Source: Chrysomallon squamiferum (lineage: Eukaryota; Mollusca; Gastropoda; Neomphalida; Peltospiridae). From it: DNA of 64,000 bases. Location of the stretch: assembly GCA_012295275.1 (NCBI GenBank), contig CM022670.1, positions 36,135,801 through 36,199,800 of the forward strand. Reading direction: 5' to 3'. A program made the position numbers and the translations under genes. Shown piece by piece: positions 1 through 64,000 of this stretch. A model generated the notes under the pieces. The model did not search any database. It was given only the letters and a program-made list of their open reading frames with translations, and had not been told where the DNA came from. Positions within the stretch are counted from its first letter, which is position 1, and the number at the start of each line of letters is the position of its first letter.

Positions 1-172
1 TTATAATACTATCTTCGACAAGTGAAATCCAAAAGCGTCCGATAATGTCTCCGGAGTTACTCCCCTTACAAATTCTTTTATTGCGGAAATTGTTTTATTT
101 GCCAAGATGGAGAAATTTTGTTTTGTTGGTGGAACGTTTAACTATAATTAATATCCAAGTGTAATTTAAAAT

Positions 173-2881
173 ATGGGATCAACAGACGACTTACAGGCAT
201 TTTCTAATACAGTTGTAGAATTGTCCAATGAATACATTGGAAGATTTCAAACGCATGAAAATGTAACAGATTTACTGAAAACGGTAGCAAGTCAAACAGG
301 TGGTATAGAACTATTTGAGAACGATGGTGTTCTGCGAGTGAAGGGGAGTTGGCAGTCTGTAACTAATGCTCATTCGACATTTATTAAGTTTTTACGATCC
401 TATTCTGAAAAGGAAGCCCATGTTGAATCACGAGAAAGTTTTTTTGAACAGGACGAAAAGGTAATGCCCATGGAATCAGATGTTGAAGAAAATGTGTCTC
501 AAAACTTAACCTCTGTTAGCGGAACGTCAGTTGAGGATGAAGTTATGGAATATTTGAACAGAAAAGCAGTTGCTAGTTATACTGTTCCAATAACTAGGAA
601 GCGATCATTTGTAAATGGGAAACCAAATACCTTTTCCTCAGCAACGAGTATTCCTGATCCTATAGTTCTGATCAGTTCAACAGAACAAAATAGAGAATTT
701 TCTGCAACACCTGCTGTTCAGAGTACATCAAAAAAGAAATCTATCAAAGTGCTTCGAGATCTTTATGATATTGACAAAAATTTGAAAAGTTTTAAAAAGT
801 CACCTAATTCTCAGGGTAAAAAAAAGTCTTTAAATAATAAAAAAATAAAGACAAAAATATTTCTTAATGAGAATTCTCTGGTTCAAAATAATGAACAGGT
901 CTTAGAGGAAAACCCTACAGAAACTAAATTAGCACATGAAGATTTAACATACTGTAATGAAGTAACAGTAAATGGCTTAACAACAGATAATGATAGTTAT
1001 TCTGGAGGTGAAGATAATACAGCAGCTATTGATTGTGTTGACAATAAGGAAGTGGAGGATGATATTACATTCAAGGATGATGACCATTTAGATCCTGACT
1101 ATAATGTTAATGAAAAAAGGCACCGTTTAAAAAGAACTAAAAGGTTGAAGAAAGAAACAGTAAATATAAACAAAATTAAAACAAGATCATCTACTAAAAA
1201 GGAAATAAAAGAATTGCAGCCTAAAAAAGGTCGAGGTAGGCAGAAAAACTCACTTTCAAAGAATGAGGAAACTTTGTCAAAATTTACAAGTACAAAGAAA
1301 AGGACTTCAGAAACTTTGGCAACAGCTCCTGATGTGAAAAAAGAAAAAAGAGAAATTGCAGGAAGGGATCATCCAAAACTAAGAGATTCCAAAAATGTTA
1401 ACAAAGAATACAGCTGCAAAGCATGTCCATATGTGACATCTAGAAAATTTCACTTGAAAGAGCATGAAAGAAGATGTCATATTACCAAAATGTTTAAATG
1501 TGAAATATGTAATAAAATATTTGGCTTTGGTAAAGATTTGAATAGACACAAGCTTACACACTTAAAACCAGAGAACTGTTGTGATATATGTGGTAAGCTG
1601 TATAAAGGTTTGAAAACTCTAGCGCAACATAAATTAACTCATGATTCAGAGTATGTGAAACCAGAATTCTCCTGTGAAGTTTGCAACAAGTCATTTAGTA
1701 CAAAATATGTATTAGCATATCATATTAAGTCTGAACATTTGGGAATGAAAAGAAGATTTATTTGCCCAACTTGTGGCAAAAGTTTTTCTCAGAAGAATTC
1801 TTACATTCAGCATGCAAATGTTCACGTGGGTTACAAACCATTCCATTGTGATATCTGTGGAAAAGCATTTTCTTACGATAAATCACTAAAAGAACACAAG
1901 TTTATGCATGATGAAAAAAAACGATTCACATGTCCTCTGTGTGGTAAAGCTTTCAGACAGTCTTCAGCTATTACTATCCATATGAAAGTACACAAAGAAA
2001 CAAAAGACTACGTCTGCAGTGCTTGTGGTAAAGGTTTCAGCCAAAAACAAGCTCTTGTACGCCATGAAAGGATCCATTTAGGAGAAAAACCATTTGTTTG
2101 TTTGTTGTGTGAGCGAACATTCACAGATTCCTCAGTTTTAAGACGACACATGATTCTCATTCACAAGAAAGACCCCAAGAAATGGAAAGAAGATACAAAA
2201 CAAAATACTGTTAGAAGAGCAGACTTTTTTATCAGTGTTATCGGAGACAACAATACAGACAGTTCAGAAAAAGATAACAATGTTCACACTGGCAGATCAG
2301 TAGAAGGTGAATATAATGTGGTTGAAGAGTCACCGGATGTAAAGCATACTATTAATTTAACGTCTTCTCCTGCAGCCACACAAGATCCACCTGTAGATCT
2401 TCTGGGTCTGGCTATAACAGTTAGCCATGATGTAGCAACTCTGCAGGCAAATCAGCAGCAGCAGCATCTGCAAACATCTGGTTTAAATATACCCGTAGAA
2501 GTCACATTAGTTAACTCCAGTCAACAGCAGTTTCAAGCCTCCACATCAATAGCTGAAATTATCCCAAAGGCCGAAATGCACATGCAGAATACTGTGATAC
2601 TTGCAGACGACCAGAACCTTTCATCAAATATTGAACATGTTGACAGTAAGGCACATTTACATCTACTGGATCAAAGAGGTGATGGGTTCATCAGTGAAAC
2701 ACATCCTTCTGTTCTGCAGTATAGTTTAGTGGGGACATCTGATTACAATTATTCAACATTTGAAACACAGGCAGCTTTTGCATCAGCATGTAACAAGGGC
2801 AACTTTCCTCAGGCACAATATGTTGTTCCTAACACAACAACAGCTAATCCTTACCAAAATTATCATGTGCCAGATGGTTAA
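173..2881 (+). CDS. Nine-finger C2H2 zinc-finger protein, single exon, 902 aa
   Basis: This is an uninterrupted reading frame whose ATG follows an in-frame TAA (167-169), which supports the start. Nine C2H2 zinc fingers lie at about residues 413-664. The first is a C-x2-C-x12-H-x4-H variant and the later ones are classical, with TGEKP-like linkers such as LGEKP. The first ~75 residues form a compact non-finger segment that ends in a pattern resembling a small KH-like fold (weak). Residues ~185-410 are very rich in Lys/Arg/Ser/Glu, contain likely nuclear localisation signals and look disordered. The tail after the fingers is Gln/Ser/Thr-rich with a short QQQQ run, typical of a regulatory region. 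The family points to a nuclear sequence-specific DNA-binding protein. I cannot assign an orthologue or a target. The gene is convergent with the ALKBH8 gene to its right. Confidence 0.93.
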   Translation: MGSTDDLQAFSNTVVELSNEYIGRFQTHENVTDLLKTVASQTGGIELFENDGVLRVKGSWQSVTNAHSTFIKFLRSYSEKEAHVESRESFFEQDEKVMPMESDVEENVSQNLTSVSGTSVEDEVMEYLNRKAVASYTVPITRKRSFVNGKPNTFSSATSIPDPIVLISSTEQNREFSATPAVQSTSKKKSIKVLRDLYDIDKNLKSFKKSPNSQGKKKSLNNKKIKTKIFLNENSLVQNNEQVLEENPTETKLAHEDLTYCNEVTVNGLTTDNDSYSGGEDNTAAIDCVDNKEVEDDITFKDDDHLDPDYNVNEKRHRLKRTKRLKKETVNINKIKTRSSTKKEIKELQPKKGRGRQKNSLSKNEETLSKFTSTKKRTSETLATAPDVKKEKREIAGRDHPKLRDSKNVNKEYSCKACPYVTSRKFHLKEHERRCHITKMFKCEICNKIFGFGKDLNRHKLTHLKPENCCDICGKLYKGLKTLAQHKLTHDSEYVKPEFSCEVCNKSFSTKYVLAYHIKSEHLGMKRRFICPTCGKSFSQKNSYIQHANVHVGYKPFHCDICGKAFSYDKSLKEHKFMHDEKKRFTCPLCGKAFRQSSAITIHMKVHKETKDYVCSACGKGFSQKQALVRHERIHLGEKPFVCLLCERTFTDSSVLRRHMILIHKKDPKKWKEDTKQNTVRRADFFISVIGDNNTDSSEKDNNVHTGRSVEGEYNVVEESPDVKHTINLTSSPAATQDPPVDLLGLAITVSHDVATLQANQQQQHLQTSGLNIPVEVTLVNSSQQQFQASTSIAEIIPKAEMHMQNTVILADDQNLSSNIEHVDSKAHLHLLDQRGDGFISETHPSVLQYSLVGTSDYNYSTFETQAAFASACNKGNFPQAQYVVPNTTTANPYQNYHVPDG

Positions 2882-5719
2882 TTGTTTGAAGCACTTAAAA
2901 AAATATATATAATATAGAGCTGAATTGTGTAATTTTTATAAATATTATTTATATATAATTGAAATTGTATATTGAGTTTTTGTTGTGTTTTTTTTTTTTT
3001 TTTTTTTTTTTTGTGTTTTCTTTTCTTTTTTTTTAAATAGGAAACCCAGTGTATCCTTTTTTATCAACTTGCATTAAAAGGAATTTAAAAAAAGAAAAAG
3101 AAAAGAAAAACGAGTCCTCTATGGTTAATGATGTTGATAAATTTATAAGAGTTTGGATTTTACAGAAGTGAAAATGATATTTATTACTTGTTTCAGATTT
3201 TTCTCATCTGTAAACAACTGGTGCCATTTTGTTATAAGGCCAGCTAACTTATACCCTTATAATTGACATCTGCTTTGTTTACTTAAAATATTCATTACAT
3301 TGAATAACCTGGACATTTTGATTATATATATAATTACAACATATATATATTGTGTTATATTACAGATTAATCTAAGTTGGAAAAACCAACCTCTCTTGTT
3401 TAGTTTATATACATTTTTGTTATCTGAAGATTCAGTTTGTTGGTAAAATTATGTAAGTTCAGTATGCAAAGTATATTAAACATCAATGTTTAGTAAATAT
3501 ATGGAATTGATTCACATTGTAATTATTAAAAGCTAATTTATTACAATTGATTTTTTTTATTATTCTTTATTATAACAGAATATCAAGGTGTACGATTTAG
3601 ATTATAAAACCACAGTCATACTGCTTTTGAACAGAATATCACAAATTCATGTTACATTTTAATGAAAGTAGCTGAATTTGTTTTTCAAAAAGTGCATTTT
3701 CATGTATTTGTGCATAATTTTGCTAAATTACTAATTAATAAAGTGCATATTAATTTTACTAATTTTTTTTATATATGTATGTATGTATGTATGTATGTAC
3801 TTTTAATCCATATGCTAATGGAAAGAAAGCTGAATCATTTTTTTTTTATCTTTTTCTCTCATTTTTAATTTTATTGATAGGAACAGTGAAATTAATATTA
3901 ACAGTAAAAACACACCCAAAAAAACTGTCCTGGAAACATTACCATTTAAATCGTCAATAACAGAGAAATTTCAAGAAGCCACAATAAAGTTTTTAAGTTT
4001 TTGTTTTTAGACTTCAAAAAAAAAAAAAAAAAAAAAAAAATTAAAAATACAACTGAGAAAACATTTAAATTAATAAGTATTACATTTTCCAGTAAGTATC
4101 TTTGATTTCTGTACAGTATCTGAATGTTGATGATATCTAATTAATAATGTTATAATGAGCTTTTTTAACAGTTTTAGATGGGAGAAAGGCTTTCCCTTTT
4201 TATTTCACTGAAAGTACACTTCATAACAAATATATCTGTGCTTAAATGAAGTGATTGTTGTTTTTCTTTTATTTGTTAAATATTCCAATTGTCTTTATTT
4301 GAATTCAGCTCTTGAACCTTGGCATTAATGTTTACAGAATAATTTACTTTTTAAATTCACTTTATTTTGATCATGTTTTGTTTTGCGAGAACGTTTCTGT
4401 TGATTTGTTTATGGCATCTATGAATGGATATCCAAATAGATATGAACACCTAGTAAACTGTTGCTGAACATTAAAAAGTACCAGAATATGCATATTTTAT
4501 GACTGCAGTAATCATGTATTTCATTCAGATTTTACATTAATTTCAAATTTTATTTTATTTTTATACTGTCTTTGACACTTAAAGTTATATAGTTTGATGA
4601 CTTCTTTTTTTTGTCTTAAAACTGTTGTGATAATTATAAAATAATTTCCAATTTTGTCCAAGAATCATGAATTCCACTATATTAATTCTACTTAACATAA
4701 TATTGACAAGCAATGTATTAATTCCACCGATATTAGGATTTAATTGCAACTGCTTTCTGATATTTCCTCAAAAAAAATATTGACCCATTATATATTGTTT
4801 TTATTAAAGACTTAACGATTACATCATCATTTTTTTTTTTTTTTTTTTTTTTTTGGAAGGGAGGTGAATGGAGAATGGTGAATTTATTGGAATCATTCAA
4901 TCTCAGAAATATTTAAGTGAGAGAATTAGGAAAAGTGAAATAATAAGGCCAAATGATTTCCATATTATTATTATTATGAACTTTTTATTAATAATAAATA
5001 GCCAAATGTAGTATAAAACTATTTTTATCATTTAATTGTTAAAATACACAGTATTACCATACTTAATTTTATAAACTGCTTCCTGACTGGAAATGACATC
5101 AACGGCCATTTCAGTTTTAGAAACTGTTTGTTATACAATAATACGTGTATAAGCTGTGATTATAACAAGTGCTTACCATTCAGGATCAGTTATAAATTGT
5201 CTATCTGTTCCTCAGTTTTATTAATTAACATTGTATGTCTGTTTATTTTACTTTCAATAAACTGCTAAATTTGTAATATCTTTGTGTATTATTCAATTCT
5301 GTGATCTGTATCAAGTTGAAATATTTATAACGGTTGTATCCCAATGAAGATAGTATTTCATTAGTTTAGTTTTATTGAGATCTTATCTTTAAAATATATA
5401 GATAGTAATTCTGAAAAAAAAGTTTTTTGATATACAGCTTTTAATTAGCTTGTTAAGAAGATGTAGAGCATAATTTTATAAGAGTTATGATAATCTTGAT
5501 TTTTTAAAAATATTTATTTTTTGTTTAAGAATTTGTACAAAATTAATGTACATACATCCAAATGAATTCCATGAATATACACACCATATTTATATATAAA
5601 AGAAGGAAAATGACAAAAGAAAAGAATAGTGTCATTAATTTTATTTCTTTACTTTATGAAAATATTCCCATATTATTATCTTTTGATAATTGTCAATAAC
5701 GGAAGTGTAAAAGGAATCT
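2882..5719. other. Convergent intergenic region / 3' UTRs
   Basis: About 2.8 kb separates the zinc-finger stop from the ALKBH8 stop. It is AT-rich with T-runs at 2990-3012 and 4831-4854, an A-run at 4017-4040 and a TATG microsatellite at 3777-3797. No conserved reading frame is visible. An AATAAA at 5256-5261 followed by a T/G-rich stretch is a plausible poly(A) signal for the zinc-finger gene, which would give it a 3' UTR of about 2.4 kb. Earlier AATAAA-like sites also exist, so the true end is uncertain. Confidence 0.5.
5640..5645 (-). terminator. Poly(A) signal candidate for ALKBH8
   Basis: AATAAA is read on the minus strand about 75 bases past the ALKBH8 stop codon. It is a plausible 3' end signal, but AATAAA is frequent by chance in DNA this AT-rich. 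Confidence 0.4.
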
Positions 5720-7879
5720 TCATACATGTTTCTCCAGCACAACACACCAGTTTCCCTGATCATAGTAACTTGTAACAACTCTGCACTGCTCTACTGACTG
5801 ACATAACTCTTCCAGTTCTCCTTCTCTGAAAACATGATAAAACCTGTGAAAGGTGGAACCTAATTTAGTGTCAGAATGATTTCCTTTCAGCTGCCATGGA
5901 ACGAGCATGTCCTGTTGCTTGAATGGTGTCCTGTTGACATGAACCGGAAGTTTACCAATACAACTTTGTACAGTCGTCTTGTTTGTTTCGGTTTTTCTGT
6001 TTTGATTATCTGTCAGTTTTACATCTACGACATCTTTTTCTGAAGATAAATTATTTGAATAAAGGTCTTCAACTGAACTATTAATGTTCTGATTTGGGCA
6101 ATTTTCTGTTGAATCGTTGTCACCGAGATTTGATGCATTCATGCCATGTGACAAACATTGTCTGTTGTTTGTTTTCTGAGCATCCTTTTGGTGTTGACTG
6201 AAACTGTTTTTATATTTATCGACTTCAGACAAGCTCTGTGACTGACATGGATTTTGCTGATGCATAGAAGAAGCACAGGCCAAATTTTCATTGTTTTCAT
6301 TTTCTGCCACTTCATGCAGATACCTGAGGTAATTAATACTGTGTTGTTTAGCAGGGTTATTTGTTTTTACCTGTTCATTTTGTGTACATAATGTACTGTT
6401 AGAAGCCAGTTCACTTGATGGCATTTTTTCTGTTTCTGTTGTCTTTTTACTGTTAAATTTTTCATCACAGACTACCGTTTCCACTATTTCTGCACTGGAT
6501 TCATTTTGATTTTCATCACGAAATTCTTTGTTTTTCTTGTCAGTTTCTATTTTGGAATCTTTGAGATATTTTGATTTGACTTTGTTAATTTTCTGTTCCA
6601 GAGCCCAGACATAGATGAGAACACGTCCACCATCACAAAGGATGCGAACTAGTTCAGAAACAGCTTTCTTTCTTCTTTCCTGAAATAAATATATTCCATC
6701 ATTTAGATCAACATCTTTTGGTCATTATCAATGCATTATTTAATATTAGTGAATATCATTATTTAATATTAGTAAAAGAATTTGAATATTTATCTGCTGC
6801 ATCAGAAACAGTTAAATAAATGCAAACCTGAGTTGACAGATGGTGAATAACCGCTATGCAGAGGCAGACATCAAATGTGTTGGATCTGAGAGGTAGAGAA
6901 AGGATGTCTGCTACAAACACCTGGTACTGACGTTCCTGACAAATTGAAGATAAACTGGAACTTCGGTCAGACCCAATCTACAATATGAAACAGCTAATAT
7001 TCATTATCTTCCTGAGAGGTTTAAAAATCATTTACTAAAAACAAGAACAACAACACATTCTTTGAGTGCTAATGATTTAAACTAGTACAATATTATAAGA
7101 AATGCTTATTATGCTTATTAGGAATGCATAGATGTTGAAGGGGAACATTTTTTTTATAAATGTAAATGACAAACAAACCTACAAACAATTTTTTTTTATT
7201 TAACCATATGTTTTATAATGATAATGATACATATCTCCCCAGATTTAAATAAAACTGACAAATTATTAAATTTCTGAACGTTTAATAAATGCATAACAAA
7301 TAAATAAACTGAAAAATCATTAAAGAAGATGGTGATTGTTTCTATTAATATCAGTAACAACTATTTTTATAATGCTAGCTATGATAATACTACTTCAACA
7401 GATATGTGCTTATTTCAGATATAGGTTTTGAAGAAAAATTTATTTTGAAAATTTGTAAAATAAAAATAAACTTACTGCAAAAATAGATTTGTTGAGTCCT
7501 AAATATTTTCCATTGCCACAGCCAATGTCTGCCATAAGAGAACCAACTGGCACTGATGTTACAAAGTCTGCAACACGAGGCCAAGCTTTGTATCGTGTTC
7601 CACTGAAGTGACCTGCTATTTCATCATACACCTAGAAGAAAAAGATTTTTACAAACAATAATAATATTAATAAACAATAGAGGCAAAATATTAACAATAA
7701 TCACAGTTACAATACTTTGTTTTCATATTTTTTTGTTCCCCGTTTTATTAGATCATGACTTAATAAATATAAAATATTTGCTATCCTCCTTTTAATTTTC
7801 ATCAAAATTTTAAAATAAAGTTATTTCCAAACAATGAATTAAATAAATAAAACAAGAGAAAACATAATACAATTACAAT

Positions 7880-7920
<41 letters not shown>

Positions 7921-10900
7921 CAGTTATATCATCTAAAATAATTAAACAAGCAAAATAATTATAATAAACAATGTAGGCAATAATATTAACAACTAATAAA
8001 TAACACAGGCAAAATAATAGTAGCAATCAGCATTGCTAATATATGAACAATTTACTGATGAAATTATTTTTGGGATCATTTCTTCTAAATGTAGCTATTT
8101 TCTATGACAGCCAGAGCCCCAAGCAATCATTTATACTCCTGGTCAGTTTCTCAAAGACTGTGTGAAAGTACATATAAAAGACCTTCCATAAAGTGATTGC
8201 AGCAGGTTTCTTTTCATCATTAAACAAAAAACATATCTTATGTGACATAATGATCTATAACATTAAAATCAATCAAAGTATGGTTAAACAATTTTTGGGG
8301 GTTTTTTGTTCTTTATTTTTTTTATTTTTTTTATTATTTTTTTTTTAAATTTAATTTATTACATTTTGTTTTTAAAATTCTGAAGAAAATTAGAATTTAA
8401 AGAAAGGATAGTAAATATGTTTTTATTTATTTATTTATTTATTTATTTTTTTTTAATTTGTTTTGTTTTGTTTTGTTTTATTTATTTAATTCATAGTTCG
8501 GAAATAATCTTATTTTAAAATTTTGTCAAAAATTAGAATTTAAAGGAGGATAGTAAATATATTGCATATTTATTAAGTCATGATCTGATTAAAATACAAC
8601 ATAAAAAAATATCAGAACAAAGCATAACAAAATGGAGACAAATTCAGAGTTTCACCCACTTTAAAAGAGATATGCACTATACAAATAACATTACAATATA
8701 TACAAAAAAACAACACAAAACAAGTATAATTCAGTTTTATTATAAATCCATTCAAGTAATGAAGATTTAAACATAAAATTTAAAATAATAAAAGTAAATT
8801 AAGTATCCTTAGAATCATAGTTTTTAAATCTACATAATATTCATTATTTTAATTTTTTTTTCAAATATATATATTTTGCAAACTGCTGTATAAATACATT
8901 TATATGAAATTCATTTTTTTTAATTTTTTTTTTTTTTATCAATATTCGATTTCAGACATTAAATTTTAAAATTATTCCTAATTTATTTTTGCTGAGAGAG
9001 AAAGAAAATGCTTAAAAGGGAATTAAAATGTCTACTGAAGAGCTAATTGTAATCTGATAGTCTTGAATCAATGTTACCAGATTAATAAGAAAAAAACTTT
9101 TAGCAGTTAAAGATAAAGTCAATTACTTAGTAGGTGTTAAAAGGTTTTAAAACATTTAAAAACAGAAAGTTAAGGTTACTTTAGTGGTGTCAGATTACAA
9201 TAATCCTTTAACTAAATGTGTGTACTATGGCTACTAACTTTCAGGTAACAATAACAAAAAACCCACAAAATCTTTGCCTTAAATGGATACTTCTGTTTTG
9301 TTCTGAGTAAGATATAAAAGCAACCTGTAAAATTAAGTGAGTGGACTAAGAAAGTTCTTTGCTCACAGCAGATGAAATGTTCTTGTAAGTAATCCTATTT
9401 CTTACTACTAACACATTATCAGAATGTTAATCAAAGTAATTTTTTTTTAGTTTAATCATGAAACTATCTATAAAATAATTCTGTAAATATCATATAGAAT
9501 ATCATTCAGTTTATTACATATAATATTAATTATTATTATTATTATTATTATTATTATTTGTTAAATAAACCTGAGAAGTATTATTTTTTGGCTTTCAATA
9601 ACAAACAAATGTTAATTTTAATTTAAGCTTTCCACAGATTATATGTTTCGATGCTTGTCAAACATTTTCTGTAATATGTCTAGAATAAATGATAATCCAG
9701 GCATTACAATGGACTGATTCTTAGAGAGTGCAGAAACAGTCAAAATCCTGATAACTAGGTCTAGCTGTCACTCAAGGTACTCAACAGTTTAAAACAAAGA
9801 AAAATAAAATATATTTGAAAACTTTTAATATATTCTTGGTATTTTCTGTGTGCTAGCTAGAATGGATTCTAGCACCAGCAAATGCTGAGAATGATAAAAG
9901 TTAAATAATCACAAATTTTTTAAACAGAAGAGAAATTAAATGGATTGCAATCTTGGTTTTACAACTACAAGTAATACAGTATGATTACTACTGTATTTAT
10001 TAATTTATTACTACTAATCTATTACTACTGCTATTACTGCAATTATAACTATTATTGTATTACTACTACTACCACTGTTATTTCTACTATTAGTACTACT
10101 ACAATATTACTACTGCTACTACAAGACAAAACAATACTGCAGACAAAAGTTTATACAAAAACATGTTTTATTCCTGTTATTTACTAAGTGCTTGCCAAAC
10201 TGAAAAGCTAGCACTAGCAAATGCAAGGCATTATCACTTGTACAAACAACAAGAACAGAGCAATCAGTATTTTATGTCTGTATAGAGGAATAAAACAAAG
10301 ACTGGAGTATACAATGTGTATGTGTGTGCATGTGCATGTGTGTGTTTGTGCACAAGTTATTTCCAAATGCATATGTATGTGTGAAATTGTGTAAATTTGC
10401 TATTCGTATGTCTTTACAGTTCTCCTGTTAATGTTAAGAGGAAGCTATTGATAAAAAATAAAAAAATAAAAAATATCTGACATTGATCAACATTTGCAAT
10501 TTTATATTTCAGTAAAGTCCATTTGTTGCCAGAGAACCATTGTAATTTGATAAATATGTTGAATATATTTGTTTCAGTTAAAATGTAATCAATAAATGAA
10601 TGTAATTATGCTTTCATTGCAGACAACAAAAAGAAAAAGGAAACAGTTTACAGACTACAAAAACATATTGTTAAAAGGAAAACCTGTTGAGATATCAGTA
10701 ATAAATTTCATGAAATAAATAAAAATCAGAATCAAATATATTTTGTTGTTATTCTTTTAAAATTCCAGTCAAAATTTCTAAATTTCCAGTCAAAGTAATA
10801 CACATCATTAAGATAAATAGGAAAAAAAAAAAAAAAAATTCAGTTATTTATTCACTCATTCTTTCATTCATTCATTCTTTTCTACTGTATTTTGTTTTAT

Positions 10901-11802
10901 TTCTATAATTTCTTTCTTTCTTTCTTTCTTTAATTTCTTTCTTTCTTTCTTTCTTTATTTGTTATCAAAATTATTAATTACTATTTCTTTTAAAATTAAA
11001 AAAACATTTTCTTTATTTTAATTTCAAAAGTTATGAGGGTTCTCCAGCAGCAGCAGCAACAACTACAACTACAACTACAACTACTACTACTACTATTTCT
11101 ATTATTATTGCTGTGCTTGCTGTTGTTGATTACCATGGTTTATCTATTTTCAAACCAGTTTTAAAAAAGAAAAAAAAATGTATAGTGGAGTATTTTATTT
11201 GATAAAAATAAACAAATAAATAATTTTATGGAGAAATCAGTTTTCCAACAATTATTCCTGCATTATATATCTTCATTACCAATTTCCTAAATGTAGTAAA
11301 TTAGTTGCAAAACATTCAGTTTTGAAATAAATATCTTTTTGGAAAATATATAAATTATGTATTTCTCTTGACTATAAAGTTGTTTTTAATGTGATATATT
11401 TAAAAAAAAAAAATAATTATTGCTTATATTAAATTTATTTTTTTATGAAATCATGCATCAATTAGAATCTGTAAGGTAATGAACAAATATATATTTTTGT
11501 TTATTTATTTTATTTTATTTTATTTTATTTTTTTTTTATTTTTTTTTTTTATTTTATTTTATTTTATTTTATTTTATTTTATTCAACTCCTGTCCAACTA
11601 TATGATCAAGAAGACAAAACACCATAAGAAGAAAAAAAAAAATATATATATCAGGTTATTATTTATAATATTTATCAAAACAAAAAGGAAAAAGAAAAAG
11701 AAAATCAAATAGTAAGAAAACACACTTGATATTTACTAATAGTAATCAGTTCATTTTGCAGACAATAATAAAAACACAAACAAAGAAGTTAACATTCCCA
11801 AC

Positions 11803-11846
<44 letters not shown>

Positions 11847-14800
11847 CTTATTTTTATTTTTTTATTTAATCAGATAAAGTATAATACATTTTTCAAATGT
11901 GAGTTTTTCTGTGAATATCAGGATCATATTCATGTACCAAAATAAATAATGTTTAGGACTGTAATAAGTATGAGTGTGTGTGTGTGTGTGTGCACAGAAA
12001 CATAATAGTAGTGAAATTCTTTTCACTTGTCTTGTTATGAACACAATAAATCCAAGGTAACAGCTTTTAAACTTTCTACAAATTTCACATTTCTTGTTCA
12101 AAATGAAAATGAAAGATTAATTAAAACCATCTTCCAAATAAAACAATGTAAAGAAAGTAAAAAAAAAATATCCAGCATTATCTGAATTCATTTTAAATTT
12201 ATAATTTTACACACACACACAAGTGCTATCCGAAAAAAAAAAAAAAAATGATTGACATACTCATAATGCAAAGTTTCATTTTCAAACATTGTTTTAACCA
12301 AATTTTATAGTTATTTATACCACCTACCTGTATAAACTAAAAAATAACAACCAAAACTGATTACACCTGAACAAATCAACATCAATTTTTAATTTTTTTA
12401 ATTTATTTAATTTAAATTTTTTTCATAGGTTTTGAAAAGGAGAATAAATAATTTCAGATGTTTAATATATTACACATGATAAAAATTAAAGAAACTATTT
12501 CAGAAAAAAAAAAAAAAAAGAACCATTCCATACTTTTCCAATTACCCCAACAGACATCAATGAAATGTTCAACAATAAAACAAGGTAAGTTTTCAGTCAA
12601 GCCTTCTTCTCCACCAAATATCATGTCAAAGCATAAAGAAAACAGACTAGAAGCTGGCTGTGCTCAATCTAAGTCACCAGCTGTCCAATTAATTGTAACA
12701 ACATTTACAATAGCACAACAAAGTAACCAATTCAGACATGGCTACCTTCATTAATTAGGTCACAAGCTTACTGTTATTGTCTAATTACAACAGCATTTAC
12801 AATGGCACAACAAGGTATGCAAATCAGACATGGCTACCTTCATTAATTAGGCCACAAACTCACTGTTACTGTCTAATTAGTTCAATGCCAGTGTCTTAAT
12901 TAGAGCTGGAAAATTAAAGGATTAGTTTCTCTATAGAAGATGATGTTTTGTATCCTTTAATTATTGTCACTTGTTGGTGTAGCCTAGGATATGCTGAAGG
13001 CTGGCATATAAGGGTGACATTCGAAACAGATTTCAGTCAACAAGCTTTTGCAGCTGGTCACAGTCAGCATATACTTATTTAGCATTATATGAATATATAC
13101 TGTTTTAAATCACTGATATACTGGTAACAGAAAAAGAAAAACTCAGAATATTCAGGTAAGTGCAACATTTTCTGTTTTTTTGTTTCTTTTATTTTTTGAA
13201 CCCTCCATTATTTTTGGAAATTTAATTTATAGGGAAGATAAATATTACAGCTTCTGAACAAGTTATTTTAAATAAATATTTAAAATATTTAACAATAACA
13301 AGCAATTAAAAAAAAAAGTTGTAAATTCCTGACACACATTAGAAGTATCTGAAACTATGCAACAACTGCTATCAATTTTAAACATTAATTTCAGATTCAG
13401 TAACATTTAAAATTAAAAAAAAAACAAAAAAAAAAAAAACATATTTTCACTTGACACAATTATTATTTAAAATAAATTAGGATTCAGAAGATATGTAAAT
13501 TTGTTACAAGTGAGAATTTAAAAAATTATCTACTTGCTTTTTACTTGTTTTGTCTATTTACTAATATTGGCCAATAGAAGATACAGAAATAATATACTAA
13601 GTGTTGAGAATAATGCAAAATTCTTATCAATAATGTTAATTTTCAAATTTCTTATTCCTGGTATTAGCTTTGTGTTAATAATTACAAAAATATCAGCACT
13701 AGCAAATGCTAGGAATAATTATAGATTACTACCAACTGTAATAATTTTAGATGCATTGTCATTATAAAGTATCTCTTGATTATAAATGACCAGATTTTCA
13801 TTGCTCCTGGTATTAGCTATGTGCTGATTGGAAAACAGTATTAGCACTAGTAAATGCTAGGAATAGTGATAGATTATCATCAACTATTAATTTTTGATGA
13901 ATTGATATATATATATTGTATATTTAGATTATACCAGTAAATGACTGGAAAATATGTTAGCACTAATTAATACTGGGAATAATGTGAGATCATTAACAAC
14001 TATTAAAAAATAAAAATGTTAACTATTACAAATTTTTTCTAGAAAATAATTATGTAATTATTCCTGGTATTAGCTGTGTGCTGACTGGAAAACAGTGTTA
14101 GCACTAGCAAATGCTGGGAATAATCTCAAATTGTTAACAACTATCAAAATATTACAGATTTTGTCTATTATAACATTTTTTTGGAATTAATTCTATTATT
14201 ATTCTTGGCATTAGCTATGTGCTGACTGGAAAATAGTGTTAGCACTAGTAAATGCTGGGAATATTGTTAGATTGTTAGCAGCTATTAAAATATTAAATGT
14301 CATAACTATTACAATATTTTTCTACAAAATAATTCTGTTATTATTCCTGGTATTAGCTATGTGCTGACTGGAAAACAGTGTTAGCACTAGCAAATGCTGG
14401 GAATAATCTCAGATTTTTAGCAACTATTAAAATAAAAAATTTTAACCATTGTGATGTATCGCTAGATAGTATTTAAAAAAATCTTTATTGTTCCTGGTAT
14501 TTGTTATGTGATGACTGGAAAACAGTGTTAGCACTAGTAAATGCTGGGAATAATGTCAGATAGTTTGCAACAATTATATCTGAAACATTTTAGCCATCCT
14601 AGAAAATACTTCATCAGATCTTTGTTATTCCTGGTATTAGCAAACAATGTTAGATTATTAGCAACTACAAAAATTTTAAATATATTAACATTAAAATGTA
14701 TCCCTAAGCAGTAAATGTCCAGATCTTTATTGTTATTTATACTGGCTAGTGCTAGTTGGAAGATGCTGGGAATTATGTCTGTTTTTTTATGTATACTTTC

Positions 14801-17800
14801 AAATTTTAAGATGAATAAATCATTCATATTCTTGGTATTAACTAAGTGCTTACAGGAAAAGAATGTTAGCACTAGCAAATGCTGGGAATAATGTTAGATT
14901 ATTAACAAAACAAAGTCAGACTACTGTCAAACTTGATAAATGTGAAAATGTACAGTGAAATTACAATGATGATTTACAAAACTAATTTTAAATCTTTCTT
15001 GTTCCTGGTATTAGCTTTGTGCTTGTAACAGTTAAAAATACTAGCACTAGCACTAGCAAATGCTGGGAATAATGATAGATTAACACAAAGTTAGACTATT
15101 GTGTCAAACTTGATAATCGTGAAAATGTACAGTGAAATTATAATGATGATTTACATAATTAATTATTCAATCTTTCTTGTTCCTGATATTAGCTTTGTGC
15201 TTGTAACAATAAAAAATACTAGCACTAGCAAATGCTGGGAATAATGTTAGATTATTAACAACACAAAATAAGACTACTGGCAAACTTGATAAATGTGATA
15301 ATGTACAGTGAAATTATAAAGATATTTACAAAATTAATTCTAATCTTTCTTGTTCCTGGTATTAGCTTTGTGCTTGTAAGTAAAAAAAAAAAATACTAGC
15401 ACTAGCAAATGCTGGGAATAATGATAGATTATTAACACAAAGTTAGACTATTGTGTCAAACTTAATAATCGTGGTGATGTACAGTGAAATTATAATGATG
15501 ATTTACATAATTAATTATTCAATCTTTCTTGTTCCTGATATTAGCTTTGTGCTTGTAACAATAAAAAATACTAGCACTAGCAAATGCTGGGAATAATGTT
15601 AGATTATTAACAACACAAAGTCAAACTATTGTCAAACTTAGTAATTGTGAAAATATATAGTGAAATAATAAAAATGATTTACATAATTAATTATTCAATC
15701 TTTCTTGTTCCTGATATTAGCTTTGTGCTTGTAACATTTAAAAATACTAGCACTAGCAAATGCTGGGAATAATGTTAGATTATTAACAACACAAAGTCAA
15801 ACTATTGTCAAACTTAGTAATTGTGAAAATGTATAGTGAAATTATAAAGATGATTTACAAAACAATTTTAGTCTTTCTTGTTCCTAGTATTAGCTCTGTG
15901 CTTGTAACAACACAAATACTAGCACTAGCAAATGCTGGGAATAAGGTTAGATTATTAACAACACAAAGTTAGACGATTGTCAAACATGGTATTTGCGAAA
16001 ATGTACAGTGAAATTATAAAGATAACATTCATAATTAATTATTCAGTCTTTCTTGTTCCTGATATTAGCTTTGTGCTTGTAACAGTACAAAATACTAGCA
16101 CTAGCAAATGCTGGGAATAATGTTAGATTGTAACAACATGATTATTGCCACACTTGATAAATGTGAAAATGTACAGTGAAATTATAAATATGATTTACAA
16201 AACTAATTTTACAGTCTTTCTTGTTCCTGGTATTAGCTCTGTGCTTGTAATAATAAAAAAATACTAGCACTAGCAAATGCTGGGAATAATGTTAGATTAT
16301 TGAAAATACAATGTCAGATCGTTATCAAGCATGATAGTTATGAAAATATACACTTATTCACATAATTATTAAATCTTTCTGGTTCATGACATTAGGGGAC
16401 AAAAATTAAGCATTATCAAATATGGGGAATAAAGTAGATTATTATAAACACTGATATCAAAGTACATCAATTAACAAAACTGTATTGTTCCTCGAATTAG
16501 CTATGTGCTAGTAAGAAAACAAAATTAGCACTAGCAAATGCTAGGAATCATTTTTGATGATTAAAAAATATAGCAGTTTTAAAAATATATTAATATATTA
16601 ATATTTATATTAGCTACGTGCTGACTAGAAACTTATTAATATTATTGGATCTGGTAATAAATGTAGCTTTTTTTTTTTCAAAACATCTTTACCAATTGTA
16701 ATATATGTATATAATTAGTTTTTTTGATAATCAGATCTTTCTTGTTACTGGTATTTCAGAGTGCTTACTGGCAAAAAAAATGTTAGCACTAACAAATGCT
16801 GGGAATAATGTTAGATTTCAACAACAGTGTTTATTCTCCTGATTTTCATTTTCATTTTCATTTTTTTATTTTAAATATCGGCCAAAATTCTTTAGATATT
16901 ATAACAAAACATAAATCTTTTTTGTTCCTAGTAATTCTGAGTGATGACTAGAAAACAATGTTAGCACTAGCAAATGCTAGGAACATTGCTAGATTATTCA
17001 ACTGAGTCAATTTTTAAAATGTTTCCTAATTCTAATTATCCATATGTAAAATATACAATCTTTCTTGTTCCTTGTATTTCAATGTGCTTGTAGGAAAACA
17101 AATGTTATAAATCAATAATCTGAATGATCAGATCTTTATTATTCCTGGTATTAGCTATGTGCTCATAGGAAAAAACAAATTAGCACTAGCAAATGCTAGG
17201 AATAATATTTGATTATAACTACATTTAACATGCACTGACAAATACTATAAATTTATATTATCAGTGATTATATATTTAGTTATTCCTGGTATTATCTTTG
17301 TGCTGACATAGATGGGAAATGTTAGCATTCATAAATGCTAGGAATAATTATTGATTATTAATCATTTTTATAATTTTAAAATATAATTACTGATCATTTT
17401 TAATGCAAAATGATTATCAAATCTGTGTTGTTCCTTGTATTAGTTATGTGCTAAAAGGAAAATAATGTTAGCACTAACAAATGCTGGGAGCAAGGCTAGA
17501 TTATTAACTAAGATAAAGGTATTGCTTGTCAGTTTCTTCATAATACCTAAATAACAGTTAATTTTCATTCCTGATATTAACTAAGTGATGGTTTACAACT
17601 GTCATCAAATCATTATTGTTCCTAATATTAGCTATGTGCTTACAAGAAAAAAATGTTAGCACTAGCAAATGCTGGGAGTAATAGTAGATTATCAACAATT
17701 GATACAAGACTGTTGTCAAGCATGTTGAGTGAAATTACAAACATGATATAAATAATTATTAAACAAATAATTCTTGTTCCTAACAGTAGCTATCTGCTTA

Positions 17801-20800
17801 CAAGAAGAAAATGTTAGCACTAACAAATGCTGGAAATAATGCTTGATTATTGACAACCATAATGTTGGATAATACCAAGAATGATAATTATAAAAATATA
17901 CACTCTGTTATTAGCACAATCATAATAATTATTAAATGGGTCTTATTCCTGATATTTCTAAGAACCATTAAAAATTAAATGCTTGGAATAATGACTTAAG
18001 AGCATAGAAACTGTATTTGAATTTACTATCAGATCTTTATTGTTCCTTGTATTAGCTTTGTACTCACAAGAAGACAATTAGCACTAACAAATGCAGGGGA
18101 ATAATACTAGATTATGAAACTACCATTATTTAAAAATTAAAATTTTACAGAAGTACAATCTTTTGATTAATAGTAATGAATCACGATTGCTTATAATGAT
18201 CATTCTTATTCCTGGTTATTAGCAATGTGCTGATAGGAAAAAACAAATTAGCACTAGCAAATGCTAGGAATAATATTAGATTATGACCACATCCTGCAAT
18301 TTAACATGCACTGACAAATACTATAAATCTTTATTATGAATGATGAGATCTATATTTATTCCTGCTACTAGCTTTGGGTGACATGGGTGGGAAATATTAG
18401 TACTCATAAATGTTGGGAATGATTATTGAATATTAATCATCTTCATAATTTTTAAATATGTGATCATTTTTGATGTAACAGAAATGTGTTGTTCCTTGTT
18501 TTAGTTATGTGCTAATGGGAAAATAATGTTAGCACTAGCAAATGCTAGGAATAATATTAGATTATTATCAAACAAGTATTTAGAGTATATCTAAATAATT
18601 TATTATGTTTTTCTGCCTAGTTCCAGAGTACTATGTTAACAACAACAACAACAAAAATATCAGTAGTAAACACAGAGAAAAAGACCTTGTTGTTATTAAA
18701 GAATTACTTGAAAGTCTTCAGCTTCTAAAAGTATGTTGTTGTACTAAAATTAACACAGTTTTATTATTATTGGGGAAAAAAGAAAGCTCACTGGTCAGTA
18801 TCAAGAAATCTTTCTTGTTCCTGGTTATAAATAATATAAGCATGAACAAGTCCCAGGAATAATGCATGATCACTATTTACAATGAGAAAATGAATTCTGG
18901 TGTATTTGTATATTAATAACTGAATTTTTAAACCATTATTTTATTCTTTGTAGTTACCAATTTAAACATCCTACCACCATTTAATTTAAAGTGCTTGTTA
19001 TCATATCTAGGCATTTCGAATATTATGATAGTAATCTATATATATATATATATTATATAATTATATAAAATAAAAAAAAAGCAACTAAATTATGTATGGT
19101 TTTGTGAAAACCTGAGTTAAAATAATTAAAGATGGAATCAGTCATGGGAGATTATCTTCATCACATACTTACTTACATTCATATATATATTTAGATCTTT
19201 CTGGCATTTGATATGTGCTTGTTTCAGAAAAATGAAAGCAACTAGCAAATACTTGCAGTAATATAAGATTCTTTATCCATTTCTGGAATTATTGTAACAA
19301 AATAAATTTTAATTAAAATAAAATTTCAATGTATAACATAAAAATATTTTTTCTATTAATATTATTGATTATATCCATGATGAAATGAAACACCATTACC
19401 AGCTAGGAACTACATTTTCTTATACAATAAAACAGAAATTAGATGGGCAAACATTATTTGTAAAAATAGTAAAATAACATTTGTTTCTTCAAATGTTCAG
19501 AATTACTCTCAGAAAAACTAATAAAATAAACTGTTTTAAAAAGATGATTTTATTAATTTTTTTTTTGTTTTATTATTTTGAAATAACAATAACAAACCAT
19601 TTTATCATTATAATATTAAGCATTACTTTCTGTTCTTGCTGATTTTTAACTCTCTATTTGTATTATATTTATGATCTTAAAGTTTATAATAAATTTAAAG
19701 ATAAAATATTCTTTTGTATTTCACAACAGTTTTATTGTTATAGGACATAACTGCTTTAACCTTTTCAATATGTTAAACAAGTGCTACAATGGTCATAATA
19801 TTGATCTAAACTGACCACTTTAGCAGTCACACTGATGCCAATGCATCAGACCTACTACCTTAAATCTAATTAACTCAGCTCCACAACGAAGACAAGACAT
19901 TAATACTATAACTATATACAAGTATGATTTATCAGATGAAATGTTAGTTTTGGGGGTTTTGTGGATGGTTTTAAATTGCAGTTAATTCAGCTCCACAATG
20001 AAGACATTAATACTATTAGTAATTTTGATTTACTCAGATGAAATGTTAGTTCTTAGATTTTCATGGCTGTTAGTTAATATAGTACATCATAAAAAATTTA
20101 ACTCCCTTTTTAGTCAGTGACACCTCAGTTTGCTTTCATTCATTTGTTTGGTTGCTGTTGTGCCATACATAAAACAGACAAGTAAATACATACACCTATA
20201 TATATATCCTACCTCATGTACATGTAACTTTTCCAATTCTATGGCTTCTTCTTCAGAATGTGGTATAGCTGAACTGAAATGAAAAATTAGATTTGATTTT
20301 TTAGCCTTTCTTGAAATATTAACAAGCAAAGAAGAAGGAAAAAGGAAAATGTATTAGATTTAATGGTATTTCTGAAAATTAAATAATTATGCTAAACTTG
20401 ATTTAAACCGTAATTTATTTGCCTAAAACAAATGCTGAGAAAGAACAGAAATTATAATTTTAAATATTAACAATTTAACAAAGGATAACAAAGGTTTAAT
20501 ATGGTTTGAACACATAGACATGTTATTATTACAGAACTAATGCATTGACTATATCTTAAACAAATCAATATGAATATATAATGCTTGATGATTATACACA
20601 GGACAAACAATAAAGACAGATTATCTTACCTTGAATGATTATGTGATTTCTCATTTGTCATTTCATCATCTGATAAAAAGGATGATAATAAATTCAAAAA
20701 TTAAACAATTGAAACAATTCATAGAAAAAAAGCTGTCAAAATTAAACAATTAAACAGCAGACTTTTTTAACATGCCTAACCAAAACTAAGATATTGTTTT

Positions 20801-23800
20801 TATTTATCTTCTCTATGAGAAATGTAGCTTTCTTTAATTAAAGCCAAATTGGACCATGATTCTTACAAAAAATTAAAACAATAGTACCTCATGAAAACTA
20901 TAAAGAAAAAAGCTTTATTTGTTATTTTCTTTTTTTTTTTTAAATATTCCCTAATATAATTCTCAACCAAAAAAAACCAACAAAAAACATCTTTCTTGGA
21001 ATTGAACATTTATTTCCCAAGTGTACAAAAATGTAGAGAAACAAAATAATTGAAAACCACTCCTGTACTCGCAAGAATGTATTTGTGAAGGAATGACAAC
21101 TGAAATAACTAGCAAGAAAAAAGAAAGAAATAATAATAATAATAATAATAACATATTTAAAAAGAAAAACCTGTTTGTATTTTTAATTTCCTGAAAGTGA
21201 AAGATGTTCTTGTTCCACGTTTGAGCAGAGTGAGATTGCCATCAGCTGTTGGAACAATGTCAGACTTTCTGGGTGTGATGCCATGTGACCAGACATATCG
21301 AGAGTCACCGGTCATGATAATTAAGCTGCGAGCTGGTAACAATACTGACAGATGTTGTCCATCGGGATGACGAAAATCCATCACAGTCTAAATAAAAAAA
21401 TGTATTGTTGTAAGAAACTCAGTGGAATGGTACAAAAATCAAGATGAAAAATTAAGTTAAATATTTGGAGGAAGAAGAGCTAAAGATTTAATACCAGATA
21501 TTATCATAACTGATTAAAAGATTCTCTTTATTTCTGCCCAGAAATATGTAAGCTTAAATACTCTGTGAAGTGACACAGCAACCAATATGAAATCTATTAA
21601 CTTAAAGAGAATGAGATATATGTTTCATGATAAAAGAAAAACAACCTGACTACAGGCTATATTAGATACATGGTGAAATAATTTTAGTAAATAATTTAAT
21701 GTATTTTAGTGTTACCAAAAAAATGTAAAGAACAAAGAATCTGATTATTTTAAAATACATTTCAGAATTGTTTTACTGCAGAAAATAAAATAAAAACAGA
21801 AAACAGGTGCTTTATCTATACATTTTTAATAATAATAATAATAATAATTTTAAAAATTAAAACCAAAACCTGAGATCCTAGGCTTAAAGACATTATCCCA
21901 TCTTCAAAAGCTGACACAGTATCAACATGAGGTGGAATTCCTTTATTTACAAAAACACAAAGAAAACTATATGTTTTCACAATAATAAATATAATATATA
22001 CTGTTTATTCTCATAGAAATGATTAAAGGAATTATCTAAAATGTTAAACTAATGTTTTTAAGCAAAATATTCATTTATTCAAATGAATGGAAACAAAATG
22101 TAGAATTTTTTATTCATAAATTGGATAAAATGGTTATATTATATATGACACCTGAAAGATAAATAAAGTACTGAAGATGATAATTAAAGCCCCCCAAAAA
22201 TAAACCCAAAATCTGAATAATTTACAATGTAAAATACTGCTATTTTTTTTTAATGACAAAATGAAATATAGATAGAAATAAAAAACTGTATCAACCTTGG
22301 CCTGGTTTATACTGATTGACAGTCAACTGATCAGGAAAATGATGCACAACTTTCATTTCCAAAGCTCGATTCAGCATTTCGTAACATTCCTTTGGAATAC
22401 CCTGAGGTAGTGGTTCATTAGGATCCACATTGTTTATTCCATACTTAAACTCAAAGCCAAAGTGTTGCACATTCCTATGTTTAAGACATTTCTGAACTGG
22501 AAATAAGTAAAAAATGTTGGTAATTTACAGGTTAATTTATAGATAAAATGGTATTTGTTACTAATATTTATCTTTTTTTGTTTTCCTTTTGCTTTTGCAA
22601 CCAAACACAATTTAAATAATATATTTGTTAATCTTACATTAAATACGTAAAACACGAAATAATTATAAAAAGTATGAAAACTAATTAAACTGGATTTGTT
22701 ATGAAACAGAAGATTATCTTAAGATTATTTTTTTAAATTCAATGGAGAAAAGTTATGTCAAGTACTGAATTAAAACCTTTTCAAAAATAAACTTAAACAA
22801 ATTTTACAGAGTATTCAGTTTGACTGTGTTTGTGGAAGCTACTTAAAGTAATAACCACATTTACTATTAATGTTCTTAATATAAAATTAATTTTATATTA
22901 CAACACATCCAAAAAAATGACCTGTATTATCATCTTCATCCTCCCATTGAAGACACTGAAGTAATTTTTCTTCATATTCTGGAGTCAAAAATTTTCCAAC
23001 AATATTAAACCAGGAGGTAATGAAGACGAGGGGCCAAGAGAAGAAGGCACTGAAAACATCAGTATACTTTTAAATTTACTTTGGCTAAAATATTTTACTA
23101 AAACTGTTTTTCAAGGGACAAAATAAGTAAATTGTGCATCTTCCTATCATATGTGGATTTACTTTAATGCAGGTATTTCTAAAATCACACACATAATAAT
23201 ACAGATTGTTCTAAAATAAGATTGCACAAGTTTTATTTGATGTTAATAAAGAGAGACAGGTGTAGGTGTGTGTGTGTGTGTGTGTGTGTTTTGTATATAC
23301 ATATATATGATGTCTTAAATTAACAATACTAAATGATCTAAAAATTATATTTTTTTTCCCAGCAATATTTATCATGGTCTGAATAGCAAATAGTTAAATT
23401 TTAACAGCTTCAATTTACAAAATTGAGATATTGGAAATGTAAAAAAACAACAACAAAGGCTCTTCTTCAATAGTCATCATTTTGTTAAGAGAGAAATTAA
23501 GAAGCTTACTGTAATGGAAAGCATTCTGAAGACAAACTTATTAATTTAATAAACCTGATAAAAAATAAAAGAAGTAAAAGAGTACTCTAAGTTTTATCAA
23601 GTTTTATACATTTAATTGTATAGACTGGTATTATACACTGAAAATATATATGATACCTTGGTTAACAAATGTAATATAAAATCGAATCTGCTGTGAATAA
23701 AGACTTCCTGTGACATTATGCCCATTCAGGGCATTGTAAGCTGCATCTGCCTCTGATACATTTTCAAAACAAACAAAGCAGTATGGTTTTTTGGACAGCA

Positions 23801-25640
23801 TAATAACATCTTCTACTGTCCCATATGGATTAAAGAGTTCCATAATTTTTTCATAAGTCATATCAGCATCCAGACCTCCATTATTAATGCACAAAATCTG
23901 GAAAAAAGTACATATAAATATCTTTAAAACTCTGTGCATAACAAAACAAAAAAAAAATGACAAAATAATGTACAAAAAATAAGAATCTAAATTAATAGAT
24001 AATTCAAAACACAATATTCAGTTTTGGTATAGATCATATTATGGTAGATTGTACCTTTTAACATTCACAATGATAAACTATCTAAGTCACTTATAAACCT
24101 TTTTGGTGCACCGATATAAAGTGCAAGGTTTTATTGCTTCTATGTGGTTAAAATAAAACTGGTGGGGTGGGTAATCTGGATGTAGGAAAAAATGGCACTG
24201 CAAAAAAGATACATGGAAAAAATGGCACCTGGAAGAAATGGCACAATGAAAATTTAAAAAAAATGGCACTTTATTTTATTTGTTTTGTATAGTTGCTTAA
24301 AAAAAAACCCACCTTAAAAGTACTTTTGAAAATACAATTTATTTGTGCAATATTGCTACATATATATATATATATTAATATATAGCATCACTCAACCACT
24401 TGGTTTTGCTCAACAAAGTACAATATTATAACTCAGTTTAATACTACAATTATCACATTATTATCACATTTAAAAATACAGTATGCATAGCATCACTCAA
24501 CACATAGCATTACTCAGCCACTTGGTTTTGGTTATCATGAGGTTTCCAGCACATGCTGTGACTAGCAATTATGAATTGTTTTTGTAAGGAGGACTTAATG
24601 GATTATATGATCATGATCAAACACTAATGGAATTATGTGTGTGTGTGTGTGTGTGTATATATAGATCCATGAGTACATTCAAACATACAGAAATGTTCAA
24701 ATATCCTCCAAAATGTAATTTCAAACATATATGTATGTATGTATGTATGTATTTATATATGTATGTATATGTATTTGGCGGATTGTTTTTGGTTTACATT
24801 TGTTTTGACTGTTTAATTATGAATGTCAACAATTGTTAAATATGACATTAGCTGCGGATTATATTATTTCTGACATTAATTCATTATCTCAAATATTATT
24901 CATGCACTGGTTTTTTATGTGCAATAATTAATTGTTTTTGTAAACAGGACTTCACCTACTACCAATAACTAAATGTCAGTAAGCAGTAAAAAAAAAAAAA
25001 ATTTCGAGTGCCCTTTTTTCCAGTGTCAATTTTTTTTCTTTTTTTTCTGAACCACGGGAAATCTGATACCATTTTCTGTGCCACTTGTAGATGTTGGTAC
25101 CAATTACTGTGACAACTGCTCAGCGTTTAGCATCAACCTTATAAGTTGTGTAATGTCTTATTATCTAACACAGTAACACTGTAACTGTTTAAGTATAACA
25201 CACTAAGTGACTAACGCTGTTACAGCATTAACCTTATTTCAAGCTGGGACAAAATGTGCACAATACTTTATGAATATACGATAAATTATTACGAATATAA
25301 TAAAATTACCACAAAATTTTGTGCTCTTCATAAACATTATACTGGTAATATTTGAGACAAAATCAAATTATCTGTATAAGTATTGTCTATTGAATATCAT
25401 CAGTATCAGTATGATAGTGGTAATGGTGATTATCATGGGGTTTTCGTGATCATTGCTCTTTAAGTGAAATTAACCATTTATATTTCCTTTATAATATTTC
25501 TTTAATTTCACCTTCGTTGGAACCTCGCATGTTCCAATACCGTCATGTTTCATCAAAATATATTTCGCCTTATTTTGTTTCTTAATCAATTTTCTTTCAC
25601 GCTTGTTTATTTTCAGATTGCCATCTGTGGAGGCTGCCAT
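5720..25640 (-). CDS. ALKBH8: ALKBH8: tRNA wobble-uridine methyltransferase/hydroxylase, 11 exons, frame broken in exon 3
   Basis: Exons in transcript order: 25640-25512, 23897-23657, 23049-22922, 22496-22296, 21940-21870, 21387-21171, 20669-20630, 20273-20213, 7631-7476, 6977-6828, 6679-5720. All have AG/GT borders. Junction phases agree except inside exon 3, where one base seems to be missing. With the frame resumed the product is about 784 aa (human ~664). Residues 44-124 are an RRM with ILCINNGG and KPYCFVCF. The AlkB domain keeps Fe ligands His238-x-Asp240 and His292 and the 2-oxoglutarate pair Arg317/Arg323 in RTSFTFR. The methyltransferase domain has the SAM motif DIGCGNG at 398-404 and the C-terminal signatures LPVHVNRT and [12 protein letters not shown]. 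The family, acting with TRMT112, methylates cm5U34 to mcm5U in tRNAs, and its AlkB domain hydroxylates mcm5U in tRNA-Gly. The extra length lies in a low-complexity Asn/Ser/Gln stretch of the last exon. Confidence 0.95.
7886..7916. repeat. (TAA)n microsatellite
   Basis: About ten uninterrupted AAT/TAA triplets in ALKBH8 intron 8. There is no sign of a role. Confidence 0.9.
9528..9558. repeat. (TTA)n microsatellite
   Basis: A run of about nine ATT triplets in ALKBH8 intron 8. Confidence 0.9.
9832..9894 (+). ncRNA. miRNA-like hairpin, upstream outlier 1
   Basis: The arms pair from ATTCTTGGTATTTTCTG plus GTGCTAG to CTAGCAC plus CAGCAAATGCTGAGAAT, across a short loop. The 3' arm matches the main-array consensus except for single changes. 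It lies ~3.2 kb upstream of the putative array promoter, so it is either transcribed separately or a relic. Confidence 0.55.
9992..10133. repeat. Imperfect ACT/TTA trinucleotide tract
   Basis: A degenerate tract of TAC/ACT/ATT triplets in ALKBH8 intron 8. The apparent reading frame over it is only repeat. Confidence 0.8.
10169..10233 (+). ncRNA. miRNA-like hairpin, upstream outlier 2 (decayed)
   Basis: GCACTAGCAAATGC on the 3' side and ATTCCTGTTATTTAC with AAGTGCT on the 5' side match the array consensus, but the base of the stem is mismatched (AAGGCATT instead of TGGGAATA). Confidence 0.4.
10911..10956. repeat. (TTTC)n microsatellite
   Basis: Two blocks of TTTC repeats separated by a short AAT interruption. 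Confidence 0.9.
11043..11108. repeat. CAG/CAA/CTA/ATT trinucleotide tract
   Basis: A compound trinucleotide tract (AGC, AAC, ACT, then ATT) in ALKBH8 intron 8. Confidence 0.85.
11501..11583. repeat. (TTTTA)n pentanucleotide tract
   Basis: A long run of TTTTA units with T-rich interruptions. It creates a spurious Phe-rich frame. Confidence 0.9.
11803..11840. repeat. (AC)n microsatellite
   Basis: About 18 AC dinucleotides. A shorter TG tract follows at 11973-11992. Confidence 0.9.
12682..12880 (+). promoter_or_regulatory. Duplicated ~95 bp block with homeodomain- and POU-like motifs
   Basis: Two direct copies (about 12682-12776 and 12777-12880) share CATTTACAAT, GCACAACAA, CAGACATGGCTACCTTCATT and ATTAATTAGG. 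TAATTA/TAATTAG cores recur at each end. The second copy contains a perfect octamer ATGCAAAT at 12817-12824. The block ends ~130 bp before a TATA box that precedes the hairpin array. A proximal enhancer is an inference from motif content and position. A simple local duplication is the alternative. Confidence 0.4.
13007..13040 (+). promoter_or_regulatory. Putative plus-strand core promoter: TATA box plus initiator
   Basis: TATAAG at 13007-13012 is followed 28 bases later by an initiator match, TTCAGTCA, with A+1 at 13035. This spacing is standard for RNA polymerase II TATA/Inr promoters. It points rightward, antisense to ALKBH8 and toward the hairpin array. A chance match is possible in AT-rich DNA, but the Inr, the spacing and the downstream splice donor together are unusual. 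Confidence 0.5.
13035..13155 (+). ncRNA. Putative first exon of a hairpin-array host RNA
   Basis: It runs from the predicted initiator to a perfect CAG/GTAAGT splice donor (GTAAGT at 13156-13161). The only ATG frame in it is about 12 codons, so a non-coding or leader exon is likely. The first hairpin of the main array begins ~500 bases downstream, inside the implied intron. This is inferred from sequence signals only. Confidence 0.4.
13652..13719 (+). ncRNA. Array hairpin 1
   Basis: TTATTCCTGGTATTAGC pairs with GCACTAGCAAATGCTAGGAA. The 3' change G to A turns a wobble pair into a T-A pair. The loop is AT-rich and longer than average. Confidence 0.6.
13801..13866 (+). ncRNA. Array hairpin 2
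   Basis: CTCCTGGTATTAGCTATG pairs with TAGCACTAGTAAATGCTAGG. The loop GATTGGAAAACAGTA resembles that of hairpins 3-6. Confidence 0.6.
14057..14124 (+). ncRNA. Array hairpin 3
   Basis: Near-consensus copy. The loop contains ACTGGAAAACAGT, whose ACTG/CAGT ends extend the stem. Confidence 0.65.
14198..14265 (+). ncRNA. Array hairpin 4
   Basis: The 5' arm TTCTTGGCATTAGCT has C to T (a G:U-compatible change) and T to C (a wobble to C-G change). Both preserve plus-strand pairing. Confidence 0.65.
14340..14407 (+). ncRNA. Array hairpin 5 (consensus copy)
   Basis: Essentially identical in both arms and loop to hairpin 3. The base extends through ATTATTCC/GGAATAAT. Confidence 0.7.
14486..14554 (+). 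ncRNA. Array hairpin 6
   Basis: The 5' arm is TTGTTCCTGGTATTTGTTAT and the 3' arm TAGCACTAGTAAATGCTGGG. The loop is the same as in hairpins 3-5. Confidence 0.6.
14828..14892 (+). ncRNA. Array hairpin 7
   Basis: TATTCTTGGTATTAACTAAG pairs with the intact consensus 3' arm. The loop differs from hairpins 3-6. Confidence 0.6.
14999..15073 (+). ncRNA. Array hairpin 8
   Basis: First of eight copies in the ~175 bp homogeneous subarray. The 3' arm carries an internal duplication, ACTAGCACTAGC. Confidence 0.6.
15177..15245 (+). ncRNA. Array hairpin 9
   Basis: The 5' arm is TTGTTCCTGATATTAGCTTT. The 3' arm is consensus. Confidence 0.6.
15349..15422 (+). ncRNA. Array hairpin 10
   Basis: Consensus arms. 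The loop is expanded by a run of A residues. Confidence 0.6.
15528..15597 (+). ncRNA. Array hairpin 11
   Basis: Matches hairpin 9 closely across arms, loop and flanks. Confidence 0.6.
15704..15773 (+). ncRNA. Array hairpin 12
   Basis: The 5' arm has the GATATT variant. The 3' arm is consensus and the loop differs by a few bases. Confidence 0.6.
15878..15945 (+). ncRNA. Array hairpin 13
   Basis: The 5' arm TTCCTAGTATTAGCTCTG has G to A at a wobble position, giving an A-T pair. The 3' arm is consensus. Confidence 0.6.
16052..16121 (+). ncRNA. Array hairpin 14
   Basis: Consensus 3' arm with the GATATT variant 5' arm. Same subarray. Confidence 0.6.
16220..16290 (+). ncRNA. Array hairpin 15
   Basis: Last copy of the ~175 bp subarray. 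The 5' arm is TTCCTGGTATTAGCTCTG and the 3' arm is consensus. Confidence 0.6.
16484..16551 (+). ncRNA. Array hairpin 16
   Basis: 5' arm TTCCTCGAATTAGCTATG. 3' arm TAGCACTAGCAAATGCTAGG. Confidence 0.55.
16742..16809 (+). ncRNA. Array hairpin 17
   Basis: 5' arm TTACTGGTATTTCAGAGTGC. 3' arm TAGCACTAACAAATGCTGGG. Confidence 0.5.
16920..16987 (+). ncRNA. Array hairpin 18
   Basis: 5' arm TTCCTAGTAATTCTGAGTG. 3' arm TAGCACTAGCAAATGCTAGG. Upper-stem pairing is weaker. Confidence 0.5.
17138..17206 (+). ncRNA. Array hairpin 19
   Basis: Consensus 5' arm. The 3' arm has CTAGGAATAAT, which adds a Watson-Crick pair. Confidence 0.6.
17280..17348 (+). ncRNA. Array hairpin 20
   Basis: 5' arm ATTCCTGGTATTATCTTTG. 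The 3' arm is partly changed to TTAGCATTCATAAATGCTAG. Confidence 0.5.
17428..17494 (+). ncRNA. Array hairpin 21
   Basis: 5' arm TTCCTTGTATTAGTTATG. 3' arm TAGCACTAACAAATGCTGGG with a changed base of the stem. Confidence 0.5.
17614..17682 (+). ncRNA. Array hairpin 22
   Basis: 5' arm TTCCTAATATTAGCTATG. The 3' arm is consensus up to GGGAG. Confidence 0.55.
17772..17840 (+). ncRNA. Array hairpin 23
   Basis: 5' arm TTCCTAACAGTAGCTATC. 3' arm TAGCACTAACAAATGCTGGA. This is the most diverged of the fully formed copies. Confidence 0.45.
18037..18105 (+). ncRNA. Array hairpin 24
   Basis: 5' arm TTCCTTGTATTAGCTTTG. 3' arm TAGCACTAACAAATGCAGGG. Confidence 0.5.
18205..18274 (+). ncRNA. Array hairpin 25
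   Basis: 5' arm ATTCCTGGTTATTAGCAATG with one inserted T. The 3' arm is consensus with CTAGGAATAAT. Confidence 0.55.
18355..18423 (+). ncRNA. Array hairpin 26 (diverged)
   Basis: 5' arm TTATTCCTGCTACTAGCTTT. 3' arm TTAGTACTCATAAATGTTGG. It is co-diverged with hairpin 20. Confidence 0.4.
18488..18555 (+). ncRNA. Array hairpin 27
   Basis: 5' arm TTCCTTGTTTTAGTTATG. 3' arm TAGCACTAGCAAATGCTAGG. Last well-preserved copy. Confidence 0.55.
18621..18730 (+). ncRNA. Putative second exon of the array host RNA
   Basis: A strong acceptor, TTTTTCTGCCTAG (ending at 18620), with a branch-like TCTAAAT upstream, precedes 110 bases ended by AAAA/GTATGT (18731-18736). It sits directly after the last good hairpin, so the array would fall inside one intron. 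The segment is open in one frame, with an Asn run and a Lys/Glu/Leu-rich tail. I do not recognise it, and a coding role is unproven. Confidence 0.3.
18813..18863 (+). ncRNA. Shortened hairpin at array edge
   Basis: TTGTTCCTGG pairs with CCCAGGAATAAT around a loop with no trace of the upper-stem consensus. A truncated derivative. Confidence 0.35.
19199..19262 (+). ncRNA. Decayed hairpin copy
   Basis: TCTGGCATTTGATATGTGCT and CAACTAGCAAATACTTGCAG retain the family signature with several mismatches. Confidence 0.3.
19868..20085. repeat. Direct duplication, ~110 bp period
   Basis: Two copies share CAGCTCCACAA, GAAGACA, ATTAATACTAT and CAGATGAAATGTTAGTT. It lies in ALKBH8 intron 8 just before exon 8. 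No function is visible. Confidence 0.8.
22922..23049 (-). other. ALKBH8: ALKBH8 exon 3 with apparent one-base frameshift
   Basis: Read from the exon 2 junction, the exon gives a conserved-looking segment with [12 protein letters not shown] (human has ALPPGLMVVEE) and then hits TGA. The downstream part continues the family sequence ([15 protein letters not shown]) only in the next frame. The switch falls at the minus-strand A4T5 tract, plus-strand A-run 22987-22991. One more base there restores both halves and matches the downstream phases. Exon borders are a CAG acceptor and a CAG/GT donor. Confidence 0.85.
24187..24270. repeat. Clustered AAAATGGCAC motif
   Basis: AATGGCAC recurs four times, spaced by ~20-35 bases, each after a run of A residues. 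A related sequence in the opposite sense (GTGCC near 25079 and TGCCCTTTTTTCC near 25010) lies ~800 bp away. This could be the remains of a DNA transposon with inverted ends, but I cannot define termini. Confidence 0.35.
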
Positions 25641-26467
25641 TTTAATAATCTCGAATTGAAAATATATTTATTAAAATTATAATAATTGCATATGCCATCT
25701 ATAATAATATGTTTTATGCATGGAAATGAATATTAAATATGAAATTTTGAAGTAAATTTTACTGTTTGTAAAAGCAGACAAGTTAAAGGATATATGTATT
25801 TATTGTATAATTCTGAGCTAAATTGCAATAGACTGGTACGTTTAATTCCCGCCTTGTCTAAAAGGATGAAACATCTCAAAGATTCGATAGTCCTCAATGT
25901 GTGTCATAGATTTATGTAATAAAGTTGGGTTTTGGGGGGGGGGTCTAAACAAAATGTATACGCATGTAATTTTCCTCAGATCGATTGTTTAGATCACAGT
26001 CAACTACATCCAACATATTAATCTGCCAGTGATCTTATAATTAAAGATGAAATAATTTTTAAAATAGCAGTTCTCTATGTCGTTTGTTTGTTTTGAAAAT
26101 GTGATAAAAATAAATATTAAAATTTCGAAAATTAAAACTACAACACCTTTAAAGTTTATAGACTATTTAAAACTGAGTTTCTTTCATGTTTTGTTTGTTG
26201 GTGTAAACTGGAGAGCTGTTTGGATTTTTCTGTTTATTAATAATGATTATTGTATCCTGTAATTTAAACACAAGTCAGATTTATATAAAAGAAAAAATAT
26301 GTGGAAATAAAATAATTTTGAAGCTATGTCAAATAGTTTAATGTACTTTTATTTTATTTATTATTAATTTGTTTTTCCAGCACTTTACGGTTTTTAATGA
26401 ACTGAATTTGAGCGCAACTAAATTGATGGTAGTGGTGTACAAAGTACAAAATTGTAACCAGAAAAAA
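25641..26467. promoter_or_regulatory. Shared upstream region of ALKBH8 and THOC2
   Basis: About 830 bp separates the divergent start codons. There is no TATA box at an obvious position for either gene. TTCCCGCC at 25846-25853 matches an E2F-type site, and a G9 run lies at about 25935-25943. A bidirectional housekeeping promoter is inferred from the head-to-head layout. Confidence 0.45.
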
Positions 26468-27117
26468 ATGGCGTCCTCGTGCCTTACTCCGGATGCTTGC
26501 AAATCTTGGGAAAAATCAGGAAAATCAGATTTGTATGTTGTACTTTTTGTTTCATCTTTCTGCAGAATGTACGCTTGTATAAATACATTATTTTTCAAGT
26601 TTATTTTAATCTTATTTCAAGTTCTTATCTTTATTTAACAGTTACTGGTTTCTCGCAATAAATTAAAATATCTATCATTTATGACCACTGAAGTCTTCAA
26701 AAGTACAGTTACTAACACAATATTTTAAATAACAATAAAAATATATTTAAATGGAAGAATAAATCTGAAAGATACTTTCTTTACGTGATATGCAGTGGTT
26801 TTTTAGAGTAATAGTCCACACGTTTATGTTAAATAATGAATTAAGATGTTCGGAACCAGATTAGTACACTGTATTGTAGTAGTACTAGTAATTAGTACTA
26901 TTAACACTCCTTTTTTTTTTTTTTTTTTCTTCAGTAAACTTAATTATGAATCTTTTCGTCTTTTAAAGAAGTTTCAAATCTTCTTTGTTTGCATTTATAT
27001 AATTTTTAAATATATTAGTGCAGTGAACAAGTTGTTTTAATATTAAATTATTAAAACGTCTTTAGATATTACATATTCATGATAATGATGTTTGTGTATG
27101 TGTGTGTGTGTGTGTGT

Positions 27118-27150
<33 letters not shown>

Positions 27151-28813
27151 TATTAATGCATTTTTTATGTGAAACCTCAGACAATTACACTTCAATTAAT
27201 CATCCAAAATATCATGTTTCAGTGTTAAACAGTGCAAAAAGCTTGCAGATGGAAATGGTTTGTGGGATCCTGGCTCACAGACAGTGAAGCATGCTGTTTA
27301 TGATTTATGCTGGTGTGTGCTCAGAGGGCAGCTGAAACAAGAATTGGCACTCAGTGCACTAGCAGACATCAGTGTAAGAATATATTAATGGACAAAATAT
27401 CTTTTAAGTTCTCTTTTTGCCCCTTTTATTTGATCTTTTATTTACGTGTGTGTGTGTGTAGACATGTAATAATATATTATGTGAGGGAAATATTTTATTT
27501 TTTATCATGGGTTTCTAGAACCTCAAGATCTTTTTGTATTCAATAAAGATAATTCTAATTATGTTTGCAATCAGCTTTGATTTTCTTTTGCTTGTTTTTC
27601 AGGACCATCTGAAAGATTTGCACTCACTGCTGGCTGATATCCTTGGAATAATTGGTAATACTTGATGCTATTTTGGGACTATATTTCAAATCGGGGCTAG
27701 CCTTGAGCCATTTAAGTACCTTTTGGGGGTTCTATCTTGTTATAACAGAAAATGTTAATGTTGTTATTAGCAATCAGTTGTATTGGTGAAGAAACTTGTG
27801 ATACTTTCCTTTGGATTTGACTGGATATCAAGAAGATTTCTTTTAAGCTTAACTGGAGAAATTCTATTTAACTGACAGTGTTATCTCTTCAAGATTATCA
27901 TCATATTCGTGGAATCATCTGTATTTTTGCTTAGGAAATAATGTTAATTAAAAATGTTCATGGATGAATTCTTTAATTGCCTCTATTGTGAACTGTGAAT
28001 ATAAGACAGTGTTGACTAATGATTTTGACAATAAAAAATAAGAAAATGTGTATGTTTCACATACTAAATAGGTTAATATTTATTATAATTTCCATTTTCT
28101 GCAGAAAGTTTTGTTTTTGTTTTTATAATGTTAAATTAATGCTTTTATTTTTTTATTTTTTTTTTTTTTATTAATGATTGTAAAGGAGAAATCCTGCCGA
28201 AAGTTTTATTTTATTTATTTTTTTAACTGTTTTATGTGTGGTTAATTTTAACTGTTATTTAGATATTTGACAATGTTTGCTGTATTGCAAAATGCAAATG
28301 TGCTGTTAACACCATTTCTGCAAGCTAATCTTACAATGAACAATGTTTCTTATGGTATTCATCTTAGATTGAAAGTTTTCCTTTAATTTTGAGGCTGTAG
28401 ATGTTTTAAAAAAGACATGTGGGTTGGGGTGGGTAATTACAGTGATATGTTCCTAATCTATTCCGGGAATCCCAAACTATTACAGATGTGGAGACGAGTA
28501 CCTCTGATGACAAGATACAGCGGGAAAAATTTATTACACTTGTTGGTGCTAGTACTGTGAGTAACAATTATTTATTTATTTACTTTAAATTGTTTGGTTT
28601 TGTTTTTAGCACTTGTTTGATTCATCTCATTAGTATATTTGATAATTTGTCTGTTCATTGTATGTATGCCATCAATTTATGATCGACAAATCAGCACAAA
28701 CTGTTAAATGGTCCAATATTTAATAAAAACTAGATCTACTATTTATCTTAATTTGGTTTTAAATATATTTGTTGTTTTAAGGAAAAACATTCAGAGTAAA
28801 TTTTTATTTATAT

Positions 28814-28862
<49 letters not shown>

Positions 28863-31800
28863 CTTTTGTATTAAATGTATTATTAATATTAAATTTTTTT
28901 AGGGCATAATATCGGAAGCCATTCTAAAAGAACGTCTTGATCAGGAAACATTAGAAGCTGCAGGCTTAATACCATCCAAACTTCAGTTCCAGGCTAAATT
29001 TGTCAAGACAAAAACAAGATTATAGTATGTATTTTACAATGTATCGACATTTTGTTGTTAAAGTGCATTAAAGGCTCAAATATCAAATTATTTGATGTGT
29101 TCTGAAGGTACAGTCTGCTGCTGCATCTAAAGAAAAATCAGTGGTTATTGCAGTTTGATTGTTTGGAAAACTATTTTGCCACTAATTAATTTGATTTTCA
29201 GTTTTTCTAAATATTGTGAGCTTTTATAATTTTAAATCTTTACAGTATTAAACAGTTTAATAGTCAATTGTGAAAAATCTTATTTGATTTATATTTTTTT
29301 CCAGCTACAAGCAACAAAAGTTTAATTTGCTTCGTGAAGAAAGTGAGGGCTATTCCAAACTTGCTACAGAATTGAATCAGGAAATAGCTTACAATAAGCT
29401 GACTTACACACAAGTCTTAGAAAATATCAAATCATTGATTGGTAAGTAACATATTTTATCCTCTTTTTTTTCTATTTTTTGTTTTTGTGGTAAACAAGTT
29501 TGTTACTGCAGATCCCTCTCCACAATAGTTTTTTTTTTGTTTGTTTTAATTTGTTTTGTTTCTAATATCACTTAATATTTCTGTTTAAAAAGAAGTTTAT
29601 AGAAAATTTTTTTATCTTGAATAATAGATAAATGTAATGTTTTCTTTTTTAGGTTGTTTTGATCTTGATCCAAATCGTGTTCTTGACATCATACTGGAAT
29701 CATTTGAATGTCATCTGGAACATGAATCTTTCTACATTCCTCTGTTACATGCCTATGTTCTTGACAGGCAGACCCTGTGCCATGTACTTGGATTCCGGTT
29801 CCACTTCTATGAGGTAGATACCATTCCTTCATTCTTCTGTGCATTTATATATCAGTAAGAGAGAGAGAGAGATTAAAAAGCATTTTAGTAGCTGTTGCTT
29901 TGTTATTTTCTTAAATGTACATCCGAATTAGCTCTTTATGATTGTAATTTTTATGTAGAAATTATTATGTATATATATATAAATACTTTTTTTCTTTTAA
30001 GCCATCTCAAGGATCAGATATTCCATCATCATTATATAAAATTGCAGCACTGCTTCTGAAACACAAGCTAGTCAGCCTTGATGATCTTTATCCTCATGTA
30101 AGTTATAAATAATAAAAGCTATATCAGAAATACTAAACAGTTTTAAAACTTTTATGTTTGAAAATTGTACACACACATTAATTAAATATTTGTATGAAGA
30201 ACATTTTTTTCTTCTTGACCATTACATTTTCTTTATACTCATATCTGTGTTGTTAGACCCTTTGTTTGGTAGATCCAAGTATATAAAGAATATTTTTGAC
30301 AACATGCTTTTCTGATTTTATGTCTCATGTAAATTTGTCAATCTTTCAGCTACTGCCTAGTGATGCAGACATTGTTTCCTATCACAACAAAGAGGTTTCA
30401 GATGCTAAAGTCTACGCTAGAAAATTAAATGTTCTTGTCTTGTCTGACAAAAAGGATGATGATAAGGACAAAGAAGATACAATGAAGATTGATTTGGTAA
30501 CTTATTGAAACAATTAATTTGTGTGAAATGATAATTTGAAATAATTAAATTCATATATCATTCATCTGATTATTTTTATTTAATTAAATGGTTTTTACTT
30601 CCCTTTTATATTTTAATAATAATAAAATGTTGATAACTTTTGTTAATGGTTTCAACTTTTCATGTTGGTGTTACTTAATGTGCAAATTTTTAAGTTGTTT
30701 TTTTCATCTTTTTGTTTATTTTGTTATTAGTAATAAATTACATTATACAGTTCTGTAATAAAGTTACTTTTTAATTAGAGATTTGACATTTTTTAGCGTG
30801 CCAATAATCAGAAAATTGGACTGTGTGAAGCTTTGTTGGAGATTGGTTCTTGGGAGAATGCTAAGGCAATTCTGGATCGGATGCCTGAATATTTTGCTGT
30901 TTCTTACAGTCCCATAGCAAAAGCACTGTGTACCTTCATCCATGCTGCCATTGAGCCATTATATCATCAGTGAGTTTTTGTTACTTGTCAATGTCTGTAA
31001 AGCATTCACATCTGAGCTGCAATACAAAGATAAGTCTGTTACAAAGAGTTTGTAGAAATGAAGTGAATACTGCAGAGCAATTAATGGTTATATTGATTTA
31101 AGTTTTTATTTTCTTTAAACAAAAAAAAGTTAGCTTATCCATTGGACTAAATGATTTTTTATTTGAAAACTGTTATCATAACCATGTTGTTTTTATTTTT
31201 TTTTTTTACTTTTTTTCAGAAACTGTGGATTATCTGGTTATCTGAGAAGGAGAAGATCAAAATATCCAAAAGACAAATCAGGCATAGAGACTGTAAAGAC
31301 TTTCCAGCAACTTCACCACAAAGTGTTTCCAATGTTGTCATATCTAGGACCACATGCCTCAATAGACCCTGTCCTGTTGGTTAAATTCATGAGAATGGGA
31401 AAAGCATTCATGATCAAAGTATGTTTTCAGTGCAAAATGCTAAGTCATTTACATTTGAAAAACCAAAGGGTCCTAAAATAAAATGTCAAAAACTGTGCAC
31501 ATCTGTAAAGAAAACACTTAACATTTACATGAAGTAATTAACTTCATCTTTTTAAGAAATAAATGCAAGCTTTATATTACCAAAATGATAAATCTATTAA
31601 AATGATTAATTTTAAGCATATTTGATTTCAGCGAAATGATGGAGGTATTGCACCTGAGGATGATGTAGCCTACTATGGCTTCTTGAATGTGCTTGATGAT
31701 GTTCTGCTTCCATGCCAGTCACTTTTGAGGTGCAACTGCTGCATAGCTGAAGAATTGTGGAACTTCCTAAAACACTTCCCTTACGAACTAAGGTACTTAA

Positions 31801-34800
31801 CTACATAGTATATTTCACTTGCAAATTGGCTTTCTTATTTTTAAATACTTCATCATTTAAAAAAAAAATTTTAAATACTTCATCTTTTTGAAAAAAAAAA
31901 AATTAAGTTTTATTGCATAAAATCTTTTATTTTTACATTGGTTAAATCATATTTTATTTAGGTATCGACTATATGGCCACTGGAAGAATGATGCTTATGC
32001 CCAGCATCCAGTTCTCATCAGAAGAAGAGCTGACTGTCTTGACAGGGCAAAATACATAATGAAGTAAGTTTTATTTCATTATCCAAGATAGCTTTTTTAT
32101 TATTATGTTTTATACAGATAGTTACAAAAATCATTTTATTGGTTAATTGATTTATAAGCCTTCTAAATATATATTCCCTTGATTAAACTGCTTTATAAAA
32201 AATCTAATTAGTGATTCTCTTATGTGTTTTTGAATAATATTTTACTTGGCCTGTTCTTTAAATATTTGTTTTGTATCTTGAGGTTTTAAATCTTATTTTT
32301 TCAATCTGGTATCTGTAACAATACTGATTTTGTTCTATAGGCGTTTGTCAACAGAAACCATAAAGCCGTCTGGTAGGCAGATTGGAAAATTGACTCACAG
32401 CAATCCAGGAGTTGTTTTTGAATATGTAAGTAGAAAGTTTATTATATCAGCTGAAACAGATACAGAATTAAAAAAGCTTCAACATTTTACTTTCCAATTT
32501 TTTTTTATTTTATCAACCACACAAAGACACAATTAATTTGTTTTTTTGTCTTTTGAAGTAGTAACTGTATAATAGTAATTAACACACAATTTTTTTTTAA
32601 TAATTTACCTTTGAGGTTAAAAAAATATGTATTTTAACTGTTTCCATTATTTTATAGATACTGACGCAGATTCAGCGCTATGACAACTTCATTGGACCAG
32701 TTGTGGATTCTCTCAAGTTCCTCAGTTCAATGACTTACGACATGTTGACATGTAATTTTCTCTTTTTTTAAGATAGAAATAATTTATTAATTGTTTATAC
32801 AAATAGTAATGAGAAATTTAAAAACATTTTGGAAATTATTTTTGATTATTTTTCAAAGTGGAAAAGACATTTTTGTTATCATTAACAGAAATTTTGGATG
32901 CTACTGATAAATCTTTTACTTATAAATACCATCACATTAGTACTGTAGTCATTTATACAGGATTTCTGAATGTTTGTTAACTCTGTTTTTTGTGCATAAA
33001 ATAGTTTTCTGAATTGTTCAGATTGCATCATAGAAGCTGTGGCCAGCCCAGAACGTGAAAGGTTAAAGCACGATGACACAAACATATCCCTTTGGTTGCA
33101 GAGTAAGTGCAAAATTTTCAATTACTTCACAGATATAAATGTGAAGTATTTTAGTTTGTTTTTAATTAGTAAAACTATTTCTGCAGTAGAAAAGCAGATT
33201 ACCTGTATGTAAATAGAAATGAATGGAGGAAATTATTTTGGACACTCTTTAAACTCTTTTCGGTTTAATATTTATTTATATGTATTTTTATTTATGAAAA
33301 CAATTGATCAGTATATGTTAAAACAATATCTGATGTTTTATTTCAGGTTTGGCTAACTTTGCTGGATCAGTGTGTAAGAAATACCAGGTGGAACTGGGAG
33401 GGCTTCTGCAGTATATCACAAACCAACTCAAGGCAGGAAAAAGGTAGAATATTGTAATTGATTGTTTATACTGCTAATGTTTTTGACAACAAAATGTTTT
33501 AAGAATGTCCACTTTAAAATTTATAAAACATTTTAAAAATGCTGTGGCATTTATTTACAATATATTTGTTATTCTTGATAAATTTATTTTCAGTTATGAT
33601 CTGTTACTGCTCAGAGAAATAGTACAGAAAATGGCAGGCATTGAGATCTCTGAGGAAATAACTAGTGACCAGCTTGATGCCATGAATGGTGGAGAGTTAC
33701 TGAGACAAGAGGTATGTTTATGTTTGTCTGGAATATACCTCATCTTTAAACAAAACATTTACTGAAAATATTACTGTTTTCTATTGCTAGATTTCTATAC
33801 AAGCAGAATTCGATCATATTGCATAATTAATATTTTTAAAAAGTCCATCTTTAGATATTGTATCAGAATTTCTCATCCTTTAAAATTGGTTTACAGGAAA
33901 TCATTGAATAGATTTAAATGTTGTTTAAATTGTAGAAATAATTTTTGGCTCACACAAAAATTATTTGAATATCTGCTAAAAGAAATGAGTTCATTTTGCA
34001 GGGTGGATATTTTGCTCAAGTTCGAAACACAAAGAAATCCTCAACACGACTTAAGGACTCTGTACTGGAACATGACCTGGCAGTGTCGCTTTGTCTGTTA
34101 ATGGCACAGCAACGAGATTCAGTGATATTCCAGGAAGATTCTGAAAGACATCTGAAACTTGTGGGGAAGCTTTATGATCAGGTCAGTTTTGGAATAATTT
34201 GAAGGACAAACAAAATTTTTGACTTGTAAATTAAGGAATGAATAACTTGTTAATGGAAACTTGTTAATTAATAAAGATCTTGAACATGGAAGATTTTCAT
34301 ATCATTACAGTTACAACATATTTTTAAACTTCTCAGCAGTGTTAAGCTGTGTGATCTGTTCATTAACAATATTAGCTATAAATAAAATAATTTTTTTGTA
34401 AACAAAAATGTTCAAAATTCATTTTGTTTCATTGATACATGATAATAATATTAACTTTTTATTAATATCAATGAGGGGGTGTTCTGTTTTGTTTCAGTGT
34501 CAGGATACACTGGTTCAGTTTGGAACGTTCCTTTCTATGCAGCTGAGTACAGAGGAGTTTGTCAAGAGACTGCCGTCCATTGATGTTTTAATTTCTGAAT
34601 ACCATGTACCAGCAGATGCAGCTTTCTTTCTGGCCAGACCCTTTTATGTCAATGCAATCAATGTAAATATTGTTTGGTTGATTAATCAGAAATGAATGTT
34701 GTTGATTTTTTAAAAATATTGATCAGTTTCTGCAGAAAAATAAAATCATATTTAAGAACTATACCTTAAAAAATCATTATTTGTAATTGTATTTATTCTT

Positions 34801-37800
34801 AATTTTTTTATTTTTTTTTTTTTTCATTTGTAGTATTTATAATATTTTATTAATTTCTCTTGAAATATAATTCAGGAATTTTTATATCTTTAGAAAATAA
34901 TTACCTCTTTATATTTTGAAAGATTGTGACATTTTTGTTTTTAATCATGTATTTCCTTCTGATTTCAGACACGCTTTGAAGAACTTAGAAAGATTGACAA
35001 AAGCAATAAACAAACATCTAGTGCTATGAAGGTATATTTTTGTTAATTTAACTGAAGCTTTCATTTCCCTGTATGAATTCAGAAATTGTTGAATGCTTTT
35101 ATATTGGGTGTATCGGTGATGTGACTACAGTTAACAAATTTGATTACTAATAATTTGTGCATGGTAGACCTGAGATATATCATAACTAAAAGGAGCAGTT
35201 TTACTTTGTGTTTTTGTCTACATATAGTGGCATATATGCACGTGAAAATAGTGAAGGCATATTCATTTTTGAAATAATGGCATCTAAAATAAATGAATAT
35301 AGAGTGTTTGTGTCATGTTTTACAGACCCAGAGATACATTGAAGCTGCAGAAGAAGCAATGTCACCTGCTTTACATCTAGTGCGACCACTTTTCCCAGAC
35401 AAGATATGGGATGATATCAGGTGTGTGATACAGTTTTTATTTTTATTGGGTTGGCAAATAAGATCCCGTCGTTTTTTTAATTAAAATTTTTTAATGAAAA
35501 CAGCGGGAACTTAGTTGCCAACCCAATATATTTATTTTAAATGCAATACCTGTTATGTACAGGTAACTTATTTATTACCCAGAAACGTACAGCCTGATGG
35601 AAATGGTTTTTATTTAACAAAAATAAATAAAAAAATAAATATATTTTAAAAAAATCAAACTATTTCATCTTTTATAAACAGACTAACCAAACATAAAGAA
35701 AATCTTTCATTAGGCAGTATTTTATATATATCTTTTTTCTGTTATTGGATTTTTTGTTTCATTTTTGTTTTGTTTTGTTTTGTTTTATTTTGGAATATTT
35801 TATAATATAAATTTATGTAGTATCATTTAAAAAGTGACTCTCATTGTTTATTTTATACTTATATTTTGCAGCCCATTGTTCTATATGACATTTTGGACTC
35901 TGTCGATGTATGATTTATATGTCCCTACTGCTGCCTATGAAAAGCAGATCGTGATACTACAGCAACAGATCACTCACATTGAAGACAATAAAGACATGGT
36001 AGGTAAACATAGTCCAGAAAACCCAGAATAAAGACTGTACAGTTACTATTCCTGGTATTTACCTTAAAATTTGTTTGATATGCAAAATATCAGCAAAATG
36101 CTAAGTGTTCTTTGACCAACCTTTAAGTGGTTAAAATAGATGTCTTGAGTGAAGAGTTTGTGGGGTGGGGTGGGGGGTATTTTTTTTTTTTTTTCCTTAC
36201 TGTTATTGCTTTAATTACATTTGGTAGCTTTCCTAGAGTTTATTTCTTGTTACTTTCAGCAACAAAGCAAGAAGAAGAAAGAAAAAGAAAGATGTACAAA
36301 CTTGATAGAAAAGTTGAAGGATGAAGAAAAGAAACAGACTGACCATGTGAACAGAGTGTTGGGAAGACTGAAACATGACCAGGACAAGTGGATTTTATCA
36401 GGTGACTTTTAAAAAATATTTAAAAATTTCATAGATAGATAGATATATATATACACATACATACATAAATATAGACACCCACACGCAATCATATATATAA
36501 GTAATATTTTATAAATCTACACATTTTACATCTAATGTAGTGGTGTCTTTTTTAATATTATCAATAGATTTATGGGATGGATTTATTCTGGTGGTCAATA
36601 AAAATAGAAACTTATTGGGGAAATAAGAGTAAAAAGCTAACTGATGTTTTCTATTCAGGATCAACAAAGAATGAGACTGTCACACAGTTACTTCAGCTGT
36701 GTATATTTCCAAGGTGCTGCTTCACTGCCAGTGATGCTATTTTCTGTGCCAAGTTCATTCACATTCTTCATGACCTCAAGACTCCAAACTTCTCTACACT
36801 CATCTGTTTTGACAGGGTATTGTATTTACACCAGTGATCTTTTTATTTTGAATTTTTATTATTTTATGTCATCATCATCATCATTGTTAATATTAAAAAT
36901 ATGATTTTATTAAATTTATAGAACGTTTGATACCAGTATTTTTCTCAAAAAGTTCATATTCCAGTATAATCTTCTAACATAACGTTACTGTTTTTCAGTT
37001 GAACTTTATTTTTCTTCTGTTGTAGACTAATTAATGTTTACTGAAATATTATTTATAAAGTTTGTAAGTGATTTTGTTTGTTTTTAGATCTTCTGTGATA
37101 TTACCTACTCTGTGACTAGCTGTACAGAGAATGAAGCTCATCGATATGGCCGTTTCCTGTGTGCAGCTTTGGGAACTGTGATGAAATGGCACAGTGATAT
37201 TGAAATTTATGAAAAGGTGAGATAATTACACTGTCAGAAACTTCATACACTGATTTAGTATTTTAATTATGATATCTTTTAAACAACACACCAGTGATGA
37301 GAAAACTGCCAAAGGTGACTGTCAGTGATACCTAAATGATAGGCCTGAGGTGTGTGGTTAATGGATATTTATAAGTATTTTTGATATTTACAATGCAAGG
37401 GTAATTTTTGTGTCTTCTGCTGCTGCAAAGTGTGGGTTAAACATACTGCAAACAAAGCTTTGATTATTTAGAATTCTTAGATGATTATCAGTCATGAAAT
37501 AGGTCTCAAAATCTCTTTCCTTATATGTTTAAATGTTACAAGTAATTGGTAAGATTTTAAAAAATAATAATAATAAAATTTATTTCGATATTTTTTAGAA
37601 ATTGAAAAGTTTTGTAAAATTAAGATCTTGTTAATTTCAGTATAATAAATTTTGGTCTGCCTTTTTTCTTCTTTTTTTTAAAAATATTTAATAATCATCA
37701 ATTTAATCTCAATTAAATATTGTTTCATTAAAGACAATATTTTGAGAATAAATTGCTTAAATCATTTAGAAAAAAATGCTAATCACACTTCAATAAATAA

Positions 37801-39557
37801 AACAGAAAAGTTACATTTTTGTATCTCAGGTAACTATTCCTCTAACAATGTTACCACAGTCAAATATCTTTTTAAAAGTGCTGCTGATATAATTTTATAA
37901 GATGTTTGTTTATGTGGACACACCAGTGAAGAGAAATGCCAGACTTGATTGTCAGTGATTTTTCAATCGATAGGCCTGAGGTGTGATCACATACTGAATT
38001 TTAAACTTACATATTGTATGATGATTGGGATTTTTTGAGGGTTTTTTTAATTATTTATTTATTATTTTTTTTTTTTTTTTTTTTTTTTTTAAACGACAAA
38101 GAGCATGCTTAAATAATTTATAGTTTTTATCATGCTTGTCCAGACTAATGTAGTATGAAACACCCTTAAAGCCATGATCACATTTCTTGCATTTAAAAGG
38201 CATGAGAATATTTTATTTTACCTGATTTTGGATTAAAATGCTAAATGTTAACAATTTTCATTGAAATGTCTAAAGTTGGTACATACCAGTGATGAAAAAA
38301 CTGCCATTTGTGATTTTCTGTGATTTGCAAATGATAGGGCTGAGGTTTTGTTTGTTTAACCATGAAAGATTTTTCAGTTTTCAATTGAATTTAATGTAAT
38401 TACATGATAATTTTACTTTTTATTACTTGTGTGAAAGCTGTTATTCAGCAATTGAATTATAGTTAAATTAGTAGGCTATCTAACATCAGCAAATTCTCCA
38501 TTACATAATTAAAGATTAATTGCATAAACATTTTTTCAGGAGGTGTACCAAAAGCATAGATATTTTTTGGTTAAGGAACAATCATTAAGATTTTAGGCAA
38601 ATATTTAGCATAATTTTGATCATGCTCATATAATTTGTTATGACAAATGTATTTTATATACATAATATATATTATTACTATGTGACGTTTTATTTAATTT
38701 TATTTGTGTGTTTGCATATATATTTTTTCTGAATAATTTGTATTAGACAAGCCAGTGATGACAATCAGCCATACTTGATAAATAATGAATAGTAAATGAT
38801 AGGCCTGAGGCTTGTCACCTTAAGTTTAGTGTGATTTATTTATTTATTTTTATTGATTAACGTCAGCTGTTCAACCAGGGTTCATCTCGGTTCTTTCCTC
38901 CTGCTTTTATTATAACTTTTTATTCTAGTAAAATCAAAACCTGTTTATTTTTTTAAAATCTAGTAAATAAAGGTATTAACTTGGTTCAGTTACCTACTGT
39001 TTTTAGTTTAGTTTTACAAAAAAATAAGTGAATTTTGAATGTTATAGTAAGGTGTGCATAATCAATCTAGAAAGTTAACCATCCTGACAGTCATGGATAA
39101 TTTTGATTGTTCTTTGCAATTCTGTGTCTTCTGGTAAACATTGACACTTGTGCGGGAAAAGGCACTGGACATATTTTTTTTTACCATTTATCCCGTTTTA
39201 GAGGACTTTTTTAAATACGAAATAATGATAATTTCTGAATGTGGTTAATAAAACTTGTAAGTCAAAAACATCATTGATTTAAATGACCTGATTTAGTATA
39301 TAATATAAAAAGAGGAAACAATGATGAATGTTGGTTAAACATTTGAATACTGGTAGAAATGTTGCATCTGGGATAAGCCAGTGATGAAAAAAAGCCATAC
39401 TTGAAACACTGAGAATAGTAAATGATAGGCCAGAGGCATGTCATCAGAAAAAAAATGCTTTTTAGCAATCTGTTAACCTCATCAGAGATTCATTCTTTAT
39501 TAAAATAAACTGTAGAAAAGAGAGAGTATATGAGAGATAAGAGAAATATGTATGTAT

Positions 39558-39616
<59 letters not shown>

Positions 39617-41586
39617 GTGAGAGTGTTTATTCAGCTATAATTATACTTTATTTTAATTTACAGGATTGTGCCAACTTCCCAGGGTTTGTGACCATTTTCA
39701 GGAAAAAAATGGACCACACTGCAAAAGCACCTGTAGAAAACTTAGACTATGAAAATTACAGACATGTTTGTCATAAGTGGCATTTCAGAATCACAAAGGT
39801 AATCAGAAACAAAATGTTACTTTTTAGTTTGATTGAACAATGTCATAAAATAATAAATTAAAAATATATATATTCTAAATACTAATATTATTTTGCTGAT
39901 GAAGAAAGAACAAAGTTATGGCTTAGTTGCAGGATTACTAGAAACATTTTAATGCAGTATGTGTTGACATTCTTTGGGATAAAGTTGATGGATTATCTTC
40001 ACATACATTATTGAAAAAATATATATTCAGAATGAAAATTTTATTTTACTGTTTTATTTTTATTTTTTCAGGCAATGGTTGCATGTTTGGAGTCAGGGAA
40101 CTACATTCAGATCCGAAATGCACTGATTGTTTTGACAAAGGTATGCTTTCATTAGTTTATATTGAGGAAAAAATTACACTTTTTCATAAATTTGATTTTG
40201 AAATACATGTTTATGCAATGTTGTTTTTTGTTTTGTTTTTGTTTTTGCTTGCTTACTTTGTTTTCAGTCGAAATGTACTCAAAATGTAAGCATTTTTTTG
40301 GCATATCAATGATGAAACAATGCTTACCAAATATGAACTGTAATGATTCATAAAATATATTAATCTGAGATGTGTCAAAAGTTTAGCAAATGACTGTAAT
40401 GTTGTTGGTTTGTAATGAGTGTACACAAGTAATTGTAAGTAAATTTAAATCATAAAGTTATATTTTGATTCTAGAGAAGCCTTTTTTTTTTAAATTTTAA
40501 TTTTTTTGTTTTGTTTTTTTTATTAAGGGAAAAGTAGATCATTGTTATGTTTTGGGTTTTTTTTTTTAAGAAGGGGTTGGATTGCTATTGTATTAACTTT
40601 TTTTAATTTCCCTATTTTTTTTTATTTTTTTTTTTATATATATATCTTAGATGAGTTGGGAAAGTTTTTTGTAGAGTTGATGGGTTGTGTTTATTTGATA
40701 AAACAAAGTATTAGTAAATTTAAACTGTATGAACTACATTAACTGTCATCCTTTGTATCAATTTTTTTAGTTATTTATTTTTTGTTTGTTTCCCTTATCA
40801 ATGATGTAACTGTTTACCAAATATGATTAATAATGATTCATGCATGGTAGACCTGAGATGTGTAAAATATTAATAGGCTTATGTTACTGTAAAAGTAATA
40901 GTAAAAAAAAAAAAAAATATATATATTTACAATTTTTAATATTCATTTGTTACTGATTGGATACATTCATTTTGGCTTAGGTCATTAGAAAAATACAGCA
41001 AGCAGAAAAATATGTTTATCTGTCCATACTTGACACCTGTAATGCTGTTTATTTACAGGAATCATCTTTTGTTTCATAAATTAGGAATAGCCTCACAGAT
41101 TTTAAACCATCTTCTTTGACCTGTTGATAAAGTTTACCTTTACCTACTTGGTATTTATGCAGTCCTACCTTTTATTTTATTTTGGGTACAGAGTTACAGT
41201 TATCATTTTATGTTTGATTTGGTTTTAATTAACTAATTGCTAATGGATGTGTAATGTGTCCATATGGTTATTTTAAATTAAAAATCATTTTTAGATATGT
41301 AAGTTATCTTTGGCATATCAGTGATGTAATAAAGCTTACCAAATATGATCCTCAGTGATTCACAAATATTAATCTGAGATGTGTCAATTTTAAAAGAAAA
41401 TGATTCTGTTAGTAATGCTTTTATGCGTAAACAAATGTACTCATTCAAAATTGATGTTACTTACAGTTAATATTTTAAATATTTTTAATTATCTGTAAAA
41501 CTTAATATTTAATTGATGTTTTGATACATTAATTTTGTTCTGAAATCATTACAAAATCTATCCAATCCTTCCAGTTATACAAAGGA

Positions 41587-41617
<31 letters not shown>

Positions 41618-44600
41618 TTTGTAATTTTTTTTTTTTTTTATTATTATTTTTTTAAGTAAGGAATTAGTACATTATTGATTAAATTTTTAACAACAAATTG
41701 ATTAAAATCAAATGACTGAAATACATTCGGTCACACAATAACTGATAATATCCCAGTTTTAACATTGAACTGTAACAATGACATATCAGTGAATGATTCA
41801 TAAGAAATGGATCTGAGATGACAAGTATGTTTTATAAAATATGATCAGGAATGATTCATAAGAACAACAGTTATCATTATATTTAAGTGTATGTGTATAT
41901 GTATTTGTGTTTCTGAAATATAATAAACGTTAGATAAATGGAGTACATACGGTGATATTTTGAGGGGTATGGATAATCACACTTTATATATATATATATC
42001 TATATATATATAATTCTGACTTCGTTAGTACATTTAATTAAATTATTTGAATCTGACAAAATCAAGATAGACACTATTGTATATTGTATTTTAAATACCA
42101 ATGATGTTAAAATGCTTACCAAATATGAATCACATGATTCACTATTAATAAAATCTGAGGTATGATGAAGTTAATGAAATGATTTTAGTGAAGTCTCTAT
42201 CTGGACTTTGAAAATAAATTAATTTGATAACACATCTTTTATGCTTTATTAGATTATCAGACAATTTCCAATTTTTGTGATTTTTTTTTTTTTAAATTTA
42301 TTTATTTAATTTTATTTTTTTCATTTCTGTTGCATATATATATTAGGATATTTTCTGAAACTTTCAGATAGTCTGTTTATCCAAACTTTTAAAATGTAAA
42401 AGTCAGTTATTTTGCTATTTTATGTAAAACTTTACATACCAGTGATGTTCAAATGCTTACCAAATATGAATTGTATGATTCAGTATTAACATAATCTGAG
42501 GTGTGTTTAAGTTATAATATCATTTTATTGAATAAAATGTATGTTAGGATTTCTGTTGATACTAAGAGGTTTGTGCTTTTGAAAGAGTAAATTAATCTTG
42601 AGAGCTAAAATAATGGTTAAAATCAAAGACTTTGTTGTCTAACAATATACTTATACATTTTTACAATTTTATTAACTTTTAAAAATTGATTATATGTTTC
42701 AGATTTTGTCTCATTATCCCAGAATAACTCAGTTTGGACAGGCTCTTGAGAGAAGGGTTGACCGTCTAAGTAAAGAAGAAAAAGACAAAAGACCTGATAT
42801 CTATGCTATAGCCATGGGGTAAGAATAAACTGAAAATAAAAATAAAAAAAAACCAAAACAGAAAGATAAATAGCTAACTGTATTTGGATAAAAGAACATC
42901 TGTGCTTTGAAATTAATAAAACACTTAACACCAGTTGCAGAACAGAAAAGCAATTGTTTATAAAATATTTTGTTAACTTTTTTTTTCCAGATATGCAGGA
43001 CAGCTGAAAAGTAAAAGGATGACCTGGGTTCCAGAGCATTCATTTCACATCAAAGAAGAGGTAAGTGAGATGGTGGAAAATAGGTGTTTCATTTAAAGCA
43101 GCTTTCTCACTGTGCTGTCAAGTATTCCAAATTATATTTTTTATTTATCATTGTAGGCTCTGACTCAATCACTTCATCCTAAATTTGTTCCAATGTATCT
43201 CTGAGACCTTACCTTTTTTTTATTAGCCTGATCAAAACTCTGAATTATTCTGATTCTTTTAGAGACAGACAGTATTTCATGGCATAGTTCATCATAAAAT
43301 TAAATGTAGAAGTTTAGACAGTAAAATTATAAAGTTTTAATATGCATTAATTTTAATTTAATTTTTTGTAGAAAAAGGGAGAGGCCAAAGTTTCAAATGG
43401 ACCGGTTCAGAAGACAGAGGTGAAGCAATCTGGATCAAAAGAAAACATGGCAAAGAAACTTGATAATGACTGTGAGCATATAAATCACATTTAAAAACAT
43501 GCATAATTTTATAAAGTGATAAAGTTTTGTTTTATTATTATTAGTATGAGGATTTTCTGTTTTAGCAGAACTGATTATTGTTATCAAAAATTACTTCTTT
43601 GCTCTTTATAATTTGAAGATCATATAGAACATGTTATTACCTGAATCCTTTTTATGCACATATTTTGTGGTTAATCCAGATATTTTGTTCCTGTTTCTAT
43701 TTTAAAGTATCTGACTTTTTTCTTCTAAATTTATTTTAGCTAAAGGGAAAGATGGCAAAGAGAACAAGGAAAAGAAAGAAAAAAATGTGGAGAAACGAGA
43801 GAAGACAGCAGAAAAGAAAGAAAAAAAGGAAGCTAAGGAGAAAAAAGAGAAGAAATCGAGTGACCATGGTGCAAAGGAAAGTTCTGGCAGGTTAGAGACT
43901 GTTTTAAAATTCAGTAATAAATTAGTTTATAATGAAATAATGATGACAAGAGAAGCCTCCATGGGCACCTTTATTAAAACAAAATAATTAAAAAATGTTT
44001 TATTACTATCAACAAGAAAACATTTTCATTGATGTAACACACTAATTTTAATATTATTGTTTTGATCAGTTGTTTTTTTCTACCATTGTTCGTTTTTGAT
44101 GTTGGACCTATAACAAAAGATACATCTCTGGAACTAGAAAAGATATATTTAACATATTTCCAATTTACTGAATTATCACAGTGACGATATTTACAATACG
44201 GTTCAGTAGTTGTTGCTTTTTATATCTTCCAGCAAAACACCACGAGAAAAAAGTAATGAGACTGACAGAAGTAGCAAAGACAAAAATGGTTCAGACGATA
44301 CCAAAGAAAAAACTGGGAAGGATGTTCACCAAGGTGATGGAGACAAGCCTGATGCAGTTGGAGTGAAGGAAAACGGAAAGAGTGAGGGAAAGAGCAAAAA
44401 AAGTGACAAGAAAACGAAAGAGGAGAAAGTTGCAAAGCTGAAAGTTAAGAGAGAGAAACAGGAGATGTTGGATGAGAGACGCGCTGAGAAAGAGAAAGGA
44501 AAGCACAGCCTGGGCAAGGAGTATGAGAAGACTGATGAGAGGGCAAACACATCAAGAGAAGAGAGATCATCATCATCAGCCATGACGTCCAGCAGCAATC

Positions 44601-47600
44601 TCAGTTCACAAAGACAGAGCGAAGACTCTTTCACAAAATATGTTGATGAAAGAGGTAAGGACGGTATGAATTAAAAACATTTTTGGAAAATTATTTATAT
44701 ATGTGTGTATATATTATTTTTTATTTTTTATTTTTTATTTTTTCAGTTTACATATAGTGAAAAGTTATTATATATGTGTGTGTGTGTATGTGTGTATGTT
44801 TTCTATATTTTGAACCAGAAAAATCTTGGACATTTTAATGCAAGTTTTTTGTAAATTTCTGAAGAACAGAAAACCTGTAATTTGAATCTGTTAAATGAAC
44901 CATGTTTGAAAAAATGGATTCACTGAGGTATATTCTCCAGTCTTTTTTTTTTTTTTATATAAATTGTCATATTGCAAATAGATGTAAAGAATATTAATAT
45001 TTAAACTTAAAAGAGAAACAGATTGTTATTTTCAAGTGTAGATTTTTTGTTTAAAGTCCATTTTCAGCTTTAGTTTTCATTAATAATGTTTTTTTCTTTT
45101 TCAAGATCCCAAAAGAAGGAAGATAGACGTAACGCCATCAAGTGGTAAGGTTAGTAATGTAGAATTAATGGAAGTATGTTCATAGCAGAGCAGCAGCTGG
45201 ATCACACACACGCAGCAGTGTCTTGCAGTTCAAGAGGTTCCTAGAGAAATCATGGGTAGAAGCCAGATGGAGCATTGATTGTTGTTTTCAGCATTTTCTG
45301 CACAGGGAGTTGACGCATGGAAGAGTCCTGCTTCAAAAGTTTAAAGTCTTGTTCTAGTTGCATTGAAATTCTCAAATACGGAAGTAAAAGTTTTCAGAAT
45401 CGGGCCGATAGGATCAGGATGTTCGACAGATGAAAATATCAAGTTTATGCAGTTATTAAAAAAAATCCCTACCAAAGTTTTTGAGTATAGTCCACAGATC
45501 AGTGTGGACATTTGCATAATAGGTATATAAAGTAATTTTTGCATGTAGCAACCTGGTGGAGGGTTATAGAAGGTCCACATGCCATTAGTTCAGCGAATAG
45601 CCGGTCAGGCAAGAGAAGCATAGAATATCTACATGAGGTCTTGCAAATAGCCAGTCAGTCGGTCATTAATTAAAAAAAAAAAAAGTTTCGAAGTTTAAAA
45701 TTGCTTAGAATCAGTCTTCTCTGAAATGAAGAATTAGAAGGTTCAAATTTCACCCTCTGAAGGTCATGATGCTGTCGAGAGCAAAAGAATCCTATTTGAA
45801 ATAAAAGCAAAAGTAAAGTTCATTTGAAGAGCAGATGAATGCTGTCAGATCTGTTTATCAAAAGACATTGCCTTTAAAAGAGAAAGAATAGAGGGGGTCA
45901 TCTTACAAAGAATACGAAGCCAGTCTGATCATCGAAGCTGCCTTTTGGTATACAGTCCCATAATTAAGTGCTGGGAGAAAGTTTCTTGCAAATGAAAATG
46001 ATATATATTTCTTATAAGAAGCAGGCCACGCCGTCTCTCAAATTCAGTATGCAGTCATCTTTATGGAGAGAAGTCTTTGTATTTCCTTGCAGGCTTAATC
46101 TTTCTCCGAATTTGTCCTGTTCCCGCACTAATTTTTACGAGCATCAAAAAAAAAAAACATTTTTAAATTTCATGAACAATTTGTATTTTGAGAAGAGTAA
46201 AGAAACGAAAGTATTTGCCATTTTGTTCATCCAGTCATCGCCGTATCCTGTTAATGGAAGAAGAAACCTCCATGGACTTTATTCCTACTTGTTTTCTGAA
46301 GCCTACACAAAAAAACTGATAAAACATCAACTACCTGAATGAAGATCACAGTGGACTGAATTATTTTCTGAATAGAACAGACATCACAAGTGGTTCTTTC
46401 CTACTTTTTTTTTTTTTTTCTTTGTCCCCCACCCAAAAGGAAGACTGTTGTTTACTTATAAAGTACAAACTTTTAGTTTAAAAAATGGAAAAGAATTGTG
46501 CATTTTTCTATAATTTTCATCTATTTTTATTATCCTGATTGATAGTCATTTTATTATTGTCCAAAAGAATTTTTAAAAATCATTCCAAAAATTACCAAAA
46601 TTTATAAATTAATTACTGTAAACAAAACTAAAATATGCCTGCATCAGTCTTCCTTTACAACTTTATTCTTTTTTTTTTTCTTTTTTTTTCCCCGATCTTT
46701 AGCTTTAAAAAAAAAAAAAAGGAAAAAAAAGTGGAATTTTTCAACTGCAGAAAATTCATTATCATTGTGAAATAGTTAATTAAGAATACATAGTATGATT
46801 TTTAATCATACAAAAACACTTTGGATCTTGTGTGCAAATTCAGAGAAATTCCAATATGTTGTGTTGCGTGATTTAAAAAAAAAGAAATGAGCAAGAATTT
46901 AAAAAAGCATTCCTGGAGTGCTCTTTGGTTTTGTTTTTTGTTCATTCATTTATTTATTTATTTATTTATCATTATTTTAAATCAAATTATTCAAAAGAGC
47001 CAGTTTGTTCAGTAATCCTATTCATCTGAAGACCAGATTCAAGATAGCAGCATGAACCTGAGAGGCAGCAGAGAGAAGATTTTCCCTGCCAGTATAATGA
47101 TAAAAGCTGTAGGGATATCACCAGCTGGCTAGTGTAATTGTCATCAAACAACACCTTTTGATAGATTCTGTGAAATCCAGTTAACTAATTACATTATTTT
47201 TGTAATGTTGTAGTGAGAATATCTGTTACTAATTACAGAAAAATAAAATGCAATAAAACTAAATTTGTTTTTATTAGTTTTCTTAGAATTGTTTCTAAGT
47301 AACTTGTTATCTGTGTGAGTTTAAACTTGTTCCTATGTAAAATTTTAAAAATTAGGTAAAATTAATTAAATTGGTCTGTTAATTCCTTTTCAGTGCTACT
47401 TTATTGTTAAATAATTTTTATAATGAGAAAAATACAAACAAAAAACATAATTTTTATATTCTTAAATTTTGCATTTCCATAGTTTATGTATTTATTTTAT
47501 TTTTTTTATTTTGAAACGCATTTTGAAATCATGAAACATTTCATCAGTTTACTCAAAAAATATTTGTAAAATATATTGGCTTCTAAGTGACATTCTTTCC

Positions 47601-47761
47601 TAGTAACCATGATCAAAGTTGTTTGTCACAGTTTATTATGTGTTTTGTGGTCACTGTTTTTCTTGGTCATGGAAAAAAAAAAAAAAAAAAAAAAATGTGT
47701 GTGTATTTATTTATTTTTTATTTTTGTTTATAATCATAATAACCATTAGTAATATATTTAT

Positions 47762-47805
<44 letters not shown>

Positions 47806-50800
47806 ATGTAGACTTCTGTTTATTATTCAGATGCTTTGAAAATAATAAAAGTATATGAAAACAAGCTAATAGAAAATTAGCACACATAACACATAACAGA
47901 AAATTATTTCACATGAATGATACATTAAATATTCCATAAATACTTAAAATTTCATATCTGTTGCAGACAATATTGTTTTACCTTATTTATTAAAAATAAA
48001 TTTGCAGATATTTCAAATTAGATGATTTTAAGTAGTTGCAGTTTGTCAAGTTTTCTTTCTATATAATGTGTATACAGTCCATATGTTTGTTTTTAATAAG
48101 TCATTCTGCAATCTGGATTCATTATAATATTTAAAAAATATATATTTAAAATAATTTATATAGAATCTGATACACTTGTCAAACAGAATACTCACCACAA
48201 ATGAAATTGTTTTTACTAAATTCCTTATGGCAACTGAATGTTAAAACATACAACATTTGACTTTTGGGGTTTTATTTATTATTTTCTTTCAATATTGCTA
48301 TCTAGGGAAAAAGAAAATTGTTCATTTTTAAATGTTAAAAGGAAATAAATGAAAATATATGTATATTTCAAATGACATGGTTTTAAAGTTCCCTGAAGAA
48401 ATGGAAAATAAGTCTGAAAAACTAGCAATGGTTGCTCAGAACTGTTGGAGTATCAGGATTGCAAATAATATTAGAACACAACATTCTAAAGTATGTCCTG
48501 TTATTTTTTTTATTTTAAAATTTGTTTTTTTTAATAAATTATTTATAATTTTTAAACAGTAATTGAGAAAATGTTATGGTGTGTTCAGTATGTATGGGCA
48601 GGCAACTTTCTTGTTTAATAATTTTGTTGTCAGAAATGTAATGAACATCGTATTTTAGCTGTTCAACACTTTTTATTATTTTACACATAAACCAAAAAAT
48701 TGATCCAGAATTTTAAATAGGAAAGAGTAAATCAATTTTCAGCTGAGCCAATAAATGGTATGGATTAAGATTTTAGTTTTCACAAAATATTTTTAAATAA
48801 TTATTAATTTTCTACAAAAAAAAAAAAAAAAAAAAAAAGCCAAAGTTAAGTGTCCATAATTGATAATTTTGAATATTTTCTGCAAAACTGAAATATAGAT
48901 CATTCATGCTTGAAAATAGGTAAAAAAATAACTACAATCATCCAGCATATGTGTACATGTTTGCATATTGTTGAATAGTTTTAAATCTGTCACACAGGTG
49001 TTAAATGTGAATAAAGAGAAAATTACCATACAAATATATTTTATAAAATTAGAGACATTTTATACATATATGTATACAGAACAAAGTTATAATTTTTTTT
49101 TTTTTTTTTTTTAGAAATGTTTTTGTGAAAAAAGTGATTCTTCCTAAGTTGTGCTTTGTTTTATGAATGCATGTATGCAGTATAACAACAGATTCTGAAA
49201 ATTTATTTGCTGAATCTGCCACTATGTTATTTCACCAGTCTCGGAATATTGTTTGACCATTTCATTGTAACATTGTCTTTCAGGAAAGTTACATTCCCGA
49301 AGTCTTGCCCAAACATCATCACATTAGAAGGGTAAGAGACTGTTCGATATGGGAAAATGTTCATGATCCTTAATTTTTAATTGAATATACGGGCCAAATA
49401 TGAACCTTCTGTGCTGAACACCTTTTTAACACATTTTTGTAAAATAATAAAGAATAATCCCATTTAGTACAATTTTTTAAGAATGATATATATTCTTTGG
49501 TGGAGACACATTTGTCTTTTGGACTGTTTGGCCACTGTCCAATATTTCAACATTGCAATATTGGTAATTATTATTATTATTATTATTATATTATTATTAT
49601 TATTATTATTATTAAATAAAATAAAATAATAGTAGTATCAACAAGTAGTTATTAACAACAATGTATAAATATTAAAATATGTTTAACACTAATACTTCCA
49701 CCACCACTATTCATTAGGCTGTTGGTATTCTGTACTATATTTCTGTTTTTGTTAATTAAATGTACCTATGTGGCTGTTGTGTAATAATAATACAAAACTG
49801 AATCTTCTCTGAAGAATGTGTCACATTTTAGTGTCAGGTTCTCTCAACACAATTCAGTAGAACAAAAATAAAAATTGCTTTAAATAAACACACACACACA
49901 TGAAAACAATAATTTATTCCCCATTTAGTGAATAAATAAGACATTTGTCATTTTCTGTATAATAACTAAAATATTGATTCTATTGATGGGATTATACTAC
50001 AGTAATGTAATTCGTTGCAATAAAAAGAACCAAACTGAGACACAGTTATAAAGTATCTAACCCCTGGTAATCAACAATAGTTGTGTTAAAACAAACAAGA
50101 CAGATGTTTTTAATATTCCTCTTACAGTGAAGTGATTTGCTAACAAAAACTGCTCTGTTCATCTTTATCAAAAAGCATAAAAATAATTTTTATCAAACAG
50201 TACAAGATAAATTTCATTATTAAAGGCCTAAACAAATTTTTAAAAAAGTCCTACATGATTTCATAGGTTGAATTTTATTTTTCCTTCCCTCCTAAACATG
50301 AATTTTTGGCTACTGTTCATTTCAATATTCTGAACAGATTTGATTTAGATGTTTTTAATTTTGAAGTACCTAAATAAAATTGTATTTTGTCTCACTGCCT
50401 GTACCCATATTTTCAGCAATACTGAACCAAAATGTGATTATAAGATCTTTTATATTTTATTATTTATTAATATTATTATTAATATTGTTTTGTTTAATTA
50501 ATAATTGGCTTGTTCTGCCTTCTAATATTGTCAGTAATATAGAATTTTTTTTTTGTTGTTGTTTTTTTCTTCTACTTCATTTTTTTTCTTGCATTCCATC
50601 TTTAAAACAATTGATCCAGATAAGTAACAAGATAATGTACACAAGTTAAATGACTATATTGTTAAAAATATCAGTTAACTTTGTCTTGATTTACATGTGA
50701 TAATAAAGGAAACTATCTCATTTAGATATATTTTCCAGTAATACAGATTTTAGTATTGATCTATAAGTTACGGATGCTGATAAAGAAATCGTTGCACATA

Positions 50801-52422
50801 CACTATTGCTATTGATTTTTTGACAGCTTGTATTGATTCTGATACTGTGCAGACTGAAACAGATATTTGTTCAAAAGGAATAGAAATGTTAATATCCTGA
50901 ATTTTATGAGTTTTTTTTGTTTTTTTTCTTGCATTAACTTCCAAACTGGTGCAGATCATTTTGGAAATTTTTTTTTTTTTTTTTTTAAAATGAATTACTC
51001 AATAATTTTAAGAGACATGTTTTTGTTGTTGTTTTTTTTAAAAAAGGATTCATATGTTTTTTCATTAGCTTAGTCAGATATGCATTTTTTTTTTCAGATA
51101 CACAATTGTTCTTTGCTTTCAGGCAAGATCATAAAAACCGTTTTATTCTTCACAAATGTATATGCCATTAGAAACAGAAATGATGAGTTTCACAAATTTT
51201 GATATTGTACAAAACTCACAAAAAATCTCAGTAAATATTTCTAACTTTAAAGCAAAACGTTCTGCATTATTTTATTTACTAAATAAAAATGTAGAAAAGA
51301 AATGGTTTAAACCTTTAAATATACCTCTTCTACAGATTCAGTTAAAATGCAAAATAAAATTTTACAATTACAAGAACTGTACTGTTTCCATTTATCATCA
51401 AAAAAATTTCAGTGTATTATTTACACACAAGGGAAGTAAGCTCTTTGAATTGAGGAGATAGTTTCTGATGACAAAACGTGTTCAAGGCCTACATTTTCTT
51501 CCAGAGTCCTTCCACTGAACGAGAACGAGAACGTGAAAGGGATTGGGACAGAGATCGAGATTGGGATAGGAAAGAAAGGAAAAGGGTAAACAACATGTTT
51601 TTTTTTTTTTTTCTGATTTAAATGTTACCTGGTATGCAGGCTCATCTGTCTTCCACAGGGAAAAGATGCTTCGTTATGTTCCATTTAAGTTAATGAGACA
51701 ATGTAAATACCTCGTAATGTAATGGTTCACCAAGAAGTGATAAAACGTGTTTATTTCATCCAAATAATGAGTACATGCAAATATATCTTAATGTAGTGGT
51801 TCACCAACAGGTGATAAAACTTATTTACATCCAGTTAATGTAAAGTTGTAAATATTTCTTCGTGTAAGGGCTCACCAAGAAGTGACAAAACATGTTAATT
51901 TACATGCAGTTAATGTGAAGTTAAAAATATCTCTTAGTGTAATGTTTCCCCAAAGGTGATAAAACTTGTTAATTTACATCCAGTTAATTTGAAGTTATAA
52001 ATATCTATTACTGTAATGGTTTATTAAGGGGTGATGAACCTAGTTAATTTGAACATATATATCTGTTGCAAATCAAAAATCAAAAATTGCCAGAAATATA
52101 AGGTTTAAACATACACTAATTGATAATAAAGAAGTTGCTACGGTCAGCAGTAATTTCATATATTTAAAACTTCATAAACTTGCGATCTGGCATTTATAAT
52201 TTTATCAGACATTGTTTCAATGCTTTGCCCAATTGAAATAATTTAGAAAGTTTTAACATTGTTGTGAATACTGTTTGTTTATTTCTTAATCCACTGAATA
52301 TTCTTTTTTAACTTTTAATCAAGTTTAAACTGACTTGTTTTGTTATGTGTAGGATCATTCCCTTGAAAAGGTTGAGGCTGACCTGAAAAGAAGACGAAGT
52401 GAGGAAATGTTTTCATCTCGTA

Positions 52423-52454
<32 letters not shown>

Positions 52455-53848
52455 CCATCTTTTTTACTTCTAAAGGAATTATTTTTTTCCTTTACAAATT
52501 TTTTTTTTTTTATTTATTTATTTATTTTTAATAAAACATTATTAACTAATGTATTATTGTGGAATTATGAAATACATTCATAGATATTATTTTTATTAGA
52601 GATCAAAATTTATGACACATTGACCAAGAGGAAAGAATTATATGTGAGGATACAAGAGATAGTTTCTGTTTACAAAGTAACATCTTTTTTTTTTTTTTTT
52701 TTTTAGGTTCAAAACAGAATGGAGATTCAGAAACATCATCCAAACCAAGGAGTCGTAGCAAGGAGAGGGACTGGCAGAGTAACAAACACCAGAGTCCATC
52801 ATCACGACCAGCTAAGTACGAAACAAGTCCAGTGTCTAGAAACAGAAATGAAAGTCCTACAAGAGCTGAAAGTCCTCTACTGAGGACAAACAGGCACAGT
52901 CCTCCAGTGAGAAGCAGGCATTTCAGTCCTCCAGCAAGACTTGGCAAACATAGCAGTCCTCCTCCGCCAAGATCTGTCAAATATGCGAGTCCACCACCTC
53001 GAGTTGGCAGCAGCAAGAAGGTGAACAGAATAATCAATATATTAGTAGTAATAGAGCAGGATGAAATATGTTAATTTTTTATTTTATTTTATTTATTTAT
53101 TTTTTTTTTTTGGGGGTCACAGTGCCTTTGATGTTAATTTATACATTTTAGCAAATATTTTCAAAGGAATTTTCTGAAGAAAAAAATAAATAAATAAATA
53201 AAGAGGAGAAAGAGTTTAATGAGTGAAGCATTATTTTTATAAAGCAATAATAAAAAGAATAATTTGATTTCAATCCAGGAAATGTATCCTCTAAAATGTA
53301 CCCACAATAAGACAATTGCATAAAACGGGTAAACTTTTTCTTCTTTTTTAAAAAAAAAAAATATATTTTCATTGCTTTTTAATTAATTGTAAATACCTTA
53401 CTTACTATATAGTTTTTAATTTTTCAGGATCTAGGTTCCTCAGATGAATCTCCAGTTAAGAAAACAAAAGTGAAGAAAGAAAAAACGTATCCTTTGTTAA
53501 ATTTATAAATAACAAAATGTTATCATCAAAATAGTACTTATTAGGTTTCATATAAATGAAGTTGTACTATCCAAAGAAAATACAGAATACTGAATTTCAA
53601 AAACATAAATAAAAATTAATTATTTTTCGTTAGGAGCGTGATGAAATGTCAAACTTGAAAATGGTGTATTGTTTTATTTACACGCAAAACTATATTGAAC
53701 TGATTTGTTTTTAATGTAGGGTTTATGTGTGTATGTGGATATTTGCTTGTCTACACTGCAGATTATACATACTGTGCAAGTTAAAATCACCTGTTTTGTT
53801 TTTCCTTAACATAGTTCTAGCTCTTCCTCCAAAAAGTCAAAGAAATGA
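26468..53848 (+). CDS. THOC2: THOC2: THO complex subunit 2, 40 exons, 1634 aa
   Basis: Exons: 26468-26532, 27223-27373, 27603-27654, 28486-28556, 28903-29024, 29305-29441, 29653-29813, 30002-30097, 30350-30496, 30797-30969, 31220-31418, 31632-31792, 31962-32063, 32341-32425, 32658-32751, 33022-33102, 33347-33443, 33594-33711, 34002-34181, 34498-34662, 34969-35031, 35326-35420, 35872-35998, 36260-36401, 36659-36816, 37088-37216, 39664-39798, 40072-40140, 42703-42818, 42991-43060, 43372-43471, 43740-43890, 44233-44654, 45106-45173, 49284-49331, 51505-51585, 52353-52419, 52707-53020, 53428-53486, 53815-53848. Phases agree at every junction, total 4905 nt (human protein ~1593 aa). Family signatures include [51 protein letters not shown] and YGRFLC. 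THOC2 is the scaffold of the nuclear THO/TREX complex, which couples transcription to mRNA export. From residue ~1150 the tail is Lys/Glu-rich, with SPP repeats at ~1500-1604. Introns 21, 26 and 28 carry snoRNA-like elements. Confidence 0.97.
27106..27150. repeat. TG then T-run tract
   Basis: Low-complexity TG repeats followed by a ~26-base T-rich run in THOC2 intron 1. Confidence 0.85.
28819..28859. repeat. Poly(T) tract
   Basis: An almost pure T run of ~41 bases in THOC2 intron 4, close to the exon 5 acceptor. Confidence 0.9.
35109..35181 (+). ncRNA. Box C/D snoRNA-like, family B copy 1 (THOC2 intron 21)
   Basis: C box GGTGATGT at 35115-35122, D box CTGA at 35170-35173 and terminal stem GTGTATC/GATATAT. 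The D-proximal guide segment GCATGGTAGAC is shared exactly with family B copy 3 in intron 28. The internal segment TTAACAAATTTGATTA is a diverged form of the family's TTACCAAATATGA. Confidence 0.6.
35446..35526. mobile_element. 81 bp mariner-type MITE
   Basis: Near-perfect terminal inverted repeats begin TTGGGTTGGCAA and end TTGCCAACCCAA. They are flanked by TA on both sides, which matches mariner/Tc1 target-site duplication. The repeats continue inward (ATAAGATCCCG against CGGGAACTTA) around a T/A-rich centre. It has no coding capacity and sits in THOC2 intron 22, 25 bases after the exon 22 donor. Confidence 0.85.
36041..36105 (+). ncRNA. Dispersed relative of the ALKBH8-intron hairpin
   Basis: ATTCCTGGTATTTACC on the left and CAGCAAAATGCTAAGTGT on the right repeat both arm signatures of the array at the expected spacing, and they still pair on the plus strand. 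Here the orientation matches the host gene, so the intronic transcript could carry it. A single diverged copy. Confidence 0.4.
37286..37355 (+). ncRNA. Box C/D snoRNA-like, family A copy 1
   Basis: C box GTGATGA at 37294-37300 and D box CTGA at 37345-37348, closed by a perfect ACACACC/GGTGTGT stem. The guide-like AAATGATAGGC lies directly upstream of the D box. An internal GTGACTGTCAGTGATA could hold D'/C'. THOC2 intron 26. Confidence 0.75.
37915..37988 (+). ncRNA. Box C/D snoRNA-like, family A copy 2 (C box altered)
   Basis: Long terminal stem GTGGACACACC with GGTGTGATCAC and intact D box CTGA at 37976-37979. The C box reads GTGAAGA rather than GTGATGA, which would weaken assembly. The guide is TCGATAGGC. 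Confidence 0.55.
38281..38350 (+). ncRNA. Box C/D snoRNA-like, family A copy 3
   Basis: C box GTGATGA at 38289-38295, D box CTGA at 38340-38343 and guide AAATGATAGGG. The terminal stem is weaker (ACATACC against GGTTTTG). Confidence 0.55.
38746..38816 (+). ncRNA. Box C/D snoRNA-like, family A copy 4
   Basis: C box GTGATGA at 38755-38761, D box CTGA at 38805-38808 and perfect stem GACAAGCC/GGCTTGTC. The stem differs from copy 1 yet remains fully paired, which indicates compensatory change. The guide is AAATGATAGGC. Confidence 0.75.
39372..39442 (+). ncRNA. Box C/D snoRNA-like, family A copy 5 (D box altered)
   Basis: C box GTGATGA at 39381-39387. The D position reads CAGA at 39431-39434 instead of CTGA. 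The guide AAATGATAGGC is intact and the stem GATAAGCC/GGCATGTC is partly paired. Likely a decaying copy. Confidence 0.45.
39568..39616. repeat. (GACA)n microsatellite
   Basis: About eleven GACA units preceded by a GA tract, ~47 bases before the THOC2 exon 27 acceptor. Confidence 0.9.
40296..40380 (+). ncRNA. Box C/D snoRNA-like, family B copy 2
   Basis: A 12 bp terminal stem pairs TTTTGGCATATC with GATGTGTCAAAA, including two G:U pairs. C box ATGATGA at 40309-40315 and D box CTGA at 40365-40368. The internal segment GCTTACCAAATATGA, followed by C'-like ATGATTC, is conserved in the family. THOC2 intron 28. Confidence 0.75.
40792..40866 (+). ncRNA. Box C/D snoRNA-like, family B copy 3
   Basis: C box ATGATGT at 40801-40807, D box CTGA at 40853-40856 and internal TTACCAAATATGA. 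The D-proximal guide GCATGGTAGAC is shared with copy 1. The terminal stem is short. Confidence 0.65.
41309..41387 (+). ncRNA. Box C/D snoRNA-like, family B copy 4
   Basis: Stem TTTGGCATATC/GATGTGTCAA, C box GTGATGT at 41321-41327 and D box CTGA at 41374-41377. The internal GCTTACCAAATATGA is intact. Confidence 0.7.
41589..41640. repeat. Poly(T) tracts
   Basis: Two long T runs with short interruptions in THOC2 intron 28. Confidence 0.9.
41779..41820 (+). pseudogene. Truncated family B snoRNA remnant
   Basis: ACATATCAGTGA joins directly to ATGATTCATAAGAAATGG and TCTGAGATG. The internal D' guide segment is missing, as if ~30 bases were deleted. A second fragment (ATGATTCATAAG) follows near 41852. 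Confidence 0.6.
42093..42166 (+). ncRNA. Box C/D snoRNA-like, family B copy 5
   Basis: C box ATGATGT at 42101-42107, D box CTGA at 42155-42158 and short stem ATACC/GGTAT. The internal GCTTACCAAATATGA is intact. Confidence 0.65.
42434..42505 (+). ncRNA. Box C/D snoRNA-like, family B copy 6
   Basis: Stem ACATACC/GGTGTGT, C box GTGATGT at 42442-42448 and D box CTGA at 42496-42499. The internal GCTTACCAAATATGA is intact. About 200 bases before the exon 29 acceptor. Confidence 0.7.
45174..49283. other. THOC2 intron 34
   Basis: A 4.1 kb intron. Its first ~1.2 kb (45175-46440) has a more balanced base composition than the other introns and a 124-codon open frame (45968-46342) with no recognisable domain. 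A GGTTCAAATTTCACC motif near 45739 resembles a polymerase III B box, so a degraded SINE is possible but unproven. The rest is AT-rich, with poly(T) at 47768-47800 and poly(A) at 47670-47693. Confidence 0.5.
49569..49613. repeat. (ATT)n microsatellite
   Basis: A run of TTA/ATT triplets in THOC2 intron 35. Confidence 0.9.
51703..52068. repeat. Five-unit ~80 bp tandem repeat in THOC2 intron 36
   Basis: Diverged units share TAATGGTTCACCAA, AAGTGATAAAAC, TTTACATCCAGTTAATG and AAGTTATAAATATCT. They are not obviously palindromic, so this is probably an ordinary minisatellite rather than an RNA array. Confidence 0.8.
52425..52454. repeat. Poly(T) tract after exon 37
   Basis: A ~30-base T run directly after the exon 37 donor. 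Confidence 0.9.
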
Positions 53849-56800
53849 TTGTATAGAAGAATCAACTTTGTCCCAAGCCGTCTGTGAATTACATACTGTA
53901 CAGAACATTGTGAATCCACTTTCTGTACAAACCTGTCGACTGTGATTTATAGTTGTGTGTGTTTCAGAGCAGTGCCTATCAAATCGAAATAGAGAAAATT
54001 CCTATTGTTTCCAGTTGTTAATAAAGAATATTATCTTTTACAATAACTATTTTTTTTTTTTTTTTTTTAATGATTGTAAAAATAATGTACCCAGGTAAAG
54101 CTTACTTAATGTCACTGTAGAATCAGTTCCTTCTGTGACGTGTTTTTAAATAAGTTGTTCATATCACATTCATATTTTGAAAGTAGTGTAATTCATTTTT
54201 ATCTGTATACAAATGTTTTTATCGATGAAATATATCACATAATTGTATATACAGTATTACGTTTTTAAGTGCTGATTGTGTACAGATTCTTAAAAGAAAA
54301 AATTAAACAGTATTTGTACAAATTCACGACATGTTTGTTTTTGTCTTAGTGGTTCCAGATCCATGCAACTCTTGTATGTATTTATCTGACATAATACTGG
54401 TGCTGGCTGTTATTTACTCAACAGAAACTTGATGTTATGAATGTAGGCTATCCATCAGAGATACTGAAATATTGCAGAGGATATATGTTATATGTAAAAA
54501 TGTTTTTCAGATTTGGAAACATTGACTAAAGAAGCAGAAATACAATGGTTTTCTGAATCAGTCTTCTGTTCACTTTTGGGATGTGACCTGCTAAGATAAT
54601 GTCTCTAAACAGTTTAATCTAAGTGCATATGGCAATCTTCATATAAAAGATTCATTTATACTAATTAATAAAAATAGTCATAATGGACAGTATTAGGTTT
54701 CCAATAATCACTGTTACACTGGCTGTACAAATGGATTGTGTAAAAAAAAAAAAAAAAGAATTTGATAGTTTTTTTTTTTTTTTTTTTTCAAAATACAGTT
54801 ATAAAACAGTGTAATGCCACTGTAAAAGAATATTTGTTCCCCCAGGAAGAAGTATTCCAGAAATACTTGTAACATGGAGGAAACAAAAGTTTGTTCCTAC
54901 CCTTGAACATTGTTTTCCATCCCTAAGCATGGAGGAACTATTGGTTCCCAATGCTTTAAGTTACAGAATCAGAGTGAAATTTTCAGACTTGAATAACAGT
55001 ACATTTTTTAAAATTCATTTTCCTCAATATTTTCACACCAGTGTACTAACTATCCTTGTTGCCTAGCTGTTACCTCATAATAAGCAAGCCAGAATTTTAC
55101 ATTTACACAGAAAAACTGTTTAAGATGCTCTAAGGTAAAAGACCTAACAGTTTTCAGTGATACTTGCCTTTTTAAAACTACTTTGCTTCTTTCAAGTTCC
55201 ATAATTATTAAACATGTCAGATGAATGTTTTTCACCACCCACTGGAGCTATGACTATCAGGTAACAAAATGCAGATTTAAACAATATGGATTGCATTTCC
55301 TTCAAATTTAAAATTACCATGATCTGATTTTGTGTTTTATAAACTTAATGACTGGACAACATTGAAGTGATACCCTTTTGTGTGGTGTACACTCAATGGT
55401 TCTGAAAGGTCATGTCCAACTGAAGTAGACACTCTTAACATGAAGAAGCCCAAGGAGTTTTGTATTAGTTTTGGTGCTGTTGGAGACAGAAATTTAGCTT
55501 GGCTTGTCTTGTCTTCCCTTCCTCTGGAATAGTCCACTGCTTTGGAAGACGTGTTCAGATGACGCTATGGATTCTTTCCATATGTGATGGTGGCATAGGT
55601 TTCTGTTCCTTTTTTGATGGGGTACTGCCATCATTACTTGGTCTTTTTTTGTCATCCATCTGGGAGCTTTGGGTAGAGCAATACTGAAGTATCAGTAGAG
55701 TGAAATTTATAACAAAATTTCAAAGAAACTGAAGAATACCACTGGCATGCTTTTAAATGTGCACAGAATGAAAGACTGGGTAATTTGTAGCAAATACGTG
55801 AGGCAGTGCTCTATGTATTGAGTAAGCCTTTCCAACTGCTAATATATGCTGTTACCATATACTCTTTACAACATACTAAGACATGTTTATTGTATTGTTT
55901 GAGATGAGAATACTTAACAATATTAAAAGCTTGACTATTTCACCAGTTATCATCATAATAATTGGTGTATATCAAGTTGAAGAGTCTGATCAATGGACTT
56001 ACATCAGGTTCAAACAAGTGTCTTGATAAAATGATAAAAATGACAGAGGCTGTGTCAATGTAATACTTTATTTAAAAGGCACAGTGCAACATATTTCAAT
56101 GTTGGGGTACAGATAATAAAAGAGTTATCAATAATAAATGGATTTAGGGTTGAATATTTTCACCTTCATTTAAAAAAAAGAAGAAAAAAAGGAATATCCC
56201 TGATTTTAAGATGGGAGTAGTGATTATGTATCCCTCAGTTACTTTTCCATCTATCTACAATTTTGCAGTGGTGTTTAGTCGTTTTCATTAGATACACTAT
56301 GCAGCAATTACTACAGATAGAATACTGAACTATATCAGAAAATAATCACAGAATGGGGGGAACAAATATTCACGAATCGTTTTTCCTAGAGGGAAACAAA
56401 GATTTGTTTAGGAAGGAATGAAAATTCGGGGGAAAAAATATTCTCTAACACCGCCATTTTACCCAGTTAAAGGGTCATCACATTACGTATATGGCTGACT
56501 CAGCTGTATTTTGGTAACGCTAAACAAATTTTATAGCTGTGTACGAGATGACGTCACGACTCTTGGGTGTTATACACTATTATTAATTAAAGATTGGACA
56601 GCAAGAAAAAAAATAGAAATAAAAGAACTTGAGAAAAATGTGTAGACTATTCCTTTTTTATAACCAAAGAGTGTAATTTAAAAATATATATATATATTTT
56701 TTTTATTTCCTTTTCTAGAATAATATTCCCACTTCTATCATAACAAACAGCTGAGACAACTTATAAAATTTATTTTATTTTTATACATTTGTAATAGTGA

Positions 56801-57233
56801 TAACATAAACATAAATTCTATGCTTCCTCGCAGTTCGTGAATTAATACAGATTCTGAAATTCGTTTATTTCAAGTCCTTCAATCACTGAACGAAAGAAAG
56901 AAAGAAAAACAACATACAGTTGTTTTGTTTCTTAAAAACTGCTAAAAACAGATTCCAGGGCTTTTTCGTGTCATTGAAAATATGTAACGCAAATAAAATT
57001 TTATCGTTCCAATATTAGTCATCTTCTTTTCCTAATTATAAGTCCCTCCATTTTGAAATGAATCTGTGACTTCATGTCTAACAGAAACATTAAAAAAAAA
57101 AAAAAAAAAAAAAAGAAGAAGAAAAAACAAAAATGGCATTTAAACTTGTATGAAAATATATAGATAAATACTTATTTAAAGTCTTTTATCTTTGCACTAG
57201 CTGATACGTTTTTCTTTCAGTCATGGTCCACTT
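53849..57233. other. Intergenic region after THOC2
   Basis: It includes the THOC2 3' UTR, with AATAAA at 54020-54025 as a likely poly(A) signal. The remaining ~3.2 kb contains only short chance frames, poly(A)/poly(T) runs at 54739-54788 and 57092-57115, and an AT run near 56684. No gene is recognised. Confidence 0.55.
54020..54025 (+). terminator. Poly(A) signal candidate for THOC2
   Basis: AATAAA 172 bases after the stop, followed within ~30 bases by a long T-rich stretch. This fits a cleavage/polyadenylation site. Confidence 0.55.
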
Positions 57234-59644
57234 TTATGTGGACTTAGTTGTGTCAATGAAAAGCACCAGAATCCTAGAAATATAAAGAAAAAGAATATAA
57301 AGACACTTGAATTAAAAGATTCCATATATATATATATAAGAAGAAGAAAACAAACACAAAACAAACAAAACACAAAACAAACAAAACACAAAACAAATGA
57401 ACACCACAAACATATATGCTAGTACTGACCTTGCAGTTGTAAAAAATGTATAAAACAGGTTAATTTAATTTAATTTATTCACGATTTCATTAGCATTCAT
57501 TAACTACGTTTCAATTTTAAAAAAAATAATAATAAATATATCAGATTAGAAGGCGTTTTATGTTTTGAAATCTAATTATTTCAAAATACTTTCAGTTTAA
57601 TTTAAATAATTGAATCTTAAATACTTCACCTTTCTTCTGGTACTTTTAATTCTGTGGCGACGAACTGGGCTATTTTAGACGCATAGTTATGCTTGGAATC
57701 CTGGGTAATACTTTTAGAGTTGTGGTACAAGTTTATGTTGAGCATTGAGGCCGAGCTTCCTTCCCGCATCATTAGCACATCCGTATGCAGCTCGAGAATG
57801 ACATTCTGTATGTATTGAATAAATAAACACAAAAAGCTAAACTCTAAGAAACGTAACGATTAGGTCACACAAGCATTTATCTTTATTAAGAGGTATAAGA
57901 GGTTTACCTTTTTAAATTTAAATTTTTAAATTTTTATTTTTTAAATTATATTCTTTAACTATTATTACAATAAAGCATTCTATTTATTTATTTATTTACT
58001 GAAGGGCCAGTTGTGTAGGACACAAGTAGAAGTTTTAATGGCGGTCATATTAAATGAATTTCTGTTTCAAATGACTAAATGCTTTTTGTGTTCTTATAGC
58101 AATATTTTCAACTCGTCAAAATACTCAGAAATTGATTTTTATTTTATTTAATATATACATATATATAACTTCACGAATGCTCCTAGCATTAATTCCCAAC
58201 AGTACAAACACAGTTCGTTGAAACTAGCGGAAATATGTACTTCATTAAATGTATACTACAGCTGTTAACAACCCTGGATGATGTCTGAAAGCGAAATTGC
58301 CAGTGGTCTTCTATCATTTTATTACAAAATCAGATTTAATCTGTCTAATTAAGATACTGAACATTTATGTCCGTAGACCAAATAAGCTAATATATATTAT
58401 ACTGAAAGCTCAGTTTTTAACAGTTCCTGTTATTACTGTTTCTGACTGCTGGAAGTGCAACAGAGACATTAGTTCCAGTAATGCGTGGTTTTGGTAAGAA
58501 AAATGAATGTAATGGATCAAAAAAATAACAAACATAAATCATAGTATTCTTCAGATAATGGGTATTTCATCGCGGGAAAGCTTAAACAATTTCTGTTCCA
58601 CGTTGGCGTGTGAAAAGTCATTAATTGAAACATGAACTCTTCATATAGTATTAAACTGATCAAAAGTCAGTAACTTCTGATATTAATTGTGGAGTATTGC
58701 CAATCCCATTTTTCATGGGATACAATCAAAACTGCCATAATCAAAACACTGCCAAACATGTTTGCGTGAGGATTAGTCCATACTAATTAAAGATTTAATA
58801 TGAATTAATAAACGCAGTGGATTAAAAAGGGCATTTTGAAAGTATTTCATGAATCGTTAGTATCTAAAAAATACAAATTTTAAGTTCGTGTTATTTTCTA
58901 AAACATACTGACTGTACGGGGAATTACGTTGTCCGGACAAACCAGTATATTATCTCTCTATCAAATTATTTCCTTCATTTGTTCGTCAAAATAAACTTCG
59001 ACAATAGTGAGCATTCAGTAGTGACACTGCGGATAATACAACATGCTAATAATATAATTTATTCAATCGTAGGTACTTCTGATGTCGCGCTCATCGGACA
59101 TTTTCTAGGACATGTTAAAAAAAAAATTCTGTATTGTTCACATTCCAGCGTTATCTAATATAAAATATATTAAATCTGTTTATGGCGATTGAAATTTATT
59201 TATGCTACAAGAAATAAATCATACATTTTAATTCTTACGGGTGTCTGAATACAACATTTTTATTTATTTATTTTATTATATTTATTAATTGTAGTTATTT
59301 ACGTAGGGCCTATATTTTATTATTATTATTATTATTTTGTTGTTATTTATTTATTATTTTATTTTACTTTACTTTATTATTATTTCGTTTGTTGTGTCTT
59401 GTCTTCAGAATCAATTACACAGCTTGTAATATAAAGTATCATGAAATCTGCGCCTGTAACAATAAAACTGTCAAGGCTGTAGAGATATTTATTTGATTAA
59501 CTCACAAAATAATATTAAATCACTACATACCTTAGATTCCGTTTCAACTAGCTGAGCTAGGTAATCTGTTAATTTTCCTAAAAATTCTTTTTTCAAAGAT
59601 TTCGACGGCAGATTAGTTCTGAGAATAGCTGCCACGTTAATCAT
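57234..59644 (-). CDS. MIF/D-dopachrome tautomerase-like protein, 3 exons, 109 aa, catalytic proline absent
   Basis: Exons in transcript order: 59644-59531, 57805-57630, 57273-57234. Phases agree (0, then 2), donors are GTATGT and GTGAAG, and acceptors TACAG and TCTAG. The length, the three-exon layout with a ~59-codon middle exon and the residue pattern match the MIF superfamily: RTNLPSKSLKKEFL against TNVP...FL, then VILELHTDVLMMREGSSAS against the MIF V-x-V-x-x-D-x-x-x-x-x-G-S-S, then ATELKVPEERILV. MIF enzymes use the N-terminal proline exposed after Met removal. Here the start reads M-I-N-V-A-A and the position aligned with Pro1 is Val, so tautomerase activity is unlikely. The C-terminus is short. 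The family includes cytoplasmic or secreted immune regulators. A specific role here is not known. Confidence 0.8.
57806..59530. other. Intron 1 of the MIF-like gene
   Basis: 1.7 kb of AT-rich sequence with TTA/TTTA tracts near 59260-59395. No RNA gene or mobile element was recognised. Intron 2 (57274-57629) holds an AAACAAACACAA-type repeat at 57353-57398. Confidence 0.6.
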
Positions 59645-60086
59645 TATGACTTTAATAACGGTTTAGAGTTAATATTGTTGACAAAGTGCTCAGATCTGCT
59701 CGCTGGTGAGATCACTGAACCAATTCGCCAGGGTCGAGCTCAAGAGGGGTACTCACTGATCCACCCGTTCATAACTTATCTTATCAGAACATTTAGTAAC
59801 TAATGTTAAAAATGACAATGATAAATATTACCTTTAATATGTCGATAAGTATTCATAAGTATCACAAACTGTCCAGACGTGAAAGATTTTTGTTCATTGA
59901 AACGAGTGTTATATATTTCACGTGGTATTTTTGTTTTGTTTTCTCCAGACGACACTGCCCTATAAATACATGCATCGACAAGAAACTTGGCAACATTCCA
60001 TGTTCTAGACTAACGCTCAAAAGTGTTAATTAATTTAATATTGTTTGCACCTTTATTTGATTCCAGGATTTATTAAAAATAATAAA

Positions 60087-60122
<36 letters not shown>

Positions 60123-63100
60123 AAAAAAAAATAAAAAGATCAATGAACGCAGTAACACAGGGATCTCAGTGAACTTTTTACCTTTGATTTTTAATATAAA
60201 TCTTCTACTGTTCCATTCTGAAAATCGTCTAAGCAAGGTGTTATTATTGTTAAGAAATAATAGGCACCATGTTCGTAACTGACAACATACTTCAAAACAA
60301 AATGATAATTAATCACAATTTGACCAGTTTAATGTTTAATTTTCTCAGTTAATTTCTTTTTAGAGTAAGAGGTTTATAAAAGATGAATATGTGTATTAAG
60401 AGGACTAAGATCAACTGACATCATAATAATACATATGCACTTGTATATTACATATGACACATACACACTCAATTAAATATTTAAGGATATCTAACAGTAT
60501 AACTTAACAATAAATAAATAAAATAAATAAATTAATTAATTTAAAAATATATTAATAATACTCCCCTCTACAAATAATTTTGCATGAAAATTAGCAACAT
60601 CTCCAAGAGTCGATTTTGATTTTTTTATACAATGTATAATATATCTGTTAAATATTAATTCAACCATGCTGTTAGTTCATAACATATACTCTAAATATTA
60701 ATTTTATAAAGAGAAAATTTATAAATGATTATAAAAATTACTGCTGTTTTGGAATATTATGTACACATGTAAGCATGCCTAATATACTACATATTATAAT
60801 TACTAACTAGCACAAGTTTACACAAAGCATAACAAACATTTTCTTTAAAAATATTATTTATTTTGGTTCCTTTTCCATATATTACACTATTATGTGAATA
60901 ACATCATTTACTCTCAAGGTCCATTAACATGTTGCTATTAACAAATCTGCAGCATTTTATATAAAATAAACAAATCAAGCTAAAGTAAAATTTAGATAAG
61001 AAATGATTAACAGCAATATATTGTAAAAAGCAAAAATAACCCTGCTTCATTGTACTGGAATGTGTAGTCGTTTGATATAAGACAAAACAGTACCTTTAAT
61101 GGGATGCTTTACTACAGAAACATTTCAGTGTTCAAAAATGGCGAATATGTAAATAAATATTTTATAAATTTTAATAGATTCATTTATTTATTTATTACCA
61201 TTACAATATGGATACAAAATTACTTTAAAATTCAGAAAAGGTGAAAATCAGAAATGACATTTTATATTTGCATAAACCAATGATTTTACAAAGTATTATT
61301 TAAAAAAATTTCATTTCAATTCTGAATTTGATATTTAATAATTATGAACAAAATCCAGTTTGAAGCATTATTATCTTTTTATATCTTACTGATAACAAAG
61401 TTCAGTTTTTAATTAATTTTTTTTATTTTATTCTTGTTATACATATATTTTTAATGTTTTAGTTTTACAGTTAGTGCTTCTAGCTAGTATTTAACTAAGA
61501 ACCAAATATTTAATGACACAAAAGTTTAGAAGAGGTTATGTATTAAGGTGTTGTTATTTGTTAGAAGCAGCATCAATTGTCAAGCTTTGCATTAAAAATA
61601 ATGATTGTCTTCTGAGGTTCTTTAATTTACTGGGTTTTTTTTATTTAGTAACTAATTATTAAAAGGACAGGTTTAACAATCAGCAACTGATTATCATAAA
61701 GATAAGTATGTAACATTTTGTTATACAGAATACAGTGTTAGGAAACTAATGCTATGCATTCAAAATAAATTTACATCATTATAAATATTTCTAACTATAA
61801 CAAAATGTAAATAATTATATAAATAAAAACATAAGAAAGATAATCATTGTTCAGTTTAACATAAGATTAAAGGCACTTTGTAACTGAATATTTTTGTTAC
61901 ATTTGTGTTAAAATCATGAAATTAACTTTAAGAAAATGTCAACATAAAATTATTAATCATTTTATTAACCGTATGAATTAATCAAGAGAAAGATAAAAAT
62001 GTTCAAATCATAATTATACATATATTGTATAAGGAGACAGAATTTTGTTTTAATAAATTTGACACACTGTAAGTAAGTTATCAGGATAAAAAAAAAAAAA
62101 AAAAAAAAAATGCATTCAACAAGTACACATTTTAAACAATGGTCATACCTGTATGACATGTAGCCTTTCTAAAAATTATAAACAATACATTTTTTACAAA
62201 TTGATGACAATGTTCCCATATTTAAAATGTTATAAACAAAAAATATTAAAAAAAAAATAGAAAGCTTATGTACATCAATGTTTACAGAAATGACAGTTGT
62301 AATTCTGATAATAACAAAAGTGAAACTTTTGTAAAGAATTATGCCAATGCAAAAATATAATAACCTTTAACAGATTCCCATAAAAATATGCAAAAACAAA
62401 ATATTCCTCACAATATGCCACATAAAATACTGCCAATTTTTTCATTTCTTTTTTTCCCTGACATTTAAGCAGAAAAACAAGCAAAAACAGATATGAATAT
62501 GTTATCACATCTTATATTTACATTTCAAATGGTTATAAAAGAAAATATGCATATATAATAGAACTGAATCAAAAAATAAGAAATATATTTAAAATATAAC
62601 TAGAAACTTTTATTAATTTTTTTGTCTCCAGTATTTTAGTTGCATACAAAACCATGCAGGAAAATAAAAATTAATTCATGTCAAATCTCAGCAGTTTTGT
62701 GCTATTTAAGGACTAACCAGATTTGAAGGCGATTATCAGTTAATGCATGCAAAATATTTTTTAAAAATGATAATTATAATAATAAATTAAACAAAACAAA
62801 AATATATAAATTTTTATAATTGAGCAGCATGTCATTCACAAACAAATATATTTTTATGTTTTTAATTGCAGATTGCTTAAAGCTGTAAAAATTTAAATAT
62901 ACACATTGATACATGTGTAAGCTTAAATCATTTGACTAGAGACTGAAACAATTTTATTTTGGTGTAATAAATATTTTCATCAATATCAAAAAAAAAATAT
63001 AGTTTATGCTGAAGGTATTTGATTTATATATATTTAGTTTCTTACATTTTACTTACAGTGAAAATGATAATATTTAAATAAAAATTGTTATACATTTTTT

Positions 63101-64000
63101 TTTTTTTTTTTTTTTTTAAATTATTTATAGTGATTATCTGCAGTTAAGAAATAATTTTTCTATACATTTGCTTTATTCCCTGTAGCTCCCTGTAAAGGTG
63201 TATGTTAGTAAGTTAAAGTGAAACATAAACAGTAGGAAGCTGAACTGCATTCATTTCATAATGATTTTGAGTTACTCAGTAAAAACACAAAGTTACATTT
63301 ATTTCATTACATTTGACGGTGATGTAAAATTATATCATTGTTAGCTGACTCTAACATATGTACACTGTCACAGGACAGTTCTTCTTTCCATTCTTTATGT
63401 AGTCTGTGTAAATAACACTTCAGCACAAATGATATTTACATAAAGATAACCGTATTAATGTTTGTATTACATACACAATGTTTTAAGTACATACACACAC
63501 ATATATATATATTAGATGTTGACAACATGACTTACGATATTCATAATATATTTTTCTATTTTATTTTTTTAATTTTTTTTTTTAAATTATTCATGGAAAA
63601 TAAGAAAATGAAAAAAAAAAAAAAAAAATGCAAATAAACAACACGTTTCAATGGTAATTAAAATATAAAGCACAATGATAGCCACTGAAAACAACAATAT
63701 ATATAATTAGATATATAGTTTTCATTTAATAAAGAATTTAACAATTTACTTTAAAAAAAGAAGAAAAAAGTGAGATGCAAAAGAAATAAACATGTTTCTG
63801 GAAGTGTTCAGAAACAAAATATAAGTCTAGCAATATTAACTGTGACTGTTTTTCTATTTTCAATCTTTCATTTTGGACATACTGTGGCAGTTAAGTTATT
63901 TGGGTCCAGTTAGCTGCCATACAATAGTTAATTCTTGAATATTATTCAACAGCAATCATTCAACAATAAAAATAACACTTTGTACAGGTTAGTTTTAACG
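59645..64000. other. Right-end gene-free region
   Basis: Very AT-rich sequence with an AAT/poly(A) tract at 60082-60131, poly(A) at 62091-62110 and 63611-63628, and poly(T) at 63097-63117. No coding frame or structured RNA is supported. It could be intergenic or a long 3' UTR of a gene beyond the window. The first ~150 bases are probably the MIF-like gene's promoter. Confidence 0.5.

Follow-up and report, generated by a model that had tools for sequence, protein, structure and literature searches.

Does the tandem array of hairpins at the ALKBH8 locus of Chrysomallon squamiferum consist of microRNA genes, or is it a repeat whose hairpins have another origin? The array is located in a 64,000-nucleotide stretch of contig C6, which was analyzed in full and is referred to here as the window. 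An earlier note on the window had described a cluster of about 26 microRNA-like hairpins with additional decayed copies, spanning 13652 to 18555 inside an ALKBH8 intron.

The hairpin array, its host gene and its paralogs

The window was searched on both strands with the covariance model R1 at E ≤ 1, and 26 of the resulting 30 clear + strand hairpins served as training sequences. The search yielded 64 matches, 35 on the + strand and 29 on the - strand. Thirty of the + strand matches were clear hairpins, each with an E value of 5.2e-8 or lower in the whole window, of which 27 were within 13642–18564 and three were outside. The four clear hairpins absent from the training alignment were the one starting at 15519 and the three outside the main span. 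The five remaining + strand matches were weak, with E values ranging from 0.002 to 0.46, and may be decayed copies or chance matches. Nearly all - strand matches (28 of 29) coincided with + strand sites and had much lower scores. The features are as follows, with R1 scores.

9820 to 9904, +: outlying hairpin upstream of the main array (61.6 bits, E 6.2e-13, outside the training set)
10159 to 10243, +: outlying hairpin (42.9 bits, E 3.9e-8, outside the training set)
13642 to 13728, +: hairpin 1 of the main array (78.3 bits and fold)
13791 to 13876, +: hairpin 2 (85.2 bits)
14048 to 14133, +: hairpin 3 (91.3 bits)
14189 to 14274, +: hairpin 4 (87.8 bits)
14331 to 14416, +: hairpin 5, top score (96.6 bits; MFE -40.6 on + versus -28.1 on -)
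14478 to 14563, +: hairpin 6 (80.1 bits)
14816 to 14901, +: hairpin 7 (83.6 bits)
14989 to 15082, +: hairpin 8, longest loop (80.9 bits)
15167 to 15254, +: hairpin 9 (87 bits)
15340 to 15431, +: hairpin 10 (88.7 bits)
15519 to 15606, +: hairpin 11, outside the training set (87 bits)
15695 to 15782, +: hairpin 12 (84.7 bits)
15868 to 15954, +: hairpin 13 (84.3 bits)
16043 to 16130, +: hairpin 14 (81.5 bits)
16211 to 16299, +: hairpin 15 (85.4 bits)
16475 to 16560, +: hairpin 16 (78.5 bits)
16732 to 16818, +: hairpin 17, indel in the 5' arm in the alignment (69.2 bits)
16912 to 16996, +: hairpin 18, indel in the 5' arm in the alignment (70.5 bits)
17129 to 17215, +: hairpin 19 (89.1 bits)
17270 to 17357, +: hairpin 20, altered 3' core (67.4 bits)
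17418 to 17503, +: hairpin 21 (86.9 bits)
17606 to 17691, +: hairpin 22 (92.7 bits)
17764 to 17849, +: hairpin 23, stem missed by the single-sequence fold (74 bits; MFE -10.8 on +, -14.8 on -)
18030 to 18114, +: hairpin 24, upper stem folds otherwise (70.7 bits)
18196 to 18283, +: hairpin 25 (79.7 bits)
18346 to 18432, +: hairpin 26, diverged, stem missed by the fold (45.1 bits, E 1.1e-8)
18479 to 18564, +: hairpin 27 (78.8 bits)
19185 to 19271, +: outlying diverged hairpin-like copy downstream, weak fold (42.4 bits, E 5.2e-8, outside the training set)
17933 to 18001, +: probable decayed copy (E within the above range of weak matches)
13535 to 13623, 14615 to 14677, 16370 to 16442 and 18805 to 18872, +: weaker probable decayed copies (E within the same range)
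7440 to 21387, -: host interval, in which the ALKBH8 exon ORFs 21157–21387 and, by reading only, 7440–7631 flank the antisense array

The described cluster is therefore real, with 27 clear hairpins and up to five decayed copies. Its main part lies where it had been placed, but in full it extends over about 9.8–19.3 kb. When the 3' arm was searched for at fixed length with up to 10 mismatches of 26, 34 places were found in 13400–19300, against 0–3 per shuffle when 13000–19300 was base-shuffled 20 times.

ALKBH8 exon ORFs are present on both sides of the array and do not share a strand with the hairpins. The ORF at 5720–6721 matched proteins named alkB homolog 8, and those at 23631–24014 and 6759–6977 matched Pfam RRM_1 and Methyltransf_11, respectively. 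The ORF at 21157–21387 matched 2OG-FeII_Oxy_2 with 30.4 bits, just under the cut-off of 31.2, and no Pfam match was found for the ORF at 7440–7631. Given that the ALKBH8 exons are on the minus strand and the hairpins on the + strand, the array runs antisense to the gene that hosts it.

The genome was found to contain four paralogous arrays, of which contigs C1 and C13 carry two each, giving five with the window array and a distribution over three contigs (C1, C6 and C13). At all four places on C1 and C13, the arrays are built of a repeat of ~1.14 kb with five hairpins per repeat. Inverted copies were found at array edges. The 5' arms, loops and basal stems of these hairpins differ from those of the window, whereas the 3' arm is nearly identical. 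Genome-wide, a 3' arm pattern of 23 places with up to 3 mismatches had 256 forward and 20 reverse matches (reversed-pattern control, 0 and 0), and a core of 17 places with up to 2 mismatches had 289 and 58 (control, 15 and 10). Summed over the window and the retrieved array stretches, 280 cores with no more than 2 substitutions were counted. A core-like match to the right of the window, at C6:36206086, does not fold and was dropped. High tandem copy number in repeating multi-hairpin units, of the miR-430/miR-427 kind, is found in this genome; the window array is not the largest of the genome's arrays.

Stem structure, strand bias and processing motifs

A total of 34 candidate units were folded on both strands, and 27 curated units were kept for the window counts after exclusion of seven with weak arms (13891, 14723, 16373, 17899, 18608, 18809, and 19195). 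Units 16742, 16919, and 18207 were omitted from the 5p-anchored identity profile only. Each hairpin forms one stem of about 35 bp closed by a short loop. The fold check, made unit by unit, bore out the extended basal stem and pre-microRNA-like folding claimed before: a long stem of the pri-microRNA type was found in nearly all 27 curated units, except for 17774 and 18356, and was partial in 18040. Similarly, most of 11 C1 representatives folded into the same type of stem, the one at 694748 being without it. Both the window units and the C1 representatives showed the stem of about three helical turns, closed by a short terminal loop.

The mean MFE of the 34 candidate units was -25.1 kcal/mol on the + strand versus -15.3 kcal/mol on the - strand (Wilcoxon p 1.3e-6; this p value and the one below overstate independence because the units share ancestry). 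The MFE was lower on the + strand in 31 of these units, and three folded better on the - strand, as did two of the 11 C1 representatives.

Base pairing appears to have been maintained by compensating change. RNAalifold, applied to a MAFFT alignment of 32 sequences, missed the long stem and returned only a 6-pair hairpin, which lies within the 3' arm and lacks two-sided changes. Pair covariation was then counted on the structure of one unit, supplied after RNAalifold had missed the stem, and exceeded that of all 500 shuffles on all five measures. Two-sided change was found in 12 of 29 pairs, which none of the 500 shuffles reached. When the structure was slid by +3, two-sided changes numbered 13 pairs and 36 cells versus 12 and 32 for the true structure, the paired cells were 45.0% versus 80.4%, and the covariation score was 0.080 versus 0.181. 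Among six C1 types and three window units, basal halves paired better with their own partners than with swapped ones (permutation p 0.0015), the own partner being top-ranked in just two of nine rows.

A downstream CNNC, an apical UGUG and a basal UG are among the Microprocessor motifs listed in the review PMC6298569. Of the 27 window units, 16 had a CNNC at a distance of 16–18 nt downstream, against a background of 3% of qualifying start positions in 13600–18600. It was also present at this spacing in all six C1 unit types; the 3% background was computed for the window, and the G+C content of C1 exceeds that of the window array. The apical UGUG was found in 21 of 27 window units. The basal UG at -14 was absent from all 27.

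Conservation pattern and family identity

The mean pairwise identities among 26 window units were 0.91 for the 3' arm, 0.82 for the 5' arm and 0.57 for the loop. Within the C1 types, the corresponding identities were 0.92, 0.65, and 0.49, respectively. Between the window and six C1 types, they were 0.89, 0.67, and 0.37, and those of the two basal segments were 0.26 and 0.15. The conserved block of the 27 units comprises the arms and the basal stem, reaching ~42 nt beyond the 3p start, past which the pairwise identity is about 0.35 versus a background of 0.30. Of the two arms that had been called near-invariant, the 3' arm deserves the term, but the 5' arm drifts, though it is mostly still paired.

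Two local subfamilies of the window, with periods of ~141 and ~176 bp, can be aligned end to end. The loops and spacers are therefore not beyond alignment throughout, as had been supposed, although spacers do diverge faster overall. In nine copies of the 176-bp subfamily, pi was 0.000 in the 3' arm, 0.091 in the 5' arm, 0.246 in the loop and 0.229 in the spacer. In five copies of a second subfamily, it was 0.045 in the 3p and 0.451 in the spacer. The loop of the 141-bp subfamily is also conserved, with a pi of 0.075, lower than the 0.127 of the 5' arm. The pi values and the identity profile agree with the earlier note that conservation is concentrated in the paired arms, to which the basal stem is to be added, rather than in the spacers. 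In 35 copies of the homogenized C1 repeat, diversity was 0.012 in the 3' arm, 0.017 in the 5p, 0.014 in the loop and 0.018 in the spacer, and the contrast in constraint was weak. Given that the paralogous arrays retained the 3' arm while their 5' arms were remodeled, the 3' arm core, already proposed as the most conserved element, fits the role of mature product.

The earlier note knew no named family with this seed, and Rfam 15 had no match at gathering score in the whole window and none up to E = 1 in 13000–19200. Long strings of the 3p sequence had no match in the literature text searched, which does not cover supplementary files, the home of many microRNA lists. Shorter strings matched one plant paper (PMC5811567). 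Among the matches listed for 3p strings of 9–10 letters, none had a mollusc microRNA title, and among those listed for topic searches, none was recognizable by title as describing such an array.

Explanations and comparison with known systems

Structure, strand bias, arm constraint and paralogs together support the microRNA interpretation on the basis of one genome's sequence, and the array very probably consists of microRNA genes of the canonical type, all belonging to one family. Their product would come from the 3' arm and be about UAGCACUAGCAAAUGCUGGGAA, its exact ends being predicted ones, with the seed AGCACUA or, shifted by one base, GCACUAG. If expressed, the hairpins would be borne by a + strand primary transcript, which, being antisense to ALKBH8, probably has its own promoter. 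Drosha/Microprocessor would free each pre-microRNA, guided by the long stem, by CNNC and by a basal junction located about 11 nt below the start of the 5p. Dicer and Argonaute would then load the 3p strand, whose putative targets are mRNAs with a matching seed site, to be repressed. The copy number in the window probably grew through repeated local tandem duplication, in bursts of 141 and 176 bp, and a separate amplification of the ~1.14-kb repeat would have given rise to the C1 and C13 arrays.

Under a sub-case of this interpretation, whose probability is contained in that of the whole so that the figures do not sum to one, the C1 and C13 arrays are the expressed members, and the array in the ALKBH8 intron is old, decaying and kept mainly by drift. 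Up to five decayed and several diverged copies, the failure of units 17774 and 18356 in the single-sequence fold, and the antisense position inside a gene are in its favor. However, 16 of 27 window units retain CNNC, and the pi of the window 3' arm is 0.00–0.05 while that of the spacers is 0.23–0.45, suggesting that selection acted during the time in which the spacers diverged. We regard this sub-case as improbable.

It is very unlikely that the array is a neutral or selfish satellite, such as a tandemly amplified MITE-like element, whose unit is by chance an imperfect palindrome and whose hairpin is a by-product at the DNA level. The tandem layout with local bursts, the homogenized higher-order repeat with its four sites on C1 and C13, the inverted edge copies and the weak constraint contrast inside homogenized repeats would all suit a satellite. 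However, palindromy at the DNA level favors neither strand, whereas the + strand folds far better; constraint is focused on the arms and basal stem; window and C1 types have the 3' arm and little else in common; and CNNC is at a fixed spacing. Neither the lack of strand preference nor the lack of constraint confined to paired arms that a satellite or MITE predicts was found.

An equally slight probability is assigned to hairpin RNA of another class, either an hpRNA/endo-siRNA precursor or a structural RNA with a protein-binding hairpin. Hundreds of hairpins at a repeated locus could supply siRNA production, but each is a single short-looped stem rather than a long duplex, one arm is conserved above the other, and no structural RNA was found by Rfam. 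Least likely of all is a DNA-binding box in a satellite with an incidental hairpin, as in the CENP-B box of alpha satellite, since the conservation of a ~17-bp element across otherwise different arrays would suit it but it leaves unexplained the 5' arm complementarity despite sequence change, the basal stem and the CNNC spacing.

Giant clusters of miR-430 in fish and miR-427 in frog clear maternal messages in embryos, and to our knowledge the largest tandem microRNA arrays are those of vertebrates, of which these two are the best understood. By analogy with their activity at genome activation, the copy number of the candidate microRNA might serve to deliver a very large and fast dose, a suggestion we hold weakly. 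It is also conceivable, though on balance unlikely, that an invertebrate independently evolved a mega-dose system of the miR-430/miR-427 type. Its copies of one 3p microRNA, about 280 or more, would be divided between an old cluster that is diverging in antisense orientation to ALKBH8 and the young, homogenized five-hairpin arrays of two other contigs, and would jointly flood the early embryo (or germline) and clear maternal messages. If true, about 280 near-identical mature sequences in the genome of a mollusc would be a case independent of vertebrates. They would allow a direct test of how general extreme tandem dosage is as a solution to the maternal-to-zygotic transition. With arrays of two ages, the genome would also provide a natural series for the birth, homogenization, movement and decay of microRNA clusters. 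Annotation pipelines could easily mask such repeats as satellites.

The predicted mature sequence and seed of the array differ from those of miR-430, and the array is not known to be related in sequence to miR-427. Mature miR-96, of the mir-96/mir-183 family, contains a segment that resembles the first half of the array's 3p; the product of that family is on the 5' arm with a different seed, and the array has no Rfam match. In organization, zebrafish miR-430 forms repeating multi-hairpin units (PMC10417697) with more than 2000 precursors (PMC10569791). Similar to it, one predicted microRNA family occurs here at very high tandem copy number in multi-hairpin repeat units; different from it, there are five hairpins per ~1.14-kb repeat in an invertebrate genome. 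Xenopus laevis miR-427 has 33 copies over 55 kb, with precursors on both strands of the tandem locus (PMC10569791). The arrays of C. squamiferum likewise have many tandem precursor copies with inverted pieces, but are spread over three contigs. Finally, a comparison can be made with large lineage-specific clusters that arose by local duplication. These include primate C19MC and the intronic Sfmbt2 cluster of rodents, in which mature sequences diversify; different from both, a single 3p sequence is nearly fixed here over about 280 copies.

Hairpin array and its setting in the ALKBH8 intron

R1, a covariance model of the hairpin built with the stem of one unit and then run on the window, gave 30 plus-strand matches with E ≤ 5.2e-8, which confirmed the tandem hairpin cluster reported in the earlier note within an ALKBH8 intron. 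The bounds of 13652..18555 proposed there held for 27 of the 30 hairpins, which fell at 13642-18564, but three more lay outside, so that hairpins extend over about 9.8-19.3 kb. Five further plus-strand R1 matches in the window were weak and are probably decayed copies. On the minus strand, 29 matches were found up to E = 1, of which 28 coincided with plus-strand places at lower score, as is expected of a hairpin; the best score was 39.3 bits on the minus strand vs 96.6 bits on the plus strand. Moreover, 34 matches to the 3' arm were observed vs 0–3 chance matches per arm in base shuffles of the region.

Outlying hairpins and ALKBH8 exons in the window
9820-9904, plus strand, outlying hairpin match of R1
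10159-10243, plus strand, outlying hairpin match of R1
19185-19271, plus strand, outlying hairpin match of R1
5720-6721, minus strand, ALKBH8 exon ORF, matching proteins named alkB homolog 8
6759-6977, minus strand, ALKBH8 methyltransferase exon (Pfam)
21157-21387, minus strand, ALKBH8 2OG-Fe(II) oxygenase exon (Pfam, just below the cut-off)
23631-24014, minus strand, ALKBH8 RRM exon (Pfam)

The interval that holds the array, presumably a single intron, was bounded by putative exon ORFs near 7.6 and 21.2 kb, of which the left one had no Pfam match and is an exon by our reading of the ORF. Given that the hairpins are on the plus strand and the ALKBH8 exons on the minus strand, the array is antisense to its host and therefore cannot simply be carried by ALKBH8 transcripts. 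The best named matches of an ALKBH8 exon ORF included the mussel Dreissena and the snails Bulinus, Physella and Biomphalaria. Those of a zinc-finger ORF of 903 amino acid residues at 170-2878 were in gastropods: Gigantopelta (61% over 86%), Haliotis rufescens (59% over 44%) and Patella (55% over 43%). By these matches, the source of the window is probably a mollusc and perhaps a gastropod. The best match of the zinc-finger ORF, protein P0001, and that of the ALKBH8 exon, protein P0052, apparently came from one common source, suggesting that this neighbourhood is conserved in a related animal. Just upstream of the array, at 12690-12879, lies a direct repeat of 92 bp with 2.1 copies and 87% matches; it may be left over from the duplication that built the array or belong to a regulatory region. 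Farther right, at 51704-52050, a unit of 74 bp is tandemly repeated (4.7 copies, 77% matches) among plus-strand ORFs that are putatively THOC2.

The 34 candidate units, weak ones included, were folded on each strand with flanks of 10 nt. The mean fold energy was -25.1 kcal/mol on the plus strand vs -15.3 on the minus strand, and the plus-strand fold was lower in 31 of the 34. The likely cause is the numerous G-U pairs of the stem, which the opposite strand cannot form. In A1, the alignment behind R1 (26 window units and six unit types from one array on contig C1), 80.4% of cells were paired and two-sided change was found at 12 of 29 pairs; none of 500 shuffles reached any of five pairing measures. 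A slide control at +3 exceeded the true structure of A1 in two-sided counts, and RNAalifold missed the stem on A1.

Paralogous arrays on contigs C1 and C13

The window spans C6:36135801-36199800 of a genome of 404.6 Mb in 22 contigs. Across this genome, a 23-place pattern of the 3' arm (3p) with ≤3 mismatches was found 256 times forward and 20 times reverse, with 0 and 0 for the reversed-pattern control. A 17-place core of the same arm with ≤2 mismatches was found 289 and 58 times (control 15 and 10). The core is carried by four paralogous arrays:

C1:694748-717812, array A, 98 cores
C1:1568337-1588179, second C1 array, 89 cores and 2 inverted
C13, about 11.22 Mb, 5 forward and 16 reverse cores in the 5.3 kb examined
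C13, about 14.27 Mb, 41 forward and 2 reverse cores in the 10 kb examined

The total was at least 280 cores at ≤2 substitutions, including 27 of the window, which differ as a set from its 27 R1 hairpins. This number is a lower bound because array A stops at a gap, a 200-base run of N at C1:717864-718063 (locus L011), and the C13 arrays were examined in part.

The four arrays were made of one ~1.14-kb repeat that carries five distinct hairpins, as seen in a comparison of 35 C1 repeats, and in each array, matches over 800 bp were on average 98.6–99.0% identical to one C1 repeat. Inverted copies of this repeat were observed at array edges (C1:1567946-1568530, locus L013; C13:11223024-11223317, locus L050). 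Repeats ~99% identical at four places on two contigs, together with inverted edges, point either to recent movement or gene conversion or to a single array whose pieces were misplaced. By eye, the longest spacer of the C1 consensus, from the fourth to the fifth core, contained TATA-like and splice-donor-like strings, and each repeat might thus carry its own promoter. Outside the arrays, an isolated 2-mismatch match to the 5' arm (5p) of one C1 hairpin type at C7:34891912-34891931 (minus strand) is probably due to chance.

The window type appears confined to the ALKBH8-intron locus, since all 23 places among the best candidates scored for an 86-base window unit were in the window array, and all 17 occurrences of the exact core followed, five bases on, by A, C or T were in the window. 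The identities between the window and C1 types were 89% for the 3' arm, 67% for the 5' arm, 37% for the loop, and 26 and 15% for the basal flanks, which are unrelated. The majority of C1 types form a comparable stem, each with its own basal helix, and 9 of 11 C1 representatives were more stable on the plus strand and 2 on the minus strand. Basal halves paired better with their own partners than with swapped ones (mean -6.2 vs -4.1, permutation p 0.0015), although the own partner came out on top in just 2 of the 9 rows. A 3' strand that stays fixed while its complementary 5' strand drifts is the pattern of a 3p microRNA and its star.

Arm conservation and processing signals

Among 27 window units, per-position pairwise identity was 0.76–1.0 over most of the arms, although a few positions varied more, with minima of 0.37 (5' arm) and 0.57 (3' arm). 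It was mostly 0.55–0.93 in the downstream basal part, dropped to about 0.35 past ~42 nt from the 3p start, and was about 0.3–0.5 a few nt ahead of the 5' arm; the background was 0.30. For nine copies of the 176-bp subfamily, pi was 0.000 for 3p, 0.091 for 5p, 0.246 for the loop and 0.229 for the spacer. The corresponding values for five copies of the 141-bp subfamily, one of which is longer by a degenerate unit, were 0.045, 0.127, 0.075 and 0.451. Thus, arms evolved more slowly than spacers within the window array, and the 3' arm was, as previously noted, the most conserved element, with the lowest pi in both subfamilies. The proposal that constraint is limited to the arms, however, was borne out only in part: the loop was also conserved in the 141-bp subfamily, and the contrast was weak in the homogenised C1 repeat (3p 0.012 vs spacer 0.018, 35 repeats).

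Pri-microRNAs are identified, according to an excerpt of PMC6298569, by a stem of ~35 bp, an apical UGUG, a basal UG and a CNNC that lies downstream of roughly 60% of hairpins, and Drosha measures 11 bp from the basal junction. In 16 of 27 window units, CNNC started 16–18 nt past the 3p end (counted after GGGAAU), vs a chance level of 3% of start positions in 13600-18600. It was also at 16–18 nt in all six C1 types (t1–t6, of which five belong to the repeat and one was taken at array A's left edge; window background only), which amount to about four independent cases because t1/t6 and t3/t5 are close relatives. Apical UGUG was found in 21 of 27 window units and basal UG at -14 in none of the 27. 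In the fold of 15177-15244, the basal helix begins, by our reading, 11 nt below the 5p start, which places the predicted mature 3p at about UAGCACUAGCAAAUGCUGGGAA, its 5' base and seed being approximate.

A candidate microRNA family and its nearest known designs

No Rfam family matched the window hairpins, and no such array was among the matches listed in searches of the main text of papers. The earlier reading of the hairpin arrays as a microRNA family is well supported by their sequence. The hairpins would be carried by a plus-strand transcript of their own and cut by Microprocessor and then Dicer; Argonaute would be loaded with the 3p strand, and seed-matched messages would be repressed. 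The family would be of a known type and unusual in scale. The nearest known designs, as described in excerpts of the sources, are the tandem miR-430 clusters of fish (PMC10417697) and miR-427 of Xenopus, whose X. laevis locus has 33 copies in 55 kb (PMC10569791). The high copy number suggests that it may serve dose, and by analogy with miR-430 and miR-427 we propose, as a guess, the early embryo or germline as the place of expression.
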